64,000 nucleotides of DNA, from NCBI GenBank assembly GCA_963930775.1, contig OZ005704.1, positions 5,766,001-5,830,000 on the forward strand, written 5' to 3'. The position numbers were made by a program, and so were the translations under genes. Positions 1 through 64,000 of this stretch are shown here, piece by piece; the stretch's first letter is position 1, and the number at the start of each line of letters is the position of its first letter. Source of the stretch: Cliona cf. orientalis (taxonomy: Eukaryota > Porifera > Demospongiae > Clionaida > Clionaidae). The notes under the pieces were generated by a model, which was given only the letters and a program-made list of their open reading frames with translations, was not told the DNA's origin and made no database searches.

Positions 1-1001
1 CCACACTGTGTACAGTTAATTTATGGTGGGAAATGTGAGCTCCGTGAGGGATCGATGGAGATTGTTTTAGTTACTAATACATCTTTGGAGTGACTGTCAC
101 AGTGTGCACACTAAAGCTTACTAAAGTTACTAGTGCTGTATCGGAACTTGTCACATCAACTCACACAACCGAAACAGGTTCAGATAGGTTATTGTTTTTC
201 TCAGCATCACTTTTAATAATACATGACAAAGTCTTTAAGAATAATATAGTTGAGAGAACCATAGTACTGTGACAGTAACAATGCATTAAAAAGGCATGAA
301 TGAATGCCTTGAATGTTCCAGAAACCCACACACATCTGCAGAGCAAGCTTTATTTAAGACCAGAAGTTGAATTGTATAGATCTTTGTCTTTGTCAAATGT
401 ATAGACTGGTCAGCGATTGAGGGGTGTGGCTAATCAGATCTATTTACTTGTGGGTCCTTATAGCTACTCAGTCTGATGATATAGACTAGATCTAGTACAT
501 ATCTATAGTTGGCTTTATCAATTATAGGCTAGGGTCACTCTTTCCTTCAGTAAAGTTTACAGTCTCAGAGACTGAGCTGTGATACAGCTATAGGTAACTG
601 GTTCTACACCATTTGCATGGTTTCAAATTGGAACACTCTTTCTTTTGTTGGAGAATGTGTCATCTGATCCCAAAGAGGGCAATCAAATTGCAATGGACTA
701 TCTTGTTGCTGATCTATGAGATCGATGGTCAAGGGATTCATCAATAACAGATGAGCTGCATTTAATGTCTACAGACCAAAATTAATAAGTCAGGGTGATA
801 AAGATAATTATAAGTATCAACAGTTGTTTCAGGAAAAGCGTGAATTTATTCAGATGAGGTGACAAAATAGCATACATGTAAACAAAGCTATGGATCGGAC
901 AATAATTATTAACGTTTACATTCAGCAAGGCCAGTAGCTAGTTATCAGCACAGTTTGAACAAAAGAAAAATTAATAGGTAAACAGCTAGCTTAGGTTTGC
1001 C
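1..1001. other. Non-coding upstream DNA
   Basis: No convincing exon, RNA gene or repeat is seen here. ORFs are all 60 codons or shorter and resemble nothing. The right end immediately precedes exon 1 of the arrestin-domain gene, so it probably holds that gene's promoter and 5' UTR; no clear TATA box could be assigned. Confidence 0.5.
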
Positions 1002-2198
1002 ATGGCAGTATCAGAAGCGCCAGAGATGAGAATGTTTTTAAACCAAAACCAAGGAGAAGAGGTAAACTAATTGGCTACAAACTCTGATCATAATCTTTTA
1101 TACCTTTGCACATAGTAAAATTTAATATAGCTATGCTATTTTTTGTGTGCATTATACATAGCTGCATGCTTCTCCACTATAATGCAGGTGTACTATCCCG
1201 GTCAGTCAGTGAGTGGATCGCTTCAGCTGGTATTGAAAGAGCCCAAGTGGTATCAATATGCAGCTGTGTCGCTGACAGGGAAGGGAAAAGTTAGCTGGAC
1301 TGAAAGTCACACTGTAAGACGTGGAAACTACAGAGTGCAACAGACAGAACGCTACTCCGACAAGAAAACATACGCTGACATGTTTATTGTTATTTGGGGC
1401 GACAAAAATGCATCTCAACCTGTAAAAGTTGATTCTGGAACTTCAAATTTTTCATTTCAATTCACCATCCCAGCTCACTGTCCACCTACATTTAATAGTA
1501 TTATTGGAAAGATTGGATATCAGCTTTTTGGCATCATAGCAAGCCAAGTGAAGGAATACAAGGTTGAAACGCCACTCATTATTCGTCCTCTAGTTGATCT
1601 TAATTCACAACCACACCTCTTGCAGCCGTTTAATGAGACAAAAACAAAGAATATTATGAAATGCTGCTGCTGTTGTGATACTGGTGAGGCTGAGGTGACC
1701 TTTAAAATGCCACGAACTGGATTTTGCCTAAAACAGGATCAGATTCCGATTGTGATCGAATGCATGAATGGAAGCTCTGAAGAAATTTCGTTAGACGTTG
1801 AAGTCTCCCAAATAACTACCTATAAAGCGAATGGTCACACAAGGATCGAGGTAAACAATGCAAATATTTTCTTTTGTAACATACCAGCATCAACGTTGAC
1901 ATCAGATACGAAATCAGCTAATCCAGATATCCCTAAGTCTATCATCCTTGGCTTTAAAAGCAAAATGATCGAAATATCCCATTTTATTGTCCTGTCAGTG
2001 AGCCGTGCTTCTTTATGCTCTTGGCCTTCAGATATCATTGAAATACCTGTGGTGATAGGTAATGTGCCATTTCGTAATGATGAGGCTAACACAGCACAGC
2101 CTCCCACTGTAGTGGCTGGATCTGGAGATGAACCAACGAATGCTTCTGAATCACCACAAACTCCACTTTCCATCGATATCCTGCCACAGGCTGATTAA
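1002..2198 (+). CDS. Arrestin-domain-containing protein (alpha-arrestin-like), 2 exons
   Basis: Proposed exons are 1002-1061 (ATG at 1002, 20 codons, donor GTAAAC) and 1188-2198 (acceptor ATGCAG, stop TAA). The join is phase 0 and gives 356 aa. The splice restores the arrestin N-terminal strand: MRMFLNQNQGEE joins VYYPGQSVSGSLQL, the usual start of the N-domain in ARRDC-type proteins. The middle has KCCCCCDTGE followed by a VTFKMPRTGFC strand, matching the Cys-containing linker into the C-domain, and the C-domain ends with IPVVIGNVPF. In this family such proteins act as cytosolic adaptors that bring membrane cargo to ubiquitin ligases or endocytosis. The 40-residue tail has no PPxY motif, so NEDD4-type ligase binding is not evident. 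A broken paralogue lies tail to tail 360 bp downstream. The fold assignment is firm; the cargo is unknown. Confidence 0.85.
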
Positions 2199-2400
2199 TA
2201 CCCTTCCTCTCAAGAATCTTTGGGACAATAATATATTATTATTCTCATGATTACTGGTAATTGGATAATGCATGATATTGTAACTTAGTGATAGCTATTA
2301 CACATGCTAGCTATAGGTCAGCTATAGATAGCTAGCTAGCTAATTCATCTTAGAGTAGTTGTGTCTTTGTGTGACCCTGAGGGCGGCTTAGACTTGCCCC

Positions 2401-2406
2401 AATAAA
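2401..2406 (+). promoter_or_regulatory. Candidate poly(A) signal AATAAA
   Basis: A canonical AATAAA hexamer lies about 200 bases after the stop codon of the arrestin-domain gene, before the convergent paralogue. It is the best candidate 3' end signal for that gene. Confidence 0.45.
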
Positions 2407-2557
2407 CATTAATATAAATTTCATACAGTGTTCACTCTGATAATTAAAACAGTTTTATAGCTTAATATTCACCACACATCATAAACAAAAAAAATTGGTA
2501 TCAAAAACAGCTACGATAAACCTGCAAGTTACATACAGTGCTATAATTTATCAGTTG

Positions 2558-3742
2558 TTACGCTTGAAATGGGACATTCCCAACAAATACGGGCATAGAC
2601 ACAGACTCATCAACGCCCCATGGAATGTTAGCAGTAACATAGAGCGTATCTTCCGCCTTCAAGAGGTCGCATTCTTCCATCGTTGGCAAGGCATCAAATG
2701 GGATTACAAAATTGTCTGCTTCCCATGTGTACTCTGAATAGGGATCAATCTCTGGGCTTGCAGCAGAGGCAATAGTATCGTATTTCTCTTTTGTGAATTC
2801 TCCAACATGATAGGTCCATTTTCTCTGGATGCTAGCACTCATATAGATGCCTCTACGTGAACTGCTATTCTGGACATTGACGGTCATTGGAAAATTCTTT
2901 CCAATGCAGGCACCAGTGCGCGGAACATCAACACTGAACTGCATTTCCCCGGCAGTACAGCAACAACACCCAACCTGCATGTGACGTGACTGATGGGAGG
3001 GCTACATAAAGTTGGGACGATTGCTGTCAGTGACCTTTCGCACTTTCAAAGGAATAGTAACCTTCGGATCAATGGTTAGGAGTTCACCCGTGACAATCTT
3101 TGCACACAGGGAGTAGCTACTCAATCGATGAATTACCAAGCCATTCAAATCCAGGTTTTGGGTACGAACTTTGGCACTTTTTTGGAAGAGTAAACTGAAA
3201 TGGAAAACTATAATTTCCTGGTCCAATCTTTCTCTCTGGTGATAGCCTCTGGTCCCATAAATCTAATGTCTTATCCACATACGTTTCAGTAGCTCTGTGC
3301 TCTCTTCTTTCACTTGTTCCGGTCGCCGGATTACTGATTAACTCATAAATTTCCACCACAGCGTGGCCAAACAGCCTTAATTCAACAAACTTGTATCGTT
3401 TTGCTTCTGAGAGTGAGAACTCGACCTGTCCAAGGATTTCTTGCCCGGAATAATAGAACTGCATCATAATTGAAATAATTGCATAGTGATAATCATTATA
3501 GAATTCAAGGATAATTTATTATGTATGGTCAGCTACTGGTATAATATTATCATTCAATACTACCTATCAGTAGCTGAAGAAGGTCCAAGGACCGAAACGT
3601 TCTAATGCTTACTACGTCCATGCTCAATAAGACCCTTTAATTATTTAGTAACGTAGTAATGAGGCTCTACTCAATTAATTATTATCAATACTACCTGTTG
3701 TCCTTCATCTCTGTTTAGAGTAATTTTGAAGCCCTTTGCCAT
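2558..3742 (-). pseudogene. Arrestin-domain paralogue with a frameshift and an in-frame stop
   Basis: Read on the minus strand, exon 1 is 3742-3695 (ATG, 16 codons, donor GTAGTA) and exon 2 runs 3458-2558 (acceptor GATGCAG, stop TAA). Exon 1 encodes MAKGFKITLNRDEGQQ and exon 2 opens with FYYSGQEILGQVEF, the same exon structure as the arrestin gene on the plus strand. Two lesions break it. Near 3118-3121 four extra bases (TAGC or equivalent) shift the frame between WLGNSSIE and YSLCAKIV. At about 3002-3004 an in-frame TAG separates NRPNFM from the GCCCCTAGEMQF linker. Removing four bases makes the length a multiple of three. The C-domain to VFVGNVPFQA is open. It is either a recent pseudogene or a gene with two assembly errors; the pseudogene reading is favoured because there are two independent lesions of different kinds. 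Confidence 0.75.
3574..3618 (+). other. Hammerhead-ribozyme-like core motif (candidate)
   Basis: The order CTGAAGA, a short hairpin (AGGTCC AA GGACC), then GAAACGT and, 13 bases on, ACGTC fits the conserved hammerhead core: CUGANGA, stem II, GAAA, and a short stem III (ACGT with ACGT) ending before a UC cleavage site. Stem I pairing is poor, so activity is uncertain. It lies in the intron of the broken arrestin paralogue. Such motifs are known from Penelope-like retroelements, and this may be a relic of one. Confidence 0.35.
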
Positions 3743-3933
3743 CAGTCTATTCAGTGCTGAGCTAAGTCAATTCTTTCAAGGATATTCAACCATAGACTTT
3801 CTAAAGAATTGTTTATGCACAGGAGGCACTGGTAAGCTGAAGCTTACATTTTAATATAGTCTCGGAAGCCCGCATGCATGATGAACCAATTGCAACCAGG
3901 ACTTTCAAGGTCTAGCTCGGTCAGGGTTTAGGT

Positions 3934-4816
3934 TAGTCTCGCGGCGCCGCCCCTTCACAAGAGGAGGAAGGGTCTGGTACGGCGCCGTTACCCAAGTTGT
4001 TCTGCTGGAATGCAATTAACATCACGCGTGGTGACGATTTTTTACGCACCGCCACGCAGTGCGGCGAGGAGTTAACCGCACAGAATGTGCCGCAATTATT
4101 CAAGTTTACCACGTGGCATGCGGCGATTTTTTATGTACATGTATATAGCTACCATTTTTTGACACAGTGTGCCTCATCGATCACCAAAGCAACAAGTCTA
4201 CTAGCATAAGGTTGCTCTCGAAGCATGTGCCTCAGGACTGAACAACACCAGCTGATATGCACCCCCAGTGACAGAAGCTTTCTTATCCATGTCACTTTCA
4301 CAATCAATAAAGGCAGCTTTGATACCTTTGGTACTGTAAGACGCCACCTGGTCTTCCATCAGGGCTATGAGAGGAGAAATAACAACCACTATAGCTTTAC
4401 CACCACCAGACTCGACTGCTAACACGAGAGGAAGGAGCATGCGCATGTAGCACAAGCTCTTCCCAAAGCCAGTAGGCAAAGATACAAACACATCTCTCCC
4501 TTCTACGAAAGTACACAAATTGTTCACTTGTTCATCTTTCAGCTGGTCATAGCCTACTGACACACCGGCTTTCCTCACAGCTTCAGCGATATCCATGCCG
4601 ACGTTCCTAGGTAGCTTTGTGTGTGCACACGTATACACTATCGTGGTACCAGCGTGGTTGTGGTTACGATGGAGCAAATTGCATACCGCGGTGAAGCGGT
4701 AGCCACAACTTATGAATATTCATGTTCCCCAGGATTTCTGGGGAACAGAACAACTCGGGTAACGGCGCCGTACCAGACCCTTCCTCCTCTTGTGAAGGGG
4801 CGGCGCCGCGAGACTA
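3934..4816. mobile_element. 883-bp TIR DNA element carrying a RecQ fragment
   Basis: Terminal inverted repeats of about 71 bp (3934-4004 and 4746-4816) match with one difference. Both begin TAGTCTCGCGGCGCCGCC inward. The element is flanked by a perfect 9-bp direct repeat GGTTTAGGT (3925-3933 and 4817-4825), the expected target-site duplication. The interior holds a RecQ-type helicase fragment on the minus strand and no recognisable transposase. Nine-base duplications are typical of Mutator-like elements, but the superfamily is not proven. Two related elements with the same terminal TAGTCTC and 9-bp duplications lie at 48,344-49,627. Confidence 0.85.
4149..4677 (-). pseudogene. RecQ-family helicase fragment (motifs 0, I, Ia and II)
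   Basis: On the minus strand the first frame reads GYDQLKDEQ (motif 0-like), SLPTGFGKSLCY (Walker A, motif I) and VVISPLIALMEDQV (motif Ia), as in RecQ superfamily-2 helicases. After QLVLFSPEA a one-base shift moves to another frame that continues RLVALVIDEAHCVKKW, the DEAH box (motif II), and then stops. Motifs III to VI, the RQC and the HRDC domains are missing. The fragment lies wholly between the TIRs of the 883-bp element, so it is cargo or a decayed remnant of that element's own gene. The coding potential is clear; it cannot make a working helicase. Confidence 0.8.
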
Positions 4817-5078
4817 GGTTTAGGTCGTGGCCGGTCAATCGACGATAAGGAGTACGCTGTTGATCACGTATAATATAGCAATAATTATTATTGTAGTTGA
4901 CCTCGCACGTGAAACCCAGCACAATGATGATCGAATCATGAATGCGCTCAATAGCTGACCTTACTTTGAACAACAATGCGCATGCGCAAATTGTGCAGCA
5001 CGTGTTATCGACACGAGCATGGCATGCGCAAATGCTCTTCCTCTGCTCAGCCCGCAATCCGAACTGTAGCAGCATTTA

Positions 5079-5473
5079 TTACCCCGCGCGCATGCGCAAG
5101 GGGTAATGTGATCGGTTTTGTCTGTCGTCTGTCGTCTGTCTGTCTGTCTGTCTGTCTGTCGTCTGTCGTTAGCACAAAAATCGCCAGATCTGGAGATCTA
5201 GGCATCTGAGCGACTCATAAATGCAACGTATCCGTAAATATCGCCGAAAAATTGGCTTCAGTATGCTTCGAATCGTTTGGCAAGGCCCACGAGCGTTGCA
5301 AATACTGCGTTTTGTTGGCCACGCCTATATGTACACTACCCACCATGTGCTCTCTGCTCATGCGCACAACCCGACACAATGTGTCGGTAAAGGTCGTCAA
5401 CAGGCTGCTAGCTCTCTGACCACAGATATATGCTCTGACATCAATGCTGCAGCGCGCGTATAGAGCTCTAGTT
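5079..5473. repeat. Dispersed repeat family D, copy 1
   Basis: Starts TTACCCCGCGCGCATGCGC and ends near GCGCGCGTATAGAGCTCTAG. The same ends and interior words (AGCACAAAAATCGCCAGATC; CTTCGAAT; GGTAAAGGTCGTCAA) recur at 14,697 and 22,077. Inner ends form a short inverted repeat (TACCCCGCGCGC). It contains a (CTGT)n microsatellite at about 5121-5165. No protein is encoded; it is probably a non-autonomous DNA element. Confidence 0.7.
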
Positions 5474-5626
5474 TACGTAATAGATATGCATAAATCTCAC
5501 TCCGGAAGCCATAATGTCATGAAAACCGCTCATACAATATCATTTCCATGAAAGGAAACATTGGTGAATCAATGGCTTCCCAATCAAGGAGAGACGGCAT
5601 ATATGTAGCTACAGTGTCAAATTATT

Positions 5627-8600
5627 ATGAAGCCAATTCCAGCTGTAAGTCTGCCTTTTCTCTACACACTACTTCTTGGAACTTGGAGCCAACGAAGCTA
5701 TGCAGTCAGAATCTATCCCTTCAAAATGGATCCCAAGGAACATCCGGACTATGAGAGGTATGCCGTGCCACACCCTTCCTTTGACGTATTTGACCCTCTA
5801 CCTCAGTTTGCCACACTCAGGGACATTAGCACTGCAGATCAGCACCTAGATAAGTACACTGAGCTCATTGAGAATTTTTGCCTCAACCTAAACACCACTC
5901 TGGGTCATGTGATATGGCCAAGGGGTCCAGGTTTCATGTTTGCAGATAACTATAAAGATTTCATCGATTTTATTCAAGAAAAGGGACTGTACGTTACCAG
6001 TGTGCATGGTTTCTCTCCAGTGGTGGCAGGATTTCACCCTCCAAAGGAGGTGCTGGACTATCTTGAAGAGAAGCTGGGGGCCAAGTGGTTTGGAATGGCC
6101 AATGGGGAACAAGATGGTCACTATTTCGGCGGATTTGCTCGTGAGGAATTGCCACTAAACAAGCGACCACTGGATCAATATCTTAACTTCAGAGAGTATT
6201 TTCATGGCATGGAGACGATCCTTGGACCTAAGGTGACAACTCTGCTAAGCAGTACCTACCCCCACCATCAGCTGAAGACTGGACTATACACATTAGCTGG
6301 AGCTGAAACTTCTCAACATGGACCCAATGCTCAGCTGAGGTATGCTTTTATCCGTGGAGCTGGAAAACAGTATGGAGTGATATGGTTTGGAAATGTGTCC
6401 GTTTATAATAGATTTGGACATAAGAAATATACGACTCCCACAGGAACAGTAACATCTAGTGAAAGTACAGATAAGCAAAGCTTAAGACACAACAAAACCG
6501 AACCAAAAAGACAAAAGGGCACACGATTGGCAAAGATAGTATCAGAAGTAAGCCTTCAGTGTGTTCAAAATGTGACTATGCCAGGTTATGGGACAGATAA
6601 GCTAGGAGATCCCTTTGGACCAACTTGTGGCACATCTCTTAATCTTATGAAAAGATTAATGTATGCTCAGATGCTCTACAACAGTGGCTATGTTAGCTTT
6701 GAAGACGACTGGTTCTACGAAGATCAAAACAATACTCTTTCGCCGATTGGCCTAATTCAACACCATGGCTTTCTATGGACTCAAGGAATGCCTCTCCTGG
6801 CTGAAGGTGTCCATGTTCCAACCATTGCCTTCTACCTCGACTTTCTAAGTGGCTGGACAGCTCCGAGATTGAAACGAGCCATCTTTCGCACATGGAATAA
6901 CCTCCCCTACACAGCTGGTGACTATCTTATTGATGGCCTCTTTAGAGAGGTCTACCCACACTATCAAGATGCCTCGTTCTTCCACGATGAGACTGGTGTA
7001 AGTTCACCCACTCCCTATGGTGACTTAGTTGATGTTCTACTCAGTGATGCTCCAAGCTGGATTCTGAAGCAGTACGATACTGTCGTTATTGCTGGTGAGA
7101 TTAGTGGAGGGCTAGAAGTGGAGATGAATCTGATAGAGTACGTAGAAAGTGGTGGACACTTGGTCATCACTGTAGGAAATCTGGTTAAATTCCATGAAGG
7201 CGCTTTCAATGTGACTTCGAATATGAACTGCCACCCCATACCAGCAGGCAGTGAGATTGCATTTATTGAAGAAGCCAATTTTGTTGAAAGCTATAATATG
7301 ACTATCTGTGATTTGAATGTTCAGTTACCAACATCTGATTACTCTCTCATAGCAAAGCTACTAAATAATGATCCACTCATTGTCCGCATTCCTTTTCAAG
7401 GCAATGACAATGGTGGCACAGTGACCATCTTTGCTACACCTTTTGCCATCTCTTCATACCAGGTAGCCACGCCTACCAGCGAGGTGGACATTACTCTCCC
7501 CTCTCCCTACCCACTACTGGATCATTCAAGAAAGATGTTCAACTACATTCTTGGCAATGCATCCATCTTCTACAGTGAGTCCAACTTGACGCTAGTGCAC
7601 ATGTTACTCAATAGCAGTATAGATGAGTTCCTCGTACTCATATCAAATCCAGAGCTGAAAGAGCAGCCACTGAAATGGGGTTCCTATAGTAGGGATATGG
7701 AAATAGTTCAAGAAATACAGCTGGATCAATCAGAAAAGGGAGCTGTAGGGTATCTACCAGATGGCTATGAGGATACCGACATCGGCAAAAGTACCAATAC
7801 AGCTATAGCAGGTGGAGACACAAGACTCTTTAGAGTGCGAGTGAAATGGACAGAAGGACCATCGGATTTCAAGTACATACCTAAAATCAATCCAAAGCCA
7901 AGACCAAAAGGAATTGGTCTCCATCTCAGACATCTGGAACACTCCATTAGGTACGAGATCCTAAAACGACCAACCTTCTTTCAGCACTATGACTCGATAG
8001 TCGTGGACTACAATTATCTCATTTCTAAAGACAATGCTTTTCTAGTGGATGATGGGCAGTGGTTGTCTCAACAGAGTGTCACAGTCTATGTGGATGCCAG
8101 TCCCTCAATAAATCTATTTCCAACGTTGCGATTTCTAACAGATGATCCCGCTACCTACAACAAGACAGTGTCCTTCCTGGCAAGCTTAATGCATAAAATG
8201 AACACTTTAGGATCACATGATCTCATCATTTCATTACATAACTTTCCAGGGGATGAATCTACAGACCAGTCTCGTAGGGACTTCAATGCAACCATCCACT
8301 ACCTCAATAATCTTGGTACTCAACTCAACATTACGCTACACATGCTTGATACTCCAAAAAATCCCTATTCACTAATGCCCCTGACTAGATGGTTGGATGA
8401 AAATAATCTCTCCACGATAAAAATTGTTCTGAATTTAGCACTTTTAGTTAACTATGGCAACAGCTACAAGTATGACAGTGTCATCCAATCACAGTCTAGC
8501 CTTCTCTATGTTACAGCTCCCGGTTGGGACTCATATGGAACAAGTTACGGCAACAATGTACCCATCATTAATGTCAACGATTCAACCCAAGAGGCGGTTG

Positions 8601-8869
8601 GTAAGATGCTACTACATGTGTGCACACTAAGGCAATGTCCATACGATTCCAAACATTTAGAATCGCATCACCCTAAACGGCAATGGCACACGTTACACAA
8701 GATGAGAACAACTCTTCTAAAAGAGCACACAAAAAGTGAACAAAAATTTGCTGGCACATTCTACCCGCTGATAATGGATTCAGTGTACTCTAATCCAGAT
8801 GAGGAGTTTGCAGATGTACATTTTGTTGAATCTCTGTTATTATCAAAGAGCTTGTTGAGTGCTGTGTAG
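5627..8869 (+). CDS. Large secreted glycoside-hydrolase-like protein (1,080 aa, single long exon)
   Basis: An uninterrupted ORF of 1,080 codons. Residues 1-26 form a signal peptide (hydrophobic PFLYTLLLG, likely cut near SYA), so the protein is secreted or lumenal. There are many N-X-S/T sites. Residues of about 30-430 read like a TIM-barrel glycosidase (HVIWPRGPGF, YVTSVHGFSPV, YVSFEDDWFYEDQN, where acidic residues sit at a strand end). Residues of about 470-540 (ILKQYDTVVIAGEISGGLE, then YVESGGHLVITVGN) resemble the glutamine-amidotransferase-like domain that follows the barrel in some glycosidases. The C-terminal third (KGIGLHLRHLEHSIRYEILK, LIISLHNFP, IVLNLALLVNYG) may be a second barrel-like domain. 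No transmembrane anchor is seen at the C-terminus. Substrate and exact family are not recognised; a catalytic role is inference. ATG at 5627 is chosen because it gives the signal peptide; an upstream non-coding exon is possible. Confidence 0.75.
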   Translation: MKPIPAVSLPFLYTLLLGTWSQRSYAVRIYPFKMDPKEHPDYERYAVPHPSFDVFDPLPQFATLRDISTADQHLDKYTELIENFCLNLNTTLGHVIWPRGPGFMFADNYKDFIDFIQEKGLYVTSVHGFSPVVAGFHPPKEVLDYLEEKLGAKWFGMANGEQDGHYFGGFAREELPLNKRPLDQYLNFREYFHGMETILGPKVTTLLSSTYPHHQLKTGLYTLAGAETSQHGPNAQLRYAFIRGAGKQYGVIWFGNVSVYNRFGHKKYTTPTGTVTSSESTDKQSLRHNKTEPKRQKGTRLAKIVSEVSLQCVQNVTMPGYGTDKLGDPFGPTCGTSLNLMKRLMYAQMLYNSGYVSFEDDWFYEDQNNTLSPIGLIQHHGFLWTQGMPLLAEGVHVPTIAFYLDFLSGWTAPRLKRAIFRTWNNLPYTAGDYLIDGLFREVYPHYQDASFFHDETGVSSPTPYGDLVDVLLSDAPSWILKQYDTVVIAGEISGGLEVEMNLIEYVESGGHLVITVGNLVKFHEGAFNVTSNMNCHPIPAGSEIAFIEEANFVESYNMTICDLNVQLPTSDYSLIAKLLNNDPLIVRIPFQGNDNGGTVTIFATPFAISSYQVATPTSEVDITLPSPYPLLDHSRKMFNYILGNASIFYSESNLTLVHMLLNSSIDEFLVLISNPELKEQPLKWGSYSRDMEIVQEIQLDQSEKGAVGYLPDGYEDTDIGKSTNTAIAGGDTRLFRVRVKWTEGPSDFKYIPKINPKPRPKGIGLHLRHLEHSIRYEILKRPTFFQHYDSIVVDYNYLISKDNAFLVDDGQWLSQQSVTVYVDASPSINLFPTLRFLTDDPATYNKTVSFLASLMHKMNTLGSHDLIISLHNFPGDESTDQSRRDFNATIHYLNNLGTQLNITLHMLDTPKNPYSLMPLTRWLDENNLSTIKIVLNLALLVNYGNSYKYDSVIQSQSSLLYVTAPGWDSYGTSYGNNVPIINVNDSTQEAVGKMLLHVCTLRQCPYDSKHLESHHPKRQWHTLHKMRTTLLKEHTKSEQKFAGTFYPLIMDSVYSNPDEEFADVHFVESLLLSKSLLSAV

Positions 8870-9293
8870 TATAATACTAACACACTAACAAAGTCAATGA
8901 TACTGTGTACAGTCTGTACTAGCAGAATGAATACTATTATTATTAAATTTTGTGTATGTGCCAATATTAAAGCAAGGCTACAACAATATCATTGTACAAT
9001 ATCAATTTAGCCCTATAGGCTCATGTTTTGTTTCAAGATATTACATGTGACATGATTTGCTATTGATAGACAATTACAGTGAAATAGACAAGTTTTCATC
9101 ATGGGCCTCATGCATATTGGTCAACCTATGCTTTGGGGAAATACATTAATTTTATGTATTTGTATGAAGATCCTCATGATGAATATGAGTACTTGTGACT
9201 ACATGTAATTCATAATAGTATACAAGTTATGTTCAGAGAAGTCATAAGAGCAAACTTGATAATGTGCTGCTAATCCTGTAGCTATAATTATTT
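8870..9293. other. Intergenic spacer
   Basis: AT-rich DNA between the glycosidase-like gene and the Frizzled-like gene. No exon or repeat recognised. It should hold the 3' end of the first gene and the promoter of the second. Confidence 0.5.
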
Positions 9294-11627
9294 ATGTTAA
9301 TCATGGCTTCAATTATTATTAGGTTGAAAGAAGGTGTTTTTTCAAAGGGTGATGATCCCAGGTCAAGTACAACTTCTGCTTACGTTCACTTTGATCCTAT
9401 TACCGCCAACCTAGACCACAGTATAGAACAAAATTTAATGAGTACTCATTTCTGCAGTGCAGAAGCAATGGGTGCTTATGATCACCAAGTTCAGGCTGAA
9501 AACGTTTCCAAAGAACAAAATATATGCCTCAGGGCACTTCTGAATCAGTCAAAGGTTTGTAAGTGCATTGATATCACTGCCACTGTGCTGGTCATTGCTC
9601 TTGTATGGATGATGATGGCAGTACCTACCATCATGTACATTAATACATTGGTAAGATTATGTGATGTACGTAGCGGCTAGCTGTGTCTATTAGTAGTACT
9701 GATCAGTGCATTGTGTGCTGCTATTAGCTATGTGTAGGAGTTCTCAAATTATATAGGTTCAACGATCTCACTCTGCTTTTAAACATGGGGAAAGTGAAGC
9801 AGTGACTAGCAACTCAACCAACACCACATGCACACTACATAAGAGCAGTGTCTACGGGTATTGCGCTACCTACCTTCAGCAATACACCGATTGCCTCAGG
9901 CTGGATCCAAATCTTTCCTATAGTGACGTTTATGCTATTGAACCACCCAAATTGGCAGTCAGTGAAGTGGATGGCATACTAGAATTCATCAGGCTCTCTG
10001 TACATCCATTCTGTTTGGAAAGTTTGGAGCCATTGATGTGTCTTCACTTCTTCCATCTCTGCGATGAGGGAATGCAGAATATAGGGCCAAGTGAGAAACA
10101 GTGTAATCACATTTTTAGCATCTGTGATGCTGAGGAATTGAAGAGGATTCAGGATTACGGCATTAACATATACGACTATCTATCAAAGTGCTCACAAACT
10201 AATAGTCCATTCGATGTGAAAGGTTGTAGTGTTGTCAGTAATGTTACTGCTCAACCTATTGCCAACTGTAGTGAAGGTTTCTTCTATCTAGACGTGGTTG
10301 AAGGATGTATCCCCGAGTGCACCGTATGGACACCGCTCTCTAAAACCAAAGCACTCGTAGTTGATATCATGACTACATTCCCACTGCTTATCGGCACAAT
10401 CTGTGGCACTGCTATCCTTCTGATATCATGGATACACCGTCAAAAGCTGTGAGTATTACAGTAATACTTATTCCTAGTAAAAATTAATGTACTACTAGCA
10501 TTTCTGCTAAAATATTTTAGGTGTCGTTATCCCTCAATCCTTGTAATCTACCAGACCATCCCAGCGATAGTTCTGGCTTTACTGATATTGGTTGGAGTCT
10601 GTGCACGAAAGGACCTATTCTGTAGCTCAAAGGACTTGTTTGAGACATTCTCAAAGCCAACACCATTTTGCACGATTTCTGGTGAGGCCTGGAATTGACT
10701 GTGACAGTCATGTATTACAGAATGCTTTTGTACATCTGTAGGCATAGTCCTCTACTATTCGGCAATGCAGCTGCTGTTCTGGTGGCTGTGCCATGCTGCA
10801 GCTGTACTCTGGGCTGTAAAATGGCCATTCCATTCAAAAAGGTTCAATATATCAAGGAAAGTCAAATACCTTCACATCACTCTCATACTTGCTGGTCTGG
10901 TTCTTCCTACGTTGCCTGTACTCGTCGTCGGTTTAAGAGGTGGCTTCACGATGACTAGCTCTCCCCCTATCTTGTGCTCTGGAGTTGAAGTCCACAGCAA
11001 CTTCTGGGCTGTCATATTTCCTATGAGCATCATGCTGGGTATTGGAACCAGCATGCTGATATGCACTCTGCATGCTGTATTCAAAGTAAAACAAAGCAAT
11101 GTAATGGTATAATATTATTGATATTAGTATTTTAATATGTCATGCAGAAACATCTGTTGTCAAAAATTTATAAACTGACTATCATGCCAAGTTGGGCATT
11201 GGAGTTGAAAGTGCTGTTGATTCTCTGTTTCTATATCATTATCGGGGCAGCTGTTCTCGCTCTCTTCATCCGCGAGCTCATCGTTATGAGCATGAAGGCA
11301 ATTATCTTGGAGTACTTCCTATGTGAGAGTAAGGGAATGCTACCCAATTCAAATGAATCCAGATGCACTCATCTAGAGCAGTCAGTCGAAGAAATCTTCA
11401 ATCCTATATCTTCTGCTGTTGCTATCATGATTTTTATTGGATTGGTACCGTCCGTGAATCTGATTTATGTTTTGAATTTCAGTGATCTCAAGAGCAAATT
11501 AAAGAATCTGATGACGTGCTTTCATAAAGATACAAGCAGCACAGCAAAGTACGGTCCTGCTTCTGATGATATTGACCATGATTCTGAGTGCAAGTGTGCA
11601 CCACTACATCACAACTTACTTTCCTAA
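9294..11627 (+). CDS. Frizzled-like receptor with an extra N-terminal membrane segment, 5 exons
   Basis: Exons: 9303(or 9294)-9650, 9757-10448, 10521-10681, 10742-11100, 11148-11627; all joins keep the frame and give about 680 aa. The first ATGs are at 9294 and 9303; an exon further upstream cannot be excluded. Exon 1 encodes about 95 polar residues then a hydrophobic helix (VLVIALVWMMMAVPTIMYI). Exon 2 holds a Cys-rich ligand-binding domain of Frizzled type (YCATYLQQYTDCL, PLMCLHFFHLC, CNHIFSICD), the EGFFYLDVVEGCIPEC linker and TM1. Later exons supply TM2-TM7 (RYPSILVIYQTIPAIVLALL; LFWWLCHAAAVLWAVKWPF; LHITLILAGLVLPTLPVLVV). Frizzleds bind Wnt ligands at the cell surface and signal through Dishevelled. 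The Dishevelled-binding KTxxxW motif after TM7 is absent: the tail reads LNFSDLKSKLKNLMTCF. It may be a divergent or Smoothened-like member. Confidence 0.85.
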
Positions 11628-11937
11628 TAAACTGTACAATTGTCCACAATGTTATTGCTTTAGATTATTTCAGTAAGAAGTTAGCAAGCAAGCATTGAGT
11701 ACATATTAACTATTATTATTGTATGCATGATATTGTATAGGCCTAGAGTGCATATTAAAAATTTTATTCTGCTGTTCTACTGTGGTACTGTGTATTAAAA
11801 GTCTGAAATGATCTGCATTCTTGCACAGGTAGTGCAAGGCGGATGTAGGCGTGTTGGTAAGATAAAAGGGGCGGTCCCACGAATTGACATACGTGTACGT
11901 GGAGGCGGAACTCAGAGCTGACTCAGCTTAGTCAACA

Positions 11938-14900
11938 ATGGATTCCATAAAGCCCCAGCCAAGCTTGGCTATCGTCAGGGTTAGACAAGGCATCGTGGAG
12001 ATAGCAACTCGTGCAGCATGCATAGTAAGTATTCAACTAGTTCTAGCAACGCAATCATGGTATCCGTTGTAAACTAATTTTCATATAATTTTTCGGTTGG
12101 ACGCCCTAGCTAATTTGACGAAGAAAATCCAGTTTGCCCTATATATTAAAGCCTTGTTTTGACTTACTCCATTATTATTAAAACATATTATTTCCTCAAC
12201 AGGTGGGCATGCATCCTGGATAATTTACTTAGATTCCACTGCATTCCCTTTGCCACCGAGTTACGATAAATCCTAAGTGTCCTTTCTTTTCCTCATCTCT
12301 CCTCAGGTATTGGCATTCATTGTCTTCATCTGTGCAGCAGTCGTTTCCTCCCACACAAGCTTCCCTAATGTTTCCAACGTCACTGATGTCAACGCAGCCC
12401 GAGACCTCACTCACGGTGGCGCCGGCTACATCATATTCATCCTCTTTGTGACGATGATCTGGGAGGGAGTTGTTATTACTCTACGCTTTCTCAACCTACC
12501 CATAGTCAATAAGTACATCGGATTTCTCCTAATTTTTGTGAGTTTATATATATTAATGTTAATCCAAGTGCACCAGTCTCATACTAAGTAAGGTTTCAAC
12601 GTTGATTTAAGTATTAAACAAGGGAAGGCTTAGCTTGGGTATTCTGCCAAAGCTATTAATGTTATAGGTGTAGTAGTTAAATATACCATAATTTTTGCAT
12701 AAAAATTTTGCTCAAAACAAAGCAACAAAAACTCCGTGAATTACGGTATAATTATGTCTTTTTTGTAAACAAATGGTTTACTTTTCGATCAACAATTTAG
12801 GTAAGCATCACTCATCGTGCCCCAAAGTTCTTTCCTACATGTATGACTATGTCACATTATTATTATTATTGTGCAATGGGCTGTTTGTTTGGACAGTGTG
12901 TATTGAAAGCCTTTATCTAAACATAGGCTGCTATATGTTTCAGTAACCTCGTATATACCCCAGCAGGCCATCCTATGTATAACATTAATTCTCACTTGAA
13001 ACATTGGAACGTCTGCTGGACATGATACCAGGCTATGCCTATAACTATGTATGTATTGTAAACCTCCCACTTTCAGTAGCTATTACTAGATGTAAACTTT
13101 ATTTTTTTCAGGATATTCTTCTCCACTTTCTCTTCAACTTGCACTGGTTTGGTGCCATGATTGGATTCCTTGTCAGCGGGGCAGCCATATGGCCAGCTTT
13201 TGAGAACGAAAGTAAAGGGGTTGAAATAGGAGTGGCTGTGGACTGGAACACCATTGAAAGTGCATCTGTAGCCACTGGTGTAAGTCTACCTAAGTCCTTT
13301 AATAGTAGTATAGCAGGTAGCCTCATCCCCAGGTCTTTTCCCCCTCCCCCCCCCCCCCCCCCCCCCCTCAGAAGGCCTGGCTATACTCATAAACTGGCAA
13401 GTTTGACATACTGATAGTATCTGTAATTAACTGGATTACAAGATCTATGATGAGAATATGCCAGTACAACTTTATTAAATTATTGTGATAGACTTGTTTC
13501 TCCTATGTGACTCATTTCAAGGCAGCCCTTTGGTCTGGAATCCAGTTATAGCCTTATCATTTTGGACACTGATTTTGAGCATAATTGGGGCGAGACTGAA
13601 CGAGCCCCACATAAATGGTTCGTCAGTTTCGCTATATATTATGGTACGTCGGTCACGCGAAATTATATCCCTAGCATGGCTCTATGGACATAAACGCGAA
13701 ATATTCTACTGCGCATTCTCATGCCTGACATGGACTTATGGGCCGTATATGTGCCGTTCTAATTTAGCGAATTGCAGATCGCCATTGACCATCACGAACC
13801 ACGGCCATGTGTAAGTCAGAGAAAAGTGAGGCTGCAAAGGAGGACAGAGCTCGTCGTCCATCCCGGTCAGCGCGAGGAGCGGCTAAGAAGGCGATCGAGA
13901 TAGACTGTACAACACAGGCAGCTATCATCGGTGGCTGTCTACTAAGTTGCCAAGGTCAAATGGCATCAACGGCACCCAATTGCCAGACAGAATAGATACC
14001 ACTACTTGGAGGGGGGCTATAGGGCAGGCACACGGCAACTATGACTCGCATGGTCTGCTTGGATCTGTGTCGGAGCCGGGTCTACCGTGCTATGTCTCGC
14101 TCAGGCTCGCCCCAAACAGGCCCTGCATGTACACTAGTATTATTATAGTGTGGGAAGAGGCTATAGCAGGAAGCTGGGTGCTAACTGTGCACTTGAAGGC
14201 AGTCATAAGTTGGTCGGTAAAGGATCATCATCACTCACTCACCCACCCACTGAGGGAGGTTAAAGTGCAGAATGTGACTAATTGTAGTGACAGGATGCCA
14301 TGAGGAAGTATATACATAGCAAAGTTCATAGTGCACATCCTGACAGGAATGTCTAGCCTCATAGCATAAAATTGTTTAGGTTAAGCAAGTTATGCCTTTT
14401 CAAAAGGGTGTCCTCCCTTATGTTGTGACACTGTCTAGCAACAGGGTCAATTAAGATGCTTTCAAGTGGACGTGTGGGTGGAACTCTTTGGGCAACTCCC
14501 CTGATAGGTGTGATTGATGATATAGATGATGTCTACTCTAGTGTAAACCCTTCATGGAAGTTCCTGGAAGGTTAGAAAGAGATTTAGGTGCTGTGGTATG
14601 ACCGTGCTATTGTACACACAGGTACACACAAATGTATGCACATGCACACGAGTACGCAGATATGCATGAGCACACATGTGTACAATGTCATAGTAGTTAC
14701 CCTGCGCGCATGCGCAAGGGGTAAAGTAATCGGTTGTGTCGTTGTTGTTGTGAGCACAAAAATCGCCATATCTCGAGATGTAGGCATCTAAGCGCATCGT
14801 AAGCACAACGAATCAATAGAATTCGGCGAAAAACTAGCTTCAGTGTGCATCAAATCGATAGACACGGTCCACGGGCGTCACAAATAGTGCCTTTTTGTTG

Positions 14901-16894
14901 GCTAACGTAGCCACGCCTACCGACAGTGCCCACTCAATGCATAATGCATGGCCATTGTGCTTTGTGCCCATGCGCACAACTAAGTAGCCAAGAATATGAC
15001 TGGTAAAGATCGTCGAAATTAATAAATGCTAGTTAGTCTATCCACATCCGCTGACGGAGCTGAAATCTGCAGCCCTATGGAACCAAAATATAATGTAAGA
15101 CGGCTATACTATTAATTTTCAACAAAAATAATATTGGAAGTATCAGTCTATCTGGTGCAGAGAGAGTGCTTCGGCGAAAAAACTTCAGTGTGCATCAAAT
15201 CGATGGACACGGTCCACGGGCGTCACAAATAGTGCCTTTTAGTATTATCTATATGTACCTAGTCTACACCTGGTGCAGAGTGAGAGTCAGTGGTGTTTTG
15301 GCTGATATCACCAAGAGCCCTATAGCTATTAAAACCGAGGGCTCTCGGGGTCTATAAGCCTTTGATACAACCAAGCAGCAACAAAAGCAGATCTATAGAT
15401 TGCGCAATGTGCGCGCGGGGTATGTGCTCTATAGAGCTCTAGTTACATGATGTTAATCGGGTGCACGATATTGTACATGGTTGACTGCACCCTAGTTAAT
15501 GTTGCATAGCTGATTTGTTTTTCCATGACCTCCTTTCATCATCAGGCTACCTTATGATCATCTACACTTAACTTGTACATGTAGCTGTCAATTTATACAG
15601 TGGACTCTCTATTAACGGACACTCCCAATAACGGACCTCTACCCAATAATGGACACTATCTATATGTACCAACCGATATCTTCATATGTTTAATACAGTA
15701 GCAGCACCTGAATAGCGGACAACCTCCGAATTCCGGATAACGGACACAGCAGCTTGCACGAAGTAATACAGTACTATACAAAAAGCGTTCCGACTAATGG
15801 ACGGTGGTGGGAGTGGCTAACCCCGCCCTCAACCTTCAAATATGCAGGTCATGGCACATGGCAGTATTATACTTAATAATAAGATGGTAATACATGTAGA
15901 CACGCTAAAGTATAATATAGTCCTTTGTCTAGTAGCTAATGACTGTCACTTTCTTGAATTCTGTCAATGTATGGCTGAGGTTCATACAGTCTGTAAATGA
16001 CACGGAACCTCAACAGCCCGGCACTGCTTTATACTTGCTCAAACGGCAAGTAGCCATTCGTTCACCACCACACAATTGACACTCGATCACTTCTTTGAAA
16101 CACAGACTGAATAGTGCAATACAATGTCGTGTAAACATTAAGTCTTGAGTATGTCATGAATTTCATGAATTATTGGCTATAAAAATAATTAATATTAGAT
16201 GAAGTGGGGGGTGACTAAAGTAAAACACCCCAATAAAGGACATACCCCGAATAAAGGACAGAAGCCTATGTACCAAGGTGTCCGTTATTCGGAGAGTCCA
16301 CTGTATACCTATAAAAACTAGCCAATTACAATTACAAACGAACACATACACACACACGACATTGTGGGCATTCATCTAAACCCTCCCCCCCCCCCCCCCC
16401 CATACACTGCTCATGTTGATACAATCTAGTAGCCCTTGCTACTATTGAATTTGGGTGGTCTTAGACTAGGTGTGGTCATACCACAGATGGTGTAAGCCAT
16501 AGCTCAGCAGTAACCTGAGAAAGCTGCTTAATAGCTTTGTGAAATAGGGTATGGTTACAAAATAATACTTGATATCAAGAGCATAGATCTTTTTCCTTTT
16601 TAATATTAATATTATGTCTTTGCATATGAAATTTATTGGTCTGCCAATGCATTTTTGTGGTATAGTGCCAGGTGAATTGTGACTTCCATAACATAATAAT
16701 ATTATTATTATGCACTCACACACCATTTTTAGGTGTTCAGTTTGTTTAGCATTCCAGTGCACATCTTTCTTATGATTTGGACGGCTATCTGGCTCTTTGC
16801 CAAGTGGCAGAGGAACATTGACCGAGAGTTTCGCGGCGGACCAACAGACAGTGACACAGCAGATCTTGACCCCAATCAACAAGACATAGACTGA
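11938..16894 (+). CDS. Four-exon tetraspan membrane protein (215 aa)
   Basis: Exons 11938-12024, 12307-12537, 13112-13279 and 16733-16894; every intron is phase 0 with GT-AG ends, sum 216 codons with stop TGA. Exon 1 encodes MDSIKPQPSLAIVRVRQG and the start of TM1; exon 2 completes TM1 (VLAFIVFICAAVV), carries a loop with two N-glycosylation sites and TM2; exon 3 has TM3 (FNLHWFGAMIGFLVSGAA) and an extracellular loop; exon 4 has TM4 (IPVHIFLMIWTAIWLF) and an acidic cytosolic tail ending DPNQQDID. The layout (cytosolic ends, four spans) resembles MARVEL-type tetraspans, but no claudin or tetraspanin signature is visible. It is a clear paralogue of the minus-strand gene at 17,069 (shared PSLAI(V/I)R, VVxxLRFLNx, exon phases). 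Intron 3 (3.45 kb) is filled with repeats. The function is unknown. Confidence 0.8.
13317..13383. repeat. Short foldback-like insert with C tract
   Basis: Begins TAGCCTCATCCCCAGG and ends GAAGGCCTGGCTA around a pure C run (about 13,341-13,367). The left end resembles the hairpin at 21,767 and more loosely the TAGTCTCG elements. It lies in intron 3 of the plus-strand tetraspan gene. Confidence 0.4.
13587..14140. repeat. Dispersed repeat family C, copy 1 (holds the unoccupied insertion site)
   Basis: Starts GGGGCGAGACTGAACGAGCC, shares GGTACGTCGGTCACGCGAAA, TGGCTCTATGGACATAA and TTCTAATTTAGCGAATTGCA with copy 2 at 47,864, and has the inverted motif GCTCAGGCTCGCCCC near its right end. At 14,109-14,117 it carries a single GCCCCAAAC, the site that in copy 2 is occupied by two TIR elements. 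It lies in intron 3 of the tetraspan gene. No coding capacity. Confidence 0.7.
14697..15445. repeat. Dispersed repeat family D, copy 2, with internal duplication
   Basis: Begins TTACCCTGCGCGCATGCGC and ends GCGCGGGGTATGTGCTCTAT AGAGCTC. It is nearly twice as long as the other copies because a stretch with GGCGAAAAA, CATCAAATCGAT and CACGGTCCACGGGCGTCACA occurs twice (about 14,824-14,905 and 15,172-15,240). Intronic, non-coding. Confidence 0.65.
15596..16306. mobile_element. Tc1/mariner-type element remnant, non-coding
   Basis: Left end ACAGTGGACTCTCTATTAAC and right end reading inward ACAGTGGACTCTCCGAATAAC form terminal inverted repeats, flanked by TA on both sides. GGACA-rich words (AACGGACA, AATGGACA) repeat near the ends. 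No transposase ORF remains in about 710 bp. It sits in intron 3 of the tetraspan gene. Confidence 0.7.
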
Positions 16895-17068
16895 AATATT
16901 AATGCCCAATTTTTACATTAATTTTTTGTATAGAATCCACTCCACTTCTACAATGCTCTTTCACACAACATTACTGATTTTATAATATGCAAGCGTGTAA
17001 TCATAAACATATGATGACAAATGAACAAAAAAATTTGAGGGAGATTGTTTTTGGCGAGTAGCTAAGTA

Positions 17069-18486
17069 TTACTTTTCTGTATTTTCATCAAATTCTGAAG
17101 GTTCCATATGACTTGCAACGTAGGTGTTCCATCTGAATATCAGTGTGAGGATAACCCAGAGACCGAGGACAAGGAACCCAGCCATTGCAACATAGCCTGT
17201 TGCCTGCATGGTGTACAGGGAGAGTCATGACACACAAAACAATTAATAATGCATGTGCATGCGCAATAATAAGCATGATTTAATTAAATACTTGACTATT
17301 GATAGCATCGTCAAGTATGTGTAACAGTTCACAGTACCGCAGCCTATAATATTATATATTACAAGGTTAAGTTTATGCATTTGAATCCATCACAAGATCT
17401 AGAGCTGTACCATGCATATGCATGTGATTCCATTAATTTTCATGATTGTAAGCTTAAGGTGCATGATGTGTTTATATCAAAACTTACAGCGGCTGCAATA
17501 ACAGCACTCTGAATGAGTCCACTGCCATTCCAGTTGTTGATGAGAATTGACATACCAACAGCCCCTGCCAGAATGCCACCTCCAATCCCAAAGCTTAAGA
17601 TAATATCCTACAAAATTTAAATGTAACGTGGGTTGAGTTCTTGAATCATGTTATAGCTGTCAGGTGCTAGACTATTTACTTTACTTACAGCAACAAGTGG
17701 GGTCTTGTAGTTGCGAACAAGATCGAAGTTTAGAAAACGGACAAGAACCATCAGCAGTTCCAATACTATAGCAAGTGAGAGGACCACCAGTAGCCAGATG
17801 CCAGCACTGTTGGTGTTGAAATGGTCTTGCTCCTCCTGCCTAGTGCTTGGTTCAAAATTATCAAGTCTGCCAACCACAACTGCACCAGCTGACAATGGCC
17901 CCAGGGCCAGAAGCTATAGATGAGGAAAGTAAAATAACAGTCATTATTCATCTCTTGCATGCATTTTGTACCAGGGGCTGATCCAAGGGGTGGATAGGGC
18001 CCTTCACCAGTGCAATGTACAATGTAGTATAAGAGACGTCCACCCATGCACCATTATTAACCAGCCACACCAGTAAGGTTTATTATAGGTAGCCACCCTT
18101 CCATACAAATTTTCTGGATCAGCGCCTGTATTTGTGGACACTCTTGCATTGTCAAATCACATACACTGTCATATGTAACAGTATATAATAATATATGCCT
18201 CTCGTACGTCCAATCCATAACTCTTAAAATCTATATCTTTCAGAGATAGTAATTAAATAATACACGGCCCCAGCAAGATAAACTATTACTTGCTAGTTTA
18301 ATTCTTGAGGATAATAGTATTTATCTTAATTTCACTTCTTACCATGCAAGTGACTCTCAGCAGTATTTCAACTGCTCCTTGCCAGAACCTGATGATTGCA
18401 AGGCTTGGATGAGGAGTAACAATAGCCTTACATACTTTGATCTCTACGTCAGTATCATCTTCAGGCACCCTTCTTCCAGTAGCCAT
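17069..18486 (-). CDS. Four-exon tetraspan membrane protein (207 aa), minus strand
   Basis: Minus-strand exons in order: 18486-18343, 17913-17689, 17607-17488 and 17203-17069, all joined in phase 0 with GT-AG introns; 48+75+40+45 codons including TAA. Exon 1: MATGRRVPEDD, then PHPSLAIIRFWQG and the first hydrophobic stretch. Exon 2 finishes TM1 (LLALGPLSAGAVVVG), has a polar loop (DNFEPSTRQEEQDHF) and TM2 (WLLVVLSLAIVLELLMVLV). Exon 3: TM3 (FGIGGGILAGAVGMSILI) and a loop NNWNGSG. Exon 4: TM4 (AMAGFLVLGLWVILTLIF) and an acidic tail. Topology and exon boundaries match the plus-strand paralogue, so the two are related genes facing each other. No known signature motif; MARVEL-like by topology only. 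Fragments of this gene's introns and exon 2 are found again at 30,215-30,345. Confidence 0.8.
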
Positions 18487-20033
18487 CTTTAGAAATCCAG
18501 CTATAGCATAATAATAAGTGAACCAAACCAAGTATTTACACCCCACCACCACGGAACGCGGAAATGGGAGACGGAAAAGGAACCGGAAGTCAATGTTGAA
18601 GTTCGGAAATGGTCGTCAGAAGTGTAAACATAATTGCAGCAGGGACTATACATAGTCTTTCTGAAAGATAACGCATAGTCCCTGATTGCAGTAACTACCG
18701 CAGGTAAATCCGTGTTTTGGTTGATTAGCTGCCCTATAGACAGAATTGATTCCTTAGCTAATGACAGGAGTACATTAGAAGAGTATGCAACACTGGCATA
18801 TTAAATATTATAGTAGTGCTGGTAAAATATCTCTTTCCAGGTTAATTTGACATCACTAGTCTTGTCCAATGGGTGTGAATATCATTAAAAGGCACGCAAT
18901 GACAGAGTCACATTCTGTGTAGCTGCAGCTGCAACTAGTTACGTACTAGGCCCATATACAAGAGTGGCTATGACGTCAAATCTTGAAAGATGGATATATA
19001 GAGAGAGATATTGTACTACTACTATAATTATTATGACATTGTGTGTTACATACTCAGGTCTGCCAATGTACTACTACTGATTATCTTGAATGGCCACTCA
19101 CAGCTGAACGTGAAAGTTTGTCTTCTTGATAACAAAATGATTTGAAATGCACTGCTCTAAATCTTAAGAAAATAATTTACTACAGTACATCTTATACCGC
19201 GGCCTCCGCTGCACTGTATTACGTACAGCACAATTTTATCCATGCAAGATTGTCAGACACGGTAGCTACTGTATTATGCATACATTTTGGATTTATAGTA
19301 TAACTTTCAAGCAAGTCAAGATCACAGATTCTATTTACATAGATATTAAACATTATACATACCTGTATACAACCCGAGAAGCATAATATGATCAATGATT
19401 ATGCCAGTAAATTGACAGCCGGCACATACTAGGTAGGAAACATTAACATCACACTTAGTCCCTTGCCTATCAAATGAACCCTTGACCATCTCCCCAGTAG
19501 CTGCATAGTGTAATGGTGCATATGGTAAAAGGTCGTCAATAGAATGCGTACACATCGATCGATGCTGGCCCCAGAAATCATGGAGATGGCGTCTAAGATC
19601 GACTCTCAACCTTGATAGCGACAAGTTTCGATGCTTCAATCACAGAGACGAACTCGACAACACAGTATTCCTTCCGAAGTTCAGGTTGGTCACGCTGCTG
19701 CAGTCGCGCGCGGGCCAGCCCCTTGTGGCAGTGATGCGTGCTATATATAGCGCAAGGCTAGCTTTATTTATCCATGGCATTACGTAAGCCAAGAAAACAC
19801 GTGAAGTTCAACCAACAGTACTTCTCAGAGAAAGTAGCGCTCAGCTTGTAATCTATTCGCTGGATACACGCGTAAGATACTCTACATATTTACTGATTTT
19901 CAAGTCTCAGAAAGGCTCCAGCGAGGCCCTGAATTTTCTCATAATTACCTCATAGATTACACTATAGGTTTCATCATAATTACACTATAATTACCTCATA
20001 ACCACAGAAAAGTAAATTGCTACTGGTGAGATA
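18487..20033. other. Intergenic DNA with one weak exon candidate
   Basis: Mostly non-coding. On the minus strand 19,639-19,346 is open, with an ATG at MCTHSIDDL and a good donor (ACAG then GTATGT) at its end, but it shares words with repeat family D (GACGACCTTT) and a related piece occurs at 42,705-42,765, so it is more likely repeat than gene. Degraded copies of 18,845-19,450 recur upstream of cassettes B and C. From about 19,900 the flank of the 430-bp array begins. Confidence 0.4.
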
Positions 20034-21757
20034 ATGAACAACTTAGAGACTACGTCCAGAGTCCCTCATGAATACGCCGCCATAAATTCGAACTAGGACA
20101 CATCGACAAACTGCGCATGCTCCGTATACGTGTACAATATTGGGGCGCGCGGCTTGAGCCGGTTGACCTTCACCCGCCATGTGCTCGACTGAATAGGGGT
20201 ATCCCCCCCGAGTGCGAGCTCGCCAAAGAAAGCGAACCGAGAAAATCGCCATATCTCATCGATAGTCCACGATGTCTTCTACGCTAGGTTCGAATTCTGG
20301 GTCCCAACAACCTTTCATGCGCGCTAAACATTTTGAAACAGTTTCACAGGAATTACATCATAAGTTTCATCATATTTTTCATCATAGGTTTCATCATCAT
20401 TTCATCATAATTTCATCATAGCGAGAGCCGAATTCTTTGTTTCTAATTGGGACTCTGGACGTAATGAACAACTTAGAGACTACGTCCAGAGTCCCTCATG
20501 AATACGCCGCCATAAATTCGAACCAGGACACATCGACAAACTGCGCATGCTCCGTATACGCGTACAATATTGGGGCGCGCGGCTTGAGCCGGTTGACCTT
20601 CATCCGCCATGTGCTTGACTGAATAGGGAAATCCCCCCGAGTGCGAGCTCGCCAAAGAAAGCGAACCGAGAAAATCGCCATATCTCATCGATAGTCCACG
20701 ATGTCTTCTACGCTAGGTTCGAATTCTGGGTCCCAACAACCTCTCATGCGCGCTAAACATTTTGAAACAGTTTCACAGGAATTACATCATAAGTTTCATC
20801 ATAGGTTTCATCATCATTTCATCATCATTTCATCATAATTTCATCATAGCGAGAGCCGAATTCTTTGTTTCTAATTGGGACTCTGGACGTAATAATGAAC
20901 AACTTAGAGACTACATCCCGAGTCCCTCACGAAAAGTAGGCGCCATAAATTCGAACTAGGATACGTCGACGAACTGCGCATGCTCCGTACACGCGTATAT
21001 TGGGGCGCGCGGCTTGAGCCGGCTGACCCGAACGTGACCTCCACCTGCCATGTGCTAGACTGAACAGGGAAATCCCCCCGAGTGCGAGCTCGCCAAAGAA
21101 AGCGAACTGAGAAAATCGCATCGATAGTCCACGACGTCTTCTACGCTAGGTTCGAATTCTGGGTCCCAACAACCTTTCATGCGCGCTAAACATTTTGAAA
21201 CAGTTTCACAGCAATTACATCATGAATTTCATCATAAATTACCTCATCGGTTTTCATCATCATTTCATCATCAATTACTCATCGCGCGGCCGAATTCTTT
21301 TTTGCGGATTGGGACTCGGGATGTAATGAACAACTTGGAGACTACGTCCAGAGTCCCTCACGAATACGCCGCCATAAATTCGAACTAGGACACATCGACA
21401 AACTGCGCATGCTCCGTATACGTGTACAATATTGGGGCGCGCGGCTTGAGCCGGTTGACCTTCACCCGCCATGTGCTCGACTGAATAGGGAAATCCCCCC
21501 GAGTGCGAGCTCGCCAAAGAAAGCGAACCGAGAAAATCGCCATATCTCATCGATAGTCCACGATGTCTTCTACGCTAGGTTCGAATTTTGGGTCCCAACA
21601 ACCTTTCATGCGCGCTAAACATTTTGAAACAGTTTCACAGGAATTACATCATAAGTTTCATCATAGGTTTCATCATCATTTCATCATCATTTCATCACAA
21701 TTTCATCATAGCGAGAGCCGAATTCTTAGTTTCTAATTGGGACTCTGGACGTAACGT
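20034..21757. repeat. Tandem array, four units of about 430 bp
   Basis: ATGAACAACTTAGAGACTAC recurs at 20,034, 20,464 and 20,895 and, as ATGAACAACTTGGAGACTAC, at 21,326. Each unit contains a GC-rich part (GGGGCGCGCGGCTTGAGCCG), a CGAGTGCGAGCTCGCCAAAG segment and an AT-rich TTTCATCAT run. Short overlapping ORFs in the units are not conserved as protein. A single inverted partial copy is at about 41,690-42,000. The array is absent from the homologous sites of cassettes B and C. Confidence 0.85.
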
Positions 21758-21766
21758 AATAATAAT

Positions 21767-21822
21767 TAGCCTCGTCCCCAGGCCCCTCCCCCCGCGTTGG
21801 GAGGGGCCTGGGGACGAGGCTA
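21767..21822. repeat. Perfect 24-bp inverted repeat (hairpin)
   Basis: TAGCCTCGTCCCCAGGCCCC at the left is mirrored by GGGGCCTGGGGACGAGGCTA at the right, with 24-bp arms and an 8-base loop (CCCGCGTT). The arm resembles the ends of the TAGTCTCG TIR elements, suggesting an element reduced to its two ends. It directly follows the 430-bp array. Confidence 0.8.
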
Positions 21823-22076
21823 CTATCAAACCATCTTTCCATACATCTAGTATGTAGTATCTGCTGTAACACAGTAATCGTAACCTATAAACCCATGGCC
21901 AGCTATATACCACTCTATTAGCAGTACAAGTGAAGCTCACTGTGGATGCAAACAAGCCTCACTGGAAAAGATTTTCATCTGTTGATTAGCTATCATAACT
22001 GAGATCTCATGCAGTCCTGCCAGTTTACAAATTTTATGTACCAGAACATGACAAAATACACCATTAGCTACCATTA

Positions 22077-22467
22077 TTACCCCGCGCGCATGCGCAAGGG
22101 GTAAAGCAATCGTCTGTCGTCGTTGTCGTTGTCGTCGTTGTCGGCACGAAAATCGCCAGATCTCGTGTTCTAGGCATCTGTGCGAGCTCTAATCACAACC
22201 AGTCAGTAGATATCGGTGAAAAACTGGTTTATACGTGCTTCGAATTGCTCAAAAGGGCTTACTTGTGCTACAAATCGTGCATTTTCTGTTCAGCATGCCT
22301 GTGGTTTATCGACCACACCCACTCTTTTAGTATGCAGATAACACTGCGCATGCTCAAGCTCAATGTTGGAAAGGGTCGTCAAATCATAAAACTGCCGCAT
22401 AGCGTTGCAATACTACGCTGTACAGTGGCAGAGCGCGCGGGGTATGTGCTCTACAGAGCTCTAGTTA
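22077..22467. repeat. Dispersed repeat family D, copy 3
   Basis: Starts TTACCCCGCGCGCATGCGC and ends GCGCGCGGGGTATGTGCTCT ACAGAGCTC. Contains GTCGTCGTTGTCG simple repeat and GGAAAGGGTCGTCAA. Copy B of the segmental duplication lacks it at the matching place (ACCATAATTATTATAGATGA at about 30,930), so it was inserted or lost after duplication. Confidence 0.7.
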
Positions 22468-24847
22468 AATACTGGCTGTGACCTCTAAATTTTTATTTTT
22501 TTCGTGTATTTGGAGTATCAACCTTTCAAAGTGCATGACCTTTGCTATTCCCATATATGCGTAATACAAAGAGTGGCCAGCACAACTTTGGAATCGGCCC
22601 AAAACCTACTGGTGTTTCCAGCATAATTTTGGTACTGCTGAGATGGGAAAGACATGGAGAATACAGTGGTGACCTCTAATTGTGCTTAAATGGTAATATC
22701 AGAGAGATATAGTCCAAAATATAACTTTCTAATACAAATCTCTGTAGACATGAAAGGTGCAAGGTAGTGACAGAAACATGCTATGTCCTCAAACGTCTTG
22801 ATATGTATTATTAAGAGGACATGCAAAGCAACTATGCATGATCAACAAGGAACATGATCAACTGTTGTCAATAAACATTGAAGTTGAATTGATACCTTTT
22901 GGTAATTAGTACCAGATTCGAGCTCAGAAGGCTCGTACTAGTGAGTTAGCTGTTGATATGATACTCATGCCACTCTCTATAGACAGTGAATAAAAGTAAC
23001 AGAACATCACATAATATGAAATCATAATAACAATATTATTATTATATTAGCTACATGTATAGTATTATAGAAACAGCTATAGACTGATATTATATCCATA
23101 TTGAAGTCTATAAGAATAATAATTATTAACTTAAGCTTATAAGCATCAAAAGATTCATATGCATGCATGGACAGAATCTTATAGCTATATAATTATTATG
23201 TGTTAGCAATAATTGCATGGCATAGCTATAGGCTACATACAGCTCAGGTAGCACAGTATGATATAGTATCACATTGATTATTATTGTTAATCATCAAGGA
23301 CACAAAATTAATACCAGATCCTGTATGCATGGGAATGAATCAGATTATTTAAGTGTGAGTATGCATAGCATGCTCACACTAAACTGTCAAAAATAATCTG
23401 ATTTGTTCCCATACAGGATCTGACCGTTTATTCAAGTTGTAGCTATAGTAAGGTATTCAATGACATGCATGTACGTATTAATGTGTTATTACAAGTGCCA
23501 GCTTACTCAAGCCGGCATGCTATGTGTACTTTCAGTGTTAATAATAACTATAATTATTACGCATGCCTTCTCCCAAATCAGAATAAGTAATCATCGTTAT
23601 GATAATAATACTGAAAGCTATAGTGCAATCTATAAACACTCCTTCGCAAAAATTCAACCTTGTCAGTATGATTCGTGTATACACTGGTGCTATATCTGTA
23701 ACGGAATGATCCTCACTTTTTAGTGAGCGCAATTAAGTGACTCTGATGACTAAAAAAGCTTTTCAATACAAGTGCATGATGCAAGTCATAATACAGAAGA
23801 ACATGCATGACTAAAATATTAGCCTCAAGCTCAAAATTAAACTGCAAAAAGAAAATTAGTCACAGGACTTTTGTATCTTGATGATTGTACCACTTTTTGT
23901 ATTGAAACCCATCAATCAAAATGAAGCCTTTTCTTCTGAACCATGATAAAATATGAGGTATAGGGGACATTCTTACTGCCAGCTAGGGCATATGCAATTT
24001 AGAAATTTTTAGGGCTCCGGATCCGTTGAACCCCTATTAATTACCATAGTATAATACCTCCTAAAGGGTGTCCAAATATTTAATACCAGTAATATATCGT
24101 TACAGTATTATAATAACAATAATATGCATTTGTCGTTTTTTAGGCAGATGCCCATAATAGCTTTGAGATCTATGATAATATAATAACTAGCTATATCAAT
24201 GATAAGAAAAACCATCAGTTAATGGCCTGGTGCTGTAAAGGTGTGCTTCAATGATGTCCTACTTATTGCAGAGCAAGCTCGAGCGCTATAATAATTATTA
24301 TTATATCGTGTCTTAATTTGCGCGCTGCAGGATGGTTGAAATCATGATATCTTGAGATCTGTGTATTATTTGAATATAATATTATGTATGCATGCTAGCT
24401 GGATATTGATGTACATTAATAATGTAGCCCCATGCATACATCAACAGGCATGCAGTATATAATATGCCAACTAATGTTTACTTTACAGATATTATATTAA
24501 CATTATGATAGTACATAATAATATTATATACTCCAATAAATTTAAACTGTAGCTACTTTGGAACTGCATGGCAAGATATATAATGTGGGAGTATGAAAAA
24601 CACTGTGTGCATACGTGTACAGGCTTAATAATATGTATACTGTACACATGCATGCACTGATTAATTCAGAAACATTTACGGCATGCCATGGGGCTCAAGC
24701 TTTCCTATAAATCAAGAGGGATTACAATAAGACAAACAGTTTTTCAGTGTCTGAAGATTTACTAACATCTGATTCTGATTAATTCAGTGTGCTTGTCGTT
24801 ATTACTGCACGATTTAAGAGCTGGTGATCAATTGCTGCTTCAAGATT
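22468..24847. other. Upstream region of cassette A
   Basis: AT-rich non-coding DNA. From about 22,830 on it is collinear with 30,950-32,309 and 54,770-56,526, the upstream parts of cassettes B and C. Aside from the foldback repeat at 23,315 no gene or RNA is recognised. The last 200 bases should contain the promoter of the tetraspan gene. Confidence 0.6.
23315..23422. repeat. Foldback repeat conserved upstream of cassette A
   Basis: Arms CAGATCCTGTATGCATGGGA ATGAATCAGATTATTT and its inverted partner (AAATAATCTGATTTGTTCCC ATACAGGATCTG) flank a centre with a second stem (GTGTGAG / CTCACAC). Equivalent foldbacks are at 31,409-31,541 and 55,202-55,340, so it predates the duplications. Probably a small MITE. 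Confidence 0.75.
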
Positions 24848-26204
24848 ATGGATGCACAGAAAACATCATCAGGTTTTTCTGTAGCTCAGATAGTACAGAA
24901 AAATCCCCTCAAATTGGTTGCCATTATTCTAAGGATTATTGTCATTGTAAGTTGTTTAAATTATGTACAAGTCATGCACTGTTGCAGTAGACTGTTCAAT
25001 CTAGACTTCTTGGATAGTATTACCATATTTAATTGCATGCATTGTACTTGTAAGTATCATTGATCCTCTAAATTTCCAAAATTGATATGTATGTATAATA
25101 TGTGACCATTCATCATAATTGCATTTGCGTTGCATGCAGGTATTTGCAGTGGTAACTGCTCTGTGTGGAATTATTGCCCTTAGCAAGGTGAATATTGAGT
25201 ACGTTCATGCAGAAACGGTGGCTGTTGGAGCTCAACCGGACCAACTGAAATATGCTATCAACACCAATACACTGATTTGTGGCTCGCTGTTTCTGCTCAC
25301 TAGTGGAGGCACGCTACTCTATGAGATAATAATTCTTATTAAGTCCATAGTGTCAAAAGATCAGAATACCAAGGTGTTGTCAATTGTGGTGAGCCAGTTA
25401 TCATTAATCCAAGCTTGTGTAGCTACTCATTTATTGAAATTATTTTTATCATGCTCTGCAGGAAACTGTGCTTGGTTCAATTAGTGCATTGGTGTTCTTC
25501 AGCCTTTCCATTGCCCTAGCTAACTCTGCTAATGAGTATGCTAGTTATGTTCGTAGTAATTATTTTGGGATACGTGAACAGCACCCTCTCATCATGCCTG
25601 ATCAAGCAACTGCTGTAAGTTACACTATGATACTCGATTATTACATAATAATGGAATATTTTTGCATATAAATGCCTTGCATGAATTAACACTAATACCC
25701 GTATTTCCTCGAAATCTCGCCGCGGCGAGATTTTATTTCAAGGCTCCGTTTGGTGCGGCGACAATTCGAGGGCGGCTAGATTTCGAGGGCGGCGTCTACA
25801 GAGATCGATGCGCATGCACGTACAGAGCTTCAATAATAATGTAAAATGTCCGTGCGCATACGGAAATTGCTGTCGATCCCTTACCATGCGGCGAGATTTC
25901 GAGGGCGGCGTTTATTGGGACGAGTTAGTAGATAGATGCGGCGACATTTCGAGGGCGGCGGGATTTCGAGGTGCGGCGAGATTTCGAGGAAATACGGTAT
26001 GTAGAAATTTTAGTACCATAAGTAATAATTATTATAGTAGTAGTATAGCCACCCATTTACCATCATACCAATAAGGGTATAGCATTGTTTAATTTGATTA
26101 ATATTTGTTTTTAGGCCTTTGGATTCCTCACCACATTTGCCATAGCTGGGCTGATAATTCTCTTGTGGATAAAGTTCTATATTGAGAAATCTCGAGCTGC
26201 TTGA
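24848..26204 (+). CDS. Small four-exon tetraspan protein, cassette A (196 aa)
   Basis: Exons 24848-24946, 25140-25388, 25462-25614 and 26115-26204, all phase-0 GT-AG joins, 591 bases with stop TGA. Exon 1 (MDAQKTSSGFSVAQIVQKNP) leads into TM1, completed by VFAVVTALCGIIAL in exon 2; a loop (VNIEYVHAETVAVG) precedes TM2 (LICGSLFLLTSGGTLLYEII) and a basic segment KSIVSKDQNTK; exon 3 has TM3 (VLGSISALVFFSLSIALA) and a loop; exon 4 has TM4 (GFLTTFAIAGLIILLWI) and ends EKSRAA. Both termini are predicted cytosolic. Exon number and phases match the two larger tetraspan genes upstream. It lies about 400 bp before a large membrane-protein gene in the same direction, and this pair is repeated in B and C. 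The function is unknown. Confidence 0.85.
25695..25999. mobile_element. MITE, TA target site, in intron 3 of the cassette A tetraspan gene
   Basis: Left end TACCCGTATTTCCTCGAAAT and right end ATTTCGAGGAAATACGGTA are inverted repeats with TA at both borders. The interior repeats GGCGAGATTTCGAGGGCGGC. It is absent from the same intron in cassettes B and C, so it inserted after duplication. Confidence 0.8.
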
Positions 26205-26609
26205 TGTGGCAGTCACTGAACTTGAACTTGTAGCTGCTATATTAGTATTAATACTCTCAGGCTTGATAAAGTAGCACTATAGCATTATAGAAATAATTAT
26301 CTTTATGTACTCTATAATAATTTGTTTTGGGTGAAGAATACCATGCACACATGCACGCACTATTTTTTTGCCTTCTTCAGCAATCAAATCTACGTTAAAG
26401 CTTTATGTGTACAAATGTAGTTGGTCCCAACACCACATTGTTTGTCACATCCTAACAGGAGCTATCAAAATTAGGCTAAAAAAGGGCAATTATTATTGTG
26501 CACTGAAAAAACACAATTAACACAAGCCAATTTGCAGATACATTGACAGATATCTTTCAGTAATATTCAACTTTACTTTAGATTGCATAATATTCCGCTA
26601 GCTACCATC

Positions 26610-29605
26610 ATGCTCATTCACAGCATCATCCTGAGTGTGCTAATCAGCTTACCATCTGGAGAATCTTGTGCAGTTAGAAATTTATACTACTATGTCATAC
26701 CAGATTCACAACCGAATGTTACCAGAAATGCTATGTTACATTATCATAAAGATGAAGTATCGTATAAAACTCTGAAGGAATACCAGGAGATGGGGAACTT
26801 CAGTGAATGTGACTACCAAGGCAATCAACATATTGCCACTATCATTGAAAAATTCTTGGCGAGAGTGCATGAAGCAAAGTCAGACAAACCTCTACGCTTC
26901 GTCAATGTGGAGGGGATAACATTTGTTGGCTCTGGCCATTCTGATCAAGTTATTATTAAGAATCTTGGCCTTAGAATCATTACAGGTACAGTGGTCATAC
27001 GGAATATCACAATGGAGGGAAGTTATAGATCATCCTCATCTAAAAATATTTATCAACTGCTAACAATAGTGAACTGCAAATTTTTTGCTTCTCAAATGCA
27101 ACAGTAGAGCTCACTATTGAAAGTAGCGAATTTCATAATAGCTCATCTACTGCCATAACTTTATACTCAAGTTTTGCAATATTCTGTGGTACAGTGATCT
27201 TTGAAAATAACAGTGGATTGAAGGGAGGAGCTATAGCTTTGATTGGCTCAACATTGACTATTAAAAGCAAATCCTTAATTAGTGGTCTTCAGGAATAATC
27301 ATGCAAATGAAACTGGAGGAGCCATATACACAGATAATGTTGAGCCCCGGATTAATTTGGAAGGATATAGATCGTACTGCTTTTATATGCTGGATGTGCC
27401 ATTTAATCATACAGAAAGCAATGCTCTAGATAACTTTACACAGGTTTTGAGGTTTGAGAGTAATACAGCTTCTTTGGGAGGTGATCATATCTATGGAGCC
27501 AAACTGAAAAGTGACTGTGTATCCTCAAGCTATTGTCATGACGATAACTGTTGATATAGCTAGTTATGAAACAATTGGAAATGTGTTCAAAATTTGATCT
27601 AGACTACACTATCAGTACTTCATGGTCAGCCGTATCTGGAGATCCTACACGTCTATGCATATGTGACAACAATGGTCTACCGCAATGTGCCAATGCTTCG
27701 ATGATCTATCTCGAAATTAATGTTTATCCTGGACAACCTTTTAACATCTCAGCGGTATTAGTTGGCGGGGACTTTGGCACAACAACTGGTACTGTATATG
27801 CACACATAAAGGACTCCAAATTAGGAAGGTTGATGTCTAATGAGTATATATGCACAGCTCGTGCTGGAAAATACCAAGTGCACTGATCTGAAATACTCAA
27901 TACAATCAAATCGTTCATCGAAAGTGCTCTACCTTACAGCCAAAAAAACAACTTCGGATACTCTTGGTAACAAAATTCTGCAGGATCCAGTCCAGTTGGA
28001 TGAGCACATCAGGAACTACACTGAGATGGGAATCATTGACCAAAAGTTACTTCATGTACCAATTATGATAAATGTGACCCTACTCCCATGTCCACCTGGG
28101 CTCACACTACAGCAGAAACCACCACACTGTAACTGTAGCTCCATACTGACTGCCAATAATATTCAGTGCTTCTCCAATGATGAAGGTAGTAACTTGAGAT
28201 GGGACGGACTCCTCTGGATAGGGTATACAAGGGTGAAACTGACATTATGATTTCCAGATGCCCCATAGACAATTGTGAGATGGATGAAAAGGACATTAAC
28301 CTTCAGAAAAATCCAGATGCTCAGTGTGCCTACAATCATGCAGGAGTGTTGTGTGGTAGGTGCCAAAAAGGGTACAGCCTGGCTATTGGTTCCTCTCACT
28401 GCATTCATTGCCCCAATAACAACAATTTGGCACTTCTCATTTTCTTTGCAGCTGCTGGGTTCTTTCTGGTGATTGCCATCTCTGTATCTAATCTCACAGT
28501 CACGCAAGGTATGATTAACGGACTGATGTTTTATGGCATCCACAGAAAAAAGAAACAGGGAATTGTCACTAGCAGTAATAGCACATGCTTGTGGTGGCTG
28601 TAGGTCAAATTGCCATCGAGTGCCCATACCCTAATACTTTGTCCATGGGGGTGCGTTTTCAGATCAGCCAGTCGAAGTGAAGCAATGATCGTGCGAAGAA
28701 GTTTAGCATAGGACAGAAACAGTAGCGTTGCTAGAGTTGGAACTGATCTGTCACCAAAAATTTTGGAAAGCTTCGAGGAGTAGTGGACACCAAGTAGAAA
28801 TATTGCGGCTATGTAAAATGGAAAGATGAACTGCAACCACATTTTGCCATACATATCCAGGCCATTGTAGAAGCAGGTCTCAATCCCAAAGTCAAGATTT
28901 AACCAAGCAAGAAATGTCTTAAGAAAGACTGATATTCCAGTTGGATTGTGAGGGAAGAAAGCATTTTGGTAGGTCCACACAATATTGGCATACACAGTTA
29001 TCCTTTTCTCAATGCAGTGGCTGAGAAAGGTTGATCACTACAAACCTTTGAAGCCACTAGCACAGTACAAGCCAATATATGATGCATATTTTGGGCCTCT
29101 AAAAGACAAGCATCATTACTGGTTTGGGACACTTCTTTTAGCACAAGGAATACTTCTTGTTGTGTCATCCCTCACTCTAAATCTAGTCCCTATTTTCAGT
29201 TTGCTTCTGTTGCTGATTATTGTTACCCTTTTGCTCTGCTATCTTAATCACGTCAAGATATATAAAAAGCTTTATCTTACACTCATAGAAAGTTCATTTT
29301 TGCTGAACCTTATCATGCTCACTGCTGGAAGTCTATACTTCAGAGAGAGTGAGAGTGGACAAACGACCATACTTTGTGTGTCAGTTTCTATTGTCTTCAT
29401 TGAATTCTGTGGAATCGTAGTTTGGAACTTGATCCCACTAAAAAATATTAACTATTTCAAGAGAAAATCTGATTGCATAAATGACAATAATCAAGAGTTG
29501 GATACTGTTCAGATTCTTGAATACAGTGACTACATTGACCGCAGTAGAGAGGAACAATACGTGTGCTTTCATGACTCTATAACTGCGGATGACATTACAG
29601 ATTAG
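26610..29605 (+). pseudogene. Large beta-helix/multipass membrane protein, cassette A, heavily disrupted
   Basis: Homologous throughout to the cassette B gene. It starts MLIHSIILSVLISLPSGESC (signal peptide) and ends with the same tail and TAG. Lesions against copy B: loss of about 8 bases near 27,096 after FASQM; a 4-base gain near 27,277; a stop (TGA for CGA) at 27,552 followed by a 4-base gain (CTAG type); one extra base near 27,588; a 4-base gain near 27,845; a 2-base gain near 28,225; and inversion of about 457 bp at 28,535-28,991 removing TM2-TM4 from the sense strand. Reading pieces remain on both sides (27,282-27,554; 27,566-27,886; 28,985-29,605). It cannot encode the full protein. 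Confidence 0.9.
28535..28991 (-). other. Internal inverted segment of the cassette A gene
   Basis: The minus strand is open and reads NIVWTYQNAFFPHNPTGISV through LLLLVTIPCFFFLWMP, the part found on the plus strand in cassettes B and C. The flanks (GMINGLMFY before, YTVILFSMQWL after) are on the plus strand in normal order. Both junctions show TATG/CATA microhomology, so the piece flipped in place. Confidence 0.9.
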
Positions 29606-30210
29606 TTACTCGGAATCACATAGCTATAATGATGATAGCTATAGAGACTATAGGGTCAGTACTAGCATGATGGTCTAGCTGCCATCTGTCAGAAATCATT
29701 GATATCTAATGGATATATGGTTTCTATTATGCATCCACACTGTTCAGTTGAGGTAATAATCTTTCTAGTGTGTCAGTTTTATGTCATTAATTCAACCACC
29801 TTGGTGCACACTTGATTAGTTTATGTATAACTATTATGTATCCTGTAATGCATAAAGTATTATAGAGAGAAAAAATATATTATATATATATAAATGACTT
29901 CTCTTGTCATTCACCAAAAGTTACCGATTATGGAAAATGTGACCCTATACTTCCCCCTAAGCCCCCCCCCCCCCCCCCCCCTTTTTGAGCAGTACTAATA
30001 TGTGATTGATGAATTTTACTATAATGATAGTTAGATAGCCAAAAATGTGCAAGAAATTTGAGATATTATAATAGCTGGAAATAGCTGATTTAATGCATTT
30101 TTAAGGTTCTGGACACAATTTTAGGACATAATTTTTCGCACGCTTCACAAGCAGTTGTCACAAAGCCGCCCCCCCCCTCCCCCACTTTGAAAACCATGTC
30201 TACGCCCTTC
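29606..30210. repeat. 3' flank of cassette A with poly-C tracts
   Basis: Collinear with 36,716-37,170 and 60,431-60,890. Contains C tracts (29,962-29,981 and 30,170-30,184). Homology to cassette tails stops at about 30,210 within CTACGCCCTT, the junction with cassette B. Confidence 0.7.
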
Positions 30211-32309
30211 ATTGTTCACAGTACCACAGCCTATATTATGTTACAAGGTTAAGTTTGTGCATTATCTAGAGCTGTGATCCCATTAATTTTCAACCACAAC
30301 TGCACCAGCTGACAATGGCCCCAGGGCCAGAAGCTGCACTGTATTATATATGTACGGTACAATTTTGTATCCATGCAAGATTGTCAGACACAGTAGCTAC
30401 TGTATTATGCGTACATTTTGGATTTAATTTAGTGTAACTTTAAAGTTTAGTTTCAAGCAAGTCTTATACTCCCAGATTCTATTTACATAGATATAATTAT
30501 ACATACCTGTATACAACCCGAGAAGCGTATGCATATGATGAATGATTATGCCAGTAAATTGACTGCTAGCACATACTAGGTAGGAAACATGGGACCCCCT
30601 ATTTTTTTGAATATCACACTAAGTATAGTCTTAATCCCTTGCCTATATAGAGCCCTCCTTGATCAAACCATCTTTCTATACATCTATGTAGTATCTGCAC
30701 GCATACTGTATACGTAACACAATAATTATAATCTATAAATTAAACCCATGCATGCAGCTACCACTAGCTCCATTAGCAGTACAAGTGGAGCTCACATGTG
30801 GATGCAATCAAGCCTCACTGGAATAAAAAAAAACACTTTCATCTGTTGATTAGCTATCTGAAAAGATATCAGTCCTGCCAGTTTATAAATTCTATGTACC
30901 AGAACATGACAAAATACACCATTAGCTACCATAATTATTATAGATGAGGACATGCAAAGCAACTACGATCAACAAGGGACTTCTGTCAGTACCAACTGTT
31001 GTCAATTATTATTGCAAAAAACATTGAAATTAAAGTGACATCTGTTGATAATTAGTACCAAATTCGAGCTCATGCAGAGTCTCTTAGTGAGTTAATAGCT
31101 GTTGGTATACTCATGCTACTCTCTATAGATAGTGAATAAAAGTAACAGAACATCACATGTCATGTAAAATCATATTAATTTAATATAGTTAAATGAAACA
31201 GATGTAGACTGACATCCATGTTGAAGTTCATATAATATTATTATACTGTGTCTAAGAATAAGCATCAAAAGATTCATATGTAATGGACAGATGCTATAAT
31301 TATACATGCATGTGTTTGCAATAATTGCATGCATACAGCTCAGGCAGCACAGTATCATAGTGTCATATTGATTATTATTGTTAATTATCAAGGATACAAA
31401 ATTAATACCAGGTCCTGTATATGCATGAGAATGAATCAGATTATTTTAGTGTGAGTATGCATAATTATGATAAAGTTTGTATAATATTATATGTTAATAT
31501 ATCAAAAATAATCTGATTCATTCCAATACAGGATCGATCTGATTGTTTATTCAAGTTGTAGCTATATTATATCAAGGCCCGTCATGTACGTATTAATATG
31601 TGTTATTATAAGTGCCAGCTTACTCAAGCCGGCATGCCATATGTACTTTCAGTGTTAATAATAACAATAATTATGCATGCCTTAATTCTCCCAAATCAGA
31701 ATAAGTAATCATCGTTATGATAATTATATTATTATAATAGCTAATACTGAAAGCTATAGTGCAATAAACGCTCCTTTGTAAGAATGTCCCCTGGTACCTC
31801 ATAATGTATCAAGTTACTGATCCAAAAGAAAAGGCTTTATTTTGAATGATGGGTTTCAATGCAAAAGGTGGTGCAAATCATCAAGATACAAAAGTGACTA
31901 GCTTGCTGCAGTTTTGAATTTTCTTTTTGCAGTTAGTAGTTTAATTTTGAGCTTTCTCTTTTCATAATAATTATTATTATTAAATTTTAGTCATGCATGT
32001 TCTTTCTGTATTAGCTATGACTTGCATCGGGATGGTTGAAATTAATTTAAATGTGGGAGTATGAAAAACATTGTGTGCATGCATGTGCAGGCTTAATATT
32101 ATGACATTGTATACTGTACACATGCATGCACGGAAACGTTTACAGGCCCGGCTGGGGGCTAAAGCTTTCCTATATAAAGCAAGAGGGAATACAACAAGAA
32201 AAACAGTTTTTCAGTATCAGATTCTGAAGACTTGCTAAAATTTAATAATTCGGTGTGCTTATCGTTATTATTGATTTAAGAGCTGGTGATCAATTGCTGC
32301 TTCAAGATT
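30211..32309. repeat. Upstream region of cassette B, with relics of the minus-strand tetraspan gene
   Basis: From 30,211 the sequence resumes with a condensed copy of the 17.3-24.8 kb region: TTCACAGTACCACAGCC (as 17,328), the piece ACTGCACCAGCTGACAATGG CCCCAGGGCCAGAAG from exon 2 of the minus tetraspan gene (17,866-17,913), then 19,206-19,450, 21,825-22,070 and 22,830-24,847 equivalents. The 430-bp array and repeat D copy 3 are missing. No intact gene. Confidence 0.75.
31409..31541. repeat. Foldback repeat upstream of cassette B
   Basis: Same inverted arms as at 23,315 (CAGGTCCTGTAT ... ATACAGGATC; GAATCAGATTATTT / AAATAATCTGATTC) around an AT-rich centre. Confidence 0.7.
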
Positions 32310-33256
32310 ATGGACGCACAGAAAATATCTATACAGAAAAATCCCCTCAAATTGGTTGCCATTATACTAAGGATTATTGTCATTGTAAGTTGTTAAAGTT
32401 ATGTACAAGTCTTGCATGCACTGTCACTCGAAAGACCACTCATGCAATCAATCTATAGACTTCTTGGATAGTATTTGCATGCTTAATGATGACATGCATT
32501 TGCATTGTATATGTAAAGTATCATAGATTTCCAAAATTGATATTGCATTATAATTATGTGACCATTCATCATAATTGCATTTGCGTTGCATGCAGGTATT
32601 TGCAGGGGTAACTGCTCTGTGTGGAATTATTGCCCTTAGCAAGGTGAATATTGACCAAGTTCGTGCAGAAATAGAGGTTATTAAAGTTTATCCAGAACAA
32701 GGGAAATATGCTATCTATACCAGTACACTGGTGTGTGGCTCGCTACTTCTGCTCGCTTGTGGAGGTACACTACTCTACGAAATAATAATTCTTATCAAAT
32801 CCATAGTGTCAAAAGATCAGAATACCAAGGTGCTATCAATTGTGGTGAGCCAGTTATTAATCCAAGCTTGTGCACTCATTCATGAAGTTAATTTTATCAT
32901 GCTCTGCAGGAAACTGTGCTTGGTTCAATTAGTGCAGTGGTGTTCTTCGGCCTTTCCATTGGCCTGGTTAACTTTGCTAATGAGATTGCTAAGCTTGGTG
33001 TACAGCACCCTCTCATCATGTCTGATCAAGTAACTGCTGTAAGTTACAATAATAATGGAATATTTTTGCATGCAAATTCCTTGCCGCGGAGAAATTTATT
33101 TTGGTATCATAAGTAGCAATTTAATTAAGTTTGATTAATATGATGTTTGTTTTTATTCAATTCTAGGCTTTTGGATTTCTTACCACATTTGCCATAGCTG
33201 GGCTGATAGTTTTCTTGTGGATAAAATTCTATATTGAGAAATCTCGAGCTGCTTGA
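32310..33256 (+). CDS. Small four-exon tetraspan protein, cassette B (180 aa)
   Basis: Exons 32310-32384, 32596-32844, 32910-33038 and 33167-33256; phase-0 introns, 543 bases with TGA. Compared with the cassette A copy it lacks 8 residues in exon 1 (MDAQKISIQKNP) and 8 in exon 3, both multiples of three, so the frame is kept. The loop differs most: VNIDQVRAEIEVIKVYPEQG replaces the A sequence. TM2 segment LVCGSLLLLACGGTLLYEII and C-terminal EKSRAA are kept. No stop, frameshift or splice-site loss is seen, unlike its large neighbour 470 bp downstream. Confidence 0.85.
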
Positions 33257-33728
33257 TGCCTATACTATGGCAGTCACTGAATTTGAACTTGTAGCTGCTA
33301 TACTAGTACTAGAACTATCAGGCTTGATAAAGTAACACTCGCATTGTAGAGTTGTGTGCAATGTTTAGTTTGAGAGTATAACCTTATTATAGTTAATCGC
33401 TGTATACCTACTGTGATACATAAAATATCAATTTGAAGATAATTATGTATATGTGTGTGCCATGCACACACATACTATTTTAAATTTTGCTGTCTTTAGC
33501 AATAATTGTGAATCAAACCTGTGTTTATGTATAGTTAGTCCCAACACCACACAGTTTATCACATGCTAACAGAAGCTATCAAAATTGGGCAATTATTATT
33601 GCACTGAGCATAACACCTCTCAAGTTAGTAATTTGCAGAGACAATGATGACTCATAATTATAATAATTATCTTTCAGTAATATTCACCTTTACTTTAGAT
33701 TGTATGGTATTCTGCTATAGCTGCCACC
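33257..33728. other. Spacer between the paired genes of cassette B
   Basis: Non-coding. Collinear with the spacers at 26,205-26,609 and 57,532-57,958. The GCCACCATG start context of the large gene lies at its right end. Confidence 0.6.
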
Positions 33729-36715
33729 ATGCTCATTCTCAGCATCATCCTGAGTGTGCTAATCAGCTTACCATCTGGAGAATCTTGTGCAAGAAATTTA
33801 TCATACTTCGTCATGCCAAGTTCACAACTGAACAGAAATGCTACATTAGATTATAACGATGAAGTATATTGTACAAAACATTGAAGGAATACCAGATATT
33901 GGGAAACTTTAGTGAGTGTGACTACAAAAGTAATGGACATGTCACAAATATCACTGTAATATTTTTGACGGGAGTTCATGAAGCAAGGTCAGAAAAACCT
34001 CTACGCTTCGTCAATGTGGAGGGGATAACGTTTGTTGGCTATGGCCATTCTGACCAAGTTATTATTAAGAATCTTGACCTTAGAATCATTACGGGTACAG
34101 TGGTCATACGAAATATCACAATGGAAGGAAGTTACATAATAATGTATAGATCATCCTCATCTAATATTTATCGACCGCTAACAATAGTGAATTGCAAAGT
34201 TTTGGCTTCTCAAATGATTCTTCCAACAGTAGAGCTCACTGTTGAAAGCAGTGAATTTTATAATAGTTCATCTACTGCCATAACTTTATACTCAAGTTTT
34301 GCAATATTCTGTGGTACAGTGATCTTTGAAAATAACAGTGGATTGAAGGGAGGAGCTATAGCTTTGATTGGCTCAACATTAACTATTAAAAGAAAATCCT
34401 TAGTGGTCTTCAGGAATAATCATGCAAATGAAATCGGAGGAGCCATATATAATGTTGAACCCCAGATTAATTTGGAAGGATACAGATCGTACTGCTTTTA
34501 TATGCTGGATGTGCCATTTAATAATGAAAGCAATGCTCTAGATAACTTTACACAGGTTTTGAGCTTTGAGAGTAATACAGCTTCTTTGGGAGGTGATCAT
34601 ATCTATGGAGCCAAACTGAAAAGTGACTGTGTATCCTCAAGCTATTGTCATGGCAATAACTGTCGACTTAGTTATGAAACAGTTGGAGATGTATTCAAAT
34701 TTGATCTAGATTACACGATTGGTACTTCATGGTCAGCCATATCTGGAGATCCTACACGTCTATGCATATGTGACAACAATGGTCTACCGCAGTGTGCCAA
34801 TGCTTCGATGATCTATCTCAAAATTAATGTTTATCCTGGACAACCTTTTAATATCTTAGCGGTATTAGTTGGCGGGGACTTTGGCACAACAACTGGTACT
34901 GTATATGCACACATAAAGGACTCCAAATTAGGAAGGTTGAATCAGATGTCCAATGGTTATGCACAGCTCGTGCTGGAAAATACCAAGTGCACAAATCTAA
35001 AATACTCAATACAATCAAATCGTTCATCGGAAGTGCTCTACCTTACAGCCGAAAAAACAACTTCAGATACTCTTGGTAACAAAATTCTGCAGGATCCAGT
35101 CCAGTTGGATGACCACATCAGGAACTACACTGAAAGGGGAATCATTGACCAAAAGTTACTTCATGTACCAATTATGATAAATGTGACCATACTCCCATGT
35201 CCACCTGGGCTCACACTACAGCAGGAACACTGTAAGTGTAGCTCCATACTGACTGCCAATAATATTCAATGCTTCTCCAACGCTGAGGGTAGTAACTTGA
35301 GATGGGATGGACTCCTCTGGATAGGCTACAAGGGCGAAACTGACATCGTGATTTCCAGATGTCCCATAGACAATTGTGAGATGGACGAAAAGGACATTAA
35401 CCTTCAGAAAAATCCCGATGCTCAGTGTGCCTACAACCATGCAGGAGTGTTGTGTGGTAGGTGCCAAAAAGGGTACAGCCTGGCTATTGGCTCCTCTCAC
35501 TGCATTCATTGCCCCAATAACAACAATTTGGCACTTCTCATTTTCTTTGTAGCTGCTGGGTTCCTTCTGGTGATTGCCATCTCTGTATCTAATCTCACGG
35601 TCACGCAAGGTATGATTAACGGATTGATGTTTTATGCCAATATTGTGTGGAGCTACCAAAATGCTTTCTTCCCTCACAATCCAACTGGAATATCAGCCTT
35701 TCTTAAAACATTTCTTGCTTGGTTAAATCTTGACTTTGGGATTGAGACCTGCTTCTACAATGGCCTGGATATGTATGGCAAAATGTGGTTGCAGTTCATC
35801 TTTCCATTTTACATAGCAGCTATATTCTTACTTGGTGTCCACTACTCCTCGAAGCTTTCCAAAATTTTAGGTGACAGATCAGTTCCAACTCTAGCAACGC
35901 TACTGTTTCTGTCCTATGCTAAGCTTCTTCGTACGATCATTGCTTCACTTCAATTGGCTGATCTGAAAATTTATCCCCATGGACAAACTATTAGGGTATG
36001 GGCACTCGATGGCAATTTGATCTACAGCCACCACAAGCATGTACTATTACTGCTAGTGACAATCCCCTGTTTCCTTTTTCTGTGGATGCCATATACAGTC
36101 ATCCTTTTCTCAATGCAGTGGCTGAGAAAGATTGATCACTACAAACCCTTGCAGCCACTGGCACAATACAAGCCAATATACGATGCATATTTTGGGCCTC
36201 TAAAGGACAAGCATCACTATTGGTTTGGAGCACTGCTCCTAGCACAAGGAATACTTCTTGTTGTGTCATCCCTCACTCTAAATCTAGTCCCTATTTTCAG
36301 TTTGCTTCTGTTGCTGATTATTGCTACCCTTTTGCTCTGCTACCTCAATCACATCAAGATATATAAAAAGCTTTATCTTACACTCATTGAAAGTTCATTT
36401 TTGCTGAACCTTATCATGCTCACTGCTGGAAATCTATACTTCAGAGAGAGTGAGAGTGGACAAACGACCATACTTTGTGTGTCAGTTTCTATTGTCTTCA
36501 TTGAATTCTGCGGAATTGTAGTTTGGAACTTGATCCCACTAAAAAAAATTAATATTAACTATTTCAAGAGGAAACCTGATTGCATAAATAACACTAATCA
36601 AGAATTGGATACTGTTCAGCGGATTCTTGAACACAGTGACTACAATGACCACAATAGAGAGGAACAATACGTGTGCTTTCATGACTCTATAACTGCAGAT
36701 GACATTACAGATTAG
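33729..36715 (+). pseudogene. Large beta-helix/multipass membrane protein, cassette B (about 994 codons, one frameshift)
   Basis: The start at 33,729 has a strong context (GCCACCATG) and gives a signal peptide (MLILSIILSVLISLPSGESC). Near 33,861-33,868 two extra bases relative to copies A and C put the first 45 codons out of frame with a 948-codon ORF that follows; otherwise this is the best copy. Residues of about 100-300 are a beta-helix-like region (short hydrophobic strands, GGAIALIGS and GGAIYNVEP, like repeats of polymorphic outer-membrane-type proteins). A Cys-rich part follows (CAYNHAGVLCGRCQKGYS, then SSHCIHC), then about eight hydrophobic spans from LALLIFFVAAGFLLVIAISV to VSIVFIEFCGIVVWNLIPL and a tail of about 60 residues. 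It looks like a surface receptor or adhesion protein. If the frameshift is an assembly error, this is a working gene. Confidence 0.8.
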
Positions 36716-36892
36716 TGACTCGGAATCACATAGCTATAATGATAGCTAGAGACTAGGTTCAGTACTAGCATGATGGATATGCATTGTTTCTATTATGTAT
36801 CCACACTGTTTGAGGTAATATAAATGACTTCTTTTGTCATTCACCAAAAATTACCAATTATGGCAAATGTAATCCTACTCCCCCCCCCCCCC

Positions 36893-36924
<32 letters not shown>

Positions 36925-37265
36925 ACTTTTTGAGCAATATATTATATTAATACGGGATTGTTAAAGTTCTAGTTGTATTCACTCTAGCTAATCATAGTTG
37001 GATAGCTAAAAATGTGCAAGAAATTTGAGATATAATAGCTGGAAATGGCTGATTTTTAAGGTTCTGGACATAATAGGATAATTTTTTTCGCATGCTTCAC
37101 AAGCAGTTGTCACAAAGCCCCCCCCCCCCCCCCCCCCCCCCACTTTGTAAACCATGTCTACGCCCTTGACCACATTGTGTATTCCACAACAAAGATATAT
37201 AAACTAAAGAAACAGCATTAGTGTAAATATTTCACTTCAATTCACTTCAGAATCTTTATCTTAAT
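36716..37265. repeat. 3' flank of cassette B with long poly-C tracts
   Basis: Collinear with the tails of A and C. Holds C runs at 36,880-36,924 (one A interruption) and 37,118-37,141; the runs differ in length between copies. No gene seen. Confidence 0.7.
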
Positions 37266-37430
37266 ATTGCATGAAAGTTCTTAGCTTAACAAGGATGGGC
37301 ACACACACTCTCATCACCCCATCTACATCCTAAAGCTAGCTGGAAGAGAAAAAATCCGGGCAGCCACCGGGAATCGAACCCAGGGCCACTGGCTTGAGCC
37401 ACCAGCGCTCTACCACTGAGCTACGACCAC
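37266..37430 (-). repeat. tRNA-derived SINE-like repeat, copy 1
   Basis: On the minus strand, 37,430-37,360 folds as a tRNA cloverleaf: acceptor GTGGTCG/TGGCTGC (with wobbles), D arm with A box TAGCTCAGTGG, anticodon stem CTGGT/GCCAG, T arm CTGGG/CCCGG with B box GGTTCGATTCC. The loop GGCTCAA would give anticodon CTC but lacks U33. About 94 bp of unrelated sequence follows, repeated in copy 2, as in a SINE body. Cassette C has an empty site here. Confidence 0.65.
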
Positions 37431-37557
37431 CCTTATATAGGCACCCGAACTCCCCCCTTCCAGCTTTAAGGGCGAAAGTCAACCCTATACCCAAACTACG
37501 TTCACGGAGTCTGCCGGGATAATTAAATCACCAAAGCACAGAGCCCCAACAATAGTA

Positions 37558-37722
37558 ATTACATGAAAGTTCTTAGCTTAACAAGGATGGGCACACACAC
37601 TCTCATCACCCCATCTACATCCTAAAGCTAGCTGGAAGAGAAAAAATCCGGGCAGCCACTGGGAATCGAACCCAGGGCCACTGGCTTGAGCCACCAGCGC
37701 TCTACCACTGAGCTACGCATAC
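37558..37722 (-). repeat. tRNA-derived SINE-like repeat, copy 2
   Basis: About 97% identical to copy 1 over the body and tRNA head (37,722-37,652); the T stem is CTGGG/CCCAG, fully paired, while the acceptor stem has two mismatches. A and B boxes are intact, so polymerase III could transcribe it. Confidence 0.65.
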
Positions 37723-39200
37723 CTGCAATGTATTAAGTGCAACTAAGGCTGGAAGCTCCATGGCCTCCTAAAGTACGCTGCCATGTAGTGCAAGAAGCAC
37801 AGCTCTGCCCAAGAAGTGCTGAAATAATATGCTATATTGGTGCTTACCTGGGAGTGGGTGCTTGCCTGGGACACTACAGTATTGAGATTTCTGACAGATG
37901 ATGGTAAGCATTGCACTTCATTATGCATGTTTTCAACTCATACTGGTCAACCGATCGTCAAAACTGCATATCTGCATGCAAAGAACTATGGAATCTGCAT
38001 GGACTATGACTTGGATATTGTACATGGAAGCTCATGCGAATCCAGCTGATTTCCTATCCCATCCAGGATCACTATCTATGTATACCGACACAGCAAACTA
38101 GCTGAAGGCTATTATGTCTACTTCCTCACCTCATATAATATTATAATAGTGCAAAAGGCAATGACTTTTATGGAAATTTAGCAAGTCACAGCTGAAGAAT
38201 GTGAAGGTGCGATCTATATATATCTCATAGACTTACTCTAGATCAGCAAACAATATCTGATTGAAAAGTCACCCAAAGATGTCAACAAAATGATTTGGGA
38301 CTATTCAAGAGAGTAGCTATATTTAATTTAGTAAAGTGAACTAACGATCAGTAGTCTAAGAGATCACAAATATAGTCCTTTGCAGCCGTATAGAATAGTG
38401 ATACCTACCATACAATGAGAAAGAGCAATAGCTAACTGTAGCTATATCGCACACAAAGGTCATTAAGAGGTAGTAAAGACCAAGAAATTGTTACATGAAG
38501 GTTTCAAACTATAATATTATTATATGCATGATGATCGTAACCTGTTCTTGTTTCCTAAACTCTGCAGTCATATGCAAGTTCAAATCTACAATGTCACGCA
38601 ATTTCATCAGAAACAATTTACATCATGCTTTGTACAGTCAATTAGCTATATTTTTGCTGTATTGGTTGAACTATAACTTTTGTTCCAAATTAATGTGCCA
38701 TATGCATATGGCATACTTGCATGATTAATTTAAATTACTTTACCTTACATGATACAAATTGATTTCAATATATTTATGCCAAGGGATTTAGAACCACTAT
38801 AATACTTCAGCTACCTTTAGTTATTACCGGGTAGATGGTGTACATGTGATATGTCACAGATTTGGGAGTTGTGCTAACTATACTCTCTGCATGAGACTAC
38901 ATAATCATTATTTTTTGATCCCGAGAGTCTGGAAGACTAGTCAATAATTACAAAATAGCTAAATAATTTTGTTTATTTGTCCAAAACAATTCCCAACTGT
39001 ATGTCTTGACACTCAAGCAAAGCACACCTATAGAGGCATGCATGGTGGCTACCAGAATAAAGACACTACTACTAAGTATACACTATAATTCTGTACTAAA
39101 CTTTTGCCATGAAATAATGTCAGTACAATTATTATAATATTAGCCTATAGCTGTACTTGCATACACATGACACAAATCAATGTGACAGTCATCCTCACAG
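37723..39200. repeat. Distal flank of cassette B
   Basis: Collinear with 61,020-62,130 (CTAAGGCTGGAAGCTCCATG; CTCTGCCCAAGAAGTGCTGA) and in its right part with 63,050-63,540. No intact gene; short ORFs are not conserved between copies. Confidence 0.6.
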
Positions 39201-39204
39201 TAGC

Positions 39205-39349
39205 TATAGGCTATACACAGACGCCGATGTTAATAATAGTGAAGCAGCGACGGTCATAAATTCACCATAAATACCCACAACTGCAGAAACATTAATATTT
39301 ATTAGCCATTTTTTAATCTGGTAGTGATCGATAGAGAAACGGACCAGCA
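39205..39349 (-). other. Possible exon of an unidentified membrane protein, copy 1
   Basis: On the minus strand, after a good acceptor (TTATATTATAG), the frame reads VLVRFSIDHYQIKKWL and continues hydrophobic (GEFMTVAASLLL). The same stretch recurs at 62,118-62,228 (frameshifted) and 63,530-63,660 (open). No donor common to all copies was found, so it may be repeat rather than exon. Confidence 0.3.
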
Positions 39350-39569
39350 CTATAATATAATAATATACCATAAACTCTGGTTATTAAGCGCACCCCGCTA
39401 TTAAGCGCATATTATTTATTAAATTATTAAGCACATGCTCTCTTCTCGTCACAAGCTATTATTATTATATTATTATTATTACTTTTCACACACCACTTGA
39501 TGTGCAAATGTAAAATACAGTATGTAATAATTAATTTAGAGTAATAATATAAATTGATAGTGATTTAGA

Positions 39570-40040
39570 TTAAGTACAGCACATATTATAGTTTATGTCC
39601 TCCATAGGATGATGATTCAATTCAGGATTCAATCTGGCATCACGGATGAAATTGGCACAAAATTTAAGCTTATCACATTCTGAATAGGATTTCCAGTGGC
39701 GGGCAGCGTTACGGTGGTTGTACCCAAAACTAGTGTACATTAGTGTTGAGGCTTCAGTGAAGACCTCAGCCAGAAGACAAGATCCAGCTTTTTGAGCAGA
39801 AGAAATAAGCTTGTTAGATCTGGTGATAACAATATTGTGTATTCCTTGAAGACCACCAACACAATGAAGAATGGCAGTATGACAGCGACGGGGAAGGCTC
39901 CAGATTTTCCTTAATATTATGTTGTTAAAAGAATTAAACTGCCAAGGAGTGTAGTTCTGATGAAGAAGTCGCCCACAGTGCTGAACCATGTAGAGAGAGA
40001 CAGAAACTCTGCATGAGTTTGCTTTTTGTGTGAGGATCAC
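39570..40040 (-). mobile_element. LINE reverse-transcriptase C-terminal fragment, minus strand
   Basis: A 156-codon ORF containing NIILRKIWSLPRRCHTAIL and an HNIVITRSNKLISSA stretch, like the region after the reverse-transcriptase domain of CR1/Jockey-type LINEs. No polymerase motifs remain. It is 5'-truncated. Confidence 0.6.
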
Positions 40041-40097
40041 AAGACCTAAAAACAGTCAGCATATGGTTAGCCTTACTATTAAGCGCATGCGCTTAAG

Positions 40098-40500
40098 ATT
40101 CTTCATGGATTGTGTGACTTTGATGATATTCTACAAATCCAATTGGCACATTCAAGCAGACTGGCCAGGGCACAAACTCTGCACTGTCCCTTTGCACGAA
40201 CTAACTATTATTATAATTCATTTGTCCCCAGTAGCATCAGAGCTTGGAACTCGCTAGAGGAGGACCTAGTACTTACCCCAAGTCTCCAGTCATTTAAGCT
40301 GGCTCTTAAAAGCAGCCCAACTTGACTTTTAAACTATTATGTTTAGCTATACCTGTTTTTATATATTCCTTTCTGTCACTGTATTTATGTACCAGGGTGC
40401 ACACTCAATTAGTCTTAGTTTAGCATTTCGTAATATATACTTCTGGCTATTGTGTATCCTTTGCTATTATTAAGAAGCAAGAAATATTATAGACAAATTA
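40098..40500 (+). mobile_element. 5'-truncated LINE copy, 3' end only
   Basis: Nearly identical to 46,050-46,420 (GGCACATTCAAGCAGACTGG; CAGAGCTTGGAACTCGCTAG) with a 4-base loss at about 40,123 that shifts the frame. Its tail TTAAGAAGCAAGAAATATTA is continuous here, which shows what was interrupted in the longer copy at 46,424-47,730. Confidence 0.8.
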
Positions 40501-40512
40501 AACACTAAGTTA

Positions 40513-40916
40513 AACACTAAAAAAAAAGATTTAAATAATTAAATAATTAAATGATCTAATTCATGGGGGGTTTGGGAGCACTTGGGGAGATAATTTTTAC
40601 ATGGGCACGCAGAAATGGGTCGAAACTAGAGATTTGACCGGACAGATTTTTGATTCACACCTTACAATTAAAGTTACGGCCCTTTGAAGTTTCCCCATAT
40701 GTTTGTACAGGGAAGCCATGCGTTTGCAATGTTTCCGCCCACGCGCTATGTGAGGGGCGGGGTCACGCGCGCACATAAACGTGACGACCTTTACCAACTT
40801 TTTGACAAAATTGTAATTTAGGCTGCCTGATTGCATTGTATGGTTTTACTATGTATCCAGCTCGATTATATGGTGGTTTTTGGACAATTTTTTTTCTGCT
40901 TAGTGTTCTGGTCGCC
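40513..40916. mobile_element. MITE, left member of an inverted pair
   Basis: Ends AACACTAA-A-rich and T-rich-TCTGCTTAGTGTT. Shares GGGCACGCAGAA, TTGATTCAC, AATTAAAGTTA and ATCCAGCTCGA with the right member in inverted order. Identity is moderate, so the two are separate old insertions or arms of a decayed foldback element. Confidence 0.6.
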
Positions 40917-41213
40917 TTGAAAAAAAAAAATAAAAATAGGCGTGGCGTTCTATGAACCTGACCTTGACTGGCTGGAAAGTATGGTATACGGTGGAGTCCA
41001 GATATCTTTGGAGAAATGATGGCCATACCATGCAAGAAGATCGAGTTTCAGACAAATCGCCAGCATGCACTCGTCATCTTGAGCGGTAGCTGTAAATTCT
41101 AAAGCGCTCGATCGAGCTAGCGCTATAGCGCTAGCGCAAGCGGACCTCGCATCCATCACGAGCCCAAGCGTCTGTGGGCGTGGTTTTTTTTTGTTTTTTT
41201 TTTTCAAGGGGAC

Positions 41214-41570
41214 CACACACTAAGCAGAAAAAAGTGGTCCGAAAACCACCACACAGTCGAGCTGGATGCAAGCAGGCACACAAACAGCAATATGTACAAT
41301 GTTCGGTAAAGGGTCGTCAACGTACCCCGCGCGCCCGTAAAATTTATCCCGTTTGCCCGTAAAAATTTTTTGGCAAACATTGCAAGTGAATGGCTTCCTA
41401 TACAAACTTTCAAGAGCCATAACTTTAATTCTAGGGCGTGAATCAAAAAAGTCTCTCGATCAAAGTTCGTAATTTGAGCCATTCTGCGTGCCCATATAAA
41501 ACTTACGGTCCAAACCGCTCCCCAGAGTCCCAATAATTAAAATCTTTTTTTTTTTTTCTACTTAGTGTGT
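41214..41570. mobile_element. MITE, right member of an inverted pair
   Basis: Terminal inverted repeats CACACTAAGCAGAAAA and TTTTCTACTTAGTGTG enclose about 357 bp. Opposite orientation to the member at 40,513. The short ORFs inside are incidental. Confidence 0.65.
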
Positions 41571-41689
41571 AATGTCTATAATAATTTCTGATGCCAAATT
41601 GCAACAAGAGGCTTATGTGCCATATAAGCGCATATCCTTTATTAACCCTTTCGGTCACATGATATCGTTATGACGTTTCTCTCAGTTCG

Positions 41690-42000
41690 CTTTCTCTATC
41701 TAGCGAGCTCGCGTTCAGGGCAGGGGGATTTCCCTATTCAGTCGAGCACATGGCAGGTGAAGGTCAACTGGCTCAAGCCGCGCGCCCCAATATTGTACGC
41801 GTATACGGAGCATGCGCAGTTTGTCAATGTGTCCTAGTTAGAATTTATGGCGGCGTATTCGTGACGGACTCTGGACGTAGTCTCTAAGTTTTTCATTACA
41901 TGCCCAATAGAACTTTACTTTTCTGTGGTTATTAGGTAATGATGACGTAATCTATGAGGTAATTGCCAGAAAACTCAGGGCCTCCGTGGAGCCTTTCTGT
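41690..42000. repeat. Inverted single copy of the 430-bp array unit
   Basis: Reverse complement of the array unit and its left flank: GGATTTCCCTATTCAGTCGA, GCCGCGCGCCCCAATATTGT and GGACTCTGGACGTAGTCTCT match 20,080-20,240 and 19,910-20,040. It shows the unit also exists outside the array. Confidence 0.75.
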
Positions 42001-42002
42001 GT

Positions 42003-42610
42003 GTGGCCAAGTTGTGCGTCAAAGCTCGAAAGCTCGTTGGCCTTCTTTATCGTCGTTTCGGGAAACTTGCTGATACAGCCACTCTCCTCCAACTATACAA
42101 GTCCTTCATTCGTCCAAATCTCGAATACTGTTCAGTAGTTTGGGATCCCTACCACGTTGGAGACATCGAATTACTCGGAGATTCGCTCTTCGGGTTTGCC
42201 TAAAAAATTGGTCTTGTGATAGGGAAGAACTGTATATCCAGAGCAAAATTCCTGCCCTTGCTCAGAGGCGATCTTGTGCCAGGCTCCATCACATGTTTAA
42301 AACTGTCAATCATCTCGTAGATTTCCCGGAGCCCCCACTCGAGTACAGGGCCATCCACTACAATAATAGATATTCCCATCCTCTGCAGTTCAGAAACATC
42401 CCAGCAAGGACTACCCAGTTTCAAAATTCATTTTTCCCGGGCACTATACCTCTCTGGAACTCCCTGTCTTTTAGCACTGTTGCATCACCCACACTTTCTA
42501 ATTTCATTACCCACTTATCAGACTGAACTTGTCCTCTTTTTGGTTTCATGTTTAACTTAGCTTTTATGCTACCCATGTTACCGCTGTATTATATACAGAA
42601 ATTATTATAG
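42003..42610 (+). mobile_element. LINE 3' fragment of a second family, frameshifted
   Basis: Two overlapping frames read LYKSFIRPNLEYCSVVWDPY, then ELYIQSKIPALAQRRSCARL and FQNSFFPGTIPLWNSLS, the typical C-terminal part of Jockey/CR1-like LINE proteins. A frame change occurs near 42,150-42,180. Ends near GAAATTATTATAGACAAA, a tail also seen in the other LINE family. Confidence 0.75.
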
Positions 42611-43441
42611 ACAAAAAAAGTGTCGAGGTCGAGAGTCGGCCGCGGTCGACCCTCAGACTCCATCTCTGCGATTGAGGCGCCAGTATCAATGTGTGTATGC
42701 ACTATATTGACGACCTTTTACCATATGAACCATTATGCAGCTACTGGGCATGTGGTCAAGTTTTCATTATAATTATTATAATTATACAGAAAAAAAATCT
42801 TCACAGGAACAATTAAGGTTCACACAAAGATGAAAAGAAATCTTCACAGAAAGAAAAGAAGAGAATAATAATTCTTATACCAGAAGAAAATTCAGATACC
42901 ACATGAGCAATGGCATTCTCATCCAAATCCACACCGATATACTTTAGTAGCAATTCGATGCATGCATGCATCCTGGTGCATGCTATGGTATTTTCCATTA
43001 TCTATATTGAGTCAAGCAGCTGCAGTGCATGTGTTGTCGACGTCATTGTGGCACCGGCAATGCATGCTCCCACCACAAATTTAAAGGAATTTGTTCAGGT
43101 GTCTCTCAGTTCATTAGGGTACACACCACATCATTTGTGGGGCTCACCCCAATAACATGCACATGAGCCTCAACCTTAAACAACCCTTTACCTATCGAAC
43201 TATATTATTGACTGTTGAACTACTATGCATCTGGTATAGTTTCAATTCATATATCTGGTCAAAAAGTTTCACATTAATGTGATTTAATCACTGATATAGT
43301 CTAAATTGAATCAGGCCAATACAGATGATAACAGAAGAGACTAAAATCATTGTCACTAGCTAGCTATGTTTGTAATGATCTATTATACAGTATAATATTA
43401 TAATACAGTTTTCTGATCACATAATTTGCTCCATGTGACAG
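42611..43441. other. Intergenic DNA
   Basis: No gene recognised. 42,705-42,765 resembles part of 19,490-19,560 (TTGACGACCTTTTACCATAT). The ORF at 42,910-43,155 has no recognisable features. Confidence 0.4.
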
Positions 43442-43935
43442 TCAGTGCACTACGCAGGAACAATTCCAGTGAACTTCTATGTTATATCCAAGTTGCCTGG
43501 CCACCTCTTCAGTCCAATGGTTACAGTTGTACCTAGTGCCATAAGTTGCTCCATGGCTAGCAGCCTGAGCTGCTGCATATACTTCATCCAGAGTGTGCTC
43601 CCCTAGTGTCAAGCAATACTTTCCTCCAATTGATGAACAAGCATAATATTCAGCACCATCGGCAGACCATTCGTATACAACCCATTTATCCATCGACGGA
43701 CAGTCAACAATAATACAATGATGAACTCCCATTCCTAAGGCTATCCCGATACGACAAGAACCAACTTTTACCGTTCCACGAGCGCTACCAGTGTACCATG
43801 AATGGTCGGTATATTGTGTAGCCCCAGCGATAGATTTTGCACTGCCCATGACCGATCGTCCGGTGAACACAACAGATCCAAGTTCGACCCCTCGAATGAC
43901 CTCAATGTCATCATAGACTAGCGGTACACTACGTC
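43442..43935 (-). CDS. Putative papain-like-fold protein, partial
   Basis: On the minus strand the open frame runs from about 43,935 (after a TGA upstream) to a stop at 43,442. It includes VIRGVELGSVVF, MGVHHCIIVDC, WVVYEWSADG, and YNCNHWTEEVARQLGY, ending VHWNCSCVVH. A His pair on a strand followed later by an NC(N)HW motif at a helix start is the arrangement of NlpC/P60- or LRAT-like papain folds, where Cys and His are catalytic; the assignment is tentative. No in-frame ATG begins the conserved part. Another minus-strand frame just upstream opens with ATG at about 44,034 (MYSPRIVALNSREFLMVAIA) and runs to VVYR before a stop, so a frameshift or an intron may separate the start. A LINE lies beyond. 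Confidence 0.45.
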
Positions 43936-44258
43936 AGGGGCTTCCTCGCTCAGCTCAGGGAGGCAGTGCGCACGCGCAATGGCAACCATGAGGAACTCCC
44001 TACTGTTCAGTGCCACGATGCGAGGGGAGTACATGTACAGTTCACGAAAACTGGCAGAGCGTTGGTGGTGTTAAGTTTTCAGAGAATAGAAATCTATGTT
44101 TGACGTGTATCAGGAGCACAAAGAAGCAGCAAGAGGCTATCGGGAAGATGGGCGAAGATATCATAGTAAAGCCGACGCGAACTTTTGAACAAGATAGGTA
44201 AAATCCGGCAAATCTGCTGGCTTGTAGCCGCTGTGTGTTCTTGTGAAGATAGAAATCC

Positions 44259-46424
44259 ATGTTTGGCAATCTGATAGTTGGCGATGGAAAGCAACTCAAA
44301 TGGTGCGAACAGTTCCTCACAATTATGCGTGAATGCATCCCTACAAAGATACTACCCAAACATAAAAATCTTCCTTGGCTATCAAAAGGTCTAGTTAATT
44401 CGATTAAGCGTAGAAATCTCCTATATAAGCGAGGAAAAGTATCAGGAAATCTATCCAGGTATAAACTGATGAGAAATAAAGTCACTTGTGACCTGCGAAA
44501 AGCCAAGAAGTCATATTTTCAGAAAATCAATCCAAAGGAACCCAAGGAATTCTGGAGGGCAGTAAAGTACCTCAGCAAACAACAATCCTCAATCCCTATT
44601 TTAATGGATGAGGGTGGTAACGAGGCTCTTACTGGTGCTCAAAAGGCAGATATGCTCAATAAATTTTTCTCCAAATGTTTTAATCGTCGCAGTGCACCTC
44701 TGGAAGCCTGGTCTGAAAGTGACTTTGATCTCCCTGATAACCCTCCAGACGAGATTCTTTGCAATGAAGATACAATATGTGAGCTTTTGACTGGTTTGGA
44801 TGTCTCCAAATCTAGTGGCCCAGACGGGATTTCGGCTAAGATGCTCAAATATACTGCAGTAAGCATTACCCCTTCTGTCACACAGCTCTTCAACTTGTCC
44901 ATCAGTAGTGGCAGAGTACCTAGGGACTGGAAATTATCATCAGTTGTACCTATTCCCAAATCGGGAAGGTCTCATTCACCTGACAACTACAGACCAATAT
45001 CCTTGCTTAGCATTCTGAGTAAAGTGTTGGAGAAACATATCCATGCCCTAATTTTCAGTTATCTGAAACAGCACCATCCACTTTCCGACTCCCAGTGGGG
45101 CTTTCGAAATGGTCGGTCTACAGTATCTGCTCTTCTTCTGACAATACATCACTGGCTGCAGTTAATGGAGTCTGGTAAGGATGTTTGTGCTGTCTTCCTT
45201 GACTATCGTAAGGCATTTGATAGTGTGCCACATGCACCCCTGATGAGGAAACTGCAGGATATGGAGTTGCCTACAAATCTTCTAGCGTGGATCTCAGACT
45301 ACTTAACTCTCAGAAAGCAGCAGATTATTGTGGATGGAGCAACCTCCAGCCAATGTTCAGTCGCCTCAGGTGTTCCTCAAGGCTCGGTGCTGGGACCTTT
45401 GCTCTTTTCAATCTATATTAATGGTATTACCGAAGTTAGCATTTCAGCAAACTCTTACCGTGTTCTCTATGCTGACGATGTTTTGTTGTACCGTGGGATA
45501 TCGATACCAGAGGAAGATATTCACATGGTGCAGTCAGATATCAACGAGCTGCAAAAGTGGTCTGAAGAACAGTTGTTGCAGATGAATCCAAGCAAATGCA
45601 AGTATATGATTATTTCAAAGAAGTGCAGAACAAATCTCGGTGATTGTGTCCTACATCTCGGAGGAATAACTCTTGGAGAGGTGGAATCCTTCAAGTACCT
45701 GGGTGTTCTTCTCCATAAACACTTGACGTGGTCTGAACACATCTCGGGCATTTGCAACAAAGCTAAACAAATTCTTGGATTGATTTATAGACAATTTTAT
45801 AACCACTCCTCTCCCTCGACGGTGAAGCAGCTTTACTTGAGCCTTGTTCGGCCCCACTTGGAGTACGCTTGTCAGCTCTGGGATCCATACACCCAGAACG
45901 ATGTCAATAAGCTCGAGTCAGTCCAGAAATTTGCCTTGAAACTCGTTTCTCACCGCTGGGATGCAGGCTATGAGGAGCTAACTAGGCTGGTAAATGTCCC
46001 CATGCTGAGCGAGAGGAGACTACACTTGAAGCTTGTGCAAGTTTACAAGATTCTTCATGGATTGTGTGACTTTCCCGATGATATTCTACAAATCCAATTG
46101 GCACATTCAAGCAGACTGGCCAGGGCACAAACTCTGCACTGTCCCTTTGCACGAACTAACTATTATTATAATTCATTTGTCCCCAGTAGCATCAGAGCTT
46201 GGAACTCGCTAGAGGAGGATCTAGTACTTACCCCAAGTCTCCAGTCATTTAAGCTGGCTCTTAAAAGCAGCCCAACTTGACTTTTAAACTATTATGTTTA
46301 GCTATACCTGTTTTTATATATTCCTTTCTGTCACTGTATTTATGTACCAGGGTGCACACTCGATTAGTCTTAGTTTAGCATTTCGTAATATATACTTCTG
46401 GCTATTGTGTATCCTTTGCTATTA
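44259..46424 (+). mobile_element. Non-LTR retrotransposon with reverse-transcriptase ORF (673 aa), 5'-truncated
   Basis: The ORF 44,259-46,280 has reverse-transcriptase blocks in order: SSGPDGISAKMLK, DWKLSSVVPIPKSG, NYRPISLLSILSKVLEK, QWGFRNGRSTVSALL, VFLDYRKAFDSVPH, GVPQGSVLGPLLFSIYING and the catalytic YADDVLLY, then the C-terminal SLVRPHLEYACQLWDPY and SSIRAWNSLEED. This is the Jockey/CR1 pattern. The N-terminal endonuclease is missing and a stop lies just before the first ATG, so the copy is 5'-truncated. The polymerase region itself is intact, implying a fairly recent insertion. The 3' tail is interrupted by a MITE at 46,425. Confidence 0.9.
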
Positions 46425-46679
46425 GGCCACTTCAACTTAATACTCTGTTTCTCGGGCCCGACCGACCCTACTTTCAGAGAAAACTTTTGTTAGTTTTGAG
46501 GTCAGAGGTCGGGTTTAATTATGTTCTGAGCATGCGCAATAGGTTTTTCGAGATAAATCTCGATTATTGACCTAGGACACGCCCAGTTAATTGAATTTAT
46601 TTTCATTTACAAGCCGGCCTACCGACCCTATCCTGAGGAAAGGCCAGCCCGAGAAACAGAACATTAAATTGAAGTGGCC
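46425..46679. mobile_element. PIF/Harbinger-like MITE with TTA target site
   Basis: Terminal inverted repeats GGCCACTTCAACTTAATACT and (inward from the right) GGCCACTTCAATTTAATGTT; sub-terminal TGTTTCTCGGGC is also inverted. TTA is duplicated at both borders (46,422-46,424 and 46,680-46,682). It interrupts the LINE tail. Confidence 0.8.
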
Positions 46680-46726
46680 TTATTAAAACTTATCTACTGT
46701 ACACAGTATATGGCATAGTAGAAAGC

Positions 46727-47730
46727 TTAAGGTACCATTAAATTGCGTGGGCGTGAGGTGGGGGATATGACACCTAAACCACATCAAAGTCATTAGTGAG
46801 GTGCATGTTGTGTAACCACGCCCTTTTAATTGCACAGGTCTCAGGGGTGTGGCTGCTAGAGCCGGAAGTGTTCATTTAATATCCTCCATGGACCGGAAGC
46901 CGAGCCGGAAGGGAGGGGCCAGGCCACGCCCAAAACAGCCCCACCCTGTTCCCCAAGGACCACCATTCTCAATCAAGTGCCTACTAACCACCGGATGTCC
47001 ACCGGAAGCCCACAATCGATCCCAATTAAAACACACAGCTTCCTCAAGGCCAAAACACACACAAACACTTGGAGGCCGTTCTGCCACACCGCCCACGCAA
47101 GAGCTCACCTCATTTCCTGTGTGGGCGGAGTAACAACACGTCATCGCAACCACATCCGCTTCAAACCATCGTCAGCTTCCGTCCAGCCGTACAGGCCCCT
47201 CGATCGCACCGCCGTACAGTGCCTCATTAACAGACATGGCCTCACCTTTGACCTCCTGCCACGCCCCCAAAGCCTCCTCGCGGGGTTCAAAGGTCACCAC
47301 CGCTTCAGGGACACGCCCACCTATCGCCGGGGCCAAGTCCCAGGCGCCGATGTCCAAGCACTGGCCCGTGAAGCCACGCCCAATCGGAAGCAATAAAACC
47401 TGCATTAACGCACACGCACACACTCCAAGGAACACGCCCACATGCTTAATTAGGCCTAATAAGCTTTTTTTTTTTTTTTTTTGTCGTTGCGGTTAATAGT
47501 TAAGAAAGAATGCTTTGATCTTGCTTTGATGTGGGCAATTACCGGCCTTTTCTTCAGGGGCCACTTCCGGTCGCTAATTACACGCGCATAATCATCCCTG
47601 GCCGATTCTGGACACGCCCACCTTCGACCAAAAGCACTCGTATGGCCTCTTCGGCCACGCCCCTTCACGATTCGCTAATTGAATTAGCCATTCCTGACGC
47701 TCACGCCCACGCAATTAAATGGTACCTTAA
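46727..47730. mobile_element. TIR element at a TTAA site, non-coding
   Basis: Ends TTAAGGTACCATTAAATTGC and, inward from the right, TTAAGGTACCATTTAATTGC, both continuing GTGGGCGTGAG. TTAA at both borders suggests a piggyBac- or Kolobok-type target site. The interior is GC-rich with many CACGCCC words; ORFs of 94-139 codons inside overlap on both strands and look incidental. The LINE tail resumes with GAAGCAAGAAATATTATAGA. Confidence 0.75.
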
Positions 47731-47863
47731 GAAGCAAGAAATATTATAGACAAAAAAAAACTCGATATGGCGAGCAAGAATAACATTTTACAAGAATATG
47801 GGTGAAGCCATACTTTTTGTCTGAGTCCGAGTAGAGACCTCGCTTCGCCGGTTCGGGATTACT

Positions 47864-48343
47864 GGGGCGAGCCTGAGCGAGCCCCACATAAACGGTACAG
47901 CTATGCGCGAATTGTATATAATTTATGGTACGTCGGTCACGCGAAATATATGCCCTGCATGGCTCTATGGACATAAGCGCGAAATATTCTATTGCGCATT
48001 CTCATGCCATAGCCCATGGGCCGTATGTACGCTGTTCTAATTTAGCGAATTGCAGATTTACACTCGTGCATGCAGCAAGCATAAAAATGACTTGCCACGA
48101 ACGCTAGCGGACCCTGGCTGAGCCAATGTAAACCAGAGACAAATAAGACTGCGGAGAATAGAGAGGACTATCAGATAGGTACGTCGCATCTATGACTGTC
48201 GTGCTTGGATTCATTGTCCATAGTCTTCCGTGACGATCCATGGCTTTTACTAGCCTAGGCTACTTGAATAGTCTCTACTCCAGTCCGCCATAGATCTATG
48301 TCCAGTCCGACAGAGCCTTTCTTAGCTCAGGCTCGCCCCAAAC
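47864..48343. repeat. Dispersed repeat family C, copy 2, interrupted by TIR elements
   Basis: Starts GGGGCGAGCCTGAGCGAGCC and follows copy 1 (13,587) to GCTCGCCCCAAAC. After the two inserted elements its right end resumes at 49,628 (GCCCCAAACAGGCCATGCAT). Confidence 0.75.
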
Positions 48344-48500
48344 TAGTCTCGTGCCCAGACCCCACCCCCAAAAAGAGGGAAAGGGTCTGGCGCACTTCGA
48401 GCCATTTCTTGTATTTGCTGACTCGACAGTTCAGGATCCTGGCAGATTACAGGCATGTGATTTTATCATGTGACTTGTAGACTAACGTACGTACACGTAT

Positions 48501-48801
48501 ACCGTATCCTCCCGAAAATAAGCCCCCTTCGAAAATAAGCCCCCTCCCCTCTTTGACCGTCAAGTTCTTGCACAGGTATGTTTGCCTCGATTATAAGTCC
48601 TTTCCCCATCGCCGATCGTCGTCTGTTGCCGTCTACTTGACAGGTCATCTCGCTGCCGCTCTTAGCTACAACAGCTAGTAAACCACTGGCCAAGGGGGGC
48701 TTATATTCGAGGGAAAGTGCATATTCGAAAATAAGCCCCCTCCCCAGTCTAGGTCATGTCTATTGCAAAAAAAGGGGGGGCTTACTTTCGGGAGGATACG
48801 G
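48501..48801. mobile_element. Mariner-like MITE nested in element A
   Basis: Ends ACCGTATCCTCCCGAAAATA and TTTCGGGAGGATACGGT are inverted, with TA on each side. GAAAATAAGCCCCC recurs inside. It resembles the MITE at 25,695 in layout but not in sequence. Confidence 0.8.
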
Positions 48802-48925
48802 TATAATAATAATTATTAATAATAATAATAATAATTTTAATACCAAATAACATGATAGGCGTGTGCACGAAGATACTAGTAGATACTAGTAACTAGAGCA
48901 CTTGCGTGTAGCGTGGCTAGCGGAG

Positions 48926-49183
48926 ATGAACCAGGTGCAGGACGTCGCGACTGTATTTGTTCCTCGTTGTCGTTTGAAGCTTACTGTGACCCTTGTTTCA
49001 GTTCAGCAAGCTATTACCCAGAGCGTTAAAGAACTTGGATACGATCAACCGACTGATGATCAAGCAGAGGTTCTTCAGAAGTTTGTAAGTGGTCGCAATG
49101 TATTCATATCTCTGCCCACCGAGAGTGGCAAAAGTCAGACTCTGTGCGTTTCTTTAGTATTCGACAATTTCCCACCTGTTTAG
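48926..49183 (+). pseudogene. RecQ-family helicase N-terminal fragment
   Basis: From the first ATG (MNQVQDVATVFV) the frame reaches ELGYDQPTDDQAEVLQKF (motif 0-like) and GRNVFISLPTESGKS (Walker A; the usual LPTGSGKS has E for G), then stops. Motifs Ia onward are missing. It matches the fragment at 4149-4677 (GYDQ..DDQ/DEQ, F(V)EGRDVFVSLPT versus FVSGRNVFISLPT) and lies within TIR element A. Confidence 0.7.
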
Positions 49184-49306
49184 CGGCTTTTTTTAATTGG
49201 AATTCCGCTTTGCGCACGTGATCGACATTCCAAAATCACCTGATCTGCAGAGTCAGCAAATACAAGAAATTGCGCCAGAACCCTGGGCACGAGACTAGCC
49301 CCAAAC

Positions 49307-49627
49307 TAGTCTCGTCCCCAGACCCCACCCCCAAAAGGAGGAAAGGGTCTGGCACACATCGAGCGCTTTTTGGGTCTTGCTGACTTGGCATATCTGAATT
49401 CTATCGCACCAATCAGATTCACGCCATGTGGCTTGCATGTGATTATCGTATGATACCGCGCGCTAGCCGCCTATTGCTGCACGTGAGAGCCGCTGATGTG
49501 TTGCCATGCCTATAGGATGCGTTGTCATGACGATCACATGACATGCTGCATCCTGTGCGCCAAAAAAGCGCTCGATGTGTGCCAGACCCTTTCCTCCTTT
49601 TGGGGGTGGGGTCTGGGGATGAGACTA
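49307..49627. mobile_element. 321-bp TIR element B, non-coding
   Basis: Arms of about 67 bp, TAGTCTCGTCCCCAGACCCC ... AAAGCGCTCGATGTGTGCCA, differ at only two or three places. Flanked by GCCCCAAAC at 49,298-49,306 (shared with element A) and 49,628-49,636. A deletion derivative of the same family. Confidence 0.85.
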
Positions 49628-49636
49628 GCCCCAAAC

Positions 49637-50423
49637 AGGCCATGCATGTCACTAGTATACATGTATATAATGTATGATGTCATTCGCGGTTTATAAGAGC
49701 AGGGGCCGGGCCGGCACGCCGGAGCCAGGGCTAGGGCCCGGGCCGGCTTCTCGTTGGTGACGCAATTTATACGCCTGCCGCTGCCATACCGTATATGCAG
49801 CCCGGACTGAAAAGAAGTTAGCCGCACATTGTGCAGCCCCACATTCCAGCGGTACTCGAACTCAACCGCACATTGCAGGGCCAATATTCCTGTTCCCATT
49901 CCCATGCCACACTCGCAATAATAAAGCACGTATCGCTGCTATAGAGGTTATTGAAATGATGTCATCAATAGGGTTAAATTTATTAATTAGGCTTTTTAGG
50001 TTTTGTTAATTTTTTAGGAGCATTCAGGGTAGTCCAAACAACTCAGATCTCAATTGTAAAAAGCTAAAAGTTGACAGTTGATTTTTTTAAATTTCTCAAA
50101 GTTTGGTCTTTTAGCATCAGTAGCTATGTATGGCGGGTGGCAAATCAAGTTTGCCACCCACAATATAAAGTCTATGTGAATAGCTTTACTTTAATATTTT
50201 TTTATAAAATCAGCTGTTACTAATAGGAGTTAGGCCTCCATATTTTAGATTCAAGTTACCTGGGCTGCCACTGTTATCTGAAAAAAATTGCGATGATTAA
50301 TTATGAATTTTAGAATGGTGATGATGTCATCAAATAACCTCTATAGCTAGCTGGTTCCCTGCAGCGCAGGTGATCGGATCGGAGGAGCCAGTAGTGTCCA
50401 TGCATGGATCTATTCTATGTACT
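49637..50423. other. Intergenic DNA
   Basis: Right remnant of repeat C to about 49,660, then non-coding DNA. CTCTATAG-rich ends at about 49,944 (GCTATAGAGGTTATTGAAAT GATGTCATCA) and 50,326 (TGATGTCATCAAATAACCTC TATAGC) form an inverted repeat, suggesting another small TIR element of about 400 bp. Confidence 0.55.
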
Positions 50424-52200
50424 TAACGAATGTGAGGCTGGCTCAGATTGGTGTATATATTTGTCGACAGAGCCTCTAGTTACCCAGCCTCACATTCTGA
50501 ACCAAATTTCTTGCGTGTACGTAGCTAGGCAATGTCAGGCTGGCCTCAAATTGGTGTGTACACTTGTCGACAGAGCCTCTAGCTACCCAGCCTCACATTC
50601 TAAACCAAGACTGTTGTGTGTACAAAGCTAGGCAATGTGAGGCTGGCCTCAAATTGGTGTGTACACTTGTCGACAGAGCCTCTAGCTACCCAGCCTCACA
50701 TTCTAAACCAAGACTGTTGTGTGTACGTGGCTAGGCAATGTGAGGCTGGCCTCAAATTGGTGTATACACTTGTCGACAGAGCCTCTAGCTACCCAGCCTC
50801 ACATTCTAAACCAAGACTTTTGTGTGTACGTGGCTAGGCAATGTGAGGCTGGCCTCAAATAATTGGTGTGTACACTTGTCGACAGAGCCTCTAGCTACCC
50901 AGCCTCACATTCTAAAGAAAGTCTCTTGTGTGTACATGGCTAGGCAATGTGAGGCTGGCCTCAAATTGGTGTGTACACTTGTCGACAGAGCCTCTAGCTA
51001 CCCAGCCTCACATTCTAAACCAAGATTGTTGTGTGTACGTGGCTAGGCAATGTGAGGCTGGCCTCAAATTGGTGTGTACACTTGTCGACAGAGCCTCTAG
51101 CTACCCAGCCTCACATTCTAAACCAACACTGTTGTGTGTACAAAGCTAGGCAATGTGAGGCTGGCCTCAAATTGGTGTGTACACTTGTCGACAGAGCCTC
51201 TAGCTACCCAGCCTCACATTCTAAACCAAGATTGTTGTGTGTACGTGGCTAGGCAATGTGAGGCTGGCCTCAAATTGGTGTGTACACTTGTCGACAGAGC
51301 CTCTAGCTACCCAGCCTCACATTCTAAACCAAGATTGTTGTGTGTACGTGGCTACGCAATGTGAGGCTGGCCTCAAATTGGTGTGTACACTTGTCGACAG
51401 AGCCTCTAGCTACCCAGCCTCACATTCTAAACCAAGATTGTTTTGTGTACGTGGCTAGGCAATGTGAGGCTGGCCTCAAATTGGTGTGTACACTTGTCGA
51501 CAGAGCCTCACATTCTAAACCAAGACTGTTGTGTGTATGTGGCTAGGCAATGTGAGGCTGGCCTCAAATTGGTGTGTACACTTGTCAACAGAGCCTCTAG
51601 CTACCCAGCCTCACATTCTAAACCAAGACTTTTGTGTGTACGTGGCTAGGCAATGTGAGGCTGGTCTCAAATAATTGGTGTGTACACTTGTCGACAGAGC
51701 CTCTATAGCTACCCAGCCTCACATTCTAAAGAAAGTCTCTTGTGTGTACATGGCTAGGCAATGTGAGGCTGGCCTCAAATTGGTGTGTACACTTGTTTAC
51801 AGAGCCTCTAGCTACCCAGCCTCACATTCTAAAGAAAGTCTCTTGTGAGTACATGGCTAGGCAATGTGAGGCTGGCCTCAAATTGGTTTTTACACTTGTC
51901 GACAGAGCCTCTAGCTACCCAGCCTCACATTCTAAACCAAGACTGTTGTGTGTACGTGGCTAGGCAATGTGAGGCTGGCCTCAAATTGGTAAATTGGTAT
52001 GTACACTTATTGACAGAGCCTCTAGCTACCCAGCCTCACATTCTAAACCAAGACTGTTGTGTGTACAAACCTCAAATTGGTAAATTGGTATGTACACTTA
52101 TTGACAGAGCCTCTAGCTACCCAGCTTCACATTCTAAACCAAGACTGTTGTGTGTACGTAGCTAGGCAATGTGATGGTGGCCTCAAGTTGGTGTGTACAC
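50424..52200. repeat. Minisatellite, about 17 units of 103 bp, each with a 13-bp inverted repeat
   Basis: Units contain GGCTAGGCAATGTGAGGCTGG, then TTGGTGTGTACACTTGTCGA, then CTACCCAGCCTCACATTCTA. AATGTGAGGCTGG and CCAGCCTCACATT are exact inverted repeats about 45 bases apart, so each unit can fold. The period is not a multiple of three, so the overlapping 73-codon ORFs drift through all frames and are not protein genes. Edge units are degenerate; central ones are almost identical. Confidence 0.9.
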
Positions 52201-52337
52201 TAGATTTAAAATGTCTGGTTTTATGATTGTCTGTTTATTGTATTTTCTCCAGTAATTTGAAGACTGCTGAGTGCATAATCTCCCTTCAACACGGATTTAA
52301 CGATACAATACTAAGACATTATACCATATATATATAT

Positions 52338-52523
52338 TATAGCGGGAAACTTTCGAGTGAGAAAACCTTCACGAATATGGCAATTTTATAGCCACCTGCG
52401 AATGTTTTCTCCATGAAATTTTAAGGCTTACCATATTCATCTATGCAATCAGTTTAACATTCCATGAAATGCTCGCTTCCTATTGATCCACGAAATTTTT
52501 CTCCCTCGAAAGTTTCCACTATA
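52338..52523. mobile_element. MITE, TA target site
   Basis: Ends TATAGCGGGAAACTTTCGAG and CTCGAAAGTTTCCACTATA are inverted. About 186 bp, no ORF, GAAAATTT-type words inside. Confidence 0.75.
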
Positions 52524-52590
52524 CAGTAGTCGATCATCTTCTTCATTGTACACCAATCATTGCAATTACATTTTTATGATAGTGCCAACA

Positions 52591-53140
52591 GTTTCGGCTA
52601 CCATACTGTGGCCATCATCAGGGCAACAATGCAAACATACATACACAAGCTAGTCCTTAATAATCCTCTCAATGGATCCATCAATCGGTACTGATGTTGC
52701 TGGCATCAAGTTAGGGGTCAGCTCTGGACCAATTAATGATCTTGAGGGAGGATTGTTGGTGGGTGGGGCTGGTGGTCATCGATCTGTTGACTGGAGCATT
52801 GTTTGATGGTTCTCAGCCAGAGTGACATTGTCAACAGTTCAGCAAGCTTCCTTATGTTCTTTTAGTCTGATGTGCAGAGTTCTTCCTGTTCCCCAATATA
52901 GAAATCTCCACATTCACATTGGATCACACCAGTTCTTTCATCTTGAGCTGAAACTGTTGGCACGATTATAAAATGTGATTGCGTGATTGGTGTACAGTGA
53001 AGATGATCCACTAACTTAATGCCAGATATCCAATAATTATTGAGAATTTCACTCAAGAAGTACGGAGACAGCAGATCTGTAATAATTTTTGTGTGCGCAA
53101 TAATTTTTATTGTATGATAATAGTCATCAAACACACACAA
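52591..53140 (-). mobile_element. Penelope-like element relic with GIY-YIG end and hammerhead-like motif
   Basis: Minus strand: SAQDERTGVIQCECGDFYIG is the start of a GIY-YIG domain; a frame change then gives GTGRTLHIRLKEHKEAC, the usual continuation. Upstream residues (HTKIITDLLSPYFLSEIL) are compatible with the linker of Penelope-type proteins. At 52,621-52,591 the minus strand reads CTGATGATGGCC ... GGTAGCCGAAAC, matching CUGAUGA, stem II and GAAA of a hammerhead. No reverse-transcriptase motifs were found nearby, so this is a truncated relic. Confidence 0.6.
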
Positions 53141-53692
53141 CTATGTATGTATATACACACTATGTATTTTTTGTAACCAATCATGTTGATTGCATCCTAT
53201 TATATCAGATAATATTATAATACACCTCTTTCACATGATTATAGCTATTACTACTAGAATAAGTTGGTGCAATATCATTCATTCACTGATAATTGTGTTG
53301 TACCGCTCAGCCTAAACCTATTATTATGTCATTCGAGCATCATACTCGGTGGTATAGTGATGGAAAACTAGTATACAAGAGACATCCCTATACATCATGA
53401 TTTATGAAGTCAGTAGTGACAACTTAATATGCATACAAAATAAAGTAATATTATTATGTAATAGAATAATATTGGATGTCTCCTAGCTATAGTAATACTA
53501 GCCTTGTATCCAGTCCATCCCATGTTTTTAAACATTGCACACGAAAATGTTGAAAAACATAATGAGGCTCTATAATATAGTAATACTACTGTTTTCCATC
53601 ACTATGCCACTATAATATTATATTTTGGTGCTTTTTGTTACTGCCACCCCTACTCTTGCTTATTGAAAGGTGATGTGATTCAGATTGCCAGA
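53141..53692. other. Intergenic DNA
   Basis: AT-rich. ATAGTGATGGAAAACTAGTA (53,355) and ACTACTGTTTTCCATCACTA (53,586) are inverted, hinting at a small TIR element of about 240 bp. No gene seen. Confidence 0.45.
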
Positions 53693-53991
53693 ATATTTTT
53701 CGGTTGGACGCCCTAGCTAATTTGACGAAGAAAATCCAAATTTTAGTTTGCCCTATATATTAAAGCCTTGTTTTGACTTACTCCATTATAATTAAAACAT
53801 ATTATTTCCTCAACAGGTGGGCATGCATCCTGGATAATTGACTTAGATTCCACTGCATTCCCTTTGCCACCGAGTTTAATACGATAAATCCTAAGTGTCC
53901 TTTCTTTTTCCTCATCTCTCCTCAGGTATTGGCATTCATTGTCTTCATCTGTGCAGCAGTCGTTTCCTCTCACACAAGCTTCCCTAATGTT
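53693..53991 (+). pseudogene. Relic of intron 1 and exon 2 of the plus-strand tetraspan gene
   Basis: Matches 12,088-12,372 almost base for base (TTTTTCGGTTGGACGCCCTA; CTCATCTCTCCTCAGGTATT), including the exon 2 acceptor and the codons for VLAFIVFICAAVVSSHTSFP. It breaks off at CCTAATGTT and jumps to sequence matching 18,848. It marks the left edge of cassette C. Confidence 0.9.
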
Positions 53992-56526
53992 TTGACATCA
54001 CCTGTCCAATGGGCGTGAATATTATTAAAAGGTACTTGAGTTGCAATCACAGAGCCGGAGTCATATTCTGTGCAGCTGCAGCTGCAGCTAGTTACTATCA
54101 AAACACTGATAGGACAGTGCAGACAAAACATTCAGGTTTTATTGTGTGATAATATTCAGGCCCATGTAGAAGAGTGGCTGTGACATCAAATCTGGAAAGA
54201 GATGTTTATACTACTACTGTGTGTGTTGCATACTCCTGCCAATGTGCTGCTAATGATAATCTTGAATGGCCACTCACAGAAAGTTTGTCTTCTTGATAAC
54301 AAGACGATTTGAAATGCACTGCTCTAAATCTTAAGAAATGAATGTTTTTTTTACTACAGTAGATCTAATGCCGTGGCCTCCGCTGCACTGAATTATGTAC
54401 GGTGACAGTATACAATTTTGTATCCATGCAAGATTGTCAGACACAGTAGCTACTGTATTATGCGTACATTTTGGATTAGTGTAACTTAAAAGTTTAGTTT
54501 CAAGCAAGTCTTATACTCCCGGATTCTATTTATCTATGTAGTATCTGCATGCTGTAACACAATAATTATATAATCTATAAATTAAATCCAGCTACCACTC
54601 TATTAGCAGTATTAGTGGAGTTCACATGTGGATCCAATCAAGCCTCACTGGAATAAAAAAAAAAGCCTTTTGAAAAGATATCAGTTGTGCCAGTTTACAA
54701 ATTTTATGTACCAGAACATGACAAAAATTTAATACGCCATTAGGTATACCATAATATTATTATGGATGAGGACATGCAAAGCAACTACGATCAACAAGGG
54801 ATTTCTGTCAGTACCAACTGTTGTCAATTGCAAAAATCATTGAAATTAAAGTGACATCTGTTGATAATTAGTACCAGATTCGAGCTCAGAGTTTCTTAGT
54901 GAGTTAGCTGTTGGTGTACTCATGCTACTCTCTATAGATAGTGAATATAAAAGTAACAGAACATCACATGTGAAATCATATTAATATAGTTAAATGAAAC
55001 AGATGTAGTCTAAGACTGACATCCATGTTGAAGTTCATATATACTGTGTCTTAAGAATAATAATTATTAAGCATCAAAAGATTCATATGTATGGACAGAT
55101 GCTATGTGTTAGCAATAATTGCATGCATACAGCTCAGGTAGCACAATATGATAGTGTCACACTGATTAATATTGTTAATCATTAAGGACACAAAATTAAC
55201 ACCAGCTCCTGTATGCATGCATGCCATGGGAATGAATCAGATTATTTTAGTGTGAGTATGCATAATAATTATGACAAAGTTTGTATAACATGTAATTATG
55301 TTATAAAAAAATAATCTGATTCATTCCCATACAGGATTTGATTGTTTATATATACAAGTTGTAACTATAGCAAGGTATTTAGTACACGTCATGTACGTAT
55401 TAATATGTGTTATTATAAGTGCCAGCTTACTCAAGCCAGCATGCCATGTGTACTTTCAGTGCTATAAATAACAATAATTACGCATGCCTTCTCCCAAATC
55501 AGAATAAGTAATCATCGTTATGATAATTATAGCTAATATATACTGAAAGCTATAGTGCAATAAACACTCCTTTACAAAAATTCAATCTTGTCAGCAGTAT
55601 GAAATGTGTCAATGCATGGTGCTATATGTAAGAATGGTCTTCACTTTTTAGTGAGTACAAGTTACTCTGATGACTGAAGCTATTCAGTATACAAGTGATG
55701 CAAGTCATAGCTAATACAGAAAGAACTTGCATGACTAAAATAATATTATGAAAAAAGAGGCTCAAAATTAAACTACTAACTACAAAAAGAAAATTCAAAA
55801 CTGCAGCAAGCTAGTCATATTATATGACTTTTGTATCTTGATGATTTACGTAATTTGCACCACCTTTTGCATTGAAACCCATCAATCAAAATAAGGCCTT
55901 TTCTTCTGGATCGGATCAGTAACTTGATACATTATGAGGTACCGGGGGACATTCTTACTGCAAGGGCATATGCAACTTAGGGCTCTGGATCTGTAAAACC
56001 TCCATATAATAAAAATTAATCCCCATAGTACCTCCTAAAGGGTGTCTAAATATTTAGTAATACTGGTAATACATTACAGTATATATATACTAATGTGTAT
56101 TTGCCGTTTTTTAGGCAGATGCCCATAATAGCCTTGAGATCTATGGTATTAATGGCCTGGTGTTGTAAAGGTGTGCTTCAATGAATCAGACGTATTACTT
56201 ATTATTACAGTAGAGCAAGCTTGCTATATTATATCTCTGTGCCTTTGCATACTGCAGGATGGTTGAAATTAATTTTAATGTGGGAGTATGAAAAACATTG
56301 TGTGCATGCATGTGCAGGCTTAATATTATGACATTGTATACTGTACACATGCATGCACGGAAACGTTTACAGGCCCGGCTGGGGGCTTTCCTATAAAGCA
56401 AGCGGGAATGCAACAAGAAAAACAGTTTTTCAGTATCAGATTCTGAAAACTTACTAAATAATTCCGTGTGCTTATCGTTATTATTGATTTAAGAGCTGCA
56501 TAGTGATCAATTGCTGCTTCAAGATT
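53992..56526. repeat. Upstream region of cassette C
   Basis: Collinear, with deletions, to 18,848-24,847 and 30,345-32,309. Contains the third foldback at 55,202-55,340. No intact gene. Confidence 0.7.
55202..55340. repeat. Foldback repeat upstream of cassette C
   Basis: Arms GGGAATGAATCAGATTATTT and AATAATCTGATTCATTCCCA TACAGGAT as in the other two cassettes; here the arms are closest to perfect. Confidence 0.75.
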
Positions 56527-57531
56527 ATGGACGCACAGAAAATATCTATACAGAAAAATCCCCTCAAATTGGTTGCCATTATTCTAAGGATTATTGTCAT
56601 TGTAAGTTGTTAAAGTTATGTACAAGTCTTGCATGCACTGTCACTCGAAAGACCGCTCAATCAATCTATAGACTTCTTGGATGGTATTTGCATGCATGCT
56701 CAATAATGATATATGCATTAATTATATTGTATATGTAAATTTCCAAATTGATATTGCATAATAATTATGTGACCATTCATCATAATTGCATTTGCGTTGC
56801 ATGCAGGTATTTGCAGGGGTAACTGTTCTGTGTGGAATTATTGCACTTAGCAAGGTGAATATTGACTTAGTTCGTGCAGAAATAGAGGCTATTAAAGTTT
56901 ATCCAGAACTAGGGAAATATGCTATCTATACCAGTACACTGGTGTGTGGCTCGCTGTTTCTGCTCGCTTGTGGAGGTACACTACTCTACGAAATAATAAT
57001 TCTTATCAAGTCCATAGTGTCAAAAGATCAGAATACCAAGGTGTTATCAATTGTGGTGAGCCAGTTATTAATCCAAGCTTGTGTACTCATTAAGTTAACT
57101 TTATCATGCTCTATAGGAAACTGTGCTTGGTTCAATTAGCGCAGTGGTGATCTTCAGCCTTGCCATTGGCCTGGTTAACCCTGCTAATGAGATTGCTAAG
57201 CTTGGGATACAGCAACCTCTCATCATGTCTGATCAAGCAACTGCTGTAAGTTACAATACCTATAAATATTTTTGCATGCAAATTCCTTGCATGAATTGAC
57301 ACTATAATATTATATAGAAATTAATTTTGGTACCATAAGTATAATAATAATATACCGGGTAGTAGCCACCCATGTAGTATGATACCAATAAGGGGTAGCT
57401 TGTTTAATTTGATTATTATGAGGTTTGTTTTTCAATTCTAGGCTTTTGGATTTCTCACCACATTTGCCATTGCTGGGCTGATAGTTTTCTTGTGGATCAA
57501 GTTCTGTATTGAGAAATCTCGAGCTGCTTGA
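56527..57531 (+). CDS. Small four-exon tetraspan protein, cassette C (180 aa)
   Basis: Exons 56527-56601, 56807-57055, 57117-57245 and 57442-57531; the same lengths as in cassette B (75, 249, 129 and 90 bases), all phase 0, stop TGA. Exon 1 is identical in protein to B (MDAQKISIQKNP). Differences from B are a few substitutions (VNIDLVRAEIEAIKVYPELG in the loop; IGLVNPANEIAKLGIQQP in exon 3; a Cys near the C-terminus, IKFCIEKSRAA). No lesions. The next gene starts 427 bp downstream in the same direction. Confidence 0.85.
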
Positions 57532-57958
57532 TGCCTAGCTGCTATAATATTATTAGTACTAGTACTGTCAGGCTTGATAAAGTAGCACTGGCATTTTAGA
57601 GTTATCATCAAATCGATATCTTTACTGATGTACCATAGTAGCTATACAGTAACTATAAGATTATACTCTCAAATTAAATATTGTACGTAATAAATTTGCT
57701 TAGGGTGAAGAATGCCATGCACACACACACTGTTTTTCACATTATGACTCAAACCTGTGTTTACGTATAGTTAGTCCCAACAGCACACAGTTTGTGACAT
57801 GCTAACAGGAGCTATCAAAACTGGGCAATTACTGTTGCACTGAGCAAAACACCTAGCTCGCAAGCTAATTTGCAGGGACGTTGATGCTTCATGCGTATAT
57901 CTTTCAGTAATATTCACCTTTGATTTAGATTGTATGGTATTCTGCTATAGCTGCCACC
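57532..57958. other. Spacer between the paired genes of cassette C
   Basis: Non-coding; collinear with the spacers of A and B. Ends with GCCACC before the ATG at 57,959. Confidence 0.6.
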
Positions 57959-60430
57959 ATGCTCATTCTCAGCATCATCCTGAGTGTGCTAATCAGCTTA
58001 CCTTCTGGAGAATCTTGTGCAAGAAATTTATCATACTACGTCATGCCAAGTTCTCAACTGAACAGAAATGCTACATTAGATTATAACGATGAAGTACTGT
58101 ATAAAACATTGAAGGAATGCCAGATGTTGGGGAACTTTAGTGAATGTGACTATAAAATTAATGGACATGTTACCAATATTATCACTGTAATATTCTTGGC
58201 GGGAGTTCATGAAGTAAAATCAGACAAACCTCTACGCTTCAATAATGTAGACAGGATAACGTTTGTTGGCTCTGGCCATTCTGATCAAGTTATTATTAAG
58301 AATCTTGACCTTAGAATCATTACAGGTACAGTGGTCATACAGAATATCACAATGGAGGGAAGTCATATAATAATGTATAGATCATCCTCATCTAAAATTA
58401 TTTATCGACCGCTAGCAATAGTGAATTGCAAATTTTTGGGTTCTCAAATAATTCTTCCAACAGTAGAGCTCACTGTTGAAAGTAGCGAATTTCATAATAG
58501 CTCATCTACTACCATAACTTTATACTCAGGTTTTGCAATATTCTGTGGTACAGTGATCTTTGAAAATAACAGTGGATTGAAGGGAGGAGCTATAGCTTTG
58601 ATTGGCTCAATATTGACTATTAAAAGCAAATCCTTAGTGATCTTCAAGAATAATCATGCAAATGAAACAGGAGGAGCCATATACACAGATAATGTTGAGC
58701 CCCAGATTAATTTGGAAGGATATAGATCGTACTGCTTTTATATACTGGATGTGCAATTTAATAATAAAAGCAATGCTCTAGAAAACTTTACACAGGTTTT
58801 GAGCTTTGAGAGTAATACAGCTTCTTTGGGAGGTGATCATATCTATGGAGCCAAACTGAAAAGTGACTGTGTATCCTCAAGCTATTGTCATGACGATAAC
58901 TGTCGATATAGTTATGAAACAGTAACAGTATTGGAGATGTGTTCAAATTTACTCTAGATTACACTATCAGTACTTCATGGTCAGCCATATCTGGAGATCC
59001 TACACGTCTATGTATATGTGACAACAGTGGTCTACCACAGTGTGCCAATGTTTCGATGATCTATCTCGAAATCATGATTTCCAGATGTCCCATAGACAAC
59101 TGTAAGATGGACGAAAGGACATTGACCTTCAGAAAAATCCTGAAGCTCAGTGTGCCTACAACCATGCAGGAGTGTTGTGTGGTAGTTGCCAAAAAGGGTA
59201 CAGCCTGGCTATTGGCTCCTCTCACTGCATTCAATGCTCCAATAACAACAATTTGGCACTTCTCATTTTCTTTGCAGCTGCTGGGTTCCTTCTGGTGATT
59301 GCCATCTCCGTATCTAATCTCACCGTCACACAAGGTATGATTAACGGACTGATGTTTTATGCCAATATTGTGTGGACCTACCAAAATGCTTTCTTCCCTC
59401 ACAATCCAACTGGAATATCAGCTTTTCTTAAGATATTTCTTGCTTGGTTAAATCTTGACTTTGGGATTGAGACTTGCTTCTACAATGGCCTGGATATGTA
59501 TGGCAAAACGTGGTTGCAGTTTATTTTTCCATTTTACATAGCAGCTATATTCCTACTTGGTGTCCACTACTCCTCGAAGCTTTCCAAAATTTTAGGTGAC
59601 AGATCAGTTCCAACTCTAGCAACACTACTGTTTCTGTCCTATGCTAAACTTCTTCGCACGATCATTGCTTCACTTCGATTGGCTGATCTGAAAACATATC
59701 CCCACGGACAAACTATTAGGGTATGGGCACTCGATGGCAATTTGACCTACAGCCACCACAAGCATGTGCTATTACTGCTAGTGACAATTCCCTGCTTCCT
59801 TTTTCTGTGGATGCCATACACAGTCATCCTTTTCTCAATGCAGTGGCTGAGAAAGGTTGATCACTACAAACCTTTGAAGCCACTGGCACAATACAAGCCA
59901 ATATACGATGCATATTTTGGGCCTCTAAAAGATAAGCATCACTACTGGTTTGGGACACTTCTTTTAGCACAAGGAACACTTCTTGTTGTGTCATCCCTCA
60001 CTCTAAATCTAGTCCCTATTTTCAGTTTACTTCTGTTGCTGATTATTGTTACCCTTTGCTCTGCTACCTCAATCATGTCAAGACTTATAAAAAGCTTTAT
60101 CTTACACTCATAGAAAGTTCATTTTTGCTGAACCTTATCATGCTCACTGCTGGAAGTCTATACTTCAGAGAGAGTGAGAGTGGACAAACGACCATACTTT
60201 GTGTGTCAGTTTCTATTGTCTTCATTGAATTCTGTGGAATCGTAGTTTGGAACTTGATCCCACTAAAAAACATTAACTGTTTCAAGAGAAAATCTGATTG
60301 CATAAATGACAATAATCAAGAGTTGGATACTGTTCAAATTCTTGAATACAGTGACTACAATGACCACAGTAGAGAGGAACAATACGTGTGCTTTCATGAC
60401 TCTATAACTGCGGATGATATTACAGATTAG
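57959..60430 (+). pseudogene. Large beta-helix/multipass membrane protein, cassette C, disrupted
   Basis: Opens in the strong context GCCACCATG with signal peptide MLILSIILSVLISLPSGESC and stays open to 58,957, covering the beta-helix-like part (GGAIALIGS, GGAIYTDN). A 7-base gain near 58,925-58,935 shifts the frame. At 59,071 a 522-base segment present in copy B (34,825-35,346) is missing, in frame, removing the last ectodomain part. One base is lost in GAAAAG near 59,112 and one in CCCTTTTG near 60,054; both are homopolymer contractions. The membrane domain is open between them (59,172-60,113) and the tail in a third frame (60,056-60,430). Confidence 0.9.
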
Positions 60431-62250
60431 AGACTCGGAATCACATAGCTCTAGAGACTAGGGTCAGTACTAGCATGATGGTCTAGCTGCCATCTGTCAG
60501 AAATCATTGATATCTAATGGATATTCATTGTTTCTATTATGCATCCACATTATTTGCGGTAATTATAATATTAATGATTTCCCTTATCATTCACCAAAAG
60601 TTACCTATTATGGCAAATGTGACCCTACTTGCCCCAAGCCCCCCCCCCCCCCCCCCCCCCCCAACTTTTTGAGCAATAGTAATATGGGATTGTTAATGTT
60701 AGATGAAATTGTAGTTGTATTCACTGTAATGATAGTTGGATACCCAAAAATGTGCAAAAAAATTGAGATCTGATAGCTGGAAATAGCTGATTTTTAATTA
60801 AGGTTCTGGACACAATACTTTCGCACGCTTCCCAAGCAGTGTGACAAAGTGCCCCCACTTTGAAAACCATATCTACACCCTTGACCACATTGTGTATTCC
60901 ACAACAAAGATAGATAAGAAACAGCATAAGTGTAAATATTTCACTTTAATTCACCTTTATATTGCACACCTGCAATGAAGTGCAACACTTTAATTCACCT
61001 TTATATTGCACACATGCAATGAAGTGCAACTAAGGCTGGAAGCTCCATGGCCTCCCAAAGTAAGCTGCCATGTATAGTGCAAGAAGCACAGCTCTGCCCA
61101 AGAAGTGCTGAAATACGCTACATGGATGCTTATCTGGGAGTGGGCACTTGCCCGGGACACTAGCCTAAGGGTATGTATTCATTAAGTATCAATATGAAAA
61201 ATCACCCGACGATGTCAACAAAAATGATTTGGGACTATTCAAGAGAGTCTAAAGTCAACTAACGATCAGTAATTTAAGAGTCCTTTGCGGCCGTATAGAA
61301 TAATGATACCTACCGTACTCTGAAAAAGAGCAATAGCTAACTGTACCTATCGCACACGAAGGTTATTAAGAGGTAGTATAGACCAAGAAGTTGTTACACG
61401 AAGGTTTCAAACTATATAATGCATGTTGAAGTAAAATTATCGTAACCTGTTCTTGTTTCCCATACTTTGCAAGGTCATAATGCATGTTCAAATCTACATG
61501 TACATGCAATGTTATCAGAAACCATTTGTACAGTCAATTAGCTATTGCTGTGTTGGTTGAACTATAGTTTTGTTCCAAATTAATGTGCCATGCATATGGC
61601 ATACTTGCAACCACTGAGTTACATCCTATATAGCTGCAGCTGCAGCTACGGTTACCATCAAAACACTGATGGAGTAGTGCAGACGCAGCCTTTATGGCTT
61701 CGTGCATGGTTAGTTAATGATATTCTGTGATGTCAAATCTGAAAAGAGATGTTTGTACGTACTACTATGTGCGTTGCATTTACTTTACATGATATATTAT
61801 ATACAACTTGATTTCAATATGCCAAGGGATTAAGAACCACTATAATTATTACCGTATATATAGATGCACGGTGTACATATGATTTGTCACAGATTTGGGA
61901 GTTATGCTAACTAATCACAAGGCTCTTCAAGGTATGTCGGAACTTGTCAATTATTTTATACCCTCCTGTTAGAGTGGGTGTGGCAGGGATGCTCATTGAT
62001 TAAGTTGTCACTAGTTAATATCTTTGTCTGCCATGATAATATCCTGTACCCCTTATATAACATCTTTAATCGATAGCAGCACCATATATATTAAGGAGCT
62101 TGATCATGCAGGTGTCAATAATAGTGAAGCTGCAACGGTCATAAATTCACCATAAACACCCACAACTGCGGAAACGTTAATAGTTATTTAATCTGGTAGT
62201 GATCGATGGAGAAAGGAACCAGCACTATATTATACTACGTTTCGTTGATT
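60431..62250. repeat. 3' flank of cassette C
   Basis: Collinear with 36,716-39,349 apart from the SINE-like pair, which is absent (TATATTGCACACCTGCAATG at about 60,958). Holds a C tract at 60,639-60,662 and a local 50-bp tandem duplication at 60,950-61,030. The membrane-exon-like piece at 62,118-62,228 is frameshifted by a 10-base loss. Confidence 0.65.
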
Positions 62251-62452
62251 TTATTCTATTATACACACCATATAGTACAAGGTTTCCATAATACATGTAA
62301 TGTATACCAATAGTTATATAGCAATTGAAATCAAACAGTAGCTATAGCATTGTGCAAAGAACTAGCTACAAGGATCCAGGCAACACAGTCATTCACTTTA
62401 AATTAGCTATATTATTACTATCAATCAAGTTTCATAGCCAGTCTTGAATAGA

Positions 62453-62995
62453 ATGATGATCATGAACAAACTCGGTAGAGTTAGAGTCAGCAGCCTAAGA
62501 CTCTTACTTATTGTCATCTTTATTCAGTGCTACAATGTGCCACCAATTAGAAGCTCACATCAACTCAACAATCCACCACGGCACTCCAGCACAGAGGACC
62601 GTAGTGCTGAATCATCAAAGACAGTTCTACCAGTCTGGGTGATAATCGTGATAGTCCTACTCATCCTAATGATACTGTGTTTCTGCATTAGACTCTGCTG
62701 CTATCGTTTTTCCTGTGGTAATCAGAGGTACTATGGTGGCAGGCATAGACGGACTCGTGTTGTGAGAATCACACCCTCCCACATAAATCACAAGAATTTT
62801 CAAGGAATTGAACAAACTGGTGTATGTCTTAGTGGGGAGAACCCTATTAATAAAGAAATAGATAAGCCGCTAAGTAGCACCTTATATCAGAGTGAGGCAC
62901 CACCAAGGTATGAAGATGTGGTCCAAGCCAAGAGCGCTGAACTGGATGAAGTGTTGGACAATCAATGTGATCATGGTGATCGTGGTTCTATATAA
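62453..62995 (+). CDS. Single-pass membrane protein with a PPxY motif (180 aa)
   Basis: One exon. From ATG 62,453 the protein has a signal peptide (VSSLRLLLIVIFIQCYNV), a short extracellular stretch rich in Ser and Pro, one membrane span (VWVIIVIVLLILMILCFCI), a Cys/Arg-rich juxtamembrane segment (RLCCYRFSCGNQ; RHRRTRVVRI) and a cytosolic tail with SEAPPRYEDVV. PPxY motifs bind WW domains, typically of NEDD4-family ubiquitin ligases. The layout (tiny ectodomain, Cys-rich stem, PPxY tail) recalls small adaptor proteins of WBP1/Shisa/PMEPA1 style, but homology is not shown. An in-frame ATG at 62,462 is an alternative start. Not part of the duplicated cassette. Confidence 0.75.
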   Translation: MMIMNKLGRVRVSSLRLLLIVIFIQCYNVPPIRSSHQLNNPPRHSSTEDRSAESSKTVLPVWVIIVIVLLILMILCFCIRLCCYRFSCGNQRYYGGRHRRTRVVRITPSHINHKNFQGIEQTGVCLSGENPINKEIDKPLSSTLYQSEAPPRYEDVVQAKSAELDEVLDNQCDHGDRGSI

Positions 62996-63438
62996 TATAC
63001 GTCATGTACACAGTGCAAAATCCCCTCCACCTAATTATTAGTGCATTTACCTTAATACATGATATAACTTGATTTCAATATGCCAAGGGATTTAGAAACA
63101 CTATTATACTTCAGCTACCTTTAGTTATTATTGGGTATAGATGGTGTACATGTGATATGTCACAGATTTGGGAGTTGTGCTAACTATACTCTCTTTTTGA
63201 TCCCAAGAGTCAGGAAGAATAATTACAAAATAAAATAACAAATGAGATTTTGTTGCAACTATAATATTATATAAACATTTATGTATGTCCAAACGATTCC
63301 CAACTGCATATCTTGATACTCAAGCAAAACACACCTATAGGGGCATGCATGGTGGCCAGCTTCCAGAATAAAGACACTACCAGCTATACACTATAGTTAC
63401 ACTACCAGTTTGCCATGAAATAATGTAAGATTTGCCTA
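62996..63438. repeat. Repeat of the distal cassette flank
   Basis: Matches 38,750-39,140 (TTGATTTCAATATGCCAAGG; GGGAGTTGTGCTAACTATAC; GGGGCATGCATGGTGGC). Indicates that the duplicated block continues to the right, ahead of a fourth tetraspan copy. Confidence 0.65.
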
Positions 63439-63723
63439 TTAGCTGTACATGACACAAATCAATGTCATTCTCAAAGCAGCTATATAACAAAGAGGTTGTG
63501 CAAATAGGCCATATGCAGACGCCGGCATCAATAATAGTGAAGCAGCGACGGTCATAAATTCAACATAAACACCCATAATTGCAGAAAGGTTAATAGTTAT
63601 TAACCAATTTTTAATCTGATAGTGATCGATGGAGAAAGGAACCAGCGCTAGCACTATCACAGCAGCAATATGTGCCCAGAACACTATCAAGATCATAATT
63701 ATTGTCATAAGAGCTACAATCAT
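63439..63723 (-). other. Possible exon(s) of an unidentified membrane protein, copy 3
   Basis: A 94-codon minus-strand ORF of hydrophobic character: IIMILIVFWAHIAAVIVLAL, then VPFSIDHYQIKNWL and EFMTVAASLLLMPASAYG. Its middle is the same piece as at 39,205 and 62,118. It could be an exon of a minus-strand tetraspan gene; with no confirmed splice sites it stays unproven. Confidence 0.35.
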
Positions 63724-63960
63724 GGTATAATATTATGTTAATGATATTTTGTGTGTCAGATGATTCTATACTAGCTGCAATAACTTTTTGCATGCTAGCC
63801 TCACCTCCCAGATGCATGCAGGCCCCTTCTCAGATATTATCATAATTAATTTTTTGTGCAACATTAAAAAGCTGGGAGGGCCCCATGCAGGGACAGTAAT
63901 AATAATTATTATACTGCTTGCATGCATGCATGATGATCTTATTCTAATACATACATACAG

Positions 63961-64000
63961 GTCTCTGCAGGATTAGCTGCACTATGTGGAATAGTAGCTA
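63961..64000 (+). CDS. Start of exon 2 of a fourth small tetraspan gene, cut by the window edge
   Basis: After the acceptor CATACATACAG the frame reads VSAGLAALCGIVA, aligned with VFAGVTALCGIIA at the start of exon 2 in cassettes A to C and in the same phase. Only 40 bases are visible. Exon 1 was not identified upstream. Confidence 0.6.

What the first reader, a model, noticed from the sequence alone, without database searches (positions are those of the whole stretch)
3925..4825. TIR element with a RecQ helicase fragment and 9-bp target duplication
An 883-bp element has 71-bp inverted ends, a perfect 9-bp duplication (GGTTTAGGT) and, inside, RecQ motifs 0 to II. With the element at 48,344 it suggests that a DNA transposon family routinely carries a RecQ-type gene, as its own helicase or as captured cargo. 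No superfamily known to me with 9-bp duplications is defined by RecQ.
Basis: partly seen in the sequence, partly recalled or inferred. Interest (0 to 1): 0.8.

Follow-up and report, generated by a model that had tools for sequence, protein, structure and literature searches.

The report
Deleted copy of helicase-carrying DNA transposon
The 883-base element is a shrunken, non-working copy of a mobile DNA element whose longer relatives carry two genes, a probable transposase and a RecQ-type DNA helicase, and this layout with nine-base target duplications matches an already described group called AcademH.

Summary
In detail: 883 bp (3934-4816), 71-bp inverted ends (99%), perfect 9-bp duplication, and a 5' RecQ fragment on the minus strand, frameshifted before motif II. 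The genome has at least six more near-full copies and a 5,897-bp relative with the same ends and its own perfect 9-bp duplication; the short form lacks about its middle 5 kb. The long form carries a RecQ gene and, tail to tail with it, a gene of Pfam family DUF6589. Two other elements (5,464 and 6,324 bp) share TAGTCTCG ends, 9-bp duplications and the gene pair. Of 102 DUF6589 places found, 72 have RecQ within 5 kb, all 72 convergent (random 0.9). RecQ and DUF6589 divergence correlate (r 0.80, 15 loci) and both look similarly constrained. So RecQ is most likely the transposon's own gene, not captured cargo. Not a new superfamily: published passages give AcademH 9- or 10-bp duplications and a helicase, and name RecQ in Academ. 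Open: whether DUF6589 is the Academ DDD/E transposase; motif acids and predicted strand order fit, but fold and sequence searches found nothing. Verdict: new member of a known kind.

The parts
3925..3933 (.). left target-site duplication GGTTTAGGT
3934..4816 (-). non-autonomous 883-bp element (internal-deletion derivative; helicase-side end is on the right)
3934..4004 (+). left terminal inverted repeat, 71 bp, DUF6589-side end of the long form
4746..4816 (-). right terminal inverted repeat, 71 bp, helicase-side end of the long form
4201..4719 (-). ORF with the 5' fragment of a RecQ helicase gene (motifs 0, I, Ia, Ib in frame; motif II follows in another frame)
4817..4825 (.). right target-site duplication GGTTTAGGT
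48335..48343 (.). target-site duplication GCCCCAAAC, copy 1
48344..49297 (+). second non-autonomous element with TAGTCTCG termini, 954 bp including a nested MITE
48902..49180 (+). ORF with a 5' RecQ fragment (motifs 0 and I), reading inward from the left end
49298..49306 (.). target-site duplication GCCCCAAAC, copy 2 (between the two elements)
49307..49627 (.). 321-bp MITE with related ends; 29 further copies at 95-96% listed in the genome
   Evidence: rows counted by hand
49628..49636 (.). target-site duplication GCCCCAAAC, copy 3

Best explanation
The 883-bp element is a MITE-like internal-deletion derivative of an AcademH-type DNA transposon. Long members (5.5-6.3 kb) have TAGTCTCG terminal inverted repeats, sit in 9-bp target duplications, and carry two convergent genes: a multi-exon DUF6589 gene, most likely the DDD/E transposase, and a RecQ-family helicase. 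Inferred mechanism: the DUF6589 protein binds the inverted ends, cuts, and joins them to staggered target cuts 9 bp apart; the element's own RecQ helicase unwinds ends, strand-transfer intermediates or gap-repair intermediates. The short copies keep the ends, so they can be moved by proteins made by intact relatives. Shown here: ends, TSDs, gene pair, convergence, correlated divergence, constraint, amplification of the short form. Inferred: catalysis by DUF6589, the step at which RecQ acts, mobilisation in trans.
For: Own-genome search gives the window copy and six further near-full copies at 90-98% (L006 reaches only position 782), 97.7-99.5% over ungapped columns of a multiple alignment; 6 of the 7 have perfect 9-bp TSDs. 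L009 holds a 5,897-bp element with the same 71-bp ends and TSD TCCTCAGTC; the 883-bp form equals its two ends, 712 bp at 88% and 203 bp at 96%. Its ORFs match DEAD, Helicase_C, RecQ_Zn_bind (3.3e-6) and DUF6589 (4.2e-39, 1.1e-11) and RecQ-family models; best solved structures WRN 3.7e-24, RecQ 4.1e-23. Two further full elements with TAGTCTCG ends, perfect 9-bp TSDs and the gene pair: 5,464 bp, GGTAAAGGG and 6,324 bp, GGGCCAGGC. 72 of 102 DUF6589 places have RecQ within 5 kb, 72 of 72 convergent, random mean 0.86, maximum 4. RecQ and DUF6589 identities correlate, r 0.80, 0 of 10,000 permutations as high, 15 loci; 10 of 15 have the same nearest locus by both genes. Five diverged pairs: pS 0.76-1.01, pN 0.17-0.35 in RecQ and 0.15-0.37 in DUF6589. 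Eleven element RecQs separate from seven other RecQ ORFs of this genome with 100/100 support. Literature passages: AcademH, 9 or 10 bp TSDs, helicase; RecQ in Academ.
Against: The primary AcademH paper is not held, so the link from DUF6589 to the Academ transposase was not tested by sequence. Foldseek on two models gave no match at E<=0.001 and the DUF6589 profile found no PDB sequence at E<=1. 30 of 102 DUF6589 places had no RecQ by my query; 11 of the 13 of these that I held show a convergent exon with GRAGR-like and Cys motifs, 2 do not, and Pfam support for these exons is weak: of 7 scanned, 4 reach RecQ_Zn_bind at E<=0.1, all under its cut-off, and 3 match nothing. 22 of 85 RecQ places scoring 100 bits or more had no DUF6589 partner in my list (only 102 of 338 DUF6589 candidates were scored). 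Five of 15 loci differ in nearest relative between the two genes.
Confidence: 0.85

Rival explanations
1. The RecQ piece is captured host cargo in an ordinary MITE, picked up once or several times.
For: In the window the RecQ piece is a broken fragment, as captured exons often are; 22 of 85 strong RecQ places lack a listed DUF6589 neighbour.
Against: Full-length elements keep a long RecQ gene opposite DUF6589; 72 of 72 pairs are convergent; RecQ and DUF6589 identities correlate, RecQ is constrained like DUF6589, and element RecQs form one group apart from seven other RecQ ORFs.
Confidence: 0.04
2. It is a Kolobok (KolobokH-like) transposon, a group also reported to carry RecQ.
For: PMC9587614 passages: KolobokH encodes RecQ downstream of the transposase (fungi only), and Kolobok-1_CCri of a rhodophyte carries RecQ on the complementary strand, as here.
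Against: TSDs here are 9 bp and varied, not TTAA (recalled as the Kolobok TSD). No Pfam transposase model other than DUF6589 matched the ten L009 ORFs scanned.
Confidence: 0.03
3. It is a separate superfamily: DUF6589 is not the Academ transposase, so these are RecQ transposons with a different transposase that also make 9-bp duplications.
For: Homology of DUF6589 to Academ transposases could not be tested (paper not held); no held paper names DUF6589.
Against: 9-bp TSD plus helicase is what is published for AcademH and RecQ for Academ.
Confidence: 0.08

Closest known systems
AcademH (lineage of the Academ superfamily; Kojima 2020, seen here only through passages and reference lists of later papers)
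   Same: Helicase-encoding DNA transposon with 9-bp TSDs; RecQ named as the helicase in Academ.
   Different: No difference shown. TIR sequence, gene order and transposase could not be compared because the paper is not held.
AcademX (other Academ lineage)
   Same: Same superfamily according to Kojima (passage).
   Different: Nuclease and 3 or 4 bp TSDs; here helicase and 9 bp.
KolobokH and Kolobok-1_CCri
   Same: DNA transposons with RecQ; in the rhodophyte element on the complementary strand (passage).
   Different: Kolobok TSD is TTAA (recalled); KolobokH reported only from fungi.
MITEs derived by internal deletion
   Same: Short, multi-copy, both ends kept, no complete gene.
   Different: Keeps a recognisable 5' helicase exon, which is less usual in MITEs (recalled).

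Membership tests
AcademH | 9 or 10 bp target-site duplication | tested here: met
   Perfect 9-bp TSDs: window copy, five of six further near-full short copies, and three full-length elements
AcademH | encodes a helicase (RecQ per PMC3627910) | tested here: met
   DEAD, Helicase_C, RecQ_Zn_bind and RecQ-family models; PDB WRN/RecQ
AcademH | terminal inverted repeats (recalled) | tested here: met
   71-bp TIRs in the window copy and L009; 122 bp with 12 mismatches in the 6,324-bp element; short, imperfect, gapped ends in the 5,464-bp one
AcademH | DDD/E transposase homologous to Academ transposases | tested here: inconclusive
   DUF6589 rows share acids in GDN, GDQ and EHxN, but the rows were picked by those motifs; predicted strand order fits an RNase H fold at low confidence; no PDB fold or sequence match; no Academ reference sequence at hand
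Kolobok | TTAA target-site duplication (recalled) | tested here: not met
   9-bp varied TSDs
MuDR/MULE (8-10 bp TSD, recalled) | MULE transposase domain | tested here: not met
   No MULE Pfam model at E<=1 in the ten L009 ORFs scanned, of 34 listed for L009 and flanks
Helitron | no TSD, no TIR, Rep plus PIF1-type helicase (recalled) | tested here: not met
   TIRs and TSDs present; helicase is RecQ type

The most novel reading that the evidence does not exclude
DUF6589 is a DDD/E transposase distinct from the published Academ transposase, and DUF6589 plus RecQ elements form their own superfamily with an obligate, co-evolving helicase that shapes the 9-bp transposition reaction.
Probability: 0.08. 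Interest if true: 0.6.

Novelty: new member of a known kind. Interest (0 to 1): 0.3.

Why it matters
It makes it very likely that RecQ pieces of this kind in this genome are remnants of a transposon's own helicase, and it gives a large, divergent set (at least 102 DUF6589 places, 72 with RecQ, in one genome) in which helicase and probable transposase have stayed paired. It also suggests a function for Pfam's DUF6589. No paper in the held library names DUF6589, so the link may be useful for annotation.

Tried and rejected
Captured cargo, Kolobok, MULE and Helitron readings were weighed and set aside (rivals, membership table). I looked for a genome-wide signature of end-to-end tandems separated by one TSD: CGAGACTA-N0-30-TAGTCTCG gave 33 sites against 4 for the control, but only 2 of 33 had a 9-bp spacer (counted by hand), so shared-TSD tandems are not a rule. 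In L004 the apparent triple TSD includes repeated flank (GATCGA before it), so it looks like a local duplication. The first structure model and both Foldseek searches gave no usable match; the second model (mean pLDDT 63.8) is used only for its order of strands and helices, which is weak evidence because the stretches around GDN, GDQ and EHxN have pLDDT under 50. One search was a wrongly guessed DOI; that paper was not used. A RecQ family scan of the genome scored only 26 of 528 candidates and did not decide the unpaired DUF6589 places.

Limits of the counts. Searches of the genome score only part of their candidates: 40 of 95, 102 of 338, 136 of 282, 40 of 971. One search set unknown contig lengths to 8 Mb for the random control and used 200 placements. 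One search uses single exons of 15 loci, some of them partial for RecQ, with no correction for relatedness. One search used seven pairs; two are near-identical and uninformative, the DUF6589 exon of L041 was not entered, and only codons in windows of at least 30% identity were kept, which lowers pN in both genes. One search used 11 element RecQs (partial and duplicate ones left out) and 7 of the 9 other RecQ loci fetched (L065 and L071 left out: near-duplicate and short). Best-explanation confidence was lowered from 0.88 to 0.85 on rechecking, only so that the odds of the readings add up to one.

Full report
Observation. The 883-bp element at 3934-4816 is real: 71-bp terminal inverted repeats, 99% complementary, flanked by a perfect GGTTTAGGT duplication. 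The terminal octamer TAGTCTCG is six times in the window against 0.81 expected. On the minus strand an ORF of 172 aa (4201-4719) matches DEAD (2.1e-11) and RecQ family models (7.5e-19). Reading all frames shows motif II in a different frame, so the copy cannot make even the first helicase domain intact.

Copies and the long form. A DNA search found the window copy and six more near-full copies (L002-L007; 90-98%, 97.7-99.5% over ungapped columns among the seven). Six of these seven have perfect 9-bp TSDs (for L002 around a 1,141-bp unit with an adjoining partial copy); L006 reaches only position 782 of the query. The same search showed one place where the two parts of the query lie about 5 kb apart; L009 shows a 5,897-bp element, 1007-6903, with the same ends and TSD TCCTCAGTC. 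The 883-bp element is its helicase-side 712 bp (88% identical) plus its DUF6589-side 203 bp (96%). L009 is thus a close relative of the source, not shown to be the source itself. The short form is best read as one internal deletion that then multiplied, since the near-full copies match straight across the junction.

Coding content. In L009 the left part reads rightward: 231-aa and 285-aa ORFs matching DEAD, Helicase_C and RecQ_Zn_bind, RecQ family models, and solved WRN (3.7e-24) and RecQ (4.1e-23) structures. The right part reads leftward as several ORFs; two match DUF6589 (4.2e-39, 1.1e-11). The two genes run toward each other. Of the ten L009 ORFs scanned, none matched another transposase model at E<=1.

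Other families with the same plan. At C7:1967073-1972536 a 5,464-bp element has TAGTCTCG ends, TSD GGTAAAGGG, DUF6589 and RecQ. At C1:7234603-7240926 a 6,324-bp element has long inverted ends (first 50 bases identical, 122 bp with 12 mismatches), TSD GGGCCAGGC and the same gene pair. In L009, in the 6,324-bp element and in both window fragments the helicase reading starts a few hundred bases from one end (positions by arithmetic; for the element at 48344 after leaving out the nested MITE) and reads inward; in the C7 element the orientation is the same, its start was not located.

Genome-wide pairing. A DUF6589 search returned 122 pieces (102 of 338 candidates scored), and a search with the L009 RecQ exon 138 pieces (136 of 282 scored); counts are lower bounds. 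Merged into places, 72 of 102 DUF6589 places have a RecQ piece within 5 kb; all 72 are convergent; median gap 357 bp; random placement gives 0.86 on average, 4 at most in 200 runs. Of 85 RecQ places of 100 bits or more, 63 are paired; of 15 between 66 and 100 bits, 9; of 20 below 66 bits, none. Of the 30 unpaired DUF6589 places I held 13; 11 of these show, by motif and by eye, a convergent exon with a GRAGR-like motif and Cys pairs, L043 and L056 do not. Pfam support for these exons is weak (of 7 scanned 4 at E<=0.1, all below cut-off), so they are a probable but unproven second helicase lineage. The other 17 were not examined.

Own helicase or cargo. Across 15 loci with both exons in hand, pairwise identities of RecQ and of DUF6589 correlate (r 0.80; 0 of 10,000 permutations as high); 10 of 15 loci have the same nearest locus by both genes, 5 do not. 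For five diverged pairs silent differences are saturated (pS 0.76-1.01) while pN is 0.17-0.35 in RecQ and 0.15-0.37 in DUF6589 (only codons in windows of at least 30% identity kept). A tree of 11 element RecQs and 7 other RecQ ORFs of the same genome splits them with 100/100 support; whether those others are host genes or other repeats was not determined. RecQ therefore looks like a long-standing, selected part of the transposon.

Transposase. DUF6589 rows share acids in GDN (10 of 10 rows), GDQ or GDL (14 of 14) and EHxN (16 of 16) in the alignment, but most rows had been picked with those motifs, so this overstates conservation. A second AlphaFold2 model (36-row alignment, mean pLDDT 63.8) places GDN just after a first strand, GDQ after a later strand and EHxN in a helix after a long all-helical stretch, the order expected of a DDD/E RNase H-like core with a helical insertion (recalled). 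The stretches around the three motifs have pLDDT under 50, and Foldseek and a PDB sequence search found no relatives. Transposase function is therefore inferred from linkage, motifs and topology, not shown.

Second element. At 48344-49297 lies a 954-bp element with TSD GCCCCAAAC, containing a RecQ 5' piece (48902-49180; 23 of 49 residues identical to the first; Pfam DEAD 0.0032, below cut-off) and a nested MITE (48498-48805). Eleven further places match its two parts without the stretch that holds the nested MITE (rows counted by hand). A 321-bp MITE (49307-49627) follows, and the three GCCCCAAAC copies flank and separate the two; 29 further copies of the MITE are listed at 95-96% (counted by hand; 40 of 971 candidates scored).

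Comparison with the literature. The primary AcademH paper (10.1186/s13100-020-00211-1) is not held; I saw its title in reference lists. A passage of a later paper by the same author states that AcademH generates 9 or 10 bp TSDs, AcademX 3 or 4, and links this to helicase and nuclease (PMC10045372). A passage of PMC3627910 lists the RecQ helicase in Academ, citing Kapitonov et al.. Passages of PMC10799480 list DEAD and Helicase_C among the domains of AcademH, KolobokH or Helitron and place AcademH in fungi. Passages of PMC9587614 report RecQ in KolobokH and Kolobok-1_CCri. The combination seen here fits AcademH in both published traits that I could test; the transposase link remains to be tested.

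Verdict. New member of a known kind; interest 0.3.

Noticed in passing
48335-49636: Three perfect copies of GCCCCAAAC flank and separate a 954-bp element and a 321-bp MITE, as if the second inserted exactly into the TSD of the first. Genome-wide this spacing is not enriched (2 of 33 end-to-end sites).
   Followed up: partly
48498-48805: MITE with 30-bp inverted ends (CCGTATCCTCCCGAAAATAAGCC type) nested in the 954-bp element; part of it also matches the flank of the element in L009.
   Followed up: no
21767-21822: 56-bp hairpin with 24-bp perfect arms and TAGCCTCG ends resembling the TIRs of this group, with no evident TSD.
   Followed up: partly
44253-46277: ORF of 675 aa with a reverse transcriptase domain (RVT_1, 2.1e-39), LINE-like.
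   Followed up: no
26547-36715 and 57929-60430: Related large membrane-type ORFs in at least three places, split in some; one matches a Chlam_PMP repeat model weakly.
   Followed up: no
L064-L072: A second set of RecQ ORFs in the genome, some long open frames in near-identical copies (C4, C6, C10: 1,329 aa), with no listed DUF6589 within 5 kb; host genes or another repeat family, not determined.
   Followed up: partly
L002 1501-2641: Full short element directly abutted by a partial second copy (element positions 646-883) inside one outer TSD.
   Followed up: no
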